Both the position numbers and the translations under genes were made by a program. Shown piece by piece: positions 1 to 64,000 of a stretch of DNA of 64,000 nt. The notes beneath the pieces were generated by a model, which did no database searches, was not told where the DNA came from, and was given only the letters and a program-made list of their open reading frames with translations. Source of the DNA: Streptomyces sp. SID9727 (GTDB lineage: Bacteria; Actinomycetota; Actinomycetes; Streptomycetales; Streptomycetaceae); contig NZ_JAAGNI010000136.1 in assembly GCF_010550605.1 (NCBI RefSeq), forward strand, positions 1 to 64,000. The letters are read 5' to 3'. Every line of letters starts with the position of its first letter. Within the stretch, counting starts at the first letter, position 1.

Positions 1-1
1 G

Positions 2-847
2 GCCGCCGTGCTCGCCCTGAGCGGCTGCGGCGCGTCCGGCGACGATGCGAGCAGCGCCGCCGACCGGGGCGTCGCCGGGCCGCAGCAGCAGAGGGGCGGC
101 GCCGCGGCCGGCAAGGCCGAGGCACCGGCTGCGGACTCGGCCGGAACGAAGCAGCGGCAGAAGGACCCGACACCCACCGCGACCCACGTCATCCGCACCG
201 CCTCGCTCTCCGTGGAGGTGAAGGACGTGCCGAAGGCGGCCGCCCGGGCGCGTACGGCGGTGCAGGGCGCGGGCGGGCTGGTCGAGAAGGAGACCACCGA
301 GCGGATCGACTCCGCGCTGGACTCCTCGCACCTGGTGCTGCGCGTCCCGCAGGACGCGTACGACGAGGTGCTGCGGGAGCTGTCGGGGACGGGCAAGCTG
401 GTCTCGCGCACCTCGGCGGCCAAGGACGTCACCGACCAGGTCGTGGACATCGACAGCCGGATCGCCACCCAGCGGGCGAGCGTGGCACGGGTCCGCAAGC
501 TGATGGACCGGGCCGGCAAGCTGGCCGATGTGGTCACGCTGGAAGGTGAACTGAGCAGCCGTCAGGCGGCACTGGAGTCGCTGCTCGCGCAGCAGGCGTC
601 CCTGAAGGACCGTACGACGCTGGCGACCATCACGCTCGACCTGGCCGAACCGGAGACGGCGGCCGGGGCGGCCGACGACGACCCGGGCTTCCCGGACGCC
701 GTCACCGGGGGCTGGCACGCCTTCGTGACGATGCTGCGCTGGCTGGCCATGGCGATCGGCGCCGCTGCCCCGTTCCTCGGCGTGGCGGCCGTCCTGGCCG
801 TGCTGTGGCGGTTCCTGCGCCGCCGCCGGGGCGCTGAGGGCGAGTGA
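2..847 (+). CDS. DUF4349 domain lipoprotein (5' end outside window)
   Basis: This frame is open from the first complete codon, so the true start and the beginning of the signal peptide lie before the window. The visible N-terminus reads LALSGCG, a lipobox whose Cys would be lipidated, so the protein is probably anchored outside the membrane. A low-complexity Ala/Gly/Gln linker follows. Next comes the DUF4349 region (IRTASLSVEV onward), with a predicted helical stretch around SRIATQRASVARVRKL. Near the end there is one hydrophobic membrane segment (LAMAIGAAAPFLGVAAVLAV) and a basic tail RFLRRRRG. This N-lipid/coiled-coil/C-terminal TM layout is usual for the family, whose function is unknown. 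Confidence 0.85.
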   Translation, partial: AAVLALSGCGASGDDASSAADRGVAGPQQQRGGAAAGKAEAPAADSAGTKQRQKDPTPTATHVIRTASLSVEVKDVPKAAARARTAVQGAGGLVEKETTERIDSALDSSHLVLRVPQDAYDEVLRELSGTGKLVSRTSAAKDVTDQVVDIDSRIATQRASVARVRKLMDRAGKLADVVTLEGELSSRQAALESLLAQQASLKDRTTLATITLDLAEPETAAGAADDDPGFPDAVTGGWHAFVTMLRWLAMAIGAAAPFLGVAAVLAVLWRFLRRRRGAEGE

Positions 848-912
848 GCGCGTCACCGGTCCGGGCCGCCCCGTAGCGTGGGTGCTTTCGCGGAGGCTTC
901 GGAGGTACCGGC

Positions 913-2295
913 ATGGCGGCGGAACGACTGGTGATCATCGGCGGGGACGCGGCGGGCATGTCCGCCGCGTCCCAGGCCAGGCGGCTCAGGGGCCCGGACG
1001 AGCTGAGCATCACCGCCTTCGAGCGGGGCCACTTCACCTCGTACTCCGCGTGCGGCATCCCGTACTGGGTCAGCGGCGACGTCACCGACCGGGACGACCT
1101 CATCGCCCGTACCCCCGAGGAGCACCGGGCCCGCGACATCGATCTGCGCACCCGCACCGAGGTGACGGAGATCGACGTGGCGGGGCGGCGGGTGCGCGCC
1201 CTGGACCGGGAGTCCGGCGAGGCGTACTGGACCGGGTACGACAAGCTGGTGATCGCCACCGGGGCCCGCCCGGTGCGCCCGGACCTGCCCGGCATGGACG
1301 CGCCCGGGGTGCACGGGGTGCAGACCCTGGACGACGGGCAGGCGCTGCTGGACAGCCTGGACCGGACGGAGGGCCGGCGCGCGGTCGTCGTCGGGGCGGG
1401 GTACATCGGGGTCGAGATGGCCGAGGCGATGCTGAAGCGCGGCTTCGAGGTGACCGTCCTCAACCGGGGCGAGCAGCCGATGGCCACGCTCGACCCGGAC
1501 ATGGGGCGCCTGGTCCACGACGCGATGGACGGGCTCGGGATCACCACGGTGAACGGGGCGGCGGTCACCGCCATCCGGACCGGCGACGACGGCCGGGTCA
1601 CCGAGGTCGTCACGGACGACGCGAGCTATCCGGCGGACATCGTGGTACTGGGCATCGGCGTCCAGCCGGAGACGGCCCTGGCCCGGGAGGCCGGGCTGCC
1701 GCTCGGGCCGCACGGAGGGCTGCTCACCGACCTGGCGATGCGGGTCCAGGGCCACGAGAACATCTGGGCGGGCGGCGACTGCGTGGAGGTCCTGGACCTG
1801 GTGGCGGGCCACACCCGGCACATCGCGCTCGGCACGCACGCCAACAAGCACGGCCAGGTCATCGGCTCCAACGCCGGGGGCGGCTACGGCACGTTCCCCG
1901 GTGTGGTGGGTACGGCGGTGAGCAAGGTGTGCGACCTGGAGATCGCCCGGACCGGGCTGCGCGAGAAGGACGCCCGGGCGGTGGGCCTGCGGTACGTCAC
2001 GGCGACGGTCGAGTCGACGAGCCGGGCGGGCTACTACCCGGACGCGCGGCCGATGACGGTGAAGATGCTCGCGGAGTACCGCACGGGCCGGCTCCTCGGC
2101 GTGCAGATCGTGGGCCGCGAGGGCGCCGGGAAGCGGGTCGACGTGGCGGCGGTGGCGCTCACCGCCCGGATGACCGTGGAGCAGATGACCGCCCTGGACC
2201 TGGGCTACGCCCCGCCGTTCTCACCGGTCTGGGACCCGGTCCTGGTGGCGGCCCGCAAGACCGTGTCGGTGCTGCGGAAGGCGGGCACCGACTGA
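913..2295 (+). CDS. FAD-dependent pyridine nucleotide-disulfide oxidoreductase, CoA-disulfide reductase / NADH oxidase-like
   Basis: 460 residues, the family's usual length. The FAD-binding loop is IIGGDAAGMSAA at the N-terminus. A second Rossmann motif (VVGAGYIGVEMAEAM, about residues 160-175) binds NAD(P)H, and the FAD-contacting GGDC follows near residue 290. A single redox cysteine, Cys47 in SYSACGIPYW, matches the active-site Cys of CoA-disulfide reductases and NADH oxidases and not the CxxxxC of glutathione or lipoamide enzymes. The C-terminal dimerisation domain is present. Start ATG with GGAGG about 9 nt upstream. The substrate (CoA disulfide, persulfide or O2) cannot be fixed from sequence. 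It converges on hemE with only ~20 bp between stops. Confidence 0.88.
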   Translation: MAAERLVIIGGDAAGMSAASQARRLRGPDELSITAFERGHFTSYSACGIPYWVSGDVTDRDDLIARTPEEHRARDIDLRTRTEVTEIDVAGRRVRALDRESGEAYWTGYDKLVIATGARPVRPDLPGMDAPGVHGVQTLDDGQALLDSLDRTEGRRAVVVGAGYIGVEMAEAMLKRGFEVTVLNRGEQPMATLDPDMGRLVHDAMDGLGITTVNGAAVTAIRTGDDGRVTEVVTDDASYPADIVVLGIGVQPETALAREAGLPLGPHGGLLTDLAMRVQGHENIWAGGDCVEVLDLVAGHTRHIALGTHANKHGQVIGSNAGGGYGTFPGVVGTAVSKVCDLEIARTGLREKDARAVGLRYVTATVESTSRAGYYPDARPMTVKMLAEYRTGRLLGVQIVGREGAGKRVDVAAVALTARMTVEQMTALDLGYAPPFSPVWDPVLVAARKTVSVLRKAGTD

Positions 2296-2318
2296 GCGGC
2301 GCCCGCCTCCGCGCCGGT

Positions 2319-3392
2319 TCAGCGGACGGTGCTGGTGTGGACGTACTCGACGAGGCGGGAGAGCGCGTCCGGGTCCATGTTCGGCATCACGCCGTGGCCC
2401 AGGTTGAAGATGTGGCCCTCCAGGCCGGCGGCCGCGTCCAGCACCTCCCGGGTCTTGGCCTCCACCGCGGAGGTCGGCGCGAACAGCACCGCCGGGTCGA
2501 GGTTGCCCTGGAGCGCCTTGCCGGGGCCGACGCGACGGGCGGCCTCGTCCAGCGACACCCGCCAGTCGACGCCGACGACGTCCGCCCCGGCCTCGCCCAT
2601 CAGGCCGAGCAGTTCGCCGGTGCCGACGCCGAAGTGGATGCGGGGGACGTCGTACGCGGCGACGGCGTCGAAGACCTTCGCGGAGGCGGGCAGCACGGAG
2701 CGCCGGTAGTCGGCGGGGGCCAGGGCGCCGACCCAGGAGTCGAAGAGCTGGACGGCCGAGGCGCCGGCCTCGATCTGGACCTTGAGGAAGGCGCCGGTGA
2801 TCTCGGCGAGCCGGTCGAGCAGGTCGGCCCAGAGCTCCGGGTCGCCGTACATCATGGCCTTGGTGTGCTCGTGGTTGCGGGAGGGGCCGCCCTCCACGAG
2901 GTAGCTCGCGAGGGTGAACGGCGCGCCCGCGAAGCCGATCAGCGGGGTCTCCCCCAGCTCGGCGGTGAGCAGCCGGACGGCCTCGGTGACGTACGGGACG
3001 TCCTCGGGGGTCAGGTCGCGCAGCCGGGCGAGGTCGGCGCGGGTGCGGACCGGCTCGGCGATCACGGGGCCGACGCCGGGCTTGATGTCGAGGTCGATGC
3101 CGATCGCCTTGAGCGGGACGACGATGTCGCTGTAGTAGACGGCGGCGTCGACCTTGTGGCGGCGGACGGGCTGCATGGTGATCTCGGCGACGAGCTCCGG
3201 CATCGTGCAGGACTCGAGCATCGGGATGCCTTCGCGCGCCTTCAGGTACTCGGGCAGCGAGCGCCCCGCCTGGCGCATGAACCAGACCGGCGTGTGCGGG
3301 ACCGGCTCGCGCCGGCACGCCTTGAGGAACGCCGAGTCGTACGTGGCGGAAGTCTTCGTCTGCTGCCCGGAGGGGCGGTCGTTGGCACTCAC
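2319..3392 (-). CDS. hemE: Uroporphyrinogen decarboxylase
   Basis: HemE removes four carboxyl groups from uroporphyrinogen III to give coproporphyrinogen III in cytosolic haem synthesis. The diagnostic N-terminal motif [14 protein letters not shown] carries the substrate-binding Arg pair, and [17 protein letters not shown] is the second family signature. Length is about 357 residues from the GTG at 3392 (VSANDRPSG), the start I recall from Streptomyces orthologues. A TTG nine codons upstream is also in frame but has no better ribosome site. It is transcribed away from the divergent DUF3000 gene about 90 bp off. Confidence 0.95.
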
Positions 3393-3484
3393 GCACAGAA
3401 TCTTCGCACGCGCGGACAACGAGCCCTGCCCCGCACGGGTGTCCTTCCGCGCACGGAGCTCCCGTTCCGCCTACTCTTCCCCGC

Positions 3485-4144
3485 ATGGCTGCGGCTCAGG
3501 GACACATCTCCGGTCAATCCGATGGCGCTGACGGCACGGACGGCGCGGAGGGTGGTGCCGCCCCGTCCGCGTTCCGTTCGGCGGTGGACGCGCTGCGCGC
3601 GGCGCGGCTCCGTCCCGAGCTGGAAGTGGAGCCGACCCGACCGCCGAAGCGGCTCGCGCCGCACGCGTACGCGCTGGAGGCGGCGGTCGTCGACGGCGAG
3701 GACGATCTCGCCGACGGCCGGCTCGTCCTGCTCCACGACCCGGCCGGCCACGAGGCGTGGCAGGGAGCCTTCCGGCTGGTGACCCTGGTCCGCGCCGAGC
3801 TGGAGCCGGAGATGGCCGCCGACCCGCTGCTCCCCGAGGTCTGCTGGTCCTGGCTGACCGGCGCGCTGGAGGCCCGCGGCCTCTTCTACGGGGAAGCCGG
3901 CGGCACCGTCACCATGGCGGGCTCGCACTACTTCGGCGCGCTGGAGACCCGGCGTCCCGCGACGCAGATCGAGATCCGGGCCTCCTGGACCCCGCGCGAG
4001 GGCCTGGGCGGCGCACCGGACGCGGCGGCGCACCTGGTCGCGTGGGGCGACCTGCTCTGCCAGATCGCGGGCCTGCCGCCGTCCGGCCCGCTCGACGCGG
4101 CGGTGGTCACGCTCCCACAGCGCCGGGGCCCGCAGGCGCCGTGA
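3485..4144 (+). CDS. DUF3000 family protein
   Basis: 219 residues, soluble, no signal peptide. After an acidic, low-complexity start (GADGTDGAEGG) the conserved block [17 protein letters not shown] to the C-terminus matches the actinobacterial DUF3000 family, including the Trp-rich core CWSWLTGALEARG. The family is often found beside hemE in actinomycetes, and here it is divergent from it. Function is unknown and no catalytic motif is visible. A GC hairpin with a T-run lies just downstream. Confidence 0.85.
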   Translation: MAAAQGHISGQSDGADGTDGAEGGAAPSAFRSAVDALRAARLRPELEVEPTRPPKRLAPHAYALEAAVVDGEDDLADGRLVLLHDPAGHEAWQGAFRLVTLVRAELEPEMAADPLLPEVCWSWLTGALEARGLFYGEAGGTVTMAGSHYFGALETRRPATQIEIRASWTPREGLGGAPDAAAHLVAWGDLLCQIAGLPPSGPLDAAVVTLPQRRGPQAP

Positions 4145-4166
4145 CCCCTGCCGTGACCGGCCCGGG

Positions 4167-4194
4167 CGGGGCGGCCTTCGGGCCGTCCCGTTTT
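4167..4194 (+). terminator. Intrinsic terminator with TTCG tetraloop
   Basis: Arms 4167-4176 and 4181-4190 pair over 10 bp with one G-U, closed by a stable TTCG loop and followed by TTTT. It sits 22 bp after the DUF3000 stop. The remaining ~210 bp before the next gene hold no convincing gene; they are AT-richer and probably carry the promoter of the regulator at 4409. Confidence 0.75.
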
Positions 4195-4408
4195 CCGTGA
4201 CGCCACGTCATGCGATCACTTTCAGCCAGCGGAAAACGCTCTCCGAATCGACCGAGAACCCCATTTGCCCGAATTGTTACTCAACAAATGGTGATCTTCC
4301 CCTAAAGGAGCAGGGGTCTGCTGCCGAAGGAGTCAATGACCCTTCAAGCACGGTTCGCCCCGGCTTCATCCCCGAGCCGGCCCGTCCCGCCACTCCCCAG
4401 GAGGCCTG

Positions 4409-5071
4409 GTGTCCGTTCTCCTCGAGCAGCCCGCAAGCCTGGTCGCCTACCGCCCGAACAAGCCGACGGCCATGGTCGTCGTGGCCGACCCGCGCGTCCG
4501 TTCCACCGTCACCCGCCATCTGTGGGCTCTCGGAGTTCGTGACGTCATCGAGGCGTCGTCCATCGCGGAGGCCCGTCCCCGCGTCGGCAACCCGCGCGAC
4601 ATCTGCGTAGCCGACGTCCACCTGCCCGACGGTTCCGGGCTGACCCTGCTGTCCGAAACCCGAGCCGCCGGCTGGCCCAACGGTCTCGCCCTGTCCGCCG
4701 CCGACGACATCGGTGCCGTGCGCAACGCCCTCGCGGGCGGCGTCAAGGGCTACGTGGTCACCGGCACCCGTACCAACATCGGCCACCCGGCCCGTCCCGG
4801 CGTCGCCCCCATCGGCGCCACCGCCGCCCGTATGCACCGCCGGCCCCCCGGCACCCCGAGCCACCCGGGCGGCTACCGCGAACTCTCCGGCCGTGAGGTG
4901 GAGGTCCTGCGGCTCGTCGCCGAGGGCCAGTCCAACAAGGCCATCGGCGTCTCCATGGGGCTGTCCGCCCTGACCGTGAAGAGCCACCTCGCCCGCATCG
5001 CCCGCAAGCTGGGCACCGGCGACCGCGCCGGCATGGTCGCGGTGGCCCTGCGGACGGGCATCATCCACTGA
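4409..5071 (+). CDS. LuxR/NarL-type DNA-binding response regulator, atypical receiver
   Basis: 220 residues. The C-terminal LuxR helix-turn-helix is clear (ELSGREVEVLRLVAEG, then SNKAIGVSMGLSALTVKSHLARIARKLG). The N-terminal 120 residues look like a receiver (VVVADPRVRSTV, then VADVHLPDGSG with a plausible phosphoacceptor Asp). The acidic pair normally near the N-terminus is reduced to one Asp and the usual switch Lys region is weak (GVKGYVVTG), so phosphorylation is uncertain. No histidine kinase lies nearby, so it is an orphan regulator. Start GTG, AGGAGG 4 nt upstream. It is the regulator I recall immediately upstream of RNase D in streptomycetes. Confidence 0.85.
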   Translation: MSVLLEQPASLVAYRPNKPTAMVVVADPRVRSTVTRHLWALGVRDVIEASSIAEARPRVGNPRDICVADVHLPDGSGLTLLSETRAAGWPNGLALSAADDIGAVRNALAGGVKGYVVTGTRTNIGHPARPGVAPIGATAARMHRRPPGTPSHPGGYRELSGREVEVLRLVAEGQSNKAIGVSMGLSALTVKSHLARIARKLGTGDRAGMVAVALRTGIIH

Positions 5072-5123
5072 TCCTCCGCCCCGGCCGGTGCGCGACATAC
5101 GGAACCGGCTGGATTACGTGCAT

Positions 5124-5161
5124 CGACGCCTGCCGACGGAACGTTCCGTCGGCAGGCGTCG
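5124..5161. terminator. 38-nt perfect palindrome, likely terminator
   Basis: The 19-bp inverted repeat is continuous with no unpaired spacer (tip ..GGAAC/GTTCC..). It lies 52 bp after the regulator stop and 24 bp before the RNase D start, so it most likely ends the regulator transcript. Confidence 0.7.
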
Positions 5162-5185
5162 CGCACACACAGATACCCTTGACAC

Positions 5186-6460
5186 GTGACCGACGCCCAA
5201 GAGACCGCAGCAGACACATCACTGCGAACCACCGGGGGCGCTCCCCCGGACGACGTCGCCCCGGCGCCGATCCCCTTGCTCGAACCGCGCGAGGGCATTC
5301 CGCCGGTGGTGGCCTCCGACGAAGCCCTGGCCGGGGTGATCGCGGCATTCGCCGCGGGCTCGGGCCCGGTGGCCGTGGACGCCGAGCGGGCGTCCGGCTA
5401 CCGCTACGGACAGCGGGCCTACCTCGTCCAGCTGCGCCGTGACGGGGCGGGCAGCGCGCTCGTCGACCCCGTCGGCTGCCCCGACCTGTCCGGGCTCGGC
5501 GAGGCCCTGCGCGGCACGGAGTGGATCCTGCACGCGGCGACGCAGGACCTGCCCTGCCTCCGCGAGATAGGGATGACGCCGACCGGGCTCTTCGACACCG
5601 AGCTCGCCGGACGGCTGGCCGGCTTCCCGCGCGTCGGCCTCGGCGCCATGGTCGAGAACGTCCTCGGCTACTCGCTGGAGAAGGGCCACTCCGCCGTCGA
5701 CTGGTCCACCCGCCCGCTGCCCGACCCCTGGCTGCGCTACGCCGCGCTCGACGTCGAGCTCCTCATCGACCTGCGCAACGCCCTGGAGGACGAGCTCGAC
5801 CGGCAGGGCAAGCTGGAATGGGCCCAGGAGGAGTTCTCCGCCATCGCCTCGGCGCCGCCCGCTCCCCCGCGCCAGGACCCGTGGCGCCGCACCTCCGGGA
5901 TGCACAAGGTCCGCCGCCGCCGGCAGATGGCGGTCGTCCGGGAGCTGTGGAACACCCGGGACCAGATCGCCCGGCGGCGCGACATCTCCCCCGGCAAGGT
6001 GCTCGGGGACGCGGCGATCATCGAGGCCGCGCTCGCGCTTCCCCCCAACACGCACGCGCTGACCGCCCTCACCGGCTTCGGCCCGCGCATGGGACGGCGC
6101 CAGCTGGAGCAGTGGCAGGCCGCCGTGGACCGGGCCAAGGCACTGCCCGACACGGAGCTGCCGCAGCCCGGGCAGGCCCTCGCGGGACCGCCGCCGCCGC
6201 GCGCCTGGGCCGACAAGGACCCGGCCGCCGCCGCCCGGCTCTCGGCGGCCCGCGCCGCGGTGTCCGCGCTCGCGGAGCGGCTGCACCTGCCGCAGGAGAA
6301 CCTGATCACGCCGGACACGGTGCGCCGGGTCTGCTGGGAGCCGCCGAAGAACCCGACGCCGGAGACGGTGGAGTCCGCGCTCGCCGGGTACGGCGCGCGG
6401 CACTGGCAGATCGAGCAGGTGGCCCCGCTGCTGTACCGGGCGCTGACCCAGCCTTCGTAA
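5186..6460 (+). CDS. rnd: Ribonuclease D-like 3'-5' exonuclease with HRDC domain
   Basis: 424 residues. The DEDD exonuclease core is visible: motif I VAVDAERASG (about residues 60-70), motif II ILHAATQDLPCL, and motif III LRYAALDVELLIDL. These supply the acidic residues that hold two metal ions. An HRDC RNA-binding domain follows (KVRRRRQMAVVRELWNTRDQIAR). The enzyme would trim structured RNA 3' ends in the cytosol. The start is GTG at 5186; there is no Shine-Dalgarno sequence, and a GATACC hexamer lies just upstream, so leaderless translation is possible. It is followed by a very long hairpin. Confidence 0.9.
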   Translation: MTDAQETAADTSLRTTGGAPPDDVAPAPIPLLEPREGIPPVVASDEALAGVIAAFAAGSGPVAVDAERASGYRYGQRAYLVQLRRDGAGSALVDPVGCPDLSGLGEALRGTEWILHAATQDLPCLREIGMTPTGLFDTELAGRLAGFPRVGLGAMVENVLGYSLEKGHSAVDWSTRPLPDPWLRYAALDVELLIDLRNALEDELDRQGKLEWAQEEFSAIASAPPAPPRQDPWRRTSGMHKVRRRRQMAVVRELWNTRDQIARRRDISPGKVLGDAAIIEAALALPPNTHALTALTGFGPRMGRRQLEQWQAAVDRAKALPDTELPQPGQALAGPPPPRAWADKDPAAAARLSAARAAVSALAERLHLPQENLITPDTVRRVCWEPPKNPTPETVESALAGYGARHWQIEQVAPLLYRALTQPS

Positions 6461-6512
6461 CGCACACGGCCCCGGTGACGGCACAGGACAGGGGCGTGAT
6501 CACGCCAGGTTC

Positions 6513-6576
6513 CGCACACGGCGAATGGCCCGGACGGACTCGAAAACGAGTCCGTCCGGGCCATTCGCCGTGTGCG
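6513..6576. terminator. 30-bp perfect hairpin with AAAA loop
   Basis: Arms 6513-6542 and 6547-6576 pair without a mismatch around a four-base AAAA loop. It lies 52 bp beyond the RNase D stop and about 155 bp before the thiolase start. The length and perfection far exceed a normal terminator stem, but its position fits termination of the RNase D transcript. The rest of the 271-bp gap should hold the thiolase promoter. Confidence 0.75.
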
Positions 6577-6731
6577 CAGGGGTGCTCCCCGGGCAGTTTC
6601 CGCGTGTGACCTTCGCCGCTCCGGCACCAGGGGGTGGGCAGTCTGGTTACCCGCAAGTAGCATGACCGGAGCGGCGTGCCTCCGGGCGCGCCCCGCAGCA
6701 GTGCCATCCCGCACCCTGGAGGAGAGCCATC

Positions 6732-7958
6732 GTGCCTCGTACCATCCGGGACGTCGTCTTCGTAGACGGCGTCCGCACCCCGTTCGGCAAGGCGGGCCCG
6801 AAGGGCATCTACCACGAGACCCGCGCCGACGATCTCGTCGTGAAGGCCATCCGGGAGCTGCTGCGCCGCAACCCGGACCTGGACCCCAAGAAGATCGACG
6901 AGGTCGCCATCGCCGCGACCACGCAGATCGGTGACCAGGGTCTGACCCTCGGCCGCACCGCCGGCATCCTGGCGGGCCTGCCCCAGTCCGTCCCGGGCTA
7001 CTCCATCGACCGCATGTGCGCGGGCGCCCTGACCGCCGTCACGTCGACGGCCGGCTCCATCGCCTTCGGCGCGTACGACGTCGTCGTCGCCGGCGGTGTC
7101 GAGCACATGGGCCGCCACCCGATGGGCGAGGGCGTGGACCCGAACCCGCGGTTCGTGTCGGAGAAGCTGGTCGACGAGTCCGCGCTGTTCATGGGCATGA
7201 CCGCGGAGAACCTGCACGACCGGTACCCCACGATCACCAAGGAGCGCGCCGACGCCTACGCGGTGCGGTCGCAGGAGAAGGCCGCCAAGGCGTACGCCGA
7301 CGGCAGGATCCAGCAGGACCTGGTGCCGGTCTCGGTGCGCCGCACGAACGCGGAGGCCGGTGAGACCGGCTGGGGCCTGGTCACCGCCGACGAGCCGATG
7401 CGCCCGGGCACCACCATGGAGTCCCTGGCCAACCTGAAGACCCCGTTCCGCGCCCACGGCCGCGTCACGGCCGGTAACGCCGCGGGTCTCAACGACGGCG
7501 CCACCGCCTCGCTGCTCGCCGCCGAGGACGTCGCGCGCGAGCTGGGCCTCCCGGTCAAGATGCGCCTCGTCTCGTACGCCTTCGCGGGCGTCGAGCCGGA
7601 GGTCATGGGCTACGGGCCGATCCCGGCCACCGAGAAGGCCCTCGCCCAGGCCGGTCTCTCCATTTCGGACATCGGTCTCTTCGAGATCAACGAGGCGTTC
7701 GCCGTACAGGTGCTGGCCTTCCTGGAGCACTACGGCATCGCCGACGACGACGCCCGCGTCAACCAGTACGGCGGCGCGATCGCCTACGGCCACCCGCTGG
7801 CCTCCTCCGGGGTCCGGCTGATGACCCAGCTGGCCCGTCAGTTCGAGGAGCACCCCGAGGTCCGCTACGGCCTCACGACCATGTGCGTCGGCTTCGGCAT
7901 GGGCGCGACGGTCGTCTGGGAGAACCCGCACTTCGAGAACGCCGGAGGCGACAAGTGA
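6732..7958 (+). CDS. fadA: Acetyl-CoA C-acyltransferase (thiolase)
   Basis: 408 residues. It performs thiolytic cleavage of 3-ketoacyl-CoA, the last step of fatty-acid beta-oxidation. The nucleophile Cys96 lies in SIDRMCAGALTA, the catalytic His in YGHPLASSGVRL, and the acid/base Cys in TTMCVGFGMGA. GTG start with GGAGGA about 8 nt upstream. Its stop overlaps the start of the FadB gene in a GTGA, so the two are translationally coupled and likely form the alpha/beta subunits of one complex. Confidence 0.93.
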   Translation: MPRTIRDVVFVDGVRTPFGKAGPKGIYHETRADDLVVKAIRELLRRNPDLDPKKIDEVAIAATTQIGDQGLTLGRTAGILAGLPQSVPGYSIDRMCAGALTAVTSTAGSIAFGAYDVVVAGGVEHMGRHPMGEGVDPNPRFVSEKLVDESALFMGMTAENLHDRYPTITKERADAYAVRSQEKAAKAYADGRIQQDLVPVSVRRTNAEAGETGWGLVTADEPMRPGTTMESLANLKTPFRAHGRVTAGNAAGLNDGATASLLAAEDVARELGLPVKMRLVSYAFAGVEPEVMGYGPIPATEKALAQAGLSISDIGLFEINEAFAVQVLAFLEHYGIADDDARVNQYGGAIAYGHPLASSGVRLMTQLARQFEEHPEVRYGLTTMCVGFGMGATVVWENPHFENAGGDK

Positions 7959-10084
7959 GCACCACCACCGAGCTTCTGAAGGGTGCGGCCGAGCTGTTCC
8001 CCGGCGAGGTCGTCACCCAGGCGCACGTACGCCACCTGGACCTGCCGGCCGGTGCGGGGCGCTTCGCCCTCATCACGCTGGACAACGGCCTGGACCACAC
8101 CAAGCCGACCACCTTCGGACCGCAGTCGCTGGCGAACCTGGATGCCGCGATCGACCAGGTCGAGAAGGAGGCCGCCGAGGGCGCGATCACCGGCGTCGGC
8201 ATCACCGGCAAGCCGTTCATCTTCGCGGTCGGCGCCGACCTCAAGGGCGTCGAGCTGCTCAAGGAGCACAAGGACGCGCTGGCCATCGGCAAGGGCGGCC
8301 ACGACGTGTTCCGCCGGCTGTCCACCCTCGCGGTGCCCACGTTCGCGTACTACAACGGCGCGGCGATGGGCGGCGGTGTCGAGGTCGGGCTGCACTGCTC
8401 GTACCGCACCGTCTCGAAGGCGCTGCCGGCGTTCTCGCTGCCCGAGGTCTTCCTTGGTCTGGTCCCCGGCTGGGGCGGCTGCGTGCTGCTGCCGAACCTG
8501 ATCGGCGCCGACCGCGCGGTCTCGGTGATCATCGAGAACTCGCTGAACCAGAACCGCCAGCTCAAGGGCAAGCAGGTCTTCGAGCTCGGCATCGCGGACG
8601 CGCTCTTCGAGGGCGCGGACTTCCTGGAGCGGTCCCTCGTCTGGACCGCGGACGTGCTCAACGGCACGGTCACGGTCGAGCGCCCCGAGGTCGACCGCGG
8701 GGACGCCTGGGACCAGGCCGTCGCGCGCGGCCGGGCCATCGCCGACTCCAAGGTGCACGGCGCGGCCCCGGCCGCGTACCGCGCGCTGGAGATCGTCGCC
8801 GCGGCCAAGGACGGCGACCTGTCCGCCGGCTTCGACCGCGAGGACCAGGCCCTGGCGGACCTGATCATGGGCGGCGAGCTGCGGTCCGGGATCTACTCCT
8901 TCAACCTCGTCCAGAAGCGCGCCAAGCGCCCGGCCGGGGCGCCGGACAAGAACCTGGCGCGCCCGGTCACCAAGGTCGGCGTGGTGGGCGCGGGCCTGAT
9001 GGCCAGCCAGCTCGCCCTGCTGTTCCTGCGCCGCCTGGAGGTGCCGGTCGTGCTGACCGACATCGACCAGGAGCGCGTCGACAAGGGTGTGGGCTACGTC
9101 CACGCCGAGATCGAGAAGCTGCTCGGCAAGGGCCGCATCAACCAGGACAAGGCCAACCGCCTGAAGGCCCTGGTCTCCGGTGTGCTGGACAAGGCGGAGG
9201 GCTTCTCCGACGCCGACTTCATCATCGAGGCGGTCTTCGAGGAGATCGGTGTCAAGCAGCAGGTGTTCGCGGAGGTCGAGGCGGTCGCCCCGGCCCACGC
9301 GATCCTCGCCACCAACACCTCGTCCCTCTCGGTCACCGAGATGGCGTCGAAGCTGAAGAACCCCGAGCGGGTCGTCGGCTTCCACTTCTTCAACCCGGTC
9401 GCGATCCTCCCGCTCCTGGAGATCGTGCGCGGCGAGAAGACCGACGACGCGTCGCTGGCCACCGCCTTCGGGGTCGCCCGCAAGCTGAAGAAGACCGCGG
9501 TGCTGGTGAAGGACGCCCCGGCGTTCGTCGTCAACCGCATCCTCACCCGCTTCATGGGTGAGATCCAGAACGTCATCGACGAGGGCACCCCGGTCGAGAC
9601 GGCGGAGAAGGCCATCGAGCCGCTCGGCCTGCCGATGTCCCCGCTGGTGCTCCTGGAGCTGGTCGGCCCGGCGATCGGCCTGCACGTCTCCGAGACCCTG
9701 AACCGCGCCTTCCCGGAGCGCTTCACCGTCTCCGAGAACCTGGCGGCGGTCGTCAAGGCCGGCAAGCGCGGCTTCTACGTGTACGACTCGGGCGCCCCGG
9801 TCCTCGACCCCGAGGTCGCCGCCCTCCTCAAGCAGGGCGACACCGTCCTGACCGAGCAGCAGGTCCGCGACCGCGTCCTGGACGCGGTGGCCCAGGAGAT
9901 CGGCCTGATGCTGGACGAGGGCGTCGTGGCCGAGGCCCAGGACATCGACCTCTGCCTGATCACGGGCGCCGGCTGGCCCTTCCACCTGGGCGGCATCACG
10001 CCGTACCTGGACCGCGAGGGCGTCTCGGAGCGCGTGAACGGCAAGAAGTTCCTGGCGGCGGGCGTGGCGAGCGTTCCGGCGTAA
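7955..10084 (+). CDS. fadB: Fatty oxidation complex alpha subunit: enoyl-CoA hydratase / 3-hydroxyacyl-CoA dehydrogenase
   Basis: 709 residues from the GTG overlapping the thiolase stop. The N-terminal crotonase domain (about 1-300) has the oxyanion segments FAVGADLKG and NGAAMGGGVEVGL. The dehydrogenase domain begins at VGVVGAGLMASQLALLF (NAD-binding), followed by the family signatures NTSSLSVTEMA and RVVGFHFFNPV, then the C-terminal 3HCDH helical domain. It hydrates trans-2-enoyl-CoA and oxidises the product to 3-ketoacyl-CoA for the upstream thiolase. It is cytosolic. A strong convergent terminator follows. Confidence 0.94.
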   Translation: MSTTTELLKGAAELFPGEVVTQAHVRHLDLPAGAGRFALITLDNGLDHTKPTTFGPQSLANLDAAIDQVEKEAAEGAITGVGITGKPFIFAVGADLKGVELLKEHKDALAIGKGGHDVFRRLSTLAVPTFAYYNGAAMGGGVEVGLHCSYRTVSKALPAFSLPEVFLGLVPGWGGCVLLPNLIGADRAVSVIIENSLNQNRQLKGKQVFELGIADALFEGADFLERSLVWTADVLNGTVTVERPEVDRGDAWDQAVARGRAIADSKVHGAAPAAYRALEIVAAAKDGDLSAGFDREDQALADLIMGGELRSGIYSFNLVQKRAKRPAGAPDKNLARPVTKVGVVGAGLMASQLALLFLRRLEVPVVLTDIDQERVDKGVGYVHAEIEKLLGKGRINQDKANRLKALVSGVLDKAEGFSDADFIIEAVFEEIGVKQQVFAEVEAVAPAHAILATNTSSLSVTEMASKLKNPERVVGFHFFNPVAILPLLEIVRGEKTDDASLATAFGVARKLKKTAVLVKDAPAFVVNRILTRFMGEIQNVIDEGTPVETAEKAIEPLGLPMSPLVLLELVGPAIGLHVSETLNRAFPERFTVSENLAAVVKAGKRGFYVYDSGAPVLDPEVAALLKQGDTVLTEQQVRDRVLDAVAQEIGLMLDEGVVAEAQDIDLCLITGAGWPFHLGGITPYLDREGVSERVNGKKFLAAGVASVPA

Positions 10085-10099
10085 CGCGTTCGTCTGTGA

Positions 10100-10144
10100 C
10101 GCGGACGGGCCGTACGGATTTCGTTTCCGTACGGCCCGTCCGCG
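10100..10144. terminator. Bidirectional terminator between convergent operons
   Basis: A 19-bp perfect stem (10100-10118 with 10126-10144) around loop TTTCGTT lies between the stops of fadB and the phosphodiester glycosidase, which face each other. T-rich bases flank the loop rather than the stem. Confidence 0.8.
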
Positions 10145-10151
10145 TGACGCC

Positions 10152-11411
10152 CTAGGCCGCCACGACGACCAGTGCGTCGGCCACCGCGCGCTCGCTCACC
10201 TTCGCACCCTCCGCCCCCCTGGGGCGGTTACGGACCTGCCCCAGCACGACCATCGTCGTGGAACCGCCGCCGTCGAGGTTCAGGGCGTCGTGGGCGCGCC
10301 ACGCGCGCATCAATTCAGCCGCCTCGGCCATGGTCACCCCGATGCTGGCGCCGGGGTCACGGCCGTCGACCGTCATGAGCAGGAGGGTCCCGTCACGAGT
10401 GAACCCCGCCAGGGTCCGGGGGTGGCGCTGGGAGAGCGCGGTCGGGGAGACCCCGTTCGCCTCGATGTTGATGTCGACGCGGCCGTCGCGCAGCAGCCGG
10501 GGCCCGGCCTGGAGCACGGTCAGGTTCTTCCCCGACAGCCGCCGCCCCGCGCTGTCGTAGACCTGCGACGTGATGCGCAGGACGGTGTCCGGCAAGGCGT
10601 GGCGGCGCAGCCAGGCCGCGGCGGCGCCGGTCCCCTGCAGGACGCGGCCGCCGGCCGGCACGGGCCCTCCGGCCGGTGTGCGGAGACGGACCACGCGGCC
10701 TCCGGCGGCGAGGACGGCTTCGACGGTTCCGGCCGGCGCACGGGCCGCCTCGGTTCCCCACTGCGGGGTGAACAGCACCAGTTCATCGCGGTCGGTGCAG
10801 AGCTTGTTGTGAGCGGGGGCGGTGTGCCGCTGCCCCTGGAGCACGTCGCCTCCGACTCCGCCGCATCCGACGATCCGGCCGGGCGTCCGGTTGACGCCGT
10901 CGATCAGCCGCGCAGCGCCGTCCTTGGCCACCACGCGGCTCACCGAGCGGGCTTCGGTGATGCGTCCGGGGACGGCGTCCTCTCCCAGAACCAGGGCGGT
11001 ACGTCCGCTCGCCGCCTCACTGAGCAGTACGTTGTTCTCGACGTACAGCCCGAGCGGGTCCCCGTCGTAGCCGCTGAAGACCGCACTGGTGCGGATGTCG
11101 AAGAAGGAACCGTTCACGGCGGCGACCGCCCCGGCCCGCTGCGCCATGGACCGCACGGTCTCCGCCGTGTCCAGGCGGGCGCCGTGCACCGCGCCCAGCG
11201 TGACCGCCGCGTCCGGCGCGACGGACAGCACCTGGTGGCGCACGGGGCCGGCCGGGAGACGGACCGTGTGCTCCTCGTACCGGACGCCGGGGGGAAGCGG
11301 GCCGACGGAGGGGGTTCGGCGGGCGGGAGGGCGGAGCCTCGGCGCCGGCGCGGTGTCGCAACCGCTCAGGGCCAAGCCGCCGGCCGCGGTCAGGAACAGC
11401 CGACGCCTCAT
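10152..11411 (-). CDS. Phosphodiester glycosidase (NAGPA-domain) lipoprotein
   Basis: 419 residues, last gene of the five-gene operon. The N-terminus RRRLFLTAAGGLALSGC is a signal peptide with a lipobox, so the enzyme should sit on the outer face of the membrane. The body matches the phosphodiester glycosidase/NAGPA family: AAVNGSFFD in the first half and DALNLDGGGSTTMVVLG near the C-terminus, with a conserved central Cys (IVGCGGVGGD). Family members cleave sugar-1-phosphodiester bonds, as in the human enzyme that uncovers GlcNAc-P-mannose. Beside a TagF-like polymerase this suggests trimming or remodelling of a phosphodiester-linked wall polymer; that role is my inference. ATGA overlap with the upstream gene. 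Confidence 0.85.
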   Translation of the reverse strand: MRRRLFLTAAGGLALSGCDTAPAPRLRPPARRTPSVGPLPPGVRYEEHTVRLPAGPVRHQVLSVAPDAAVTLGAVHGARLDTAETVRSMAQRAGAVAAVNGSFFDIRTSAVFSGYDGDPLGLYVENNVLLSEAASGRTALVLGEDAVPGRITEARSVSRVVAKDGAARLIDGVNRTPGRIVGCGGVGGDVLQGQRHTAPAHNKLCTDRDELVLFTPQWGTEAARAPAGTVEAVLAAGGRVVRLRTPAGGPVPAGGRVLQGTGAAAAWLRRHALPDTVLRITSQVYDSAGRRLSGKNLTVLQAGPRLLRDGRVDINIEANGVSPTALSQRHPRTLAGFTRDGTLLLMTVDGRDPGASIGVTMAEAAELMRAWRAHDALNLDGGGSTTMVVLGQVRNRPRGAEGAKVSERAVADALVVVAA

Positions 11412-12145
11412 CCCGCGAGGGCGCCCGGGAGCAACCCGGTGTTGCTGCCGATGTCCCCCGCGTACACGGTCACCTCGGACCAGTTCCGGTGGCCCCGCGC
11501 GTTCTCGTAACAGACGGAGAAGCGGTCGTAGCCGGCCGCTCCGGGCACTCCCGTGTAGGTGATGCTGCCGTCCGGCGCCGCGGTCACCGTACCCGCCTGT
11601 GGGAGCCCCACGCCGACTACCCGGAGGCCCGCCGCGGCAGCGTCGCGGTCGGGACCGATGACGGCGTAGCCGCCGGACGGGATGGACAGGCTGCGGCCGG
11701 GCACCCAGGCACGGCGTACCCGGAAGCCCGCGTCGGTGATCTGGGCGGACGAGACCAGTTTCTCGCCCGCGTACGACATCACGCCGACGCACACCTTGGG
11801 GAGCAGGACCGCACCCTCGGGAGCGTCGTCGTTCACCGTGAGGACGGCGGTCACCGCCCGGGGCTCGTTTCCGCTCGCGTACGTCGCGAACCGGCCGTTG
11901 GGGAGGTGTCCGAGCCCTTGCAGCCGGGCCATGGTGGCGTGCTCGGCCACGATGTCGTCGAAGATGTAGCCGTACGCGCGGTAGGGGCCGCCCGCGGGCA
12001 GTATCTGCAGGTGCAGGGCGATGTCCTGGCCCGGCACCACGGGGGCCTCGGGGTCCGCGTCGGCGTGGAGCTCCATGAGCGCCGAGACTCCCGGGCGCTC
12101 CGGGTGCGCGACCTGGATACGGGCGAGCGGATACCAGTCATTCAT
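11408..12145 (-). CDS. Unknown protein with Ig/cadherin-like C-terminal domain
   Basis: 245 residues, not recognised as a named family. There is no signal peptide or membrane segment, although both flanking products suit the cell surface. The last ~65 residues (GTVTAAPDGSITYTGVPGAAGYDRFSV, in parts) have the beta-strand pattern of bacterial Ig/cadherin-like repeats. The N-terminal 170 residues are rich in beta and Gly/Pro turns. It overlaps both neighbours by ATGA, so stoichiometric production with the SGNH hydrolase and the phosphodiester glycosidase is likely. It could be a cytoplasmic glycan-binding chaperone or a non-classically exported partner; I cannot decide. Confidence 0.75.
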   Translation of the reverse strand: MNDWYPLARIQVAHPERPGVSALMELHADADPEAPVVPGQDIALHLQILPAGGPYRAYGYIFDDIVAEHATMARLQGLGHLPNGRFATYASGNEPRAVTAVLTVNDDAPEGAVLLPKVCVGVMSYAGEKLVSSAQITDAGFRVRRAWVPGRSLSIPSGGYAVIGPDRDAAAAGLRVVGVGLPQAGTVTAAPDGSITYTGVPGAAGYDRFSVCYENARGHRNWSEVTVYAGDIGSNTGLLPGALAG

Positions 12146-12918
12146 TCGACGACCTCCAAGGTCCGGGTCCGCACCAGTTCGCCGAAGACATCGTCATCCA
12201 GCCACTCCACGCTGTCGGGGGAGAAGCAAGGACGTTCCAGGTTCTCGAAGTAGTCCGCTTCCAGCATCGAGCGGTCCCGGAGTTCACGGGCGATGAAGCG
12301 CGCGCACTCGATCGCTCCGCCGACGCGCAGGTGCGTGTTGTCGGCCACGCCCTCGGGGTAGTTGGGGTGCTCCCCCGGGGCGAGGTAGAGAAATATCTGC
12401 CGCGTGCCGTCCGGACCGGCCTCACGCCACCAACGCGTGCTCCACTCGTTCAGGTCGATCAGCGGTACGGATTTGTCCGCCGCGACCTCCCTCATGGCCA
12501 CGGGGTACATCCCGAGCAGCGGCCGCAGGTTGCCCTGCGCGTCGAAAACCCTGCGCTCGTGGCTGGTCACGAGGACCGGGTGGGCTCCGCGGTCGCGCAC
12601 CGCGTCCACACACTGGCTCAGGCGAGCCCGGTAGTCACGGAACGGCTCGGTGTGTCGGCCCTGGCCGGGCTTCATGTCGATCAGCCCGAACGACAACAGG
12701 ACCAGGTCGTCCGGCCGGGCCTCCCGCAGGAGCCAGGCCAACCTGCCGCGCTCCATGAAGCTGCGTGAACTCGCTCCGGCTCGTGCGCAGTTGACGATCT
12801 CGGCGGAGGGAATGAAGAGGGGCAGTGTCTGGCCCCACCCCGCCATGGGCGCGAAGCTGCGCTGCCGGCGGGTCACACTCGAGTCACCGGCCAGGAAGAC
12901 CGTGCGCGTCCGCGGCAC
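12142..12918 (-). CDS. SGNH/GDSL hydrolase, rhamnogalacturonan-acetylesterase-like
   Basis: 258 residues starting at GTG 12918, which shares one base with the upstream TAG stop. Block I is FLAGDSSVTRR with the nucleophile Ser. The block II Gly lies in RAGASSRSFMERG. Block III is changed to SFGLIDMKPGQ, with Asp where most SGNH enzymes have GxND; this Asp-ending form is also seen in RGAE-type enzymes (GHND). The catalytic Asp/His pair is ADNTHLRVGGA. There is no signal peptide. The likely reaction is removal of O-acyl groups from a glycan or glycan precursor; substrate unknown. It lies in the middle of the glycopolymer operon. Confidence 0.85.
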   Translation of the reverse strand: MPRTRTVFLAGDSSVTRRQRSFAPMAGWGQTLPLFIPSAEIVNCARAGASSRSFMERGRLAWLLREARPDDLVLLSFGLIDMKPGQGRHTEPFRDYRARLSQCVDAVRDRGAHPVLVTSHERRVFDAQGNLRPLLGMYPVAMREVAADKSVPLIDLNEWSTRWWREAGPDGTRQIFLYLAPGEHPNYPEGVADNTHLRVGGAIECARFIARELRDRSMLEADYFENLERPCFSPDSVEWLDDDVFGELVRTRTLEVVE

Positions 12919-15900
12919 TACGCCCACTCCCTGCTGGGGTCCCGATCGTGACGGTCCGTGCCGGTGAGGTCCGCGCCGCCGTCGAGCGCGCTGTGCGTGC
13001 GCGACGGCGCGTCCGGCGCCCAGCTGCTCTCGACCGCCCCCTCCAGTTCGTCGATGGCCCGGAAGACCCGTTCCGAGTTGCTCGTGTCCCGGCGGCCGAA
13101 GAAGGCGTCGACCCGGGCGCGGTACCGCGGCTCCACGGCGAAGCCCCGCTCGATCGTGGCGATGATCTCCCGCACCGTCGCGTCGACGTCGCGGCAGACC
13201 GGGCCGAACCCGTCGCGCTCGAACTCGTAGTAGCCGCGCTTGTAGTGGTTGCCGTAGAAGTCTTCCTCGTCGAACGGCGTGTAGACGATGGGGGTGCCCA
13301 TGTAGGCCACGTCGAAGAAGACCGACGAGTAGTCGGTGACCAGGAGTGAACACTCGCGCATGGCCAGCTGCACGTCCCGTCCGTCACCGGTCACGGTCAC
13401 CGACGGATGGTCGATGCGGAAGTGGTGCAGATAGGGGCGGATCTCATAGTGCGGCATGAACTCCAGTTCCACCCCGCACTGTTCGAGCACGGCCAGCAGG
13501 CGCTCGTCGCGCAGCAGGGTCGAGAAGAACCGGAAGTAGTCGGACGCGGCGAACGGGATCTTCGCCTTGGCCGCCCTGTCGTACGAAGGGGCGACGATGT
13601 CTCTCCGCCAGGTGGGCATCAGAAGCACCCTCGGCCGTCCCGAACGCACGGGCTGCAGGGCGTCGAACCGCGGGAAGCCCGCGGCCGCGACCCGGGCGTA
13701 GCCGTATCCGCAGTGCTCGGCGAAGTACGAGCGCTCCGCCTCGCCCACGGTCAGCAACAGGTCCACGTCGGTGACCTGCTGGTGCACCGAGGGCGCCACG
13801 TCGTTGTAGGTGACCCCGTGCTGGAGGAAGACCCTCCGGTAGTTCAGCAGGTCTCCGTAGCCCCGCAGGAAGGAGCTCTTGCTGAGCTCGGGGAACCCGA
13901 GGTACGCCTCCAGGTCGTACGGGTTGATGAGCCGCTTGGCATGCAGCAGATACATCCGGTACTTGCGCGAGGTGCGGTCCAGGACGTGCCCGTACGGTGC
14001 CACCTTGGCCCGGTCCTTGGCGTCCCCGTTGATGGCGTAGTAGACCTTCCGGCGCGGCTGGTTCTCCCTGATCCACCGGAACAGGTGGTAGGCGTTGTCC
14101 TGCGCGGTGTCGGCCCTCTCACCGATGATCCAGATGTTCTTGCGGTGGAGCCGGGGATAGCTCAGCAGGTAGGCGAGGCGCGTACGCCAGCCCGGTCGGC
14201 CGGGCAGCGCGGACCGCAGCTGGCGCCGCAGATGCCACAGCCGGCCCCGCAGCTTCCGGCCCGCCCCGGTGAAGTAGCGGAAGACCATGGAGTCGTCCTC
14301 GCCGACTCCGAGCCACAGCCAGTCGCGGCCGATCCTGCGCATGCCCTTGAACCGATGCAGCATCAGCCGTGCTCCGACCGGAGCGTCGACGTGACGGTCG
14401 CCGTCGTGGAAGCGCAGGACCACCGTGAGGTCGCGGCCGGCCAGTCCGGCGAGCGCCTTCGGCGCCGCCGCCGCGCGCCATCCCCCGAACCAGTCCCGTT
14501 CGTTCCTGACCCGCCACCGGTCGCGCCGGTACACCTGCTCGGCGGGGATCGCCACGCTCCTCGTCCCGTCCGTGCAAATCAGTTCGATGCGGTTCGTGAA
14601 GAGCTGGGAGATGTCGACGCCCGTCAGGGTCATCAGACCCTCGAACTGAAGCTCGCCGTCCCGGTAGCGCACGCTTTCGAGTACGGCCTTCTGGCGCTCC
14701 ACCCGCAGCAGGCTGGACGCGACGCCGTCGGCCGCGAGCCGCCGGTACATGCCCGTCTCGTCCAGTTGCAGCGACGGCTCGTACTCGGGCTTGGAGAACG
14801 GGTCGCAGAACAGCGGGAAGTTGCCGGTGCGGACGGCGTGGTGCTGGATCCGTGACACGGGGTGCGTCACGTACTGGAGCAGCACCTTCTCCGGGATCCG
14901 GGCGTAGACGGCGCACAGGTCCTCGAAGACGTCCGCGATCTCCGTGCGGTTCATGATGCGGTGGTAGTTGCGCAGGAACGGCTGGTAGGAGCGGACCACG
15001 AAACGCTGGACCAGGAGCGCCATGGGCTCCTCCAGCCGTTCGGCGTAGTCCAGCAGGTACCGGTTGAGGCGGAGCCGCTGGCGGACCTTGACCGGGTCGT
15101 TCCAGTCGACGTCGAAGAGCGAGTCGTTCTGAGCGGGATCGCGTTGGAAATAGACGTACCGGTCGACCATGCTGAAGGTCCGGGCGGTCGCCAGCGCCAG
15201 CATGCTGACCCACGTCTCGACGAACATGCCGCCGTCCGACGGCCGTATCCCGTGGTCACGCAGCATCGAGACGCGGAAGAGCTTGTTCCCGAGGTCGACC
15301 GAGAACAGCATGTGCGGAGCCTTGGTCACCAGGTCGGTCCGGCCCTTGGCGCCCCCGCCGAAGTACCGCTTCCACGGTTCGTTGGCGTTGCGACGCGGTC
15401 CGGGGAACGTGTCGTAGTTCCCGATGGCCACATCGACGTCGTGCTTGACGGCCGACTCGGTGAGCTGTCGCAGACTGTCGGCACCGAGAATGTCGCGGCC
15501 ACTGGCGAACAGCACGTAGGGGGCGACGACCTCGGCGAGGCCGTGCTCGAAGGCTGCCGCCGCGCCCTGCGGGGGGTGCCGGAGCACGGAGGCGTTGCGG
15601 TAGTAGGCGACGAAGTTGTGCAGGAACTCGCCCGTACGGTCGGTGGAACCGTCGTCGACGAACACGATCTGCGTCTGGGCGAACATGCTCTGGGCCGCCA
15701 GCGACCTCAGTGACTCGTTCAGATGGTGCTCGTCGTTGTGGCAGTGGACGACGACCGCGGCCTGGTACGGACCGGGCTGGGACACCCGCTGCGGGGCTTC
15801 GGCGCCGTGCCACCAGTTCCAGGGAGTTCCCCTGCGGGTGTCCAGGGCGGTACGCTCCCCGGTCTCCGGCCGCAGCGCGACGTTCCCGCTGACGGTCTCG

Positions 15901-17420
15901 TACATCTCGTACGTTCCGGTCGGGCCCTCGTAACGTTCCCGGGTGATGTCGATGCCGTGGATCGCCACGGTCGTGGTGGCGCGCTCGCCCGCGTGGCGGA
16001 CCTGGACGAAGAGGTTCCAGACTCCTTCGCCGGTCGCCGCCCCCACGCTGCCCTTCAGGTCGAGGACCGACTGGTAGTGCACACGGTGGTCGTCCGTCTC
16101 GACCGCGTTGACCGGGAAGACGTGGTCCCTCTTGGTACTGCGCAGCCGCAGCACGGCCTTGAGTTCGATCTTGCCGCCGGTGGAGAACCTGCCGAACTGA
16201 TTGAGCAGGTATCCGGACAGGTGGAGTTCATCGCCCCGTATCTCCACCTCGGTCGCCTGGTTGAACAGCCGCGCGTCCGTCAGCGGCTTGCCGACGAGGT
16301 CGAGGTCCGTGACGTCGAGGAAGCGTTCCGCGTGGGGAAGGTGCAGCAGCGCTTCGGACCAGTAGACGCGCTGGTCACGCTCGACGAGGTCCGAGCTGAG
16401 CACGCTCCGGCGTTGCGCGTAGTCCGAGACGGACAGCGCCAGGTCCACCCGCCCGTGCATGAGGCAGAAGGCGCGGACCCGCTCCAGCACGCCGCACAGC
16501 TCGTAGACGGAGGGCCCCAGGGAGCGCAGGTACGGGCCCACGACAGCGGCGAAACCCCGCCGGTACCGTTCGTCGCCCGAGCGCAGTTCGCGCGCGTACA
16601 GATGCAGGTCGTGAGAGAGGAACTTCACCGCCTTGTGCGCGAGGAGTTCGTCCTCCCCGACCTGGCGCAGGAAGGAGTCCGTGTACTGGTGGACGGCGAC
16701 CCGGTCCTGAATGCTGCGCAGTTCGCCGCGGCGGTTCGTTATGGAGGGCGCGGAGGAGTCGCGTTCCCACATCCAGCGGTACACGGGGGCGGTGAGGAAG
16801 GTGATCGAACCGGCCCAGTAGTTGGCCAGCGTGGAGAAGTACGTGTCCTCGTAGTAGACGCCCTCGGGAAACCGGACCCCGTGGTTGTGCAGGAAGTCGA
16901 GCCGGTACAGCTTGCCCGCCGCGATCGGGTCGTCGAAGAGCTGGGGCAGTGCGCGCAGCCCGGCCACCGTACGCGGGGAGGCGTAGAGCTGCGGCTGCCA
17001 GACCGTGGTCTCCTCAGTGTTGAGGTTGACGCGCAGGGCGCGCCCGGCGGTGATGTCCGAACCCGTGACGACGGCCGAGGCGAGCAGTTCCTCGCACGCC
17101 TTGAGGGGGAGTTCGTCGTCCGCGTCCAGGAACATCACGTACTGGCCCGTGGCGTTCATGATGCCGTTGTTGCGCGGTGCCCCGACACCGCCGCTGTTCT
17201 GCGGACGCTCGACGATCCGTACGCGCCCGTCGGCCGCCGCGAACTGCCGCGCCACGTCGAGGGTCCCGTCGGCCGAGGCGTCGTCGACGACGATCACCTC
17301 GACGTTCCGGTGCGTCTGGGCGAGCGCGGACTTCAGGGCCCGGCCCAAGGTGGCGGCGGCGTTGTACGCGGGAACCACGACGGAGACCGTGTAGGCCGCC
17401 GGGTCGACTGCCGGACTCAT
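12918..17420 (-). CDS. Giant fusion: two family-2 glycosyltransferases plus CDP-glycerol glycerophosphotransferase (TagF/TagB-like)
   Basis: 1500 residues. Domain 1 (about 8-240) is a GT2 fold with SVVVPAYNAAATLG, VVDDASADGT and the metal-binding FLDADDE. Domain 2 (about 550-760) is a second GT2 with AAVVVHCHNDEHH and FVDDGSTDRTGEF. The middle (about 800-1080) is less clear. The C-terminal ~400 residues from NIWIIGERADTAQDNAYHL are a TagF/TagB domain: FLQHGVTYNDV, LLMPTWRRDIVAP, FMPHYEIRPYL and VTDYSSVFFDVAYMGTP. It would build a polymer of alternating sugar and polyol-phosphate at the inner membrane face. The bound polyol (glycerol, ribitol or other) is not known. Overlaps the CDP-alcohol transferase gene by ATGA. 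Confidence 0.9.
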   Translation of the reverse strand: MSPAVDPAAYTVSVVVPAYNAAATLGRALKSALAQTHRNVEVIVVDDASADGTLDVARQFAAADGRVRIVERPQNSGGVGAPRNNGIMNATGQYVMFLDADDELPLKACEELLASAVVTGSDITAGRALRVNLNTEETTVWQPQLYASPRTVAGLRALPQLFDDPIAAGKLYRLDFLHNHGVRFPEGVYYEDTYFSTLANYWAGSITFLTAPVYRWMWERDSSAPSITNRRGELRSIQDRVAVHQYTDSFLRQVGEDELLAHKAVKFLSHDLHLYARELRSGDERYRRGFAAVVGPYLRSLGPSVYELCGVLERVRAFCLMHGRVDLALSVSDYAQRRSVLSSDLVERDQRVYWSEALLHLPHAERFLDVTDLDLVGKPLTDARLFNQATEVEIRGDELHLSGYLLNQFGRFSTGGKIELKAVLRLRSTKRDHVFPVNAVETDDHRVHYQSVLDLKGSVGAATGEGVWNLFVQVRHAGERATTTVAIHGIDITRERYEGPTGTYEMYETVSGNVALRPETGERTALDTRRGTPWNWWHGAEAPQRVSQPGPYQAAVVVHCHNDEHHLNESLRSLAAQSMFAQTQIVFVDDGSTDRTGEFLHNFVAYYRNASVLRHPPQGAAAAFEHGLAEVVAPYVLFASGRDILGADSLRQLTESAVKHDVDVAIGNYDTFPGPRRNANEPWKRYFGGGAKGRTDLVTKAPHMLFSVDLGNKLFRVSMLRDHGIRPSDGGMFVETWVSMLALATARTFSMVDRYVYFQRDPAQNDSLFDVDWNDPVKVRQRLRLNRYLLDYAERLEEPMALLVQRFVVRSYQPFLRNYHRIMNRTEIADVFEDLCAVYARIPEKVLLQYVTHPVSRIQHHAVRTGNFPLFCDPFSKPEYEPSLQLDETGMYRRLAADGVASSLLRVERQKAVLESVRYRDGELQFEGLMTLTGVDISQLFTNRIELICTDGTRSVAIPAEQVYRRDRWRVRNERDWFGGWRAAAAPKALAGLAGRDLTVVLRFHDGDRHVDAPVGARLMLHRFKGMRRIGRDWLWLGVGEDDSMVFRYFTGAGRKLRGRLWHLRRQLRSALPGRPGWRTRLAYLLSYPRLHRKNIWIIGERADTAQDNAYHLFRWIRENQPRRKVYYAINGDAKDRAKVAPYGHVLDRTSRKYRMYLLHAKRLINPYDLEAYLGFPELSKSSFLRGYGDLLNYRRVFLQHGVTYNDVAPSVHQQVTDVDLLLTVGEAERSYFAEHCGYGYARVAAAGFPRFDALQPVRSGRPRVLLMPTWRRDIVAPSYDRAAKAKIPFAASDYFRFFSTLLRDERLLAVLEQCGVELEFMPHYEIRPYLHHFRIDHPSVTVTGDGRDVQLAMRECSLLVTDYSSVFFDVAYMGTPIVYTPFDEEDFYGNHYKRGYYEFERDGFGPVCRDVDATVREIIATIERGFAVEPRYRARVDAFFGRRDTSNSERVFRAIDELEGAVESSWAPDAPSRTHSALDGGADLTGTDRHDRDPSREWA

Positions 17421-18580
17421 CGCACCGAACCTTCGGTTTCCACCCAGTAGGGCAGCGTCCTGAGCTGCTGCGTCTCGATGTCCTGGGCATGGTGGGGATA
17501 GGGCTGGGGGTAGGGCTGGAAGCCCAGGTCGTCGTCCTGCTCGGGGACCGGGAACTGCTGTGCCAGGGCGGCGCGCCGCTCCTCGTCGAGACCGCCGGCC
17601 CGGCGGTGGCGTCCCCGGTGGAGGTTCTCGGCGATCACGCCGGCCTTGGAGGGCTCGGTGGCGAGCTTCTCCATGAGCCGGGTGAAGTCACGGGTGGACA
17701 GCCAGAACTTGTACATGATCACGAGCTCGAAGAGGCCGAGCGCGGCGGCGGATATCGCGGTCGTCCACAGGATCCGGCCGATCAGGGGCGCCACGATGAA
17801 GATGAACATCTGGAACTCGATGCCGCTGATCAGGTGCGGCCGGATGCGGCTGCGCAGCAGGGCCTGGCGGAACCGCGTGTACCAGGGGAAGCGGTTGCGG
17901 AACTGGGCGTGCAGGTCGACCACCTCGCCGGCCTGCTGCTTGAGGACCTCGGCCTCGACGCCCGGGTTCTCCCGGAGCAGGTCCTCGATGAAGACCACCT
18001 TGGGCTGGTCGGCCTCCGTGTCGGCCGCGTCGCTCCGGGCCTGCTCCTCCTCCAGCGCCTTGCGCTCCAGCGTGACCTTCTCGATCTTCATGCGCATGGA
18101 CATGCGCATCTTGTAGATCTGCAGGGCGTCGACGTACCGGAGCATGTCGAGGAAGACGACGGCCAGGGCGGCGAGCAGGTAGAGCTCGTTGTGGGTGCTC
18201 AGGTACTGTCCGCCCATCAGGGCGAGCGCGCAGAAGAGGACTCGGATGCGGTCGAAGACGTAGTCGAGCCAGCCGCCGAAGACGGTGCCGTTGCCCTTGA
18301 GACGGGCGAGTTTGCCGTCGATGCAGTCGAGGATGAAGCTCAGATGGTAGAGCGCGGCCCCGATGACGAGGGAGGCGGTGTCGCCCTTGAGGAAGAAGTA
18401 CGCGGAACCGAGGCCGACGAACAGCGCCGACCAGGTCACCCGGTTCGGGGTGATGAACTTGAACTTGGCCATCACGATCAGCATGCGCGTCGCGACCGGG
18501 TCGACCAGCAGGACGGTCCACCAGGCATCGCGCTTCTTGCACGTCAGCTTCTGAACGGCTCGCAGCGACAGTTTCCCCAT
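17417..18580 (-). CDS. CDP-alcohol phosphatidyltransferase family membrane protein
   Basis: 387 residues, first gene of the operon. The complete CDP-OH-P catalytic signature D-x2-DG-x2-AR-x8-G-x3-D-x3-D is visible starting at DCIDGKLARLKG. Several hydrophobic segments surround it (SLVIGAALYHLSFIL, LYLLAALAVVFLDML and a pair near residues 260-300). A charged helical insert (KIEKVTLERKALEEEQARSD) and a long polar C-terminal tail are unusual additions. Such enzymes move a phospho-group from a CDP-alcohol onto an acceptor alcohol. Here it may make the lipid or polyol-phosphate donor for the fusion protein downstream, which is inference. ATG start. Confidence 0.88.
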   Translation of the reverse strand: MGKLSLRAVQKLTCKKRDAWWTVLLVDPVATRMLIVMAKFKFITPNRVTWSALFVGLGSAYFFLKGDTASLVIGAALYHLSFILDCIDGKLARLKGNGTVFGGWLDYVFDRIRVLFCALALMGGQYLSTHNELYLLAALAVVFLDMLRYVDALQIYKMRMSMRMKIEKVTLERKALEEEQARSDAADTEADQPKVVFIEDLLRENPGVEAEVLKQQAGEVVDLHAQFRNRFPWYTRFRQALLRSRIRPHLISGIEFQMFIFIVAPLIGRILWTTAISAAALGLFELVIMYKFWLSTRDFTRLMEKLATEPSKAGVIAENLHRGRHRRAGGLDEERRAALAQQFPVPEQDDDLGFQPYPQPYPHHAQDIETQQLRTLPYWVETEGSVR

Positions 18581-18787
18581 AACCCCTCAGACACTCACGA
18601 CTCACGCGGTCAACGCGGCCCCATCGGCCTGCAAAAGTCGCAATCAAGGGGCGTTCACATAGTGGACACAGGATCTTCACTTGTGATCCACATAAAGACA
18701 GGATCAGACCTTACCAAGGGCGTGGTCAAACTTGAAACCATCAAAGACGGTCACACGTGATCATGTAAACCGTCTCCGGGCCGCAGC
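18581..18787. promoter_or_regulatory. Promoter region of the glycopolymer operon
   Basis: 207 bp, the only gap in front of the five-gene operon and AT-richer than its surroundings (18640-18780). An imperfect inverted repeat with GTGGAcaCA and TGTGaTCCAC arms spans about 18663-18692. I see no clear -35/-10 pair. The stop of the upstream propeller gene on the same strand lies at 18788, and no strong terminator is evident, so some read-through into the operon is possible. Confidence 0.4.
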
Positions 18788-20386
18788 TCAGATCCCGGCG
18801 ATCACGGTCCACTGGGCGAAGACGAGACCTGCGTCGCCCGGCTCCTGGCGCGTGATCCGCAGCCGCCCGTCGTCCCCCAGCACCGCGACGACCGCACGGC
18901 CGAGGCCGTCGACCGCCACGGCAGGCGGCACCACCGAGGTCTCCCCCACGTCGAACCACCACACGCCGCTCTCCGGCCGCCCGTCCGCATGCGCCGCCAC
19001 CAGGCACGCGCCGGACTCCCCCGACCGCGCCAGCACCGTGCAGCCCCAGCCCTGGATGTCCACGCCGGCGACCCCGGCCACCGGCCCCATGCCGTCCGGC
19101 CCGCCCAGGCTCACAGCACCGGCCCCCGGCACCTGCACACAGACCTCGTTGCTCCCCGCGTACCGGTAGCGCACCGACCCCGCCTCAGGAGCCGCCGACA
19201 GGGTGCCGGGGGCCGGGCTGACCGATCCCGTCGCGTCCAGCGTCCACTCGCCCGACGGCACATCGCGGTGCCAGCGGATGGCGGCCGCCGCGTCCCTCGC
19301 CCTGGCCCAGACCTCGGGTACGCCCGAACCACCGGGCTGCGCGACGAGTTCGTCGGCGACGCGGACCCCGCGAAGGTGCTGCCAGCCGCTCCACCGCCCG
19401 TTCGTTCCCTGCCGGCGGACGCTGACGCTGTGGCCGAAGTTGCGTACGAAGACGGCGAGGTCACCACTGGCGTCGAAGGCCGCGGCGGGAAAGCCGACCT
19501 CGCGGCTCTTGCCGGGGTCCTTGCCGTTCGGGTTGCCCACGGAGTGCCAGGCCCCCAGCGCACGCCCGCTCTGGTACTGGGTGGTGTGGACCACCTCGAC
19601 CCAGTCCGTGCCGCCCGGCCCCTTCCGGCGGACCAGGCCGAAGAGGTGCACATAGCCCTGGGCATCCTGGACCACTTCGAGTCCGGGGAGAAGATCGGGT
19701 CCTTCGAGGAGTTCCGGGCCGGTCCACTCGTTCCCGCCCACGCGCCTCTCGGTCCAGCGCAGCACCCCCGCGGCCGACGGCAGATAGGCGGAGAGCCTGC
19801 CGTCCATGCCCCTGACGAGCCAGCGGAGCGGGAGCGGATGACGCTCACACGCCCGGGGCCCCAGCGTGGCCGGCACGCCCGCCCGGTGGCACCGTACGAA
19901 CACCGGCGAACCGCACTCCCGCTGGTACTGGCGGGCGGCGGCGATCGTGGCGCGCGCCACGCTGCCGCGCAGAGGCGGCTCCGTGACGACCGGGCCCTTG
20001 GCCTCCGGGTCGAGGGAGGTGTGCTCGGGGTCGGGGTCCAGGGTGGTCACCAGCAGCGGCCGCAGGTGACGCAGTGCCTCGAGCACCCGGGCGGTGGTCT
20101 TCCCCGGCTCGGCGTCGATGACCCAGGGCTCACCCGAGACCCGGACGCCGCGGTCCGCGGCGCCGGCCATGGCGCGGTCGAGCGCCGCCCGCTCCTCCGG
20201 GGTGCCGGGCTGGGCGCAGACGACGTCGACCGACGGGCCGCTCCGCTGCAAGGCCAGAGGTTCCACGGCGTCCCCGGGGCTCGCGACCACGATGGCCACG
20301 CCGCCGGCGTCACCCGCCCGAGCGGCGCCCACACGATCCTGTGCCCGCCTGCCGCGCTCCGGCCGACGCCCCCCTCTGCGTGCCAT
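18788..20386 (-). CDS. PIG-L-like (apparently inactive) N-domain fused to a beta-propeller-like domain
   Basis: 532 residues from ATG 20386, with GAGGAAGG about 8 nt upstream. Residues ~20-190 resemble a PIG-L/LmbE deacetylase: VAIVVASPGDAVEPLAL stands where active enzymes have A-HPDDE. A TLDPDPEHTSLD segment and VRCHR further on also recall that family, but the metal-binding His-Pro-Asp-Asp is gone. Residues ~200-530 are a repeated beta-sheet domain (WLVRGMDGRLSAYLPSAAG, LRWTERRVGG, GRWSGWQHLRGV) of the kind seen in sugar-binding propellers. No signal peptide is visible. The C-terminal part is related to the protein at 21864-22994 on the other side of the LCP gene. Confidence 0.72.
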   Translation of the reverse strand: MARRGGRRPERGRRAQDRVGAARAGDAGGVAIVVASPGDAVEPLALQRSGPSVDVVCAQPGTPEERAALDRAMAGAADRGVRVSGEPWVIDAEPGKTTARVLEALRHLRPLLVTTLDPDPEHTSLDPEAKGPVVTEPPLRGSVARATIAAARQYQRECGSPVFVRCHRAGVPATLGPRACERHPLPLRWLVRGMDGRLSAYLPSAAGVLRWTERRVGGNEWTGPELLEGPDLLPGLEVVQDAQGYVHLFGLVRRKGPGGTDWVEVVHTTQYQSGRALGAWHSVGNPNGKDPGKSREVGFPAAAFDASGDLAVFVRNFGHSVSVRRQGTNGRWSGWQHLRGVRVADELVAQPGGSGVPEVWARARDAAAAIRWHRDVPSGEWTLDATGSVSPAPGTLSAAPEAGSVRYRYAGSNEVCVQVPGAGAVSLGGPDGMGPVAGVAGVDIQGWGCTVLARSGESGACLVAAHADGRPESGVWWFDVGETSVVPPAVAVDGLGRAVVAVLGDDGRLRITRQEPGDAGLVFAQWTVIAGI

Positions 20387-20714
20387 GCGCCCGCCTTCCT
20401 CACTTAGGGAACCGGGCGTGCGGTTGCCCCGGCTCCCAAGAAGATAAGCACTCCCGCTTCGGTCAGGAAATCCACTCATAGCATTCCGATGCCTGATGGT
20501 TTCCGACAAACATGATCGATGTCGCCCCGAACCGGTCACCCGCTGACTCGACCGCCCGGTCTGTCACAGTTACGCCACAGCCTTCGTACGTACACCTGAT
20601 CGACTGTTTATAGTTCTCATCCCGGGAAAACGAGGACCGGCTCACCCCCCACCCGAGTCCCACCCCCATCACCTGCGCCCTGACCAGGCCACAAGCTGTG
20701 AGGACTCACTCAGG
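20387..20714. promoter_or_regulatory. Divergent promoter region between propeller and LCP genes
   Basis: 328 bp without a credible gene. It is clearly AT-richer around 20450-20640 and must hold promoters for the leftward PIG-L/propeller gene and the rightward LCP gene. A TTTATAGTT patch near 20606 is the most -10-like element toward the LCP gene. No operator with convincing symmetry was found. Confidence 0.45.
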
Positions 20715-21818
20715 ATGAGCCAAGACGACACCACCCCCGGCCGGGGGAGCTCCCCGGAGACCCCCCGCCGCCGCGGGCGCAAGCGTGTCCGGACGCGGGG
20801 CCAGCGGATACGGCGGGCGATCCTGGTGTCGGCCCTGGTCCTCGTCGTCGCCGTGGGCGGCACCGCGTGGTGGTTCTGGAGCCACCTCAACGGCAACATC
20901 AAGGGCGTCGACATCAACAAGGCGCTCGGCGAGGACCGTCCCGAGAAGCTGCCCACCAGCGGGCAGAACCTGCTGGTCCTGGGGTCCGACTCGCGGGCCG
21001 GCTCGGAGAACAAGGAGCTGGGCGGCGGGGCCGGGGTCAGCGGGGCCCGGTCCGACACGGCGCTCGTCGTGCACATTCCGGAGGGCCGCCAGAAGGCCGT
21101 CGCCGTGTCCATACCGCGCGACACCCTGGTGACCCGTCCCGAGTGCACCAAGGCGGACGGTTCGACGGTGCCGACCAAGGACCGTGTGATGTTCAACTCC
21201 GTGTACTCGCTGGTCGGTCCGGCGTGTGTGGTCAAGACCGTCGAGAAGATGTCCGGCGTGCGCATCGACCACTACCTGGAGATCAACTTCGCCGGGTTCA
21301 AGGGACTCGTCGACGCCATCGGCGGTGTGAACATCGACGTCAAGGAACCGATTCACGACAAGAAGACCGGGCTGAACGTCGACGCCGGGCCGCACAAGTT
21401 CGACGGCACCGAGTCCCTGAAGTTCGTCCGCACCCGCTACAGCCTCAGCGACGGCACCGACCTGAGCCGCATCGGCCTCCAGCAGCAGTTCCTCATGGGC
21501 CTGCTCAAGGAGGTCAAGAGCCAGGACCTGCTGGGCAGCCCGACGAGCGCCTACAAGATCGCCAACTCGGCCACGGCGGCCCTGACCACCGACGAGGAGC
21601 TGGCCTCGCTCACCTCGCTCGCGAAGTTCGCCCGGTCCATGAACGGGGTCGACCCGGACACGATGGAGACGATCATGCTCCCCGTCGAGTACGACAAGAT
21701 CGACCACAACCGCGTCGTGGCCGTGGAGTCGCGGGCGAAGGCGCTGTGGAAGGCCATCCGCGAGGACACCCCGATCCCCGAGTCCGCCAAGAAGTCGCCG
21801 GCGCTCGGCCAGGGCTGA
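20715..21818 (+). CDS. LytR-CpsA-Psr (LCP) family glycopolymer ligase
   Basis: 367 residues. A basic cytoplasmic start (TPRRRGRKRVRTRGQRIRR) leads into one membrane segment (AILVSALVLVVAVGGTAWWFW), and the rest lies outside. LCP motifs are present: LVLGSDSRAGSEN, SDTALVVHIPEG, AVSIPRDTLV with the pyrophosphate-binding Arg/Asp, NFAGFKGLVDAIGGV, and FVRTRYSLSDGTDLSRIGLQQQFL. LCP enzymes transfer wall polymers from undecaprenyl pyrophosphate to peptidoglycan, which fits the TagF-like operon next door. Start ATG, GAGG about 11 nt upstream. Confidence 0.93.
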   Translation: MSQDDTTPGRGSSPETPRRRGRKRVRTRGQRIRRAILVSALVLVVAVGGTAWWFWSHLNGNIKGVDINKALGEDRPEKLPTSGQNLLVLGSDSRAGSENKELGGGAGVSGARSDTALVVHIPEGRQKAVAVSIPRDTLVTRPECTKADGSTVPTKDRVMFNSVYSLVGPACVVKTVEKMSGVRIDHYLEINFAGFKGLVDAIGGVNIDVKEPIHDKKTGLNVDAGPHKFDGTESLKFVRTRYSLSDGTDLSRIGLQQQFLMGLLKEVKSQDLLGSPTSAYKIANSATAALTTDEELASLTSLAKFARSMNGVDPDTMETIMLPVEYDKIDHNRVVAVESRAKALWKAIREDTPIPESAKKSPALGQG

Positions 21819-21828
21819 CGGCACGGCA

Positions 21829-21856
21829 ACGGCCCCGGGAACGCTCCCGGGGCCGT
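21829..21856. terminator. Bidirectional terminator, 12-bp GC stem
   Basis: Arms 21829-21840 and 21845-21856 pair perfectly around ACGC, between the convergent LCP and propeller genes. Confidence 0.75.
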
Positions 21857-21863
21857 GCACGCG

Positions 21864-22994
21864 TCACACCCGCTGGGCGGGTCCCAGCGCGAGCCCGGGC
21901 TCGTCGTTCTGCCGGGCCACGTACAGCCCGCCGCGCTCGCCGATCATGGCGAGCACCACGCGCCCCGCGCCGTCGAGCGCCAACGCCGGGGGTGCCGAGG
22001 TGCGCTCGCCCGTCGCCGCCCACCACAGGCCGCCCGCCTCGTTCTCCGTACCGCAGGCCGCGAGCAGCACGCGGCCGTCACGGGTGCGGTGGGCGAGCAC
22101 CGTGCAGTCGTAGTCGTCCAGCTCGGCGCGGAGCACGGCGACCCGGCCCTCGGCCGCGGTGTCCCCGATCGTGAGGGGCGGGGCGTCGAGCCGGTGGGCG
22201 ACCAGGGTGCCGGTGGTGGCGTCGGTCCAGTAGAAGGTGTTGCGGTCGGGCGCGGTCTCCAGCACGCTCACCGCGCCGCCGGCGATCTTGATGTTGAGGT
22301 TGTCGCCCTTCTGGAAGGCGCCGCCGGGCTCGGTCTGGGCCCACCGCATGGCCTTGTTGTTGCCGGGGACCAGAAGCTCGATGCGGCCCGACTCGGCGAC
22401 CGAGACGGCCATCGTCTCCTTGCCCAGGGTGCCCCTGAGGTCCTTCCACCCCTCCCACTTGCCGCTCTTCGCCTCGCGTCGCAGCATCATGCCGCCGTTG
22501 GCGTTGCGGACGAAGACGTGGACCAGGCCGGTCGGGGCGACGGCGACGACCGGCGGACCGATGCGGGCGGCTCGCTCGTCCCCGTCCTTGTACGGATTGC
22601 CCACGGTCCGCCAGGAGGTGACCGGGCGGCCCGTCTGGTACTGGGTGGCGTGCACGAGGTCGACCTGCGGCTGCTCCTCGTCGCCGTGCACCGTGCGGCG
22701 GCCGATGAAGTGGACGTAGCCGTCCGGGCCCTGGGCGACGCCGAGGTGGGTCAGGGCCGGGACCGGGAAGAACTCGGGGCCCTGCCAGCCGGGGCCGCCG
22801 GGGCGTTCCTCGGTCCAGCGCAGAAGGCCGTCCTCGTTGCGGGCGTAGGCGGTGAGTCTGCCGTCCTTGCCACACACGAGCCAGCGTCCGTCGACCGGGG
22901 TCTCGCCGGTCCCACGGGCGCTTTCGACGTCTCGCAGGGCGTCGTCGTCCTTGCCCGAGGCGCTCCCCTGGGCACGTCTCGACCTGACTCGCAT
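21864..22994 (-). CDS. Beta-propeller-like repeat protein, paralogue of the 18788-20386 C-domain
   Basis: 376 residues, no signal peptide or membrane segment. It shares a block order with the neighbour: WLVCGKDGRLTAYARNEDG, LLRWTEERPGG, GPDGYVHFIGRR, VHATQYQTGRPVTSWRTV-GNP, VHVFVRNANGG, GKWEGWKDLRGT and a final GLYVARQN. The short basic/acidic start lacks the PIG-L-like part. ATG start with AGGAAG 10 nt upstream. Conserved Trp-rich strands suggest carbohydrate binding, and its position beside an LCP ligase suggests a role at the wall, but function is unknown. Confidence 0.75.
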   Translation of the reverse strand: MRVRSRRAQGSASGKDDDALRDVESARGTGETPVDGRWLVCGKDGRLTAYARNEDGLLRWTEERPGGPGWQGPEFFPVPALTHLGVAQGPDGYVHFIGRRTVHGDEEQPQVDLVHATQYQTGRPVTSWRTVGNPYKDGDERAARIGPPVVAVAPTGLVHVFVRNANGGMMLRREAKSGKWEGWKDLRGTLGKETMAVSVAESGRIELLVPGNNKAMRWAQTEPGGAFQKGDNLNIKIAGGAVSVLETAPDRNTFYWTDATTGTLVAHRLDAPPLTIGDTAAEGRVAVLRAELDDYDCTVLAHRTRDGRVLLAACGTENEAGGLWWAATGERTSAPPALALDGAGRVVLAMIGERGGLYVARQNDEPGLALGPAQRV

Positions 22995-23169
22995 GTCGTG
23001 GCGTCTTCCTTCCGTGATGGTCCGCCCCCGATCTGCGGCTTTGTGTCTCGACCGGCATCCGGAAGGCGGGGAGCACCCATCATAGAATCACCGTTCGAAC
23101 CCTTGGAATCACCGCGTCCGGACCGCTTGCGCGGGCTTTCGGGGCACCCCGGCGTGACAGGCTGGCCCC

Positions 23170-23556
23170 ATGCCGAATCCGCTGCCCCTGGTGATCGTCG
23201 ACGCCGCCAATGTCGTCGGGTCCGTCCCCGACGGCTGGTGGCGCGACCGGCGGGGCGCGGCCGAGCGGCTGCGCGACTCGCTGGTGTCCTACGCCTCCGA
23301 CGGCCTGCCCGGTACGCCCGGCCCCGTCGAGCTGGTGCTGGTGGTCGAGGGCCGGGCCCGGGACGTCGCGTCCGTTCCCGGGGTGCGGGTGGAGGCGGCG
23401 CCGGGCAGCGGCGACGACCTGATCGCCGAGCTGGCCGCGGGGGCCGCCGCGTCCCGCCCCTGCGTGGTGGTCACCGCCGACCGGGAGCTGCGCGGGCGGG
23501 TCGAGGCACACGGGGCGCGGTGCGCGGGGCCGCGTACGGTGCGGCCGGGCGTCTGA
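23170..23556 (+). CDS. Small NYN/PIN-like predicted ribonuclease
   Basis: 128 residues, soluble. The acidic active-site layout of the NYN fold can be followed: IVDAANVVGS (first Asp, plus Asn), GSGDDLIAEL (central acidic pair) and VVTADRELRGRV (last Asp with the DREL signature). Family members cleave RNA with bound Mg2+. In some streptomycete annotations similar proteins carry an unsupported NTP-pyrophosphohydrolase name. No clear Shine-Dalgarno sequence precedes the ATG. It converges on the permease gene with 3 bp between stops. Confidence 0.7.
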   Translation: MPNPLPLVIVDAANVVGSVPDGWWRDRRGAAERLRDSLVSYASDGLPGTPGPVELVLVVEGRARDVASVPGVRVEAAPGSGDDLIAELAAGAAASRPCVVVTADRELRGRVEAHGARCAGPRTVRPGV

Positions 23557-23559
23557 GCG

Positions 23560-25065
<1,506 letters not shown>

Positions 25066-25157
25066 CGGCGTACCTCCACGCACTCGTCGTGCACGCCATG
25101 TTCCGGACCCGGCCCCCTCACCCGTTCGCGGCACGCCTGCCACGGCCGGATTTCACG

Positions 25158-25207
25158 CGAACGGGCCGGTCGTCCCACTCGTCAGGGTGGTACGACCGGC
25201 CCGTTCG
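25158..25207. terminator. Terminator downstream of dxs
   Basis: A 16-bp perfect stem (25158-25173 with 25192-25207) with an 18-nt loop follows the dxs stop and precedes the permease start. Confidence 0.7.
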
Positions 25208-25225
25208 GCCGAGGCGGGGTACGGG

Positions 25226-27205
25226 TCAGTCCCGGACGCGCTCCGCGACGGTGCGGTCTCCCGCGCCGGGCTCGTAGCGCCCGTCCAGCTTGGCGACCAG
25301 GCCGGTGACCTGGCGGGCGATGTCCGGGGCGGTCAGCCCGATCTCGGCCATGACCTCCTTGCGGGAGGCGTGGTCGAGGAAGACCGGCGGGATGCCGAAG
25401 TCGCGCAGCGGCACGTCGACGTCCGCGTCGCGCAGCGCCTGGGAGACCGCGGAACCGACGCCGCCGGCCCTGCTGTTGTCCTCGACGGTGACGACGACGC
25501 GGTGCCGCGCGGCGAGGGGCGCCAGGGCCTCGTCCACGGGCTTCACCCAGCGGGGGTCCACCACGGTCGTGGAGATGCCCTGGGCGTCGAGCAGGTCGGC
25601 GATCTCCAGGCACATCGGGGCGAGCGCGCCGATGGACACCAGCAGCACGTCGGGCCGGGCGGCGCCGGGCTCGCGGAGCACGTCCATGCCGCCGACGGTG
25701 GAGACGGCCTTGACCGAGGGGCCGACCGCGCCCTTGGAGAAGCGGACGACCGTGGGCGCGTCGTCCACCTCGACGGCCTCCCGCAGCTGGGCGCGGACCT
25801 GGTCGGCGTCGCGCGGGGCGGCGATCCGCAGGCCGGGCACGACCTGGAGGATGGACATGTCCCACATGCCGTTGTGCGAGGCCCCGTCCGTACCGGTGAT
25901 GCCGGCCCGGTCCAGGACGAAGGTGACCCCGCACTGGTGCAGGGCGACGTCCATCAGGACCTGGTCGAAGGCGCGGTTGAGGAAGGTGGCGTACACCGCG
26001 AAGACCGGGTGGAGGCCGCCGGTGGCGAGGCCGGCCGCGGAGACCGCGCCGTGCTGCTCGGCGATGCCGACGTCGTAGATCCGGTCCGGGAACTCCTTCT
26101 CGAACCCGGTCAGGCCGACCGGCTGGAGCATGGCCGCGGTGATCGCGACGATGTCCTCGCGCTCGTGACCGAGCTTGACCATCTCCTCGCCGAACACCGA
26201 CGTCCAGTCGAGGCCGGAGGTGGCGACGGGCAGGCCCGTGTCGGGGTGGATCTTGCCGACGGCGTGGAAGCGGTCGGCCTCGTCCTGGAGGGCGGGGGTG
26301 TAGCCGCGGCCCTTCTCGGTGAGGCAGTGCACGATGACCGGGCCGCCGAAGCGCTTGGCGCGCTGGAGGGCGGACTCCAGGGCCTCGATGTCGTGGCCGT
26401 CGATGGGGCCGACGTACTTGAGGCCGAGGTCCTCGAACATGCCCTGCGGGGCGATGAAGTCCTTCAGGCCCTTCTTCGCACCGTGCAGCGTCTCGTAGAG
26501 CGGCTTGCCGACGACGGGGGTGCGCTCCAGGAGGTCCTTGCCGCGGGCCAGGAAGCGCTCGTAGCCGTCGGTGGTGCGCAGGGTGGCCAGGTGGTTGGCG
26601 AGGCCGCCGATGGTGGGCGCGTAGGAGCGCTCGTTGTCGTTGACGACGATGACGAGGGGGCGGTCCTTGGCGGCGGCGATGTTGTTCAGCGCCTCCCAGG
26701 CCATGCCGCCGGTGAGCGCGCCGTCGCCGATGACCGCGACGACGTGGTCGTCCTTGCCGCGGACCTCGTTGGCCTTGGCGAGGCCGTCGGCCCAGCCGAG
26801 GACGGTGGAGGCGTGCGAGTTCTCGATCACGTCGTGCTCGGACTCGGCCCGGGAGGGGTAGCCGGAGAGGCCGCCCTTGCTCTTGAGCCGGCTGAAGTCC
26901 TGGCGGCCGGTGAGGAGCTTGTGCACGTAGCTCTGGTGACCGGTGTCGAAGAGGACCTTGTCCTTCGGCGAGTCGAAGACCCGGTGCAGGGCGATGGTGA
27001 GCTCGACCACGCCGAGGTTGGGTCCGAGGTGGCCGCCGGTCTTGGAGACCGCGTCGACCAGGAACGTCCGGATCTCCTCGGCGAGCTGCTCCAGCTGCTC
27101 GGGAGTGAGCCGGTCGAGGTCACGCGGTCCGCCGATGCGGGTCAGCAGATCCCATCCGTCGCCCACCACCGCCCGTGCGTGACGCGCTTCGCGCGGCTGT
27201 GTCAC
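25226..27205 (-). CDS. dxs: 1-deoxy-D-xylulose-5-phosphate synthase
   Basis: 659 residues. It condenses pyruvate and glyceraldehyde 3-phosphate with thiamine diphosphate, the entry to the MEP isoprenoid pathway. Motifs: [16 protein letters not shown] (His), [16 protein letters not shown] (TPP/Mg-binding), [32 protein letters not shown] (catalytic Glu), and [15 protein letters not shown]. Start GTG 27205 with GGAGG 7 nt upstream. This gives about 20 more N-terminal residues ([18 protein letters not shown]) than the form I recall from other streptomycetes, so the extension could be real or an alternative start. Single gene. Confidence 0.95.
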
Positions 27206-27311
27206 CGTGCCTCCTTGCGATTGTGCTGGTCGAGCATGCCGATCCGATGAGTCTAACGGCCTCCCCCCGAAGCGGGAGTCGGGGCGTGCTGCCCCTTGTC
27301 CGCCGGTACGT

Positions 27312-27352
27312 GCCGGAGCCCGGCGCCCTCGGTGGGGGCGCCGGGCTCCGGC
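27312..27352. terminator. Terminator of the xyl operon
   Basis: A 17-bp perfect GC stem (27312-27328 with 27336-27352) lies 35 bp beyond the xylH stop and about 100 bp before the dxs start on the same strand. Confidence 0.78.
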
Positions 27353-27386
27353 GGGTGGTGCGTACGGCGCGTGGCCTGCGGTGTCG

Positions 27387-28685
27387 CTAGCCGCGGCCCG
27401 CGGTCTTCTGGGTCTTGCGGGAGACCGAGTCGATGATCACGGCGATGAGGAGCACCGCACCGGTGATCATGTACTGGATCGCGTTGGACGACAGGTTCAT
27501 CTGGTTGAGGCCCTGGACGATCGACTGGATGACCAGGATGCCCAGGAGCGCGGACCAGACCTTGCCGCGTCCGCCGAACAGGGACGTTCCGCCGATGACG
27601 GCGGCGGCGATGCACATCATGAGCTGGTTGCCGCCACCGAGCGAGCGGTCGGCGCCGCCGGTCGCGGAGGCCAGGAAGAGACCGCCGACCGCACCGAGCG
27701 TGCCGGAGATCATGAACACCGAGATGCGGATCCACGACACGTTGATGCCGGCGCGGCGCGCGGCCTCGACGCCACCGCCGACCGCGAAGACCTGACGGCC
27801 GTACGTGGTGCGGCGGAGCACGAAGTCGGTGATGACCAGGATGGCGAGGAAGATCACCAGGGAGAGCGGGAGGCCCTGCTCCTGGTTGAAGGCGTACGCG
27901 GCGAGGAGGGCCAGGACGGCGAGCAGCGCGGTGCGCAGGATGATCTCGCTCTGCGGGCGGTGCGGCAGCTCGGCGGCCTTGCGGCGCCTCGCGTCGCGCA
28001 GCTGCGTGAGGTAGAAGGCGGCGATCACGACCACGGCGAGGCCGTAGGCGGCGGCGATGTCCTCGAAGTAATAGCTGGTCAGGTCGCGGACGAAGCTGCC
28101 GAGCGGGGTGGTGATGGTGGACTTCTCGCCCATCACCCAGGTCTGCATGCCGGCCCAGCCCAGGAAGCCCGCCAGGGTCACGACGAACGCGGGCACGCCG
28201 ATCTTGGCGAAGACGATGCCGTGGAAGGCGCCGATGACCGTGCCGGAGAGGATGCCGAGCAGGATGGCGAGGCCGTCGGGCATGTCCGTGCCGAGGACGG
28301 CCCACACCGCGCCCGCGAGACCGGCGACGGAGCCGACCGCGAGGTCGATCTCGCCGAGCAGCAGGACGAAGACGATGCCGACGGCCATGATGCCGGGGCC
28401 CGCCGCGTACAGCGTGATCTGGTCGAGGTTGTACGAGGTGAGGAAGTTGCCGGTCTCGGCCTGGAAGACGATGCCGATGATGATCAGGCCCACCACGACG
28501 GGCAGCGAGCCGATCTCGCCCGAGCGCACCTTGCGCTTGAACTCGGTCCAGTAACCCTTGAAGCCCTGCTCGCGGACGAGCAGCCGGGGGTCGACGACCC
28601 GGACCGCGCCTTCCGCCGGCGCGGGGGCCTCGGCGGGCTCCGCCTGGGCCGGGACCTTGGCCGGAGTCTCGTTGGTGTTGCTCAC
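27387..28685 (-). CDS. xylH: Xylose-type ABC transporter permease
   Basis: 432 residues from the GTG overlapping the xylG stop (GTGA). The RbsC/XylH-type permease has about 10 membrane segments after a polar, Pro/Ala-rich N-terminus. Signatures include [21 protein letters not shown] and [16 protein letters not shown], the cytoplasmic loop that meets the ATPase. In S. coelicolor the matching operon xylFGH (SCO6009-6011) imports xylose and is controlled by the ROK regulator next to it. I assign the name from that synteny and family match. Confidence 0.9.
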
Positions 28686-29461
28686 TTGGATGCCTCCGCG
28701 CTGCGGGACTTGCGGCGGGTCACGGCGTTGTCCGTGGCGCCCGTGATCGCGGCGATGATTTCCTCGTGGCTGGTCGTCGCCACGGGGAAGACGCCGTTGT
28801 TGTGGCCGAGTCGCAGCACGGCGACCTTGTCGGCCACGGCCTTCACATCGGCCATGTTGTGGCTGATGAGGATGACGCCGAGGTTCTGCTCGCGCAGCCG
28901 CTCCACCAGGTCGAGGACCTGGGCGGTCTGCTCGACGCCGAGGGCCGCGGTGGGCTCGTCCAGGATCACGATCTTGGGGTTGCCGACCAGGGCGCGGGCG
29001 ATGGCCACGACCTGGCGCTGGCCACCGGAGAGCGCGGCGACCGGGATGCGGACGCTGGGGATGCGGATGGAGAGGGTGGACAGCAGGTCCTGGGCCCGCT
29101 TCTCCATGGCGACCTCGTCGAGGACGCCGCCCTTCTTGATCTCGCGTCCGAGGAACAGGTTGGCGACGACGTCCAGGTTGTCGCAGAGCGCGAGGTCCTG
29201 GTAGACGGTGGCGACGCCGAGGTTCTGGGCGTCGTGCGGACGGCTGATGTCGACCTTCGCGCCCTCCCACTCGATGACGCCCTCATCGATGGGGTGCACG
29301 CCGGCGATCGTCTTGACCAGCGTGGACTTTCCGGCACCGTTGTCGCCGACGAGGGCGACCACTTCTCCCGCGTGGACTTCGAGATCGACACCGGAGAGGA
29401 CCTGGACCGCTCCGAATCGCTTGAAGACTCCACGCAACGCCAGCACGGGCGTCTTTGACAC
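28682..29461 (-). CDS. xylG: Xylose-type ABC transporter ATP-binding protein
   Basis: 259 residues with one ABC domain, unlike the double-domain enterobacterial XylG/RbsA. Walker A is GDNGAGKSTLVK, the signature is LSGGQRQ, and Walker B is IVILDEPTAALG followed by the switch His in ILISHNM. I choose GTG 29461 because GAAGGAG lies 9 nt before it; the ATG at 29470 directly abuts that site. The 240-bp gap to xylF holds direct repeats and a large palindrome. Confidence 0.9.
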   Translation of the reverse strand: MSKTPVLALRGVFKRFGAVQVLSGVDLEVHAGEVVALVGDNGAGKSTLVKTIAGVHPIDEGVIEWEGAKVDISRPHDAQNLGVATVYQDLALCDNLDVVANLFLGREIKKGGVLDEVAMEKRAQDLLSTLSIRIPSVRIPVAALSGGQRQVVAIARALVGNPKIVILDEPTAALGVEQTAQVLDLVERLREQNLGVILISHNMADVKAVADKVAVLRLGHNNGVFPVATTSHEEIIAAITGATDNAVTRRKSRSAEASK

Positions 29462-29477
29462 GTGAACCATCTCCTTC

Positions 29478-29515
29478 GCCGCCTGACCGGCGGGGATGTG
29501 CCGCCTGACCGGCGG
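29478..29515. repeat. 16-bp direct repeat pair in the xylF-xylG leader
   Basis: GCCGCCTGACCGGCGG occurs at 29478-29493 and again exactly at 29500-29515, a 22-bp period (about two helical turns). Each copy is itself partly palindromic (CCGCC/GGCGG), so each can fold. The pair ends 9 bp before the xylG ribosome site, where it could act on translation or be a short duplication. Confidence 0.65.
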
Positions 29516-29664
29516 AGACGCCGCGCCGCGAGGGCAGCGTCGACATACGGGAAGCACTGGGGGGTGAGTGTCCGGCACCCGGCCGGAAGCGGGGTGTGAG
29601 CCGGCCGGGGCCGGACAGTCAGGGGGGCGGGCGGAATCCGCCGTGCGGGGCGGACCGGACCCGT

Positions 29665-29694
29665 ACGCGCCAGGGCCGGCCGGCCCTGGCGCGT
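29665..29694. terminator. 30-nt perfect palindrome directly after xylF
   Basis: The 15-bp stem ACGCGCCAGGGCCGG with its exact complement starts 7 bp after the xylF stop, inside the operon. Hairpins in this place are common behind genes for ABC binding proteins. They trap or stabilise the upstream message, so the binding protein is made in excess of the membrane parts. Confidence 0.7.
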
Positions 29695-29701
29695 GGAGGG
29701 A

Positions 29702-30769
29702 CTACTTGATGCCCAGCGCGGTGCACTTGGCGGCGATGTCCTTGACGCAGACGTCGGCGACCTTGTAGATGCCGTCCTTGATCACGGTGGACTGGATGTT
29801 GTCCTTGTTCACCACGGTCGGCTCGAGCAGCGTGGACGGAACGCCGTCCGTCTCGCCCTGGGCGCCGATGTCCTTGCCCTGGAGCAGGTTGACGGCGAAC
29901 TTGGCGGCCTCGGGGGCCAGCTGCTTCGGCGACTTGTAGATCGTGAAGGTCTGCGTACCGGCGATGATCCGCTGGATGCCGGGGAGCTCGGCGTCCTGGC
30001 CGCCCACCGGGATGTCCTTGATGCCGGCGTTGGTCAGGGAGGTGATGATGCCGCCCGCCATGCCGTCGTTGGCGGAGTAGACGGCGTCGATCTTGCCCTT
30101 GCCGACCGAGGAGATGGCGGCGGTCATCTTCTCGCCGGCGATCTTCGGGTCCCACTCGCCGGACGCCTCGTAGGCGATCTTGATCTTGCCGTCGAGGGAC
30201 GCGTGGGCGCCCTTCTTGAACAGACCGGCGTTCGGGTCCTTCTCGTCGCCGTTGATCATGACGAGGTTGGCCTTGGCGGCCTTGGAGCCGAGGGCGTCGA
30301 GGACGGCCTGGCCCTGGAGCCGGCCGATCTTCTCGTTGTCGTGGCTGACGTAGGCGTCGGCACCGGCGATGGCGCGGTCGTACGCGACGACCTTGACGCC
30401 CTTCTTGTGGGCGCCGGCGACCCACGCGGCGGACTTCTCGGCGTCGACCGAGGAGATCGCGATGACCTTGATGCCGTCGGCGATCTGCTGCTCGAACTGC
30501 TGCTTCTGCTGGCCGACGTCCCCGCCCGCGTTGTTGTAGACGACCTCGCAGTCGGCGCAGTCCTTCTTGACCGCGTCGATGAACAGCGGCTTGTCCAGCG
30601 TCTCGTAGCGGGCGGTCTTGTTCTCCGGGAGCAGCAGACCGATCTTGGTCTTGCTGCCCGAGTCCGCCGAGTCCTTCTTGTCGTCGCCGGCCTTGCCGCA
30701 GGCGGCGAGGGAGACGGCCATCGAAACGGCGGCCGTGCCTATGACGATGCGTCGCGTCATTGCGTTCAT
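29702..30769 (-). CDS. xylF: Xylose-type substrate-binding lipoprotein
   Basis: 355 residues. The signal peptide MTRRIVIGTAAVSMAVSLAAC ends in a lipobox Cys, giving a membrane-anchored binding protein. The body is a type-I periplasmic-binding fold (KIGLLLPENKTARYETLDKP, IKVIAISSVDAEKSAAWVAG, GVKVVAYDRAIAGADAYVSHDN). The YDR..D..VSHDN stretch is the sugar-binding signature of the xylose/ribose group. Start ATG 30769 with GGGAGG about 10 nt upstream; the ATG three codons later is also possible. First gene of xylFGH. Confidence 0.9.
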   Translation of the reverse strand: MNAMTRRIVIGTAAVSMAVSLAACGKAGDDKKDSADSGSKTKIGLLLPENKTARYETLDKPLFIDAVKKDCADCEVVYNNAGGDVGQQKQQFEQQIADGIKVIAISSVDAEKSAAWVAGAHKKGVKVVAYDRAIAGADAYVSHDNEKIGRLQGQAVLDALGSKAAKANLVMINGDEKDPNAGLFKKGAHASLDGKIKIAYEASGEWDPKIAGEKMTAAISSVGKGKIDAVYSANDGMAGGIITSLTNAGIKDIPVGGQDAELPGIQRIIAGTQTFTIYKSPKQLAPEAAKFAVNLLQGKDIGAQGETDGVPSTLLEPTVVNKDNIQSTVIKDGIYKVADVCVKDIAAKCTALGIK

Positions 30770-30846
30770 TGGGGGTTTGCCTCCCTGACGAGGCCGCAAC
30801 GTCGCGGCCGAGGTGGCTGGAAGTCAACTCGGCCGCGAGGGCGGCG

Positions 30847-30866
30847 TCAAGGAGTAAATCCTTAAC
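30847..30866. promoter_or_regulatory. Candidate ROK operator upstream of xylF
   Basis: An inverted repeat AAGGA-gtaaa-TCCTT (30849-30863, extended by TC/AA) lies 80 bp before xylF and about 27 bp after the end of the ROK gene. The AT-rich centre and short arms are typical for ROK-family sites. Assignment to the neighbouring regulator is inferred from position only. Confidence 0.45.
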
Positions 30867-30892
30867 GAGATGACAACGGTGCCATTCGTTAT

Positions 30893-32104
30893 CTAAGTGA
30901 AGGCAGGAGTGGCCGCAGGGAGGGTGCTCTCCAAAAGGGTTGAATCCCCCATCTCGCTCAGGACGAGCGCCAGCGCGCCCAGCACCTCCGCACGGCCGCC
31001 CAGGGCCCCCGGAAGCACGGACAGCTGCCGGGCCGCACTGGGAATGGCGTAACGCGACACGGAGTCCCTGATGGGTCCCAGAACCAGCTCCCCGGCCTCC
31101 GCCAGCGAGCCGCCCAGCACCACGCGGCTCGGGTTCAGCAGATTGCAGAGGTTGGCGACCCCGCTGCCGATGTGGCGCCCGACGTCACCGATCACCCGCC
31201 GGCACCCGGGATCGCCCTCGCGGGCCAGCTGGACCACCCGCTCCATGGTGAGATCCGGGCCGTGGCTGGGCTGGAGCAGGGGCAGGACGTAGCGCGCGGC
31301 CGTGAAGGTCTCCAGGCAGCCGCGGTTGCCGCAGCGGCAGACCGGGCCCGATTCGTCGAGGGTGATGTGGCCGATCTCGCCGGCCGTGCCGCCGGGGCCC
31401 CGGTAGATGTGGCCGTCGATGACCAGACCGGCGCCGACACCGCTGGCGACCTTGATGTACGCGAGGTCCCTGACCCCCCGGCCGCTCCCCCACACCAGCT
31501 CGCCGAGCGCGCCGAGGTTGGCGTCGTTGTCCACGTACACCGGCACGCCGAGGCGCGAGGACAGCTCCTCGCTGGGGTTGATGCCCGTCCAGCCCGGCAG
31601 GATCGACGTGGAGCCCAGGGTGCCGGACTCCACGTCGATCGGGCCGGGAACACCGAGTCCCACCCCGATGACCTTGCCGGGGCTGATCCCGGTGGTCTCG
31701 ATCAGCCGGTTGACCAGCTGCTCCGCCCGTCCGAAGCCCTCGGCGGACGAGGCGTCGACGTCCAGCGGCTCGGACTCCTCGGCGAGCACCTGGTGGGCCA
31801 GGTTGCCGACGGCCACGCGCAGGTGGGTGTGGCCGAAGTCGACGCCGATCACGATGCCCGCGTCCCCGCTGAGCGAGACGCTGCGGGCCCGGCGGCCGCC
31901 CGCCGAGGTGGGGGTCACCTCGACCGTGCCGCTGTCCTTCAGTTCACGAACGATATTGGAGACGGTGGCCGCGGAGAGGCCCGTGCTCCTGGCGATCTCC
32001 GCCTGGGTGAGCGATCCAGCCATGCGTACGGCGCGCACGACCCGCTCAAGGTTGGCGCGATGCAGAGACGTCTGCGACCCCGGAGTCTCCATCGACTCAC
32101 TCAC
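30893..32104 (-). CDS. rok7B7: ROK-family transcriptional regulator (Rok7B7-like)
   Basis: 403 residues. An N-terminal winged helix (about 15-75: LTQAEIARSTGLSAATVSNIVREL) is followed by a ROK sugar-kinase-like domain. It has VIGVDFGHTHLRVAV, the EIGHI loop and a zinc site CRCGNRGCLE. In S. coelicolor the orthologue SCO6008 (Rok7B7) sits beside xylFGH, controls it, and affects antibiotic production and carbon control. Start GTG 32104 with a very close AGGA; the ATG four codons later is a fair alternative. Transcribed in the same direction as xylFGH. Confidence 0.9.
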   Translation of the reverse strand: MSESMETPGSQTSLHRANLERVVRAVRMAGSLTQAEIARSTGLSAATVSNIVRELKDSGTVEVTPTSAGGRRARSVSLSGDAGIVIGVDFGHTHLRVAVGNLAHQVLAEESEPLDVDASSAEGFGRAEQLVNRLIETTGISPGKVIGVGLGVPGPIDVESGTLGSTSILPGWTGINPSEELSSRLGVPVYVDNDANLGALGELVWGSGRGVRDLAYIKVASGVGAGLVIDGHIYRGPGGTAGEIGHITLDESGPVCRCGNRGCLETFTAARYVLPLLQPSHGPDLTMERVVQLAREGDPGCRRVIGDVGRHIGSGVANLCNLLNPSRVVLGGSLAEAGELVLGPIRDSVSRYAIPSAARQLSVLPGALGGRAEVLGALALVLSEMGDSTLLESTLPAATPAFT

Positions 32105-32289
32105 TCCTGCCTTTGCCGGACGGCACGACGGCCGCCCCCGCGCGGGATCGCAGCCATGAGACCCCGCCCTATCTCCAACATGTGAACTCTAAGATGAGCC
32201 TTTGGGGTTCCGATCCGTCAAGACCTTGAGCAGGGGAAGGCGCGATTGAGCGGCGCCGCCTCCGACCACAGTTGAGGCAGAAGCGCAGG

Positions 32290-32703
32290 TCAGACGAGCG
32301 CGGCGGGTGCGAAAGCCGCTATGGACGGATGGACGCCGGTGAATGTCGCGTGCGGTGAGGCGTGCACGGGCGCCTCCACCGGGTCCACGGCCTCGCCGCA
32401 GCCGTCCCAGCGGCCGCCCCGGCGTCGCCGCCCGCCGTACGGACCGGTCCGTCCCCCCTGCTCGGTGAGCAGTTGTCGTACCGCCGAGCGAGGGCTCCCT
32501 TCGCTGGTCAGCACGGATCCGGCGAACACGCCCGGGTTCTCGGACCGGTGTACGCGTGCTGCCGCGGCGACGAGGTGGCGCGCTCCTTTCCGTACGATCT
32601 CCGGCGCCTCGGGGTCGCCCGCCCCGGCCGCCCTGCTCACGGCCGGAGCCCGGCGGGTCAGCGGCTGCGGGGCGATCCGGGCGTGCTCCGCCGGAGCGAT
32701 CAC
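32290..32703 (-). CDS. Doubtful hypothetical ORF
   Basis: 137 codons from a GTG without a recognisable ribosome site. Third positions are G/C-rich, as in real genes, but the antisense frame shares this property. The translation is Arg/Ala/Pro-rich with no motif, signal peptide or membrane segment that I recognise. It could be a gene remnant between the ROK gene and ngcG or chance. Listed only because the gap is otherwise empty. Confidence 0.2.
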   Translation of the reverse strand: MIAPAEHARIAPQPLTRRAPAVSRAAGAGDPEAPEIVRKGARHLVAAAARVHRSENPGVFAGSVLTSEGSPRSAVRQLLTEQGGRTGPYGGRRRRGGRWDGCGEAVDPVEAPVHASPHATFTGVHPSIAAFAPAALV

Positions 32704-32839
32704 CTGATCGTTCAGGTCACGAAGAGGTTGCGCGCCCTTGCCGGCCCTCTCGGCCAGGAGGCGAGGGCTGCGTACCCACCCCCGTGAACTCGACGCCCGG
32801 TACGCGGAACAGGTCCGCCGCGGTGCCTGGTCCGCACGG

Positions 32840-32877
32840 CGAAGTGCCCCGGCGGAGTGATCCGCCGGGGCACTTCG
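32840..32877. terminator. Terminator of the ngc operon
   Basis: A 17-bp perfect stem (32840-32856 with 32861-32877), GTGA loop, 18 bp beyond the ngcG stop. Confidence 0.8.
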
Positions 32878-32895
32878 GGTGTCGGACAGCAGGTG

Positions 32896-33768
32896 TCAGC
32901 GGAAGGTGCCCTGCGAAACCGAACCGGCGATCCGGCGCTGGAAGACGACGTACACGGCCAGTACGGGCACCACCGTGATCACGATCGCCGCGAACAGCGC
33001 ACCGTAGTCGACGTCGTAGACCTGCGAGGACGCGTAGGCGGCCATTCCCTGAGTCAGGACCCACTTGCTCTGGTCGGTGTTGAGCGCCACCGGCAGCAGG
33101 AACTGGTTCCACAATCCCAGGAAGTTGAAGATCGCCACCGCGGCCATGCCCGGACTGGCCATCGGCAGCATGACCTGGAAGAACGCCCGCCAGTCGCCGG
33201 CACCGTCGATCAACGCGGCCTCGTAGACGTCATGCGGCAGTGACCGGAAGAACGAATAGAGGAAGAACATCGTGAACGGCAGCGCGAATGCGACGTAGGT
33301 GAGGATCAGTCCCAGCCGCGTGTTCAGCAGCCCCAGGTTCTGCAGCTGGAAGAACAGCGGCACGATCGCCAGGAATACCGGGAAGGTCAACCCCGCCAGC
33401 ATCACGTAGTAGATCAGCCGGCGCCCGGGGAACGTGAACCGCGCCAGGATATAGGCGCACATCGAGCCCAACAGCATCACCAGGAACAGCGCGGAGACAA
33501 CGATGACCACCGAGTTCAGAAAGTACTTCCCGATGTTCGCGTCGCTCCACGCGTGCGCGTAGTTCTCGAGCCTCCAGTGATCCGGCAGCGTGAACGGCGA
33601 CGAAAGAATCTCGCCGGTCGACTTGAACGACGACACCAGCACCCACAGCATGGGCACGATCACGATCACGGACCACAGGATCAGCAGGAAGTGCGAGAGT
33701 GCCGCGAATCTGCGGTCGCTGCCCGCGGCGCCTCTCATCAGCTTCCGGTCGGCGGTTACGGCGCTCAC
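32896..33768 (-). CDS. ngcG: GlcNAc/diacetylchitobiose-type ABC permease (second subunit)
   Basis: 290 residues, about six membrane segments (FLLILWSVIVIVPMLWVLVS is the first). The EAA loop that docks the ATPase is EAALIDGAGDWRAFFQVMLP. GTG start overlapping the ngcF stop (GTGA), with GGAGGT 5 nt upstream. CUT1 MalG-type permease. Named by synteny with SCO6005-6007 and by the binding protein in the same operon. Confidence 0.88.
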   Translation of the reverse strand: MSAVTADRKLMRGAAGSDRRFAALSHFLLILWSVIVIVPMLWVLVSSFKSTGEILSSPFTLPDHWRLENYAHAWSDANIGKYFLNSVVIVVSALFLVMLLGSMCAYILARFTFPGRRLIYYVMLAGLTFPVFLAIVPLFFQLQNLGLLNTRLGLILTYVAFALPFTMFFLYSFFRSLPHDVYEAALIDGAGDWRAFFQVMLPMASPGMAAVAIFNFLGLWNQFLLPVALNTDQSKWVLTQGMAAYASSQVYDVDYGALFAAIVITVVPVLAVYVVFQRRIAGSVSQGTFR

Positions 33769-34820
33769 TGAGCACCTCCCTTGAGTCCCGCACGCCGAGC
33801 CTTGGACCCACGCGCTTTCTTCTTGTCCTCGCCACCGCCGGTCAGGCGGTTGACGGTGAACACCAGCAACGCGAACACCAGGGTGACAACGGCGAGGACG
33901 ACCCCCATCGCGGTGGCATATCCGAACTGCCCGTGGCGGAAGGCGACGTTGAACAGCCGCTGGCTGATCGTCAGGGTCGAGTTGTTGGGTCCGCCGTTCG
34001 GCAACAGCGCCTGTACGTAGACGAACGCGTCCAACGCGGCGATACCCAGGTAGATGTACGCCGTCTGCACAGTGTCCCGGATCGCCGGCAGAGTGATCGA
34101 GACCGTCGTGCGGAGCCGGCCGGCTCCGTCGATCTTGGCCGCCTCGTACATCTCGCCGGGGACTCCCTTGATCGCGGCGATGAAGAGCACGGCGTAGAAC
34201 CCGACGAGTCCCCAGACGAAGACGAACATCAGGGCCGGCATCGCCGTCGACTCCTCGCCCAGCCAGGCGAACTCCTTGAATCCGCTCAGCCCGAGCTTGG
34301 TGAGCATGCCGTTGAGCAGACCGGCGTTCGGGTCGAACATCTGCGCCCAGATCAGGCCGACGATGATCGCCGGCACGACGTAGGGGAAGAACGAGATGAC
34401 CCGGTAGAACGACGCTCCCCGGATTCCCCGGACAGGACCCTTGCTGGGACCCCCCAGGGTGATGGCCACCGCGACCCCGAGGGCGAGCGTCAGCGTCACC
34501 AGCGGTACGAAGGCCGCCAGCAACGCGACATTGCGCAACGCCTTCATGAAGACGTCGTCCTGGAACATCTTGGTGAAGTTGTCCAGCCCGATGAAGTTGT
34601 AGTCCGGACTGAAGCCGCGCCAGTCGGTCATGGCCCAGAAGATCGCCTGAACGAACGGGATCAGGACGAACGTCACGAAGACGGCCAACGGGACACCGAG
34701 GAACGCGAGGAAGAAGGTCACCCGGTCGAAGGTCAGCTTGCGGCGTCGGGGACGCCCGCCGCGAGCGGCCGGTGTCGACCGGCCGCTCACGGTCTCGGTT
34801 TTGGTGATCATGTCACTCAT
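33765..34820 (-). CDS. ngcF: GlcNAc/diacetylchitobiose-type ABC permease (first subunit)
   Basis: 351 residues. A basic N-terminus (GGRPRRRKLTFDR) is followed by the first membrane segment (FFLAFLGVPLAVFVTFVLIPFV) and five more. The EAA loop is EAAKIDGAGRLRTTVSITLP. MalF-type CUT1 permease. It starts 7 bp after the ngcE stop. The operon has no ATPase gene; in streptomycetes such importers use the shared ATPase MsiK. Confidence 0.88.
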   Translation of the reverse strand: MSDMITKTETVSGRSTPAARGGRPRRRKLTFDRVTFFLAFLGVPLAVFVTFVLIPFVQAIFWAMTDWRGFSPDYNFIGLDNFTKMFQDDVFMKALRNVALLAAFVPLVTLTLALGVAVAITLGGPSKGPVRGIRGASFYRVISFFPYVVPAIIVGLIWAQMFDPNAGLLNGMLTKLGLSGFKEFAWLGEESTAMPALMFVFVWGLVGFYAVLFIAAIKGVPGEMYEAAKIDGAGRLRTTVSITLPAIRDTVQTAYIYLGIAALDAFVYVQALLPNGGPNNSTLTISQRLFNVAFRHGQFGYATAMGVVLAVVTLVFALLVFTVNRLTGGGEDKKKARGSKARRAGLKGGAQ

Positions 34821-34827
34821 GGTGATG

Positions 34828-36234
34828 CTAGCTGACCTCGAACTTCTCGATGGAGTCGTCGTTCCGGATCTTGTCGGAGATCTTCTGCAGCGCCTTGGTC
34901 AGGCCCGCGGCGTCGAGGTCACCGGCGAGGAACGAGTTCCACGGCACCAGCATGTCGGTGTTGATCCCGTAGGCGTTGACGAACTTGTAGTCGAAGATGT
35001 TCTCGCCCGCGTCGGCGAGCATCTTCGACTGCGAGACCAGCGCCGTGGATCCGTAGCCGTCGGCGGGCACGGTGTCCTTGACGATGGTCGGGGCCAGCTT
35101 CGTCTTGGCGAAGTTGGCGGCGCCCTCCTTGGACAGCAACGCCCGCAGGACCTCCTTGCCGCCGGCCACGTTCTTGGCCTTCTTGGGAACGATGAACGGC
35201 TCGCCCGCGGCGGCACGAACCGCCTCGTAGGGCATCTTCGGACTGGCGCTGAGCACCATCTCCGGGAAACCGGTCATCTGGAAGTCGGCCTTGGTGGCCT
35301 GCTTCATCTCGTTCTCGATCCAGCCGCCGGTCGGGTAGAGCAGAGCCTTCTGGTCGTTGCTCCAGGACGCCTGCGCCTTCTGGAACTGGGTGCCGGAACC
35401 GCCGGGGACGAACATGCCCTCCTTGACCATCTTCTCCATGATCTTGAGGATGTCCTGGATGGGCTTCTGCGACCAGGAGTCCGCCTCCAGCTTCTCCAGG
35501 GAGATCCGGACCTCGTCGCCGCCCTCCTTGATCGCGGAGTCGATGAGCAGCGTCTGGTAGTACGTCGCGGCTTCCTTGCCGTGGACGAAGAGGTACTTGC
35601 CCTTCGCCTTGGCCTTCTTGCCGAGCTCGTACGCCTCGTCCCAGGTCTTCGGCGCGGTCCAGCCGTTCGCGTCGAACAGCGACTTCGAGTACCAGACGCC
35701 GTACACCGTCATCACGTAGTTGAGCCCGACGAACTTGCCGTTGAACGTACCGGGTTCCTTGACGCCGGCGTAGACCGTGTCGGCGATCTTCTTGCCCTCG
35801 TAGTTATTGGCCTCGAAAACGTCGTCCAGCGTTTCGAGCTGGTCGAGAATGCTGAGGAAGCCGATCTGGTCCTCACCGGAGTTGTCGATGAGGTCCGGCG
35901 GGTTGCCGCCGACGAACCGGGGCTGGAGCTCCGGGGCGATGTCGACGACCGGCTTGACCTGGACGGTGACGCCGGCGACCTGGCTGCCCATGACCTTGTT
36001 GGCGTAACCGACGTAGTCAGTGCCGTAGCCGCCGTTGAAGATGCAGGCTTCGACCTTGGAGTTCTTGGCGACACCGAACGGGTTCTTGGCCGAGGTCTCG
36101 CCCTTCGTGCCGCCCTGGTCACTGCCTTCGGAGGAGGGAGAGCTGCACGCGGTGGCCATCGACGCCACTGCCGCTGCCGCGATCGCCCCTCTCAGGAACG
36201 TCCGCCTGTCAAGGGACCCGGTACGAGTCGTCAT
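34828..36234 (-). CDS. ngcE: GlcNAc/diacetylchitobiose-binding lipoprotein
   Basis: 468 residues from ATG 36234 with GAGG about 8 nt upstream. The leader has a twin-arginine motif (LDRRTFLRG) and a lipobox (ASMATAC), so it is probably Tat-exported and lipid-anchored. The mature part is a family-1 extracellular solute-binding protein resembling NgcE. It feeds GlcNAc, chitobiose or longer chitin fragments to NgcFG. I see no DasR-type site in the 200 bp upstream; promoter elements are not obvious. Confidence 0.88.
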   Translation of the reverse strand: MTTRTGSLDRRTFLRGAIAAAAVASMATACSSPSSEGSDQGGTKGETSAKNPFGVAKNSKVEACIFNGGYGTDYVGYANKVMGSQVAGVTVQVKPVVDIAPELQPRFVGGNPPDLIDNSGEDQIGFLSILDQLETLDDVFEANNYEGKKIADTVYAGVKEPGTFNGKFVGLNYVMTVYGVWYSKSLFDANGWTAPKTWDEAYELGKKAKAKGKYLFVHGKEAATYYQTLLIDSAIKEGGDEVRISLEKLEADSWSQKPIQDILKIMEKMVKEGMFVPGGSGTQFQKAQASWSNDQKALLYPTGGWIENEMKQATKADFQMTGFPEMVLSASPKMPYEAVRAAAGEPFIVPKKAKNVAGGKEVLRALLSKEGAANFAKTKLAPTIVKDTVPADGYGSTALVSQSKMLADAGENIFDYKFVNAYGINTDMLVPWNSFLAGDLDAAGLTKALQKISDKIRNDDSIEKFEVS

Positions 36235-36425
36235 CTCTGCATCCTCACTGATCGATTCGATCTTGCTGGGTTTCACTGCGTGTTCTGCCCTCAGGGCCAC
36301 GTCGGCGACACGCCTGCCGCACTTCTCCGTGAGCGCGACTTCTGGTGGGGTCACCGCGCGGGATATCGACGGAGAAGCACGCCCGGGGTGTTGCGCCGTC
36401 GTTTCGGAGCCGCTCAGCGGCGCCT

Positions 36426-36671
36426 ATGGTGATCAGCTGCGAGATGTACGGCGCGGTGAGCGACGCCCCTGATCAGACCGCGACGGTCTACGCCGAGAGT
36501 GGATCCCATGCTCAAGTCCTCGCCTTCTCCAGGACTCAGGCGGTGTATACCGGTCGCCCCGTCGTCATTCGCCTCGGCGAAGGGCCACGCCACCGCGGTC
36601 AGTTGCGCTTGGGTGGTACAGATTTCAGGCTAACCATTGCCGTGGGGGGCGCCGGGGAACCGGACAGTTGA
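36426..36671 (+). CDS. Possible small hypothetical protein
   Basis: 81 codons (MVISCEMYGAVSDAPD start) between ngcE and the GH92 gene. Residues YAESGSHAQVLAFSRTQAV and GQLRLGGTDFRLTIAV look protein-like, but only about 70% of third positions are G/C, well below neighbours. There is no ribosome site. It may be a decayed or recently acquired gene, or chance. The following 337 bp to the GH92 start are otherwise regulatory. Confidence 0.25.
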   Translation: MVISCEMYGAVSDAPDQTATVYAESGSHAQVLAFSRTQAVYTGRPVVIRLGEGPRHRGQLRLGGTDFRLTIAVGGAGEPDS

Positions 36672-36913
36672 CGCGCTTGCGGCGTCGCGTCGTCCTGCCC
36701 CGTGTCCCCCAGCCGCACAACCGGTGAACCAAGCTGTGCGGACGCCGACAGGTATAGTCCACTTGCCGCCAACTGAGCAAGATCGAAAGCAAGTTTGGAC
36801 GGCAGTCTTTCCCGAGTTGAGACCTCGCGGATACCTCGGCACTCCGCGCCCCCCTTCGGATGTAACGTTTTCCGCATTCCGGTCGATTCACCGAACCGCT
36901 CTGATCCAACTCC

Positions 36914-36943
36914 TTGACACCACCTGCCACTTCGCTCCCTACT
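36914..36943 (+). promoter_or_regulatory. Candidate promoter of the GH92 gene
   Basis: TTGACA at 36914-36919 is a perfect -35. An 18-bp spacer leads to CCTACT at 36938-36943, a weak -10; TACTTG two bases on is an alternative. The start codon follows about 65 bp later, and a palindromic operator sits between. Confidence 0.45.
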
Positions 36944-36961
36944 TGTTCCTGCGCACCTCAT

Positions 36962-36973
36962 GACAACGTTGTC
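36962..36973. promoter_or_regulatory. LacI/GalR-type operator before the GH92 gene
   Basis: GACAACGTTGTC is a perfect 12-bp palindrome centred on CG, the usual shape of LacI-family sites. It lies 35 bp before the mannosidase start and just downstream of the candidate promoter, a position suited to repression. No LacI-family gene is in the window. Confidence 0.6.
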
Positions 36974-37008
36974 CAAGCGCACTCTTCCCCCGGAAGGAAT
37001 GGCTCGGC

Positions 37009-40000
37009 ATGCACCCCCGACACCGTTCTCGTACGAGACGAAGCAGCACGGCAGCACTGATCGCGGCCTCATTGGTGGTGGTCGTGACAGCCCCCACGGC
37101 GGCCGCCGCTCAATCGGCCGGGTCAGGCCCGAGGAGCCAACGGCCCACGGGTGACCGGACGTTCAGCACGTCCTTCGAAGAAGACGAAAAGCAGCCGGAC
37201 TGGCGCAATTCCGTAGAAGAGGACCCCGACGGAAAGAAGCGGTCATCGGGCGTCGATGGCGGATTCTCCTCCGGAATACCGGGCAATGTGACCGACCGGG
37301 TCACCGCCGTCCGCGCGAGCGACGAGAACACCGGCGGCGGGGAGGTGAAGGAGAACCTCGTCGACGGCGAGTCAAGGACGAAGTGGCTGTCGTTCGAGCC
37401 CACCGCCTGGCTGGAGTTCGACCTCACCGAACCGGTCAAGGTCGTGACGTACGCGCTCACCTCCGCCGACGACCACGACGAGCGCGACCCGAAGGACTGG
37501 ACGCTCCAGGGCTCCGCCGACGGCAAGACCTGGACGGACCTGGACACCCGGACCGGCCAGACCTTCAGCGAGCGCTTCCAGACCAAGTCGTACGACTTCG
37601 AGGCGGACAAGGCGTACCAGCACTTCCGCCTGGACGTCACGAAGAACAACGGCGCCACCGACGCCACCCAGCTCGCCGACGTCCAGTTCTCCGACGGCGA
37701 CACCTCCGCCCCCGCGCCCTCCGACATGCGCACGCAGATCAGCAACGGCCCCTCCGGCTCCCCCACCGCCAAGGCCGGCGCGGGCTTCACCGGCACGAAG
37801 GCGCTGCGGTACGCGGGCACCCACCAGGCGGACGGCCGGGCGTACTCGTACAACAAGGTGTTCGACGTGAACACCCGGATCACCCGGGACACCGAGCTGT
37901 CCTACCTGGTCTACCCGCAGATGGGCGAGACGGACCTGTCCTACCCGGCCACGCACGTCGCGGTGGACCTGGCCTTCACGGACGGCACCTACCTGAGCGA
38001 CCTGCACGCCACCGACACCAACGGCGGGCTGCTGACGCCGCAGGGCCAGGCGGACGCCAAACGGCTCTACGTCAACCAGTGGAACAAGGTCGAGGCCGGC
38101 ATCGGCACGGTCGCCGCGGGGAAGACCGTCGACCGCGTCCTGGTCGCGTACGACTCCCCCAAGGGCCCGGCCAAGTTCCAGGGCTGGATCGACGACCTGA
38201 AGATCGCGCCCGCGAAGCCGGAGAAGCGCAAGGCGCACCTCGCGGACTACGCCTCCACCATCCGGGGCACCAACTCCAGCGGCTCCTTCTCGCGCGGCAA
38301 CAACTTCCCGGCGACGGCCGTCCCCAACGGGTTCAACTTCTGGACACCGGTCACCAACGCCGGCTCGACCAGCTGGCTCTACGACTACGCGCGGGGCAAC
38401 AACGAGGACAACCTGCCCACGCTCCAGGCGTTCGCCGCGAGCCACGAGCCGAGCCCCTGGATGGGTGACCGGCAGACCTTCCAGCTGATGCCGTCGGCGG
38501 CCTCCGGTACCCCGGACGCCTCGCGCACGGCCCGCGCGCTGCCGTTCAGGCACGAGAACGAGACCGCACGGCCGCACTACTACGGCGTGACGTTCGAGAA
38601 CGGTCTCAAGGCCGAGATGACGCCGACCGACCACGCGGCGCGGATGCGGTTCACGTACCCGGGCAGGGACGCGAGCATCGTCTTCGACAACGTCTCCAAC
38701 GACGGCGGGCTCACCCTGGACCCGGCGACCAGCTCGTTCACCGGCTTCTCGGACGTGAAGAGCGGCGGCTCGACCGGGGCGACGCGGCTGTTCGTGTACG
38801 GCGTCTTCGACGCGCCGGTCACCGCGAGCGGCAAGCTCTCGGGCGGCGGCGGTGACGACGTCACCGGCTACCTCCGGTTCGACGCGGGCAAGGACCGCAC
38901 GGTCGGCCTTCGCCTGGCGACCTCGCTGATCAGCGTCGACCAGGCGAAGAAGAACCTGGCCGCCGAGATTCCCGCCTCGCGCTCCTTCGGCCGGGTCGAG
39001 GGCAAGGCGCGGGACGCCTGGGACGACCTGCTCGGCAAGGTGGAGGTCGAGGGCGCCACCGCCGACCAGCTGACCACGCTGTACTCCAGCCTGTACCGGC
39101 TCTACCTCTACCCGAACTCGGGTTCCGAGAAGGTCGACGGCAAGGACAAGTACGCCTCCCCCTTCTCGCCGCAGACCGGCTCGGACACCCCGACGCACAC
39201 CGGCGCGAAGATCGTCGACGGCAAGGTGTACGTCAACAACGGCTTCTGGGACACCTACCGGACGACCTGGCCGGCCTACTCGCTGCTCACGCCTTCGAGG
39301 GCCGGTGAGATGGTCGACGGCTTCGTGCAGCAGTACAAGGACGGCGGCTGGATCTCCCGCTGGTCCTCGCCGGGCTACGCGGACCTGATGACGGGCACCT
39401 CCTCGGACGTGGCGTTCGCCGACGCGTACGTCAAGGGCGTGAAGTTCGACGCGAAGGCGGCGTACGACGCGGCCGTGAAGAACGCGACGGTCGTCCCGCC
39501 CAGCTCCGGTGTGGGCCGCAAGGGGATGGAGACGTCCCCGTTCAAGGGGTACGCCGACACCACGACCCACGAGGGCATGTCCTGGTCGATGGAGGGTTAC
39601 GTCAACGACTACGGCATCGCGAAGATGGGCGAGGCGCTCTACCGGAAGACGCACGAGCAGCGCTACAAGGACGAGTCCGAGTACTTCATGAACCGGGCCC
39701 GCGACTACGTGGAGCTGTTCGACGACAAGGCCGGCTTCTTCCAGGGCAAGGACGCCAAGGGCGACTGGCGGCTGCCGTCCGGCCTCTACGACCCGCGCGT
39801 CTGGGGCTACGACTACACGGAGACCAACGGCTGGGGCTACGCCTTCACCGCTCCCCAGGACAGCAAGGGCCTGGCCAACCTCTACGGCGGCCGGGACGGC
39901 CTCGCCAAGAAGCTGGACACGTACTTCGCCACCCCGGAGACCGGCACCCCGGAGTTCGCGGGCAGCTACGGCGGGGTCATCCACGAGATGACCGAGGCCC

Positions 40001-40854
40001 GTGACGTACGGATGGGCCAGTACGGGCACAGCAACCAGGTCGCCCACCACGTCACGTACATGTACGACGCGGCATCGCAGCCGTACAAGACGCAGGAGAA
40101 GGTCCGCGAGGTCCTGGGCCGGCTGTACACGGGCAGCGGGATCGGCCAGGGCTACCACGGCGACGAGGACAACGGCGAGCAGTCGGCCTGGTTCCTCTTC
40201 TCCTCGCTCGGCTTCTACCCGCTGGTGATGGGCAGTGGCGAGTACGCGATCGGCTCGCCGCTCTTCACCAAGGCGACGGTGCACCTGGAGAACGGCCGCA
40301 CGCTGGTCGTGAAGGCGCCGAAGAACAGCGCGAAGAACGTCTACGTCCAGGGCCTGAAGGTGAACGGCAGGAAGTGGACCTCCACCTCGCTGCCGCACGA
40401 CCTGCTGGCCAAGGGCGGGACGCTGGACTTCGCCATGGGGCCGAAGCCGTCCGCCTGGGGCACCGGCAAGGACGCCGCGCCGGTCTCCATCACGAAGGAC
40501 GACCAGGTGCCGTCCCCGAGGAGGGACGTGCTGAGGGGCGAGGGCCCGCTGTTCGACGACACCTCGGCCACCACCGGCACGGCCGCCACGGTCGAGCTGC
40601 CCGTTCCGTCCGCCACGAAGGGCGTCCAGTACACGCTGACCTCGGCCGCCAGGGCGACGGCGCCGAAGGGCTGGGTGCTCCAGGGCTCGTCGGACGGCAA
40701 GACCTGGAAGGACCTCGACCAGCGGTCCGGCCAGTCCTTCACCTGGGACAAGCAGACACGGGCCTTCTCCGTGAAGTCCCCCGGCTCGTACGCGCACTAC
40801 CGGCTCGTGTTCGACGGTGCGGCTTCGCTCGCGGAGGTGGAGCTGATCGCCTGA
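37009..40854 (+). CDS. Secreted GH92 alpha-mannosidase with discoidin-like domains at both ends
   Basis: 1281 residues. A Sec signal (ALIAASLVVVVTAPTAAAAQ) targets it outside. A discoidin/F5-8C-like domain lies around residues 100-230 (WTLQGSADGKTWTDLDTRTG), and a second copy lies at the C-terminus (WVLQGSSDGKTWKDLDQRSG). Between them is a GH92 core: TRTLPFRHENE-like start, NNGFWDTYRTTWPAYSLL, WSMEGYVNDYGIAKMGEAL, QYGHSNQVAHHVTYMYD and GYHGDEDNGEQSAWFLFSS, carrying the acidic catalytic and Ca-binding residues. Family members remove terminal mannose from fungal mannans or N-glycans. ATG start, GGAAGGA about 10 nt upstream. Confidence 0.92.
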   Translation: MHPRHRSRTRRSSTAALIAASLVVVVTAPTAAAAQSAGSGPRSQRPTGDRTFSTSFEEDEKQPDWRNSVEEDPDGKKRSSGVDGGFSSGIPGNVTDRVTAVRASDENTGGGEVKENLVDGESRTKWLSFEPTAWLEFDLTEPVKVVTYALTSADDHDERDPKDWTLQGSADGKTWTDLDTRTGQTFSERFQTKSYDFEADKAYQHFRLDVTKNNGATDATQLADVQFSDGDTSAPAPSDMRTQISNGPSGSPTAKAGAGFTGTKALRYAGTHQADGRAYSYNKVFDVNTRITRDTELSYLVYPQMGETDLSYPATHVAVDLAFTDGTYLSDLHATDTNGGLLTPQGQADAKRLYVNQWNKVEAGIGTVAAGKTVDRVLVAYDSPKGPAKFQGWIDDLKIAPAKPEKRKAHLADYASTIRGTNSSGSFSRGNNFPATAVPNGFNFWTPVTNAGSTSWLYDYARGNNEDNLPTLQAFAASHEPSPWMGDRQTFQLMPSAASGTPDASRTARALPFRHENETARPHYYGVTFENGLKAEMTPTDHAARMRFTYPGRDASIVFDNVSNDGGLTLDPATSSFTGFSDVKSGGSTGATRLFVYGVFDAPVTASGKLSGGGGDDVTGYLRFDAGKDRTVGLRLATSLISVDQAKKNLAAEIPASRSFGRVEGKARDAWDDLLGKVEVEGATADQLTTLYSSLYRLYLYPNSGSEKVDGKDKYASPFSPQTGSDTPTHTGAKIVDGKVYVNNGFWDTYRTTWPAYSLLTPSRAGEMVDGFVQQYKDGGWISRWSSPGYADLMTGTSSDVAFADAYVKGVKFDAKAAYDAAVKNATVVPPSSGVGRKGMETSPFKGYADTTTHEGMSWSMEGYVNDYGIAKMGEALYRKTHEQRYKDESEYFMNRARDYVELFDDKAGFFQGKDAKGDWRLPSGLYDPRVWGYDYTETNGWGYAFTAPQDSKGLANLYGGRDGLAKKLDTYFATPETGTPEFAGSYGGVIHEMTEARDVRMGQYGHSNQVAHHVTYMYDAASQPYKTQEKVREVLGRLYTGSGIGQGYHGDEDNGEQSAWFLFSSLGFYPLVMGSGEYAIGSPLFTKATVHLENGRTLVVKAPKNSAKNVYVQGLKVNGRKWTSTSLPHDLLAKGGTLDFAMGPKPSAWGTGKDAAPVSITKDDQVPSPRRDVLRGEGPLFDDTSATTGTAATVELPVPSATKGVQYTLTSAARATAPKGWVLQGSSDGKTWKDLDQRSGQSFTWDKQTRAFSVKSPGSYAHYRLVFDGAASLAEVELIA

Positions 40855-40867
40855 CCTGGCCCCGCGT

Positions 40868-40912
40868 ACGCGGACGGCCGGCAGCTCCCCGTGGGCTGCC
40901 GGCCGTCCGCGT
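40868..40912. terminator. Bidirectional terminator, 18-bp stem
   Basis: Arms 40868-40885 and 40895-40912 pair perfectly around a 9-nt loop, between the convergent GH92 and phosphatase genes. The stem reaches to within 3 bp of the phosphatase stop. Confidence 0.8.
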
Positions 40913-40914
40913 TC

Positions 40915-41559
40915 TCAGCTCCGTTCCGGTGTCTCCGGGACCGCCGCCGGGAACAGGCTCTCCGGCAGCGTGACGTTCCACGCGGTGATGACCGGATTGC
41001 CGTGTTCCCGGCCCAGCCGGGACACGGCGCCCGTGGCCAGCTGGAAGAGCGTGCCCTCGGCGGGGGTCAGGCCCAGGTAGCGGGCGGTCAGGACGCGCAG
41101 GAAGTGGGAGTGGGCGACGAGCACGATGTCCCCGTCCCCGGCGCGTCCGGCCGCCTCCGCGACCTCGGCCAGCACCCGGTCGGCCCGGTCCCCGACCTCC
41201 GCCGGGGTCTCACCGGGATGGGCCTCGGGACCGGCGCCGACGCCGTCGGTCCAGAGGTTCCATGCGGGCCGGGTGCGACGGATCTCGTCCGTGGTGATGC
41301 CCTCGTAGCCGCCGTAGTCCCACTCGCGCAGCTCCGGTGTGATGCGGGGCGCGGCGAGCCCGGCGAGTTCGGCGGTGCGCCGGGCCCGGACCAGGGGGCT
41401 CACGAGGGTGAGCGCGATGGACCGGTCGGCGAGCAGGGGGGCCAGGGCGCGGGCCTGGCGTTCACCGAGGGGGGTCAGGGGCAGATCGGTGTGGCTCGTG
41501 TGGCGCCCGTTACGGGACCACTCGGTCTCGCCGTGCCGGATCAGGATCAGCTCGCCCAT
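40915..41559 (-). CDS. Histidine phosphatase (phosphoglycerate mutase-like) family protein
   Basis: 214 residues, cytosolic. The phosphohistidine motif LIRHGETEWSRNGRHTSHTD opens the protein, the catalytic Glu lies in REWDYGGYEG, and the second catalytic His in VLVAHSHFLRVLTARYLG. The group includes broad phosphatases and phosphosugar phosphatases; substrate unknown. ATG start. It lies 26 bp downstream of the LysR gene on the same strand and could be co-transcribed with it. Confidence 0.9.
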   Translation of the reverse strand: MGELILIRHGETEWSRNGRHTSHTDLPLTPLGERQARALAPLLADRSIALTLVSPLVRARRTAELAGLAAPRITPELREWDYGGYEGITTDEIRRTRPAWNLWTDGVGAGPEAHPGETPAEVGDRADRVLAEVAEAAGRAGDGDIVLVAHSHFLRVLTARYLGLTPAEGTLFQLATGAVSRLGREHGNPVITAWNVTLPESLFPAAVPETPERS

Positions 41560-41585
41560 GTGAAGGCCATCCGCTCTCAGTGCTG

Positions 41586-42548
41586 TTACCGCTCATGTTC
41601 TGTACAGGCGCTAACCCGCCGGTCCACCCTCGCATTCCGGCCGGGGGCGGTGGAGCGGGCGCGCCCGTACGGAGACGCAGCGTCCTGGGACGCCTTGGCG
41701 AACGCCCGGATGAGCGGTGACTCCGCGGCGGTCCGCCAGACCAGGGCCCACCGGCAGGGGGGCGCGTCGCGGATGGGGACGAAGGCCAGGCCGGGCCACG
41801 CGTAGAAGTCCGGCGTCTCGGCCGGTACGGCGGCGGTGGCCTGGCCCGAGGCGACGACGCTGAGCGCTTCCTGCCACGTGGTGACCCGCGGACCCCGGCG
41901 GACCGGGCGCCCGGACGGGGTGTGCCGGGGGTTGAGGGCCTCCTCCATCGCGGAGGGGATCGAGCCGCCCTCGACGACGGCGCAGTCGCCGAAGTCCTCC
42001 AGGCAGACGGACTCCCGCTCCGCGAAGGGGTGGCCGGCGGAGACCATCAGGAACAGCGCGGAGGTGTGCGCGGTAGGCAGGACGCTCAGGCCGGGGCCGT
42101 CGGCCGGCAGCCATACGTACACCATGTCCACATCGCCGGACAGGAGCAGGTCGAGCGGTGAGGCGGGCTGGATCTCGCGGTGCCGGACGCGGGCGTCGGG
42201 GTGGCGGGCCTGGAAGAGGTCGAGCGTGTCCTTGATCTGGAGGGCGTACGGGCCCATGGTGCCGAGGGTCAGGGTGCCCCGGGTGCCCCGGGCGGTGGCC
42301 CTGGCGGCCTCGATGCCCTGGGTGATCTGCTCGTGGCCGCGCTTCAGCGCCTCGTACAGCTGCTCACCGAGGGGCGAGAGGCGCACGGTGCGGGTGGTGC
42401 GGTCGAAGAGCGGGCCGCCGATGAGTCGTTCCTGCTTCTTGACCAACTGGCTGACCCGGCCGGGGCTGACGCCCAGCCGCTCGGCGGTGCGGCTGAAGTG
42501 CAGCTCCTCCGCGAGCGTCAGGAATATCTCGATCTCCCGCATCTCCAC
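41586..42548 (-). CDS. LysR-family transcriptional regulator
   Basis: 320 residues. The N-terminal winged HTH reads MREIEIFLTLAEELHFSRTAERLGVSPGRVSQLVKKQE (in parts), followed by a LysR substrate-binding domain (GTLTLGTMGPYALQIKDTLDLF). GTG 42548 is the likely start; an ATG two codons on is nearly abutted by GGAG. It is divergent from the membrane esterase gene with 151 bp between, so it probably controls that gene and itself. Inducer not known. Confidence 0.9.
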   Translation of the reverse strand: MEMREIEIFLTLAEELHFSRTAERLGVSPGRVSQLVKKQERLIGGPLFDRTTRTVRLSPLGEQLYEALKRGHEQITQGIEAARATARGTRGTLTLGTMGPYALQIKDTLDLFQARHPDARVRHREIQPASPLDLLLSGDVDMVYVWLPADGPGLSVLPTAHTSALFLMVSAGHPFAERESVCLEDFGDCAVVEGGSIPSAMEEALNPRHTPSGRPVRRGPRVTTWQEALSVVASGQATAAVPAETPDFYAWPGLAFVPIRDAPPCRWALVWRTAAESPLIRAFAKASQDAASPYGRARSTAPGRNARVDRRVSACTEHER

Positions 42549-42699
42549 GCCCGGCCCCCGGATTCTTTAGCCCAGAGTCAAAAGACGTTACCAGTCCCGC
42601 CGTTGATGCCTTCCGGCCGTCGGGGAAGACTGGCGGGCGCCGCCCCCGACCGGGGGCGCGCACGAGTAGGCAGGCCCGGCTGCCGTTCCAGGAGGTGCC

Positions 42700-43872
42700 G
42701 TGCCTGTCGGATATCTGGTCCCCGTGCTCATCGTCGCGATCGGCACCTGGTGGGCGCTCAGACCGGTGCCGTGGGAGCACCCGCTCGGCCGCCCCAGTTA
42801 CTTCTTCGGCCTGGCCGCCAACGAGCTGCCGTTCGCCGCCTTCTTCTGGATGCTGCTGGTCCCGACGGTGATGGCCTTCGCCCAGGACGACGTCATGGAT
42901 TCGCCGGGCGCCTGGGGGGTCGTCGCGCTGGCCGCCGTGACCGCGCCCGGGCTCGCGGTGATCGCCCACCGCGCGTGGGGCGAGCGCGACCGGATCGAGC
43001 GCGCGATGACCGAGGGGCTGGGCGAGGGCTGGCGCGCCGCCATCGACGCGGACCTCGCCGAGGGGCTGCGGCGCCGGCCCCCGTGGCTCCGCGTCCTGTT
43101 CGTGCCGGTCCTCAAGCGCCGCCGGGACGTGCGACGCGTGGCCAACCTGTCGTACGGGGACGCGGGGCGCCGCAATCTGCTCGACGTGTACCACCACCGG
43201 GCCCGCCCACAGGGTGCGCCCATGCTGATCCACATGCACGGCGGCGGCTACACCGGCGGCCACAAGAACAGCCAGTCACTGCCGCTCCTGTACCGGCTGG
43301 CGAGCCGGGGCTGGGTCACCATCAGCGCCAACTACCGGCTGAAGCCGCAGGTCCGGCACCCCGAGCACATGATCGACCTGAAGCGGGTGATCGCCTGGGC
43401 GCGGGAGCACGCCCAGGAGTACGGGGCCGACCCGTCGTGCCTGTTCGTGGCGGGCAGCTCGGCGGGCGGCCACATGGGCTCGATCGCCGCGCTGACCTCC
43501 GACGACCCCGCGTTCCAGCCGGGTTTCGAGGACGCCGACACCTCGGTCAGCGGGGTCGTCGTGCTGAACGGCTTCCTGGGCGCGTACTGGCACCAGGGCC
43601 CCGAGTCGTCGCCGCTGGGCCACGCCCGGCCGGACGCGCCGCCCCTGCTGATCGTCCACGGCGATCTGGACCCGCTGGTGCCGGTGGCCGGCATCCGCGA
43701 GGTGGCCGAGGGGCTGCGCGACGCGTCCGAGAGCCCGGTCGTCTACGCCGAGCTGCGCGGCGGGCACCACGCCTTCGACCTGTACCACTCGCTCCGCTTC
43801 GACGCGGTGGTGGACGCGGTCGAGGCGTTCACCGCCTGGGTTAGATCGCGGGAGCGCTCGCCCCGGGCGTGA
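42700..43872 (+). CDS. Membrane-anchored alpha/beta hydrolase (HSL-like esterase)
   Basis: 390 residues. The first ~95 residues contain three or four hydrophobic segments (VGYLVPVLIVAIGTWWAL, LPFAAFFWMLLVPTVMAF, GVVALAAVTAPGLAVIA). The C-terminal domain is a hormone-sensitive-lipase-type hydrolase: oxyanion motif HMHGGGYTGG, nucleophile elbow VAGSSAGGHM, acid in LIVHGDLDPLVP, His in RGGHHAFDLYHSL. GTG start with AGGAGGT 5 nt upstream. Its 3' end overlaps the convergent GH31 gene by 32 bp, which is unusual here. Confidence 0.88.
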   Translation: MPVGYLVPVLIVAIGTWWALRPVPWEHPLGRPSYFFGLAANELPFAAFFWMLLVPTVMAFAQDDVMDSPGAWGVVALAAVTAPGLAVIAHRAWGERDRIERAMTEGLGEGWRAAIDADLAEGLRRRPPWLRVLFVPVLKRRRDVRRVANLSYGDAGRRNLLDVYHHRARPQGAPMLIHMHGGGYTGGHKNSQSLPLLYRLASRGWVTISANYRLKPQVRHPEHMIDLKRVIAWAREHAQEYGADPSCLFVAGSSAGGHMGSIAALTSDDPAFQPGFEDADTSVSGVVVLNGFLGAYWHQGPESSPLGHARPDAPPLLIVHGDLDPLVPVAGIREVAEGLRDASESPVVYAELRGGHHAFDLYHSLRFDAVVDAVEAFTAWVRSRERSPRA

Positions 43873-46096
43873 CGACCACCGCCTCGTACGGCCGGTCCGT
43901 GTCGGCGGTGACCCGGAGTGCGCCGCCCTCGCGGACCACCTCGTACGTGGCGGCGGGGGCGCCCGTGAGGCCGGGGACGGTCACGGTGCGGTGGAGGTCG
44001 CCGGTGCCCTCGGGGGCGTACACGCGCAGCTGGAGGTTGTCCGTCCAGTCGCCGTCGGGCCGGGAGGTGTCCGCGCCGAGCGGGAGGACCGCGCCGGGCC
44101 GGACCAGCAGCGGGAGGCCGTCGAAGCCGTAGGTGTCCCGGTGCCAGGCCGGGCCGGTGACGGTCTCGCCGGTGAGCAGATGGGTCCAGGTGCCCTCGGG
44201 GACGTAGTACTCCACCTCGCCGTCCTCGCTGAAGACCGGGGCGACCAGGAGGTCGGGGCCGAGCATGTACTGCCGGTCGGCGGTGCGGGCGGCCGGGTCG
44301 TCCGGGAACTCCAGGAGCATCGGGCGCATGACGGGGACGCCGGTGCGGTGGGCCTCGACGGCGGCACCGTACAGGTAGGGCATCAGGCGGTGCTTCAGCT
44401 CCGTGAAGCGCCGGGCGACCTCGACCGCCTCGTCGCCGAACTCCCACGGCACGCGGTACGACGAGGAGCCGTGCAGCCGGCTGTGCGAGGAGAGCAGTCC
44501 GAAGGCGAGCCAGCGCTTGAAGACCGCCGGGTCCGGGGTGCCCTCGAAGCCGCCGATGTCATGGCTCCAGAAGCCGAAGCCGGACAGGCTCAGTGAGAGG
44601 CCGCCGCGCAGGGACTCGGCCATCGCCTCGAAGGAGGACCAGCAGTCGCCGCCCCAGTGCACGGGGAACTGCTGGCCGCCGGCCGTGGCGGAGCGGGCGA
44701 AGAGGACGGCCTCGCCCTGGCCGCGCTCCTTCTCCAGCAGCTCGAAGACGGCCTTGTTGTACAGATGCGTGTAGTAGTTGTGCATGCGCTCCGGGTCGGA
44801 GCCGTCGTGCCAGACGACGTCGGTGGGGATGCGCTCGCCGAAGTCCGTCTTGAAGCCGTCGACGCCCTGGCCGAGGAGGGTGCGCAGCTTGGCCTGGAAC
44901 CAGGCGGTGGCCTCCGGGTTGGTGAAGTCCACCAGGGCCATGCCGGCCTGCCACTTGTCCCACTGCCAGACGTCGCCCTCGGGAGTGCGCACGAAGTAGC
45001 CCTGGGCGGCGCCCTCCGCGTACAGGGGGCTCTTCTGCGCGATGTACGGGTTGATCCAGACGCAGATCCGCAGGCCCTTGTCCTTGAGCCGGGCGAGCAT
45101 GCCCTCCGGGTCCGGGAAGACGTCCGGGTCCCACTCGAAGTCGCACCACTGGTACTCGCGCATCCAGAAGCAGTCGAAGTGGAAGACGGAGAGGGGGATG
45201 CCCCGCTCGGCCATGCCGTCCACGAAGGAGGTCACGGTCGCCTCGTCGTACGCGGTGGTGAACGAGGTGGTCAGCCAGAGGCCGAAGGACCAGGCCGGGG
45301 GCAGGGCCGGGCGGCCGGTCAGCGCGGTGTAGCGGGCCAGGACCTCCTTGGGGGTGGGTCCGGCGACGACGAAGTACTCCAGCGTCTGGTCCTCGACGCT
45401 GAACTGCACCTGGCCGACCGCCTCGGAGCCGACCTCGAAGGAGACCTTCCCGGGGTGGTTGACGAAGACGCCGTAGCCGCGCGAGGAGAGGTAGAACGGG
45501 ACGTTCTTGTACGCCTGCTCGCTGCTGGTCCCCCCGTCCGCCTGCCACATGTCGACCACCTGGCCGTTCTTCACGTACGGGGTGAAGCGCTCGCCGAGCC
45601 CGTGGATCGTCTCGCCGACGCCCAGTGCGAGCTGGGCGAACATGTGGTGGGCGCCGTCGCCGGTCGTGGCGAAGGCGGTGCCCTTGCGTCCGGCGGCGGT
45701 CAGGACGCGCCCGTCGGCGTCCCGGAACTCCAGGCCGAAGCCGCCTCCGGCGGGGAGCCGGAGGGTGAGCGGCCCGCTGGTCAGCTCGGCGGCCCCGCCG
45801 TCCTCCTCGCGGGTGGCGGCGGAGGGGTCACCGGTGGCTCCGGGCAGGGCGAAGTCGGGGCCCGGGTGGCGCTTGCCCGCCAGATGGGTGACGCGGACCC
45901 CGATGACGCCTTCGGCGGGGGCGTACGCCTCCACGGTGATCAGCGGGGCGTTCAGGGTGTCCCCGCGCCGGGTCACGCGCTGGACCGCCGCGTAGGCGGT
46001 GAGGCGGTCGCGGTCGAGGCGGAGGTCGCGGAGTTCTGTGGCGTACGAGGCGTGGACACCGTCTCGCATCTGCCAGAAGCCGTCGGTGAACTTCAT
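43841..46096 (-). CDS. xylS: GH31 alpha-xylosidase (YicI-like)
   Basis: 751 residues, no signal peptide, so intracellular. The nucleophile Asp (about residue 418) lies in DGFKTDFGERIP. The acid/base Asp is in FPVHWGGDCWSSFEAM, and substrate-binding WVNP-type loops are present. The whole pattern matches YicI alpha-xylosidase more than alpha-glucosidase. It would release xylose from isoprimeverose-type xyloglucan fragments. It is divergent from the importer plus GH1 operon, so the two likely form one xyloglucan or plant-oligosaccharide unit; that is inference. Start ATG 46096 chosen over an upstream in-frame codon. Confidence 0.88.
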   Translation of the reverse strand: MKFTDGFWQMRDGVHASYATELRDLRLDRDRLTAYAAVQRVTRRGDTLNAPLITVEAYAPAEGVIGVRVTHLAGKRHPGPDFALPGATGDPSAATREEDGGAAELTSGPLTLRLPAGGGFGLEFRDADGRVLTAAGRKGTAFATTGDGAHHMFAQLALGVGETIHGLGERFTPYVKNGQVVDMWQADGGTSSEQAYKNVPFYLSSRGYGVFVNHPGKVSFEVGSEAVGQVQFSVEDQTLEYFVVAGPTPKEVLARYTALTGRPALPPAWSFGLWLTTSFTTAYDEATVTSFVDGMAERGIPLSVFHFDCFWMREYQWCDFEWDPDVFPDPEGMLARLKDKGLRICVWINPYIAQKSPLYAEGAAQGYFVRTPEGDVWQWDKWQAGMALVDFTNPEATAWFQAKLRTLLGQGVDGFKTDFGERIPTDVVWHDGSDPERMHNYYTHLYNKAVFELLEKERGQGEAVLFARSATAGGQQFPVHWGGDCWSSFEAMAESLRGGLSLSLSGFGFWSHDIGGFEGTPDPAVFKRWLAFGLLSSHSRLHGSSSYRVPWEFGDEAVEVARRFTELKHRLMPYLYGAAVEAHRTGVPVMRPMLLEFPDDPAARTADRQYMLGPDLLVAPVFSEDGEVEYYVPEGTWTHLLTGETVTGPAWHRDTYGFDGLPLLVRPGAVLPLGADTSRPDGDWTDNLQLRVYAPEGTGDLHRTVTVPGLTGAPAATYEVVREGGALRVTADTDRPYEAVVVTPGASAPAI

Positions 46097-46150
46097 GGGG
46101 GGTCCGTTCCTGTGGGTCCTGATTTTGATCGTACACAAAACAAATATTTT

Positions 46151-46164
46151 TCGAAGCGCTTCGA
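46151..46164. promoter_or_regulatory. LacI-type operator in the GH31/ABC divergent region
   Basis: TCGAAGCGCTTCGA is a perfect 14-bp palindrome with the central GCGC seen in many LacI-family sites (compare CebR, TGGGAGCGCTCCCA). It lies 55 bp before the GH31 start and about 200 bp before the binding-protein gene, within an AT-rich patch typical of a promoter. Confidence 0.65.
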
Positions 46165-46239
46165 TTCACCGTTCGGAACCTGCGAATCCGCCTGATCACC
46201 GGCGCTCGAACCCCTTGCGACCGGGCATGTTGCCCCTGT

Positions 46240-46255
46240 GTGACGTGCACGTCAC
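46240..46255. promoter_or_regulatory. Second palindrome in the GH31/ABC divergent region
   Basis: GTGACGTGCACGTCAC is a perfect 16-bp palindrome about 110 bp before the binding-protein start. Its sequence differs from the 46151 site, so a second regulator (for example of the CRP or TetR type) may bind. No factor is assigned. Confidence 0.5.
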
Positions 46256-46365
46256 CAGGACGGTCTAGAAAACCTGCGCCCCCATGACGTATTAGTACTG
46301 GCAGCAAACAAATCGGTCGGACGGCAGCGCAGCCGCCCGGGCCCTTGCCGACAAGAGGCAGCTGA

Positions 46366-47595
46366 ATGTCGAACCGCTTCACCCCACGGGTCGCCGTCCC
46401 GCTCACCGTCGTTTCCGCGCTGATCGGCGGTGTGGTCCTGTCGGGCTGCGGCCAGCAGCGGGACCCGGACGTGTACACCGTTCTGAACTCCTCGACCGAC
46501 GAGTCGTACCACCGCTGGGACGCCCAGACGCTGGCCCGGTGCAGCAAGCAGCTGGGGGTGACCATCGAGCAGCAGAGCGTCCCGGCCTCCCAGGTGATGA
46601 CCAAGGCGCTGCGGATGGCCTCCTCGAAGTCGCTGCCCGACGTGCTCCAGCTGGACGCCTCCGAGATGCCGACGTTCGCCGAGGCCGGCGGGCTGATCCC
46701 GCTGAAGGACCTCGGCCTGACCACGGCGGACATCCCCGAGGGGATCGTCAACTTCGGCTCGTACGAGGGGACGTACTACGGAGCCGCGCGCACGGTGAAC
46801 ACGCTGGCGCTCTTCTACAACAAGGACACCCTCGACAAGGCCGGTCTGAAGGTCCCCACCACCTGGGCCGAGATGCGCGAGACCGCGAAGAAGCTCACGC
46901 GGGGCAAGCGGTACGGACTGGCGCTCAGCGCGGGCGGCGCGGAGGACGGCGTCTTCCAGTTCACCCCCTTCATGTGGTCCAACGGCGGCGACGAGACGAA
47001 ACTCGACACCCCCGAGGTGGCCGGGGCGCTGGACTACTGGAAGAGCCTCCTCAAGGACGGCTCCCTGTCCAAGTCGACGGTCAACTGGACCCAGGCCGAC
47101 GTGAACGACCAGTTCATGGCGGGCAACGCGGCCATGATGATCAACGGTCCCTGGCAGGTGGAGACGCTGAACTCCAAGAAGGGGCTGAACTGGGGCATCG
47201 CCGAGATCCCCGTCCCGAAGGCCGGGGACGACTCGGTGGGCCCGCTGGGCGGCGGCGTACTGACCGTGCCCAACACCGGTGACGAGAAGCGCGAGAAGAT
47301 GTCCGCGAAGATCATCGGCTGCATGTCCGGCGAGCAGGAGCAGATCACCTACGCGCTGAACAGCTGGATGGTCCCGGCCAACGAGAAGGCCGCCGCCGAG
47401 TGGCGCACGAAGGTGCCGGAGCTGGACGCCCTGGCCGACCAGGTCGCGACGGCCCGGTCGCGTACCGCCAAACTCGGCGCGCGGTGGTCGTCCGTCTCCC
47501 TCGCGCTCCAGAGCGCGTTCCAGTCCGCCCTGACCGGCGAGTCGAGCGAGGCCGCCCTCACCCGCGCCCAGAAGCGCGCGACGAGCGGGAACTGA
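46366..47595 (+). CDS. CUT1 sugar-binding lipoprotein
   Basis: 409 residues. The signal peptide ends in the lipobox VVLSGC. The mature protein is a family-1 solute-binding protein (RWDAQTLARCSKQLGVTIE, SLPDVLQLDASEMPTFAEAGG, GAARTVNTLALFYNKDTL, MIINGPWQVETLN-type region). First gene of a four-gene operon with two permeases and a GH1 enzyme, so its ligand is probably a beta-glucoside or xyloglucan-like oligosaccharide. ATG start with GAGG about 8 nt upstream. Confidence 0.9.
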   Translation: MSNRFTPRVAVPLTVVSALIGGVVLSGCGQQRDPDVYTVLNSSTDESYHRWDAQTLARCSKQLGVTIEQQSVPASQVMTKALRMASSKSLPDVLQLDASEMPTFAEAGGLIPLKDLGLTTADIPEGIVNFGSYEGTYYGAARTVNTLALFYNKDTLDKAGLKVPTTWAEMRETAKKLTRGKRYGLALSAGGAEDGVFQFTPFMWSNGGDETKLDTPEVAGALDYWKSLLKDGSLSKSTVNWTQADVNDQFMAGNAAMMINGPWQVETLNSKKGLNWGIAEIPVPKAGDDSVGPLGGGVLTVPNTGDEKREKMSAKIIGCMSGEQEQITYALNSWMVPANEKAAAEWRTKVPELDALADQVATARSRTAKLGARWSSVSLALQSAFQSALTGESSEAALTRAQKRATSGN

Positions 47596-47607
47596 GGTAT
47601 CCGAACC

Positions 47608-48555
47608 ATGTCGACCACCACCGCCGCCCCGGCGCTCACGGCCGAGAAGACCGCGAAGCCGCCGAACCCCGCCCGCGTCCGGCGCCGCCGGCGCCTCGCC
47701 CAGTGGGGCTTCATCGCCCCCGCCGTGATCTTCATGGCGCTGTTCTTCGGCTACCCGCTCGTCCGCAACATCGTGATGAGCTTCCAGGACTACTCGCCGT
47801 CCACGTTCTTCACGGGGAAGTCCCCGTTCAACGGAACGGACAACTGGAGCAAGGTCTTCAACGACGAGCTCTTCGGCAAGGCCCTGTGGCACACCATCCT
47901 GTTCACGATCGGCTCGCTGATCGGGCAGTTCTGCATCGGCCTCGGCCTCGCGGTCTTCTTCAACCGCCGCTTCCCGCTGAACGGCGTGCTCCGGTCGCTC
48001 ATCCTGCTGCCGTGGCTGGTGCCGATGGTCGTCTCCGGCGTCGTCTGGCGGCGCATCCTCGACCAGGACACCGGCGTCCTCAACTCGTTCCTCGGCACCG
48101 TCGGCCTCGGCGGCGACACCCCGTGGCTGACCAGCACGAGCATGGCGCTGATCTCGGTGATCCTGGTGAACATCTGGATCGGCATCCCGTTCAACATGGT
48201 GATCCTCTACGGCGGCCTCCAGGAGGTCCCGAAGGAGCTGTACGAGGCCGCCTCGCTGGACGGCGCCTCCGCCTGGCGGACGTTCCGCTCGATCACGCTG
48301 CCGATGCTGCGGCCGGTGATCACCGTGGTCCTGGTGCTCGGCTTCATGTCGACGGTCAAGATCCTCGACCTGATCCTGGCGCTCACCGACGGCGGACCCG
48401 CCGACTCCACCCAGACCCTCGGCACCCTCACGTACCAGAACTCCTTCGTCCAGCTGGACTTCGGGGCCGGTGCCGTGGTCGGCAACATCCTGATCCTGAT
48501 CTCCGCCGTCTTCGCGGTGTTCTACCTGCGGGCCAACCGCAACGAGGGGAAGTGA
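47608..48555 (+). CDS. CUT1 sugar ABC permease (MalF-type)
   Basis: 315 residues. A polar, basic start (RVRRRRRLAQWG) precedes six membrane segments (FIAPAVIFMALFFGYPLV first). The EAA loop is EAASLDGASAWRTFRSITLP. It lies 12 bp after the binding-protein gene. The permease gene downstream follows after 5 bp. Confidence 0.92.
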   Translation: MSTTTAAPALTAEKTAKPPNPARVRRRRRLAQWGFIAPAVIFMALFFGYPLVRNIVMSFQDYSPSTFFTGKSPFNGTDNWSKVFNDELFGKALWHTILFTIGSLIGQFCIGLGLAVFFNRRFPLNGVLRSLILLPWLVPMVVSGVVWRRILDQDTGVLNSFLGTVGLGGDTPWLTSTSMALISVILVNIWIGIPFNMVILYGGLQEVPKELYEAASLDGASAWRTFRSITLPMLRPVITVVLVLGFMSTVKILDLILALTDGGPADSTQTLGTLTYQNSFVQLDFGAGAVVGNILILISAVFAVFYLRANRNEGK

Positions 48556-48560
48556 CCGGC

Positions 48561-49415
48561 ATGGCGACCACCGTGCGTACCCCCGCCGCGCCCACGCCGA
48601 CCAGCGGCCGGCCGAAGCGGCGCTGGGGCGCCATGATCTTCGGCGTCCTGGTGCTGTGCGTGATGCTGTTCCCGCTGTACTGGATGGTGAACACCGCGCT
48701 CCAGCCGGAATCCGGACTGCTGGAGGTCGACCCCGTCCCGCACGGCCTGGACCTGTCGGGCTTCCGCTCGGCGCTCACCGACCAGGGCGGCAACCTGCTG
48801 ACCTCGCTCGCGGTGGCGCTGGGCGCGGTCGTGATCTGCCTGGCGATCTCGGCGCCCGCCGCGTACGGGCTGGCGCAGTTCAAGCTGCGCGGCACCCGGA
48901 CGATCGTCTTCGGCACGCTGATCACCCAGATGGTGCCGGGCATCGTCATCGCCAACGCCCTGTACAGCGCGTACGTGGATCTCGGCCTGGTCAACTCGTA
49001 CGCCGGGCTGATGCTGGCCGACGCCTCGCTCGGCATCCCGTTCGCGATCGTGCTGATGCGGTCGTTCATGGTGGCGATCCCGCGCGAGGTCATCGAGGCC
49101 GCCGAGGTCGACGGGGCCGGACGGTTCCGGACGTTCGTCCAGGTGGTGCTGCCGATGAGCCGCAACTCGCTGATCACGGCCGGACTGTTCTCGTTCCTGT
49201 ACGCGTGGAGCGACTTCATGTTCGCGCTGACGCTGAACACCACGGACGACGTCAAGCCCATCACGCTGGGCATCTACCAGTACATCGGCGCCCATGTCGG
49301 CGACTGGGGCTCGGTGATGGCCGCTTCCGTGCTGTCCGCGGTGCCGGCGGCGGTGCTGCTCGTCCTGTCGCAGAAGTACATCGCCGCCGGGATCACCGGT
49401 GGCTCGGTCAAGTAG
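48561..49415 (+). CDS. CUT1 sugar ABC permease (MalG-type)
   Basis: 284 residues, six membrane segments (AMIFGVLVLCVMLFPLYWMV first) and the EAA loop EAAEVDGAGRFRTFVQVVLP. I choose ATG 48561 because GAGGGGA lies 10 nt upstream; a GTG at 48552 overlapping the previous stop is too close to that site. No ATPase gene follows, consistent with use of MsiK. Confidence 0.92.
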   Translation: MATTVRTPAAPTPTSGRPKRRWGAMIFGVLVLCVMLFPLYWMVNTALQPESGLLEVDPVPHGLDLSGFRSALTDQGGNLLTSLAVALGAVVICLAISAPAAYGLAQFKLRGTRTIVFGTLITQMVPGIVIANALYSAYVDLGLVNSYAGLMLADASLGIPFAIVLMRSFMVAIPREVIEAAEVDGAGRFRTFVQVVLPMSRNSLITAGLFSFLYAWSDFMFALTLNTTDDVKPITLGIYQYIGAHVGDWGSVMAASVLSAVPAAVLLVLSQKYIAAGITGGSVK

Positions 49416-49423
49416 GGGTATCC

Positions 49424-50803
49424 ATGAGTGAGTTCCCGGTCTTTCCGCCCGGCTTCGTCTTCGGCGCGGCCACGGCCTCGTACCAGATCGAGGGCGCCGC
49501 GCGGGAGGACGGACGCGGTCCGTCCATCTGGGACACGTACAGCCACATGCCCGGGAAGACGGACGGCGGCGACACGGGTGACGTGGCCTGCGACCACTAC
49601 CACCGCTACCGCGAGGACGTGGCGCTGCTCCGGGAGCTGGGCGTCGGTTCGTACCGCTTCTCGATCGCCTGGTCGCGCATCCTGCCGGAGGGCTCCGGTG
49701 CGGTGAACCCGAAGGGCCTCGACTTCTACTCCCGGCTGGTGGACGAGCTGCTGGAGGCGGGCATCGAGCCGGCCGCCACCCTCTACCACTGGGACCTGCC
49801 GCAGGCCCTGGAGGACCGGGGCGGCTGGCGCGTACGGGAGACGGCCGAGCGGTTCGGCGAGTACACGGAGATCGTGGCCGAGCGCCTGGCCGACCGGGTG
49901 CCGCGCTGGATCACCCTCAACGAGCCGTGGTGCAGCGCCTTCCTCGGCTACTCCGTGGGGCGGCACGCCCCCGGCGCGAAGGAGGGGCGCGGCGCCCTGG
50001 CCGCCGCGCACCACCTGCTCGTCGGCCACGGACTGGCGATGAAGGCGCTGCGGGCGGCGGGGGTCCGCGAGGCGGGCATCACCCTGAACCTGGACCGCAA
50101 CGTCCCGGCCGCCCCGACGGACGCCGACCGGGCCGCGGTGGTCCGCGCGGACACCCAGCACAACCTGGTGTGGACGGAGCCGATCCTCGCGGGCCGCTAC
50201 CCGGCCACCGAGGAGGAGACCTGGGGCGAGCTGATCACCGGGCAGGACTTCCGGCGCGACGGCGACCTGGAGCTGATCTCCCAGCCCCTGGACTTCCTGG
50301 GCATCAACTACTACCGCCCGATCGTGGTGGCCGACGCCCCGCACCGCGAGCCGGACCCCGCGCTGCGGGTCGCCACGGACAACCGGTACACCGAGGGGCA
50401 GTACCCGGACGTGCGGCGGACGGCGATGGGCTGGCCGGTCGTCCCGGAGTCCTTCACCGATCTGCTGACCGCGCTGAAGGACACCTACGGGGACGCGCTG
50501 CCGCCGGTGCACATCACGGAGAACGGCTCGGCGGAGCACGACACCGTGGAGCCGGACGGCGCGGTGCGGGACGCGGACCGGGTGGAGTACCTGCGGACGC
50601 ATCTGGCGGCGCTGCGGTCCGCGATGGACGCGGGCGTCGACGTGCGGGGCTACTACGTGTGGTCGCTGCTGGACAACTTCGAGTGGGCGCTCGGGTACGC
50701 GAAGCGGTTCGGCATCGTCCGGGTCGACTACGACACCCTGGAGCGCACCCCGAAGGACAGCTACCGCTGGTATCAGGCGCTGATCGCGGCGCACCGGGCC
50801 TGA
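49424..50803 (+). CDS. bglA: GH1 beta-glucosidase
   Basis: 459 residues, no signal peptide, so it acts on imported sugars. The family signature FVFGAATASYQIEGA opens the barrel. The acid/base Glu is in ITLNEPWC, the nucleophile Glu in HITENGSA, and the aglycone Trp-rich loop YYVWSLLDNFEWALGYAKRFG closes it. Last gene of the importer operon, 8 bp after the permease. It splits terminal beta-glucose (or related beta-glycosides) from the transported oligosaccharide. Confidence 0.93.
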   Translation: MSEFPVFPPGFVFGAATASYQIEGAAREDGRGPSIWDTYSHMPGKTDGGDTGDVACDHYHRYREDVALLRELGVGSYRFSIAWSRILPEGSGAVNPKGLDFYSRLVDELLEAGIEPAATLYHWDLPQALEDRGGWRVRETAERFGEYTEIVAERLADRVPRWITLNEPWCSAFLGYSVGRHAPGAKEGRGALAAAHHLLVGHGLAMKALRAAGVREAGITLNLDRNVPAAPTDADRAAVVRADTQHNLVWTEPILAGRYPATEEETWGELITGQDFRRDGDLELISQPLDFLGINYYRPIVVADAPHREPDPALRVATDNRYTEGQYPDVRRTAMGWPVVPESFTDLLTALKDTYGDALPPVHITENGSAEHDTVEPDGAVRDADRVEYLRTHLAALRSAMDAGVDVRGYYVWSLLDNFEWALGYAKRFGIVRVDYDTLERTPKDSYRWYQALIAAHRA

Positions 50804-50809
50804 GCGACG

Positions 50810-50858
50810 CGACGAACGCCCTGCCCACCGCTGTGCGCGGTGGGCAGGGCGTTCGTCG
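50810..50858. terminator. Bidirectional terminator, 22-bp stem
   Basis: Arms 50810-50831 and 50837-50858 pair perfectly around TGTGC, between the convergent GH1 and GlsB genes. Confidence 0.82.
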
Positions 50859-50873
50859 TACGGGGGTGGCTGG

Positions 50874-51134
50874 TCAGGCGCGTCGTCGGGCCCACATCGG
50901 GCTGATGAAGGCGATGAGCACCGCGGCGACGCCGATCTGGAAGATGTGGCGGATCCAGTCGATGCCCCCGGTGTCGCGTACACCGAAGGCGGTGGCGAGG
51001 GCGTTGCCCGCGACGGCGCCGACGATGCCGAGCAGGACGGTCAGCCACAGGGGGATGGGCTGGCGGCCGGGCACGACCAGCTTGGCCAGCAGACCGATGA
51101 TGAGTCCCGCGATGATGGCCCACAGAAATGACAC
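50874..51134 (-). CDS. GlsB/YeaQ/YmgE-type small membrane protein
   Basis: 86 residues and three membrane segments (FLWAIIAGLIIGLLAKLV, LWLTVLLGIVGAVAGNALA, IFQIGVAAVLIAFI). The signature LLGIVGAVAGN after a short PGRQPIP loop matches the transglycosylase-associated family, linked in enterobacteria to stress. GTG 51134 is chosen because GAGGAG lies 5 nt upstream. Monocistronic; ~270 bp upstream hold no other gene. Confidence 0.85.
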   Translation of the reverse strand: MSFLWAIIAGLIIGLLAKLVVPGRQPIPLWLTVLLGIVGAVAGNALATAFGVRDTGGIDWIRHIFQIGVAAVLIAFISPMWARRRA

Positions 51135-51404
51135 GACAACTCCTCTTCTACCGCTGTCCGACTGGTTTCGGGAAGCTGACTTCCGCCTGCCCGGCACACG
51201 GCGGTGTACGCATGCCGCCGCGGACGAAGGGCGTCCGGAGCCTTCGCGGTGTCCGCATACCGGGGCGAAGACGCTGTGTTGGCCTCATTTCGACAAACCC
51301 TTGGAGACGTGAGGGAGTCGTGAAAGGATCACCCTCAATTCCGTGGCGTGTCCCCGTATCCCGCGGCGCGTCACGCCTCGTCCCACCATCCATGGAGAAC
51401 ACAC

Positions 51405-52265
51405 GTGGCCAAGATCTCTGGCCGTCGGCCCGGACGGGCTGCCGCCCGTCTCGCCGCCGCCGCGATAACCGCGGCCCTGGTCGTCACCGGCGCGTCCGCC
51501 GCCTCCGCCTCCGCCGCCGAGGTCGGTGACGCGCCCCTCTTCGGCCTCCAGGGCCTCGACAGCTCCGGCACCGCCTACACCTACGCGCCGCAGGGTGACG
51601 GCACCCTCTCGGCGCGCGTCAAGTTCCAGTCCGGCATGACGGACCTCAAGTTCGTCGGCCAGGCCGACACCGACGCGGACAACCTCGCGGACGGCCGCTG
51701 GCAGCTCGGCACCTCGGGCAACATCTACTTCTACGCCGCCGACAACTCCCCCGCGAAGAGGATCGGTTACGGCTGGGACATCTACAACACCGTCGTCTCG
51801 GTGGGCCAGTTCGGCGGCGCCGAGGGCGGCGACCTGCTCGCCCGCGACGGGAAGGGCGACCTCTACCTGTACCTGGGCTACAGCGACGGCCGGGTCACCA
51901 AGCGCATCAAGGTCGGCTACGGCTGGAACATCTACAGCGCGATCGCCGGCAACGGCGACCTGAACGGCGACGGCAAGAACGACATCGTCGCCCGCGACAA
52001 GTCCGGCGTCCTGTGGCTGTACAAGGGCACCGGCGACCAGAAGGCGCCGTACCAGAAGCGCACCAAGATCGGCAGCGGCTGGAACACGTACAACACCCTC
52101 TTCGCCGCCGGTGACCTGAACATGGACGGCACGACCGACCTGGTCGCCCGCAACGCCAAGGGTGAGCTGTACCTGTACGCGGGCACCGGCAACGCCGCGG
52201 CCCCGTACAAGCCGAAGGCCATCATCGGCACCTCGGGCTGGAACACGTACCGCCTCTTCTTCTGA
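51405..52265 (+). CDS. Secreted FG-GAP/VCBS-like repeat protein 1
   Basis: 286 residues from GTG 51405 (GGAGA upstream). The Sec signal ends near SAASASAAE. The mature part is made of ~50-residue blades marked by GYGWDIYN, GYGWNIYS and GSGWNTYN. Each blade ends with a calcium-type loop such as GDLNGDGKND or GDLNMDGTTD followed by L(V/I)ARD. This is the FG-GAP-like propeller common in streptomycete exoproteins. No catalytic domain, so probably a surface or extracellular binding protein; ligand unknown. It has a tandem paralogue directly downstream. Confidence 0.85.
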   Translation: MAKISGRRPGRAAARLAAAAITAALVVTGASAASASAAEVGDAPLFGLQGLDSSGTAYTYAPQGDGTLSARVKFQSGMTDLKFVGQADTDADNLADGRWQLGTSGNIYFYAADNSPAKRIGYGWDIYNTVVSVGQFGGAEGGDLLARDGKGDLYLYLGYSDGRVTKRIKVGYGWNIYSAIAGNGDLNGDGKNDIVARDKSGVLWLYKGTGDQKAPYQKRTKIGSGWNTYNTLFAAGDLNMDGTTDLVARNAKGELYLYAGTGNAAAPYKPKAIIGTSGWNTYRLFF

Positions 52266-52354
52266 GCCGGTCACGCGGTCACAGTGGTTACACAGTCATG
52301 ACGAAACGTGCAGGTTTCACGTACGAAACCGTGACACGATCTCCGTGAATCGGT

Positions 52355-52380
52355 GGCCCGCCGCCAACGTGCGGCGGGCC
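52355..52380. terminator. Hairpin between the two FG-GAP genes
   Basis: A 10-bp GC stem (52355-52364 with 52371-52380), loop CAACGT. It lies 90 bp after the first stop and 30 bp before the second start, so it may end the first message or act in the leader of the second. Confidence 0.55.
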
Positions 52381-52409
52381 GCCCCCACTTCACGATCCAT
52401 GGAGTACTT

Positions 52410-53312
52410 GTGGCCAAAACCACTGGCCGGCACCACATGCGCATAGCCGCTCGCGCGGCAGCCGCGGCGCTCACCGCCGCCCTCGTCGCCACCGGCACCT
52501 CCGCCGTGGCCGCCGACGCCCCGCAGCCTTCGCTCGGCTCCTCGGCCGACCAGCCCTCGGCGGCTCCCGCCGCGGCAACCGCCAACCCGCACTTCTGGCT
52601 CTACGCCGTCAACTCCGCGGGCACCGCGTACGCGTACGGCCCGAACGGCAAGGGCGGCCTCACCGCCCGCGAGTGGCAGGGCCAGGGCTGGACCGGCGTC
52701 TCCGCCATGATGCAGGTCGACCACCAGAACGACGGCGACAGCGACGGCCTCTGGTTCCGTGAGGACAACGGGAACATGGGCTACCTGAAGTTCGACGGGT
52801 CCGCGGTCAAGATCGGCTACGGGTGGAACATCTACAGCAAGATCATCTCCCCCGGCCAGATCGGCGGGGCCGCCGGCGGTGACATGCTCGCCGTCGACAC
52901 CAAGGGCGACCTGTACGTCTACCTCGGGTACGGCGACGGCACCGTCACCAATCGCATCAAGGCCGGTTACGGCTGGAACATCTACAGCGCGATCGCCGGC
53001 AACGGCGACCTGAACGGCGACGGCAAGAACGACGTCGTCGCCCGCGACAAGTCCGGCGTGCTGTGGCTGTACAAGGGCACCGGCAACCAGAAGGCGCCGT
53101 TCGCCAAGCGCACCAAGATCGGCAGCGGCTGGAACACGTACGACCGCCTGGTCTCCCCGGGTGACATCAACGAGGACGGCAAGACCGACCTCATCGCCCG
53201 CAAGGGCGGCGAGCTGTACCTGTACACCGGCACCGGCAACGCCGCGGCCCCGTACAAGGCCAAGAAGCTGGTCGGCACGAGCGGCTGGAACGGCTACAAG
53301 TTCCTGTTCTGA
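52410..53312 (+). CDS. Secreted FG-GAP/VCBS-like repeat protein 2
   Basis: 300 residues from GTG 52410, again preceded by ATCCATGGAG as in the first copy. Signal peptide RAAAAALTAALVATGTSAVAA. The blade pattern matches the first copy (GYGWNIYSK, GYGWNIYSA, GSGWNTYD, GDLNGDGKND, GDINEDGKTD). The middle blade is almost identical even at DNA level to the first copy. The N-terminal ~70 residues differ and include an Ala/Ser-rich linker. Clear product of tandem duplication. Confidence 0.85.
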   Translation: MAKTTGRHHMRIAARAAAAALTAALVATGTSAVAADAPQPSLGSSADQPSAAPAAATANPHFWLYAVNSAGTAYAYGPNGKGGLTAREWQGQGWTGVSAMMQVDHQNDGDSDGLWFREDNGNMGYLKFDGSAVKIGYGWNIYSKIISPGQIGGAAGGDMLAVDTKGDLYVYLGYGDGTVTNRIKAGYGWNIYSAIAGNGDLNGDGKNDVVARDKSGVLWLYKGTGNQKAPFAKRTKIGSGWNTYDRLVSPGDINEDGKTDLIARKGGELYLYTGTGNAAAPYKAKKLVGTSGWNGYKFLF

Positions 53313-53341
53313 CGCACTCGGCAGTTCTTCTCAGAAGATGA

Positions 53342-53381
53342 GAGAGGGCCGCACCCCCGTCACCGGGGGTGCGGCCCTCTC
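53342..53381. terminator. Bidirectional terminator, 18-bp stem
   Basis: Arms 53342-53359 and 53364-53381 pair perfectly around TCAC, between the convergent FG-GAP and aconitase genes. Confidence 0.82.
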
Positions 53382-53400
53382 GCCGTACTGCCGCCGATCC

Positions 53401-56208
<2,808 letters not shown>

Positions 56209-56209
56209 C

Positions 56210-56228
56210 TAAGGTAAGGCTTAGTTAG
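56210..56228. promoter_or_regulatory. Imperfect iron box (DmdR/IdeR/DtxR type) upstream of acnA
   Basis: TAAGGTAAGGCTTAGTTAG matches the DtxR/IdeR 19-mer consensus TTAGGTTAGGCTAACCTAA at 13 positions, with the left half nearly complete. It lies about 95 bp before the acnA start, and GGTAACCCTTACC directly beside it could extend binding. Iron control of an Fe-S enzyme is plausible. Confidence 0.45.
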
Positions 56229-56270
56229 GTAACCCTTACCCCCGGCGGCCCGCTGTGCGCCTTCGGCATA

Positions 56271-56288
56271 TATCTCGATGTCGAGATA
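56271..56288. promoter_or_regulatory. 18-nt inverted repeat upstream of acnA (ATCTC-N6-GAGAT class)
   Basis: TATCTCGA-TG-TCGAGATA: two perfect 8-bp arms around a 2-base centre, about 155 bp before the acnA start. Its core ATCTC-N6-GAGAT (56272-56287) has the same spacing and outer bases as the palindrome at 60127-60142 in front of the HTH-MurA gene. Confidence 0.65.
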
Positions 56289-56299
56289 ACTCTAGTACA

Positions 56300-57106
56300 T
56301 GACCGCGGAAGGGTCATGTCCGGGCGCCCCGTGATCTCTCGCAGCGAAGGTGGGGCGTTGTCACCGAAGATGGGTGACCGCCAGGTTTTCTCGCCGAAGG
56401 CCGAGTGACCGTTTGAGGCTGACCGTCCGGGGAGACGGTGGGGGAACCGGCACGCGCGTACGGCGATCCCCTGCTGAGCGCCTGTGACCTGGACTTCCTC
56501 GACATCGGTCGGCGTCGTCGCACTGCATCGGCTACGGACGGGGTCTCCGGTTCGAGGACGTACCGCCCGTAGGCGGGTTCCGGTGGACCAAAGTGGACCG
56601 CGGCTGCGCGGGCTGGTACGCCGCGGTGACGACGGGCGGCCATGTGGGCGACGAGCCGGCACATCATCGCCCCGATGATCATGCGGGACGTCAGTGCGGA
56701 GGACATCTGAAGACGCTCATGGACGACCACGGCATCTCGATCCCCTTCTCCACGCCCCACGCCTGCGTCCGCGACCAGCGGAACCGGCTGCCGCGGCCCC
56801 ACCCCAGCCGGAGCCGTCCGGCCGCCGTGACCGGCCGTGACCCGACGCCCGGCGCGCGACCCTCGACCGCGCGCACTGCGCGGAGGGCGGCACACCCACC
56901 CTCGGCATCAGTCACCAACAGACCAGTCACAGGCCCGCCGCCAGAAGGTCCGTCGGCGGCGGCACCCGAGGCCGGACAGGCAGCAGACCGTGGCCTGCCA
57001 GGTCTGCGGGAGAGAGCTGATCCATCCACGTCCATGGAGAGACACGTCGTTGGTGCTCGGCAGCGAGGTCATGCTCGTTTCCCGTCCGTTTCCCATCCGG
57101 GACAGC
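56300..57106. other. About 800 bp without a confident gene; likely decayed
   Basis: Between acnA and the MFS gene I find only overlapping, low-quality frames. A plus-strand stretch near 56520-56650 reads GFRWTKVDRGCAGWYAAV and a minus-strand one near 56580-56720 reads RMIIGAMMCRLVAHMAARR. Neither has a ribosome site or a full domain. A short hairpin GTCACC-gaagatg-GGTGAC lies at 56360-56378. The region looks like a remnant of lost genes. Confidence 0.45.
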
Positions 57107-58330
57107 TCAGCCCTTCCCCCGAGGACGCTCGAGCGAGAGCGTGCCGTCCGCGGACGAGTGGGCGGTCGCCGCCGGGACCGCGAAGAAGGCCAGTGCCGCG
57201 AGTACCGCCACACTCGCCGCGAGTGTCAGAGCGCCTGGAAGCGACCACGTCACCAGTGGTCCGGCAACCGCTGCCCCCAGGGCGAATCCGGTGATCTTCA
57301 GGCTGGCGCCCGTGGTGAAGATCTGGCCTCGCAGGTGATCCGGTGCCTCCCGGTGACGCACTGCGAACAAGGCAGCCAGCTGGGGGCCTTCACCGATCCC
57401 CGCTACGAGTACGGCCACGATGAGCACGAAGGGGGACCCCACGGCGGCCAAGGCCAGTGCGGCAGCCTGGACAAGGGCACTGACCCAGATGATCGTGTCG
57501 GGGGCGACTGCACGCGGAAACCGGGCGAGTACGGCGTTGGCCGCCAGGGCGGAGACCGCCACGCAGGAGAGCAGCACCGCGCCGCGGCCGGCTCCGCCCA
57601 GGACACGCTCGCCCAGGAGCGGGACGCACGCCATCAGCATGCCCTGGGCGACACAGGAGACAACTGAGCTGAGGGTCGCCCGGGCCAAAGCCGCCCTTCC
57701 GACGATGACCCGCGTTCCGGCGGCGAGGTCGCTGATCAGCGAGGTCGTCCGAGTTTCCCGCACCCGGCCGGGACGCGTGGGCAGCATCCACGCGGCGGGC
57801 AGCGCCAAGGCAATGAGCGCCACGGAGACCACCACGGCCGACGAAGCCCCCAACGCCTCCGCCACGCCACCGGCGAGAGCCGGACCGGCCAGACTCGCCC
57901 CACTGAACGTCATGGCATCGAGCGCGTTCGCCCGCGGCAGGCGGTCGCCAAGCGCCAGACGCGGCAGCTGAGCCGTCCATCCGCCCGACAGAGCCGGCCC
58001 CAGCAGCCCCGTCACCACGGCGATCAGCATCGTGACGCCGAACGGCAACCGTCCCAGTCCCGCGAGAATCATCCCCAGCCCCGCGGCATACAGGACGAGG
58101 GCCCCGGCCAGCAGGCGCCCCGGCCGTCCTGCCCTGTCGAGGAGCACCCCGAGCACCGGCCCGCCGACGGCGGCAGAGATCGTGATGCCCGCAAGCAGCA
58201 GCGACGCTTCGACAGCCGATCCGGCCACAGCGAATCCCGCCAGCATCAGCGCCGGTCCTGACATCTCGTCCCCGGAACGAGCTGCCACTGCTCCGGCGAG
58301 ATACACACGCAGTGAGTAACGCCTTCTCAT
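57107..58330 (-). CDS. MFS transporter
   Basis: 407 residues with about 12 hydrophobic helices, packed tightly and rich in Ala/Leu/Gly. The loop between TM2 and TM3 reads GVLLDRAGRPGRLLAG, the MFS motif A position (G-x3-D-R-x-GR). Efflux is more likely than uptake because a divergent regulator gene sits 38 bp away, but substrate is unknown. ATG 58330; the start codon itself lies inside a symmetric operator. Confidence 0.88.
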   Translation of the reverse strand: MRRRYSLRVYLAGAVAARSGDEMSGPALMLAGFAVAGSAVEASLLLAGITISAAVGGPVLGVLLDRAGRPGRLLAGALVLYAAGLGMILAGLGRLPFGVTMLIAVVTGLLGPALSGGWTAQLPRLALGDRLPRANALDAMTFSGASLAGPALAGGVAEALGASSAVVVSVALIALALPAAWMLPTRPGRVRETRTTSLISDLAAGTRVIVGRAALARATLSSVVSCVAQGMLMACVPLLGERVLGGAGRGAVLLSCVAVSALAANAVLARFPRAVAPDTIIWVSALVQAAALALAAVGSPFVLIVAVLVAGIGEGPQLAALFAVRHREAPDHLRGQIFTTGASLKITGFALGAAVAGPLVTWSLPGALTLAASVAVLAALAFFAVPAATAHSSADGTLSLERPRGKG

Positions 58331-58377
58331 TCACAAGACGTTACGGAAGTAACTCAAAACTCAGCAAGATGCGTTAC
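58316..58377. promoter_or_regulatory. Mirror-symmetric four-half-site operator between MFS and CGNR genes
   Basis: GTAAC 58316-58320, GTTAC 58340-58344, GTAAC 58349-58353 and GTTAC 58373-58377 form an exact dyad around 58346/58347. The outer pair extends to GTAACGC/GCGTTAC, and the inner pair is separated by four bases (GTTAC-GGAA-GTAAC). The element covers both start codons, so a bound protein would block both genes. Confidence 0.65.
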
Positions 58378-58965
58378 ATTCCGCAGGTGCTCTCCCACAG
58401 CGACGACTGGTCCACCCGGCACTCCGTGCTGACTACAGCCCGACGGACCGCTGCCCTGATCAACGCTCTCGCCGACGACCACCCCGACCCGGCCGAAGTC
58501 GCCGACGTGCTCCGCGCATACGGTGAGACCGACCCCATCGACCTCACCGCCCGCGACGTCGCCGCGATGCGCGCAGCCGCCGCACTGCTGCGGCACGTCT
58601 TCGCCGCCGAGCACGCTGACGGCTCCGCGGCCACCCTCAACCGCCTCCTGCAGGAACACACCGGACCGCTCCGCCTGACCTCGCACGGCGGCAGTTCTCC
58701 CTGGCATCCCCATCTCGACCGCGACGACAACGCGCCCTGGGGCGAGTGGCTCCTCGCCTCGTCCTGCATGGCCCTGACCGTCCTCGTCTGGGATCGTCAA
58801 CGCCCGCCCGGCAGGATCTGCGCCTCACCCAGCTGCCGGAACGTCTTCGTCACCCAGGGCAGCGGTCCGGAACGCCGCTACTGCTCACGCCGGTGCGCGA
58901 CCCGCGAGCGAGTCGCAGCGCATCGACGCTCCCACTCCGCCGAGCGATCGAGCGACATCGAGTAG
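58369..58965 (+). CDS. CGNR zinc-finger domain regulator
   Basis: 198 residues from ATG 58369; no Shine-Dalgarno, so probably leaderless or weakly translated. Residues 1-130 are the ABATE-type N-terminal domain (RRTAALINALADDHPDP, AAMRAAAALLRHVFAAEH). The C-terminal CGNR-type zinc finger shows CASPSCRNVFV and YCSRRCATRERVAAHRRS, so the namesake CGN has become CSR-R. Such proteins are putative DNA-binding regulators. Divergent from, and probably controlling, the MFS gene and itself. Confidence 0.82.
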   Translation: MRYIPQVLSHSDDWSTRHSVLTTARRTAALINALADDHPDPAEVADVLRAYGETDPIDLTARDVAAMRAAAALLRHVFAAEHADGSAATLNRLLQEHTGPLRLTSHGGSSPWHPHLDRDDNAPWGEWLLASSCMALTVLVWDRQRPPGRICASPSCRNVFVTQGSGPERRYCSRRCATRERVAAHRRSHSAERSSDIE

Positions 58966-59012
58966 GACGCCCGGGAGCCCACGCGCATCACTCGGACGTC
59001 GACGAGAATCGC

Positions 59013-59222
59013 TCAGCCTTCGCCGCGACGGAACAGCCCCGTGTCCCCTCCCGGCCGGCGCGTACCCCGGGCCCGCGTCGCCGTGGCCACCAGAGCCAGG
59101 GCGATCGTCGCCGCCCCCGCCGCGGCCAGTACCCGCCGGGTCCCAGGGCGGCCACGAGCGGGCCGCCCGGCGCGGTGCCCACCGGAGCGGCCGTCAGGAG
59201 GGCCGCGCGGAGCCCAAGCCCC
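59013..59222 (-). pseudogene. C-terminal fossil of an MFS transporter, frameshifted
   Basis: Reading leftward from about 59222, one frame gives LLTAAPVGTAPGGPLVAALGP, typical of the last third of MFS drug exporters. A shift near 59155 is then needed to continue as RVLAAAGAATIALALVATATR and a basic tail ending at the TGA at 59013-59015. No start or N-terminal half exists. The 5' break coincides with the break of the SoxR-like fossil on the other strand. Confidence 0.65.
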
Positions 59223-59223
59223 C

Positions 59224-59328
59224 GAACCGGACCGGCTCATCACGGAGACGCGGACCCTGCGGAACGTCGTCGCCGACTGCCTCGCCTGCGGCTGCACGCA
59301 CTTCGACAACTGCCGGCTGCTCGCCTGA
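59224..59328 (+). pseudogene. C-terminal fossil of a SoxR-like MerR-family regulator
   Basis: About 34 codons remain: RLITETRTLRNVVADCLACGC, then THFDNCRLLA and a stop. CLACGCTHFDNC is C-x2-C-x-C-x5-C, the exact cysteine spacing of the SoxR [2Fe-2S] site, preceded by the end of the dimer helix. The DNA-binding domain is missing. An open frame continues upstream to 59041 but is antisense to the MFS fossil and is not protein-like. Confidence 0.6.
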
Positions 59329-59339
59329 CGGGCGCGTGG

Positions 59340-60005
59340 CTACGGCGCGGTGCGGCGGCGGACCGCCTCCTTCGTCTCGTCGGGCAGCGCGTCGGCGACG
59401 AGGAGGCGCGGCAGAAGCTCCGGCTCCAGCGTCGTGGCCCGGAACTCCAGCGCGACGGTCACCTCGTGCGCGGGCCGGTGCACGACCGCAAGACGGTCGC
59501 CGGACCGGATCTCACCGGGCTCGATCACCCGTAGGTACGCGCCGGGCAGGGCGGCCCGCGTGAACCGCTTGATCCAGCCGTCCCGCTCCAGCCAGCCCTG
59601 GAAGGTCCCGCACGGTATCCGCGCGCACGACACCTCCAGGACGACGTCCGGCCCGATCCGCCACCGCTCCCCGATCAGGGCGCCGTTGACGTCCACGCCG
59701 AGGGTGGTCAGGTTCTCGCCGAACACCCCGTTGGCGAGCGGCCGGCCGAGCTCGGCCTCCCAGCCGTCCAGGTCCTCGCGCGCGTAGGCGTAGACGGCCT
59801 GGTCGGTGCCGCCGTGGTGCTTCACGTCGTAGACCCGGTCACCGGCAAGACCGACGGCGCCGGTGCCCTTGGGCCCGGGGGCGGTCACCGCGACCGGCCC
59901 GTCGACGGGCCGCTTGTCGATGCCGGTCGCGCTGATCCCCTTCCAGGGGTTGGGGCGGGGGCGGCCGATGTTGACGGAGAGCACGTGCGTGGCGGCGGAA
60001 TCCAT
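59340..60005 (-). CDS. MOSC domain protein (YiiM-like)
   Basis: 221 residues from ATG 60005. MOSC features: VLSVNIGRPRPNPWKG, GDRVYDVKHHGGTDQAVYAYAREDL, GVFGENLTTLGVDVNGALIG and the conserved Cys in VSCARIPCGTFQGWL. MOSC proteins carry sulfur or molybdenum cofactor and, in the YiiM group, reduce N-hydroxylated compounds. No reductase partner is adjacent. No clear ribosome site. Confidence 0.88.
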   Translation of the reverse strand: MDSAATHVLSVNIGRPRPNPWKGISATGIDKRPVDGPVAVTAPGPKGTGAVGLAGDRVYDVKHHGGTDQAVYAYAREDLDGWEAELGRPLANGVFGENLTTLGVDVNGALIGERWRIGPDVVLEVSCARIPCGTFQGWLERDGWIKRFTRAALPGAYLRVIEPGEIRSGDRLAVVHRPAHEVTVALEFRATTLEPELLPRLLVADALPDETKEAVRRRTAP

Positions 60006-60126
60006 GAGGTGGGACCCTACGAGCGACGGGCCCCGGCCGCGAGGGAGTTTCCGGCACCGCCCTTCACTCCCCCGCCCCCTCCGGCACACCACTCTCACCC
60101 GAACGGCACACCCCCACGCGAGTGCA

Positions 60127-60142
60127 ATCTCATATCTGAGAT
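60127..60142. promoter_or_regulatory. Inverted repeat at the HTH-MurA start (ATCTC-N6-GAGAT class)
   Basis: ATCTCATATCTGAGAT, six-base arms ATCTCA/TGAGAT around TATC, ending 11 bp before the ATG. A protein bound here would block transcription or translation start. The gene's own N-terminal HTH is the obvious candidate binder. The same ATCTC-N6-GAGAT layout occurs before acnA. Confidence 0.65.
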
Positions 60143-60153
60143 AGCCTTTCGGC

Positions 60154-61683
60154 ATGTCAGATGACTACCTCGTACGTATCGGCAAGCTCATCCGTGACGC
60201 CCGTCAGCACCGGGGCTGGACGCAGAGCCAGCTCGCCGAGGCGCTCGGCACCAGCCAGAGCGCGGTGAACCGCATCGAGCGCGGCAATCAAAACATCAGC
60301 CTTGAGATGATCGCCCGCATCGGTGAAGCACTCGACAGCGAAATCGTCTCGCTCGGCTACGCCGGTCCCATGCATCTGCGCGTGGTCGGCGGGCGCCGCC
60401 TCTCCGGCGCCATCGACGTCAAGACCAGCAAGAACGCCTGCGTGGCGCTGCTGTGCGCGTCGCTGCTCAACAAGGGGCGCACGGTGCTGCGCCGCGTGGC
60501 CCGTATCGAGGAGGTCTACCGCCTCCTCGAAGTGCTCAACTCCATCGGCGTGCGCGCCCGCTGGATCAACGACGGCACCGACCTGGAGATCGTGCCGCCG
60601 GCCCGGCTCGACATGGACGCGATCGACGCGGACGCCGCCCGCCGCACCCGCTCCATCATCATGTTCCTCGGCCCGCTGCTGCACCGCATGGACGCGTTCA
60701 AGCTGCCGTACGCGGGTGGTTGCGACCTCGGTACGCGGACGATCGAGCCGCACATGATCGCGCTCCGCCGCTTCGGCCTGGACATCGCCGCCACCGAGGG
60801 GATCTACCACGCCCGGGTGGACCATTCCGTCACGCCCGGCCGCCCGATCGTCCTGACCGAGCGCGGCGACACGGTGACCGAGAACGCCCTGCTGGCCGCC
60901 GCCCGCCACGACGGCACCACGGTCATCCGCAACGCCTCCTCCAACTACATGGTCCAGGACCTCTGCTTCTTCCTGGAGGCGCTGGGCGTACGCGTGGACG
61001 GCGTCGGCACGACGACCCTCACGGTGCACGGTGTGCCCGAGATCGACGTGGACGTGGACTACTCGCCCTCCGAGGACCCGGTCGAGGCGATGAGCCTGCT
61101 GGCCGCCGCCGTCGTCACGGAGTCCGAGCTGACGATCCGCCGGGTGCCCATCGAGTTCCTGGAGATCGAGCTCGCGGTCCTGGAGGAGATGGGCGTCGAC
61201 TGCGACCGCACCGCGGAGTACGCGGCGGACAACGGCCGCACCCGGCTGGTCGACCTGACGGTCCGCCCCTCCAAACTGGAGGCGCCGATCGACAAGATCC
61301 ACCCGATGCCGTTCCCCGGCCTCAACATCGACAACGTCCCCTTCTTCGCGGCCATCGCGGCCTCGGCCCACGGCCAGACCCTGATCCACGACTGGGTCTA
61401 CGACAACCGCGCGATCTACCTCACCGACCTCAACCGCCTCGGCGGCCGCCTCCAGCTCCTGGACCCCCACCGCGTCCTGGTCGAGGGCCCCACCCGCTGG
61501 CGCGCCGCCGAGATGATGTGCCCCCCGGCCCTGCGCCCGGCGGTGGTCGTCCTCCTCGCGATGATGGCGGCGGAGGGCACGTCGGTGCTGCGCAACGTGT
61601 ACGTGATCAACCGCGGCTACGAGGAACTGGCGGAGCGGCTGAACTCGGTGGGGGCGCAGATCGAGATCTTCCGGGACATCTGA
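60154..61683 (+). CDS. XRE-type HTH fused to a MurA-like enolpyruvyl transferase domain
   Basis: 509 residues. Residues ~8-62 are a Cro/C1-type HTH (LIRDARQHRGWTQSQLAEAL, SQSAVNRIERGNQNISLEMI). From ~70 onward the protein is a MurA/EPSP-synthase fold: KTSKNACVALLCASLL (the substrate Lys-Asn), YAGGCDLGTRTIEPH with Cys190 at the place of MurA Cys115, FPGLNIDNVPFFAAIAA and WVYDNRAIYLTDLNRLGG. Activity as UDP-GlcNAc enolpyruvyl transferase is possible but unproven. The fusion may instead sense UDP-GlcNAc or PEP and act as a regulator. I recall a similar protein as SCO5998, next to aconitase. Confidence 0.88.
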   Translation: MSDDYLVRIGKLIRDARQHRGWTQSQLAEALGTSQSAVNRIERGNQNISLEMIARIGEALDSEIVSLGYAGPMHLRVVGGRRLSGAIDVKTSKNACVALLCASLLNKGRTVLRRVARIEEVYRLLEVLNSIGVRARWINDGTDLEIVPPARLDMDAIDADAARRTRSIIMFLGPLLHRMDAFKLPYAGGCDLGTRTIEPHMIALRRFGLDIAATEGIYHARVDHSVTPGRPIVLTERGDTVTENALLAAARHDGTTVIRNASSNYMVQDLCFFLEALGVRVDGVGTTTLTVHGVPEIDVDVDYSPSEDPVEAMSLLAAAVVTESELTIRRVPIEFLEIELAVLEEMGVDCDRTAEYAADNGRTRLVDLTVRPSKLEAPIDKIHPMPFPGLNIDNVPFFAAIAASAHGQTLIHDWVYDNRAIYLTDLNRLGGRLQLLDPHRVLVEGPTRWRAAEMMCPPALRPAVVVLLAMMAAEGTSVLRNVYVINRGYEELAERLNSVGAQIEIFRDI

Positions 61684-61687
61684 TCGG

Positions 61688-61731
61688 TAGGAGTGTCGTG
61701 CCCCTAGGAGATGAGGGGCACGACACTCCTA
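61688..61731. terminator. 18-bp perfect hairpin terminator
   Basis: Arms 61688-61705 and 61714-61731 pair without mismatch around AGGAGATG, starting 5 bp after the HTH-MurA stop. Confidence 0.82.
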
Positions 61732-62084
61732 AATGCCTTCTGACCTGCTGTTACACACTTGCACAACCCTCCATTGATCATCGCTGTTTTTCATCATCTC
61801 GTGCAACGTACGTGCAAGATGATCTTGAATTGGTGACGAGGCGTCAGGGACGCCTGAGCGATCGTCAGCCTTCACGGAGAGTGCTCGCCACCGGGACCTC
61901 GTCATGCCGTCGACGCGCTACTCGAGGTCGCGCTCTAGGGCCCCGAGCAGTTCGTTCTCCGAAATGCCCCTCCAGAGCGAGGGGGTTGAGGTCACGGGGC
62001 GCCGCCCTTGGCCCCGCTCCTCAATCGCCGGAGGGGCTTTCTCGCACCCTAGTGCCGTGCTCGTTTCTGCGCTAAAACCTGCCT
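61732..62084. other. 353-bp AT-richer spacer without genes
   Basis: It holds an inverted repeat at 61793-61823 (ATCATCTcgTGCA, then TGCAAGATGAT, around ACGTACG) in an unusually AT-rich stretch. A GC hairpin with T's sits at 62011-62040. The composition change after the HTH-MurA terminator fits the start of less conserved DNA. No integrase or tRNA was found. Confidence 0.5.
62011..62040. repeat. Dispersed Streptomyces-type intergenic hairpin
   Basis: GCCCCGCTCCTCAATCGCCG followed by GAGGGGCTTT folds into a short stem with a T-tail. Near-identical CTCAA..CGCCGGA.GGGCT elements are, in my recollection, scattered between genes in many streptomycete genomes. Probably a terminator-like repeat. Confidence 0.5.
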
Positions 62085-62351
62085 ATGCGATCAACATCGA
62101 GCACGCTCGGGCGTTCTGGACGCCTCAGGTCCCTCGTCACCGTGGCCCTCGTCGGGCTGGCGGCCGCACTCGCCGGGCCCGGACAGGCGGCCCGGGCCGC
62201 CGACAACTCCGGAGCCCTCGGCGAGGTCACCGGGTTCCATCTCGACAAGGCCCGCTACATCTTCGACGCCGGGCCCGCCGAGGCCCGGGTCAGCCAACGA
62301 GAGCAGCGCGGAGTTACCGCCAGCGCCGTAGAGTTCTTACTCTACGAGTGA
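62085..62351 (+). pseudogene. Truncated secreted protein, probably the N-terminus of a GH31-type enzyme
   Basis: 88 codons. A good Sec signal (RSLVTVALVGLAAALAGPGQAARA) is followed by NSGALGEVTGFHLDKARYIF and DAGPAEARV, a beta-rich start that resembles the N-terminal domain of secreted GH31 glycosidases. After about 62290 the reading becomes SQREQRGVTASAVEFLLYE and stops, unlike any such enzyme, and includes a TTA codon. I infer the gene was cut there by rearrangement or insertion. The family match is tentative; the truncation is better supported. Confidence 0.5.
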
Positions 62352-62361
62352 GGGGTGAACG

Positions 62362-64000
62362 GTGGCATACGCTGCGAAGCCGGACTTCGAACAGAACCTC
62401 ACGGATTTCAGATCGGGGAGGTTCACTCAGCTTCGGCCTGGTCAGCTCCAGGTCCTCGCTGCATACGCGGAGCAGCACCTCGACACGCCAGATCTGGCGA
62501 TCGAGATGCCCACGGGTGAAGGCAAGACGCTGCTGGCGTTGCTCATCGCCGATCACGCCCTCACCCGCGGGTGGTCAGTGGCCTACCTGGCCGGCACCCG
62601 CCAACTCGCCGAGCGGGTCGAAGAGGAAGCCGAAGCGCTAGGACTAGATGTTGTCCGCTTTGCCTCGAAGGACTACGGCGGCGCCAAGCTCGACGACTTC
62701 CACCAGGCCCAGGCTGTCGGTGTCATGAACTATTGGGTCTACTTCAACAGCAGGCCCGTTCCACAGCCCGCCGACCTGGTCATCTTTGACGACGCCCATC
62801 TCGCAGAGCAACCCCTCAGCGGCTTGCAGACCCTACGCATCCCCGACATACCCGGCCCTGCTCGCCAGCTCTACCAAACAATCTGTGAGCTGGTGGCGGC
62901 TCACACCGATGCATACCCCGGACTCAGCGCGATGCTCGACGGCTCCGCCCGACCCGGCACCCCACCCGAGCTGCTGTCCTTCAGCGACTGGGATGCGATC
63001 ACAGGTCCGGCACGCGATGCCATCGAGGCATCGCCTCTCGTCACGGATCGCGAGTTGAGGGACGAGGCGATGTATGTCTGGCCCACAGTCCGCGACCACC
63101 TCACCCGATGCGGCATCCTGATCGGACCCTCCGGCATCGAAATCCGCCCCTACCACCCCCCAACTGCGCTCAATACCCAGTACAGCCGGGCCAAGCAGCG
63201 GATCTACCTGTCGGCCACCCTCGGCTCGATGGACGACCTCCAGCGGCGAGTCGGCGGCGGGCCGGTCACCCGCCTGACTACCGCGTCGCCGCTGCCGTCT
63301 AGCGCGACCGGCGCACGACGTCTGGTGCTCAATCCCAGTGCCGAACCTGCCTTCGCCCAGAACGTCCTTGGCTGGGCTCTCGCCCAAGCCCAGGCGGCCG
63401 GAGGCCGAGCGGCCTGGCTGTGCGCCAGCCACGCCGAGGCGGACACCCTTGAGGAGACCCTCACCGCCAGCGGGCACCATGTCTACCGTCTCCGTCCCGG
63501 AGACGACTCGATGGTTGACACCTGGAGTCGAGTCGCGGCCGGGCACCTGATCACCGCTGGCCGCTACGACGGACTCGACCTCGCTGGCGACCTGTGCAAG
63601 CTGGTCATCATCACCACAGTCCCGCAGGCAAGCAGCGAGTTTGAACGTTTCGTCGTTGCCTATCTCGGCGACGCCAGCTTTATGCGCCACCGGGTCGGCC
63701 AGCGAGTCACCCAGGCCCTGGGCCGTGCCAATCGCGAACCGACCGACCGTTCTCTCTACCTTGGGCTGGACCCCAGCTTCGCCCAGATGCTCGCTGACCC
63801 GGCAGTCCGCAAGTCGATCCCCACGGGCACCGAACCCACCATCCGTGCCTCACTGGAGATCTACGACCGGGGCTGGGATGGCACCCTGCGTGCCTGCACG
63901 ACCTTCTGGCAACCAGCCGCGCAACTGCTGGCAGATGCAGACACCACGGCCCCGGCGGGGCCGCGTCGCAAGGTTCGGCCCGGCCGTAGCGCCAGCGGGA
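62362..64000 (+). CDS. DEAD/DEAH-type helicase, XPD/DinG-like (3' end outside window)
   Basis: Open from GTG 62362 to the window end, at least 546 codons. Helicase motifs: RPGQLQVLAAYAEQHL (Q-motif-like), Walker A MPTGEGKT (residues 49-56), Walker B FDDAHLAEQP (about 143), motif III LSATLGS (about 284), a C-terminal domain with AGRYDGLDLAGDLCKLVIIT and motif VI QALGRANR (about 451). The layout is closest to superfamily-2 XPD/DinG-like enzymes; no Fe-S cysteine cluster is evident. Codon use is looser than neighbours (TTT, TAT, ATA, CTA, AGA), suggesting transfer. Such genes often open defence or mobile loci, but no partner is visible. Confidence 0.8.
   Translation, partial: MAYAAKPDFEQNLTDFRSGRFTQLRPGQLQVLAAYAEQHLDTPDLAIEMPTGEGKTLLALLIADHALTRGWSVAYLAGTRQLAERVEEEAEALGLDVVRFASKDYGGAKLDDFHQAQAVGVMNYWVYFNSRPVPQPADLVIFDDAHLAEQPLSGLQTLRIPDIPGPARQLYQTICELVAAHTDAYPGLSAMLDGSARPGTPPELLSFSDWDAITGPARDAIEASPLVTDRELRDEAMYVWPTVRDHLTRCGILIGPSGIEIRPYHPPTALNTQYSRAKQRIYLSATLGSMDDLQRRVGGGPVTRLTTASPLPSSATGARRLVLNPSAEPAFAQNVLGWALAQAQAAGGRAAWLCASHAEADTLEETLTASGHHVYRLRPGDDSMVDTWSRVAAGHLITAGRYDGLDLAGDLCKLVIITTVPQASSEFERFVVAYLGDASFMRHRVGQRVTQALGRANREPTDRSLYLGLDPSFAQMLADPAVRKSIPTGTEPTIRASLEIYDRGWDGTLRACTTFWQPAAQLLADADTTAPAGPRRKVRPGRSASG

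Follow-up and report, generated by a model that had tools for sequence, protein, structure and literature searches.

Why should an operon that seems to build a cell-wall polymer end in an enzyme expected to cut sugar phosphodiesters? The question is raised by five genes on the minus strand of the window, the 64,000 nucleotide stretch of Streptomyces sp. SID9727 analysed here. The first (17417..18580) encodes a membrane CDP-alcohol phosphotransferase (PF01066 CDP-OH_P_transf, E 2e-11), the second (12918..17420) a 1500 residue polymerase, P0002, in which two Glycos_transf_2 (GT2) stretches are fused to a TagF-like Glyphos_transf domain (Pfam), the third (12142..12918) an SGNH hydrolase (Lipase_GDSL_2, PF13472, E 2e-11), the fourth (11408..12145) P0004, a protein with two Ig-like beta-sandwich domains (Big_9, E 4e-5), and the last (10152..11411) a NAGPA-family phosphodiester glycosidase, a probable lipoprotein (PF09992, E 8e-42). 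A preliminary description had listed these joined genes; all are present at these coordinates with the overlaps it gave, and Pfam confirms their families. The junctions are ATGA between phosphotransferase and polymerase (17417-17420), TAGTG between polymerase and SGNH hydrolase (12916-12920, an alternative GTG start at 12927 giving a 10-base overlap), and ATGA both between SGNH hydrolase and P0004 (12142-12145) and between P0004 and NAGPA (11408-11411). With starts called by script, the phosphotransferase and TagF genes overlap by 4 bases in 17 of 20 loci carrying the same cassette type (type A, below), the SGNH and P0004 genes by 4 bases in 12 of the 18 loci in which both were called, and the P0004 and NAGPA genes by 4-19 bases in 7/12; the remaining five show called gaps of 55 to 2216 bases, some starts probably being called too late by our own gene finder (likely so for NAGPA in L104, L107, L117 and L121). 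The overlapping or adjoining start-stop arrangement is conserved among type A loci, as expected of translational coupling.

Locus comparison shows that the five-gene set is a replaceable cassette at one conserved Streptomyces locus beside a fadA/fadB-like pair (6732..10084, plus strand, placed by synteny and named from the translations), which forms the other border of the variable region. Two cassette types, A and B, alternate here, and the window carries type A. Type B has a TarS-like glycosyltransferase and, in 8/11, a TarIJ-like fusion (uncalled by our gene finder in L018, L109 and L125), and no CDP-polyol synthase is found within the type A cassette. SGNH hydrolase and P0004 occur side by side in both types. 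From one search, which gave 80 loci, the comparison takes in 28 (L101-L127 and L175), the other 52 coming from Bacillus, Clostridia and others; L016 is taken to be the same record as L113 (same gene calls), L213 is identical to L116 over 17.5 kb and L217 to L112 over 18.6 kb, and the SGNH gene of L117, missed by the gene finder, was found by tblastn. The survey of co-occurrence proposed in the preliminary description thus has a positive outcome, the cassette recurring at the equivalent Streptomyces locus with NAGPA tied to type A, and an accidental run of five genes is rejected because the same cassette occupies that locus in many Streptomyces. The operon and fadB converge, and in the gap separating their ends lies an inverted repeat (10096..10148; 23-nt arms, 7-nt loop), likely a terminator common to both. 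On the other side lies an LCP (LytR-CpsA-Psr) ligase gene (20715..21818, plus strand; PF03816, E 1e-44), an LCP gene being included in the fetched stretch of 15/26 named loci at this site, of types A and B, and the cassette is flanked by a probable beta-propeller lectin-related protein (18788..20332, minus strand; weak PDB match to the Photorhabdus lectin 8q82, E 0.004), relatives of which occur at 14/18 of the named type A loci, and by a second beta-propeller lectin-related protein (21864..22994, minus strand; 8q82, E 2e-11; no Pfam match).

Its first two products bear on what the cassette makes. The phosphotransferase has the full motif D..DG..AR(8)G...D...D in 20/20 type A loci and is closest in the PDB to AF2299 (4o6m, E 2e-9), PIP synthases being weaker matches. 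The TagF-like PF04464 domain of the polymerase is recognised by Pfam at E about 1e-32 to 4e-31 and its His motifs are kept in all 20 loci. Its best PDB match is Cps3D (8qoy, E 5e-5), representing capsule polymerases that are likewise large multidomain enzymes with a TagF-like domain, but the similarity is weak, and the window polymerase differs in its Gram-positive wall context and its two N-terminal GT2 domains. The second of these has no DxD, a loss seen in the 8/20 loci that make up the window's polymerase lineage, whereas the other 12 relatives have it. Among the best 25 of 29 NCBIfam matches to the whole polymerase, all of them glycosyltransferase models, no TarF/TarL equivalog exceeds its cut-off. 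The locus nevertheless has the TagF/TarL-type polymerase domain and the association with an LCP ligase that mark wall teichoic acid (tag/tar) loci, and type B adds a TarS-like glycosyltransferase; it departs from them in the content of type A, where a CDP-alcohol phosphotransferase is present, NAGPA frequently so, and a CDP-polyol synthase is missing from the cassette. Among nine type A genomes tested with PF01467 and PF01128, six have a candidate CDP-glycerol or CDP-ribitol synthase and three show neither a third CTP_transf_like protein (PF01467) nor a second strong IspD-like protein (PF01128), so the donor of the TagF domain may be something other than the customary CDP-polyols. Streptomyces termitum is an example of a type A strain in which no clear synthase of this kind is seen. 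The operon is of the wall-glycopolymer type, as first described, and the probable product of the cassette is a sugar polymer of the cell wall that contains phosphate.

The two middle genes appear to belong to this synthesis. The SGNH hydrolase resembles rhamnogalacturonan acetylesterase (PDB yxiM 2o14, E 2e-16; RG acetylesterase, E 7e-6), and a crude hydropathy check gives no evident signal peptide in it or in P0004. Its block III Asn is missing in the window (FGLID); a loss following polymerase lineage is rejected, as the Asn is gone in L105, L107 and L108 and kept in L103, L106 and L112. P0004, formerly an unknown protein, can now be described as two Ig-like beta domains by Big_9 and by an AlphaFold model (pLDDT 90.4), whose structural matches (Foldseek, VIA) are Ig-like modules. 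An enzyme was considered here and rejected, the listed fold matches being Ig-like or similar beta modules, though P0004 may still have an activity. Distances correlate with those of the polymerase at r 0.97 for P0004, 0.89 for SGNH hydrolase, 0.62 for NAGPA and 0.60 for the phosphotransferase, values beneath which lie only two polymerase lineages and so few independent events. From the co-variation of P0004 and SGNH hydrolase we infer that both cooperate with the polymerase.

The last gene product matches the NAGPA profile at 143.8 bits against a curated cut-off of 25. Its AlphaFold model (pLDDT 85) superimposes on guinea-pig NAGPA (6pku) with Z 27.9 and an rmsd of 2.5 across 236 residues at 22% identity, and the same structure can be aligned with its DG, its E and its LDGGGS stretch. 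The LDGGGS, DGR and PRT motifs are conserved, and N100, F104, R332-T333, D349-G350-R351, E363 and D380-GGGS are so in both Streptomyces clades. The window protein thus shares fold and several core motifs with the mammalian mannose-6-phosphate uncovering enzyme (PF09992, DUF2233), structures of which were reportedly described by Das 2013 and Gorelik 2020, but is a predicted bacterial lipoprotein in a wall-polymer operon. Its N-terminus (MRRR...LSGC) is lipobox-like, as in 13/13 locus NAGPAs by a loose pattern that also matched a spurious place in L017. Profile, fold and core residues place it in the NAGPA family, with a predicted activity of sugar-1-phosphodiester hydrolysis.

How this activity would serve the cassette can be proposed as follows. 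In the cytoplasm the GT2-TagF fusion and the membrane CDP-alcohol phosphotransferase would assemble a phosphate-containing glycan, with SGNH hydrolase and P0004 acting alongside the polymerase; the chain would be exported by machinery encoded outside the cassette, and an LCP ligase such as the nearby one would fix it to peptidoglycan. On the outer membrane face the NAGPA lipoprotein would hydrolyse an alpha-sugar-1-phosphodiester in the polymer or at its end, trimming it or freeing it from carrier or wall. The analysis shows how the genes are ordered and overlap, which families they belong to, the NAGPA fold, the lipobox-like signals, a locus-specific NAGPA clade and its restriction to type A in the examined loci. 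Our best explanation is a swappable wall-glycopolymer cassette with an extracytoplasmic NAGPA that trims or releases the polymer; to this, with the polymer as presumed substrate, we give about an even chance. It suggests that the cell makes a polymer synthase and a trimming or release tool together.

Which bond would be cut is a separate matter. The bonds known to be made by GT2 and TagF (PF04464) enzymes are glycosidic and polyol-phosphate ones, and we know of none that forms anomeric sugar-1-phosphate diesters. Consequently the operon alone does not establish a NAGPA substrate in the backbone, and the trimming, release or capping of a sugar-phosphate polymer put forward in the preliminary description is not supported as written, given this chemistry and the missing DxD of the second GT2 in the window lineage. 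Because of the known GT2 and TagF chemistry, the GlcNAc-1-phosphate link to peptidoglycan or lipid carrier is a serious candidate, no less likely to be the target than a bond in the backbone. The mammalian NAGPA substrate is GlcNAc-1-P-6-mannose, a bond chemically of the same type as the GlcNAc-alpha-1-phosphate link made by LCP ligases, and to our knowledge no enzyme undoes LCP ligation at its sugar-1-phosphate bond. That NAGPA is dedicated to releasing the linkage unit from peptidoglycan at this bond, the cassette encoding both maker and remover, is a more specific proposal that we put forward tentatively and consider rather unlikely. A comparably doubtful alternative is that the backbone or side groups of the polymer contain sugar-1-phosphate diesters and that NAGPA trims this backbone; the model would be the poly(diglycosyl 1-phosphate) of S. 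coelicolor, for which we know of no established gene set. The three type A genomes with no clear CDP-polyol synthase, where the TagF donor may differ, favour it, but the known chemistry of PF04464 and GT2 enzymes and the lack of any Stealth-type sugar-1-phosphotransferase match (Pfam) in the five cassette proteins speak against it. An alpha-GlcNAc-1-P-bearing poly(diglycosyl 1-phosphate) does occur in Streptomyces walls, according to PMC7831098 and PMC11481543.

Among distinct loci, NAGPA is present in type A as 14 intact copies and one broken copy (L017) out of 24, and in type B in 0/11; in named loci the counts are 11/18 and 0/9. A single branch (support 100/98) separates 13 locus NAGPAs from 14 stand-alone Streptomyces NAGPAs, these being 14 of the 18 stand-alone copies above 100 bits (the tree leaves out the four in G028, G016, G020 and the second of G017, and all copies below 100 bits; the frame-broken L017 copy is excluded from alignment, tree and lipobox count). 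Among 61 Streptomyces genomes, with locus-type copies assigned by tree where fetched and by score otherwise, such a copy is found in 3/4 type A genomes (one frame broken) and 0/57 others (Fisher p 1e-4, kinship ignored). NAGPA-family matches occur in 54 of the 61, so relatives are common outside such operons, but a random drop-in of a common Streptomyces NAGPA is rejected, the locus copies forming a separate clade. In one locus lacking SGNH hydrolase and P0004 (G059, L081), NAGPA starts 72 bases after the polymerase. It is improbable, in our estimation, that NAGPA is a passenger or a general surface enzyme scavenging nucleotide sugars or phosphodiesters at the operon end: the absences from type A, a stand-alone paralogue in the window genome and hydrolysis of UDP-GlcNAc by the mammalian enzyme (PMC12024695) are in keeping with it, but the single locus-specific clade spanning both polymerase lineages, the overlaps with the preceding gene and the lack of NAGPA in the type B cassettes are not. 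The link between NAGPA and cassette is real, yet NAGPA is dispensable. Missing from 9/24 type A cassettes, broken in one and only moderately correlated with the polymerase, it is accessory and not the built-in component first proposed, and the polymer must be viable when it is absent; the mechanism of the preliminary description as a whole is partly supported.

Other variable wall loci provide a comparison. Streptomyces griseus has a WTA-TUA (utr) locus with TagF and TarIJ that, unlike the window cassette, lies beside ribosomal L21/L27 elsewhere in the chromosome (PMC13274773); its counterpart in the window genome may be on contig C72 (L100), which has a GT2-TarF-like protein and ribosomal genes guessed from gene size. 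Receptor editing, with NAGPA stripping a capping sugar to hide the wall from lectin-guided toxins or phages and being gained and lost in an arms race, fits the variable locus, its lectin-like flanks, the recognition of variable Streptomyces wall glycans by umbrella toxins (PMC13274773) and NAGPA-like domains predicted in prophage depolymerases (PMC9862828), but the umbrella-toxin receptor locus is this different one beside L21/L27, and receptor editing is the least probable reading.

Returning to NAGPA as a proposed trimming or release enzyme of a wall polymer, our search of CC-licensed PMC literature found no report of NAGPA within wall teichoic acid operons. A parallel is Lactococcus EpsL, which we take to be COG4632, NAGPA-related and encoded by the last gene of a polysaccharide cluster; our PF09992 control search has a match in Lactococcus lactis, which may be EpsL. 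According to PMC12599335, epsL is conserved as the terminal gene of eps clusters and its function is unknown; the eps product is a Wzy-type secreted polysaccharide.

Release and remodelling of wall glycopolymers in filamentous actinomycetes are poorly known, and the NAGPA cassette bears on this question. One locus at which two polymer cassettes are exchanged, with or without NAGPA, provides natural strain pairs for the effect of NAGPA on the wall, and the same pairs bear on whether lectin toxins or phages shape variable wall polymers.

The five minus-strand genes at 10152-18580 were confirmed in sequence, with the ATGA, ATGA, TAGTG-type and ATGA junctions reported in the preliminary description. 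Their Pfam matches are, in gene order, CDP-OH_P_transf (CDP-alcohol phosphotransferase), two Glycos_transf_2 stretches plus Glyphos_transf (the GT2-GT2-TagF polymerase, 12918-17420), Lipase_GDSL_2 (SGNH hydrolase), a weak Big_9 (the two-Ig-domain protein P0004, 11408-12145) and NAGPA (phosphodiester glycosidase, 10152-11411). A 23-nt inverted repeat between the convergent ends of the operon and fadB is probably a shared terminator. Third-position GC is lower in the five genes (0.87-0.94) than in the bordering fadB (0.98) and LCP gene (0.96), which fits a variable insert.

The locus was compared across 27 loci with an SGNH relative (L101-L127, among 80 returned; 26 titled Streptomyces, one Actinobacteria bacterium) and further genome stretches, with genes called by a GC3-based script and labelled by BLAST. 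All except L124 (26/27) occupy the same chromosomal place, beside a thiolase/3-hydroxyacyl-CoA dehydrogenase-like pair (fadAB); an LCP gene falls within the fetched stretch in 15 of these 26, and many of the rest have an epimerase gene at that end. Two cassettes alternate here. Type A (18/27), the window's kind, comprises the CDP-alcohol phosphotransferase, GT2-GT2-TagF, SGNH and P0004, with NAGPA present or absent. Type B (9/27, plus L018 and L019) has a shorter TagF-like protein, SGNH, P0004 and a TarS-like glycosyltransferase (L018 TarS_linker E 9e-12, others by BLAST to L018), with a TarIJ-like IspD-SDR fusion in 8/11 (L019 IspD E 1e-44 plus adh_short, others by BLAST to L019) and a beta-propeller protein in 10/11. 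As SGNH and P0004 occur in both types, they belong with wall teichoic acid type synthesis generally, not with NAGPA. Beta-propeller lectin-related proteins also flank the window's cassette (18788-20332, probable, and 21864-22994), and another beta-propeller is found at type B cassettes (Phage_RBD_prop E 2e-11, L018:5353-6384), possibly a link to surface glycan recognition. In two genomes the stretch from fadB to the cassette holds proteins related to each other, whose Asp2 match (PF16929) is weak and falls below the cut-off (L081:4315-6000 and L217:4135-5817).

The cassette recurs at one locus in other Streptomyces, and NAGPA varies within type A. It is present in 11/18 named type A loci and 0/9 named type B (Fisher p 0.003, kinship ignored), in 13/20 type A loci when the window and L081 are included, and as 14 intact and one broken copy in 24 distinct loci with L017 (broken), L214, L215 and L216 added. 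In a 61-genome draw locus-type NAGPA was found in 3/4 type A genomes and 0/57 others (p 1e-4). Relatives of the window NAGPA at E 0.001 are present in 54/61 genomes, so a tree serves as control: the 13 locus NAGPAs fall on one side of a single branch (100/98), opposite 14 of the 18 stand-alone Streptomyces NAGPAs above 100 bits, the remainder and those below 100 bits being called not locus-type by score. A single NAGPA clade is thus genuinely associated with a single cassette type, and one recruitment followed by several losses would be a simple history for it. Reassortment is also suggested: the window NAGPA is closer to L110 and L117 (55-56% identity) than to L103 and L112 (47-48%), the polymerase to L103 and L112 (59-60%) than to L110 and L117 (46%).

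Over both draws, NAGPA is at the locus in five of nine type A genomes (that of the window, G059, G097, G088 and, frame broken, G019) and lacking there in G056, G111, G139 and G131 (4/9). The broken frame (L017, about 11463-12697) has an intact close relative in L121 (97-99% over long stretches). G059 lacks the SGNH and P0004 genes, and its NAGPA lies 72 bases after the polymerase. In G131 a secreted PLD-like protein (L215:7542-8783; PF13091 E 3.5e-20), another phosphodiesterase family in the same slot, replaces SGNH, P0004 and NAGPA. P0004 relatives occur in 5/61 Streptomyces, and CDP-alcohol phosphotransferase relatives above 300 bits in 7/61, four at fadAB (the window's genome, G056, G019, G059) and three elsewhere (G055, G021, G027; 50-53% identity). 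The second draw gave relatives of the latter above 450 bits in 7/65 Streptomyces, the window's genome and G056 again included, and at E 1e-40 in 0/15 other genomes of the order. At L096 (G055), away from fadAB, a NAGPA of the stand-alone clade and a 50% identical CDP-alcohol phosphotransferase relative are some 6 kb apart on opposite strands (6060-7073 and 13202-14794).

Pairwise-distance correlations over 18-20 type A loci (partial values with fadB distance removed) were highest for polymerase and P0004 (r 0.97, partial 0.97), SGNH and P0004 (0.93, 0.93) and polymerase and SGNH (0.89, 0.89), and lower for NAGPA with P0004 (0.73, 0.71, n 12) or polymerase (0.62, 0.62, n 13) and for CDP-alcohol phosphotransferase with polymerase (0.60, 0.61). 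None was attained in 2000 permutations, but much of the signal comes from the split between two deep polymerase lineages. SGNH and P0004 therefore look like polymerase partners, with NAGPA more loosely tied.

The TagF HG, PH and TDYSS motifs, the first GT2 DxD and the complete CDP-alcohol phosphotransferase motif are kept in 20/20 type A loci. At the second GT2 site (residues about 638-643) comparison of 20 relatives gave FLDSDD in 12 and FASGRD, FARARD and similar in eight including the window, all one polymerase lineage; with its DxD lost, the domain is probably inactive there, and counting domains probably overstates how complex the repeating unit is. SGNH is acetylesterase-like by match, but the block III Asn is missing from the window's copy and from six more among the 18, and the block I Asp is altered in 6/18, making its activity uncertain. 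The P0004 model (pLDDT 90) has two Ig-like domains with general Ig-like structural matches. NAGPA begins with a lipoprotein-like signal with arginines (MRRRLFLTAAGGLALSGC), and a loose pattern finds a lipobox-like motif in all 13 locus NAGPAs, within the called start or just upstream, the poorest being TGAC (L106) and ATGC (L114, L115). Among the solved relatives of its AlphaFold model (pLDDT 85) are guinea-pig NAGPA (6pku, Z 27.9, 236 residues, rmsd 2.5) and a Burkholderia protein, putatively exported (6ozd, Z 43.6). Core motifs are retained.

Streptomyces wall polymers described in the literature include teichulosonic acid and poly(diglycosyl 1-phosphate) (PMC7831098, PMC11481543) and a ribitol-phosphate WTA bearing teichuronic-like chains, the product of another locus (PMC13274773). 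Synthase families for CDP-glycerol and CDP-ribitol (PF01467, IspD) were looked for in nine type A genomes. Six, the window's included, carry an additional candidate from one of these families or from both; in the window's genome it is a cytidylyltransferase on contig C375 (L204, about 9200-10412), whose neighbours are glycosyltransferase-like genes and a second, small CDP-alcohol phosphotransferase, in what may be a further polymer locus. G059, G064 (Streptomyces termitum) and G065 (strain LaPpAH-108) each gave only two PF01467 proteins, which we infer from their scores to be CoaD- and NadD-like, and one strong IspD; in each, a further IspD match barely above the family cut-off (28.6-32.4 bits), similar in most searched genomes, is probably GlmU. 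G059 is listed as 100% complete, and G065 has a stretch identical to G088, also listed at 100%. These three genomes without a clear synthase suggest either an unknown CDP-polyol route or another donor for the TagF domain.

In teichoic-like wall polymers the bond of the type cut by NAGPA is that of the linkage-unit GlcNAc-1-phosphate, which is bonded to the lipid carrier while the polymer is being assembled and to muramic acid once LCP has ligated it. The putative glycosidase would act outside the cell and the polymerase inside. With the hydrolysis of GlcNAc-1-phospho-mannose diesters described for mammalian NAGPA (PMC12024695), this leads us to rank first, at roughly even chances, the reading that NAGPA would trim the polymer made by the cassette or set it free, at whichever bond. 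The version of this reading with cleavage specifically at the linkage-unit bond has a low probability, and the preliminary description's version, in which the polymer backbone is the substrate, a similarly low one. What the cassette offers is a new combination, a NAGPA lipoprotein within an otherwise known kind of wall-glycopolymer cassette.
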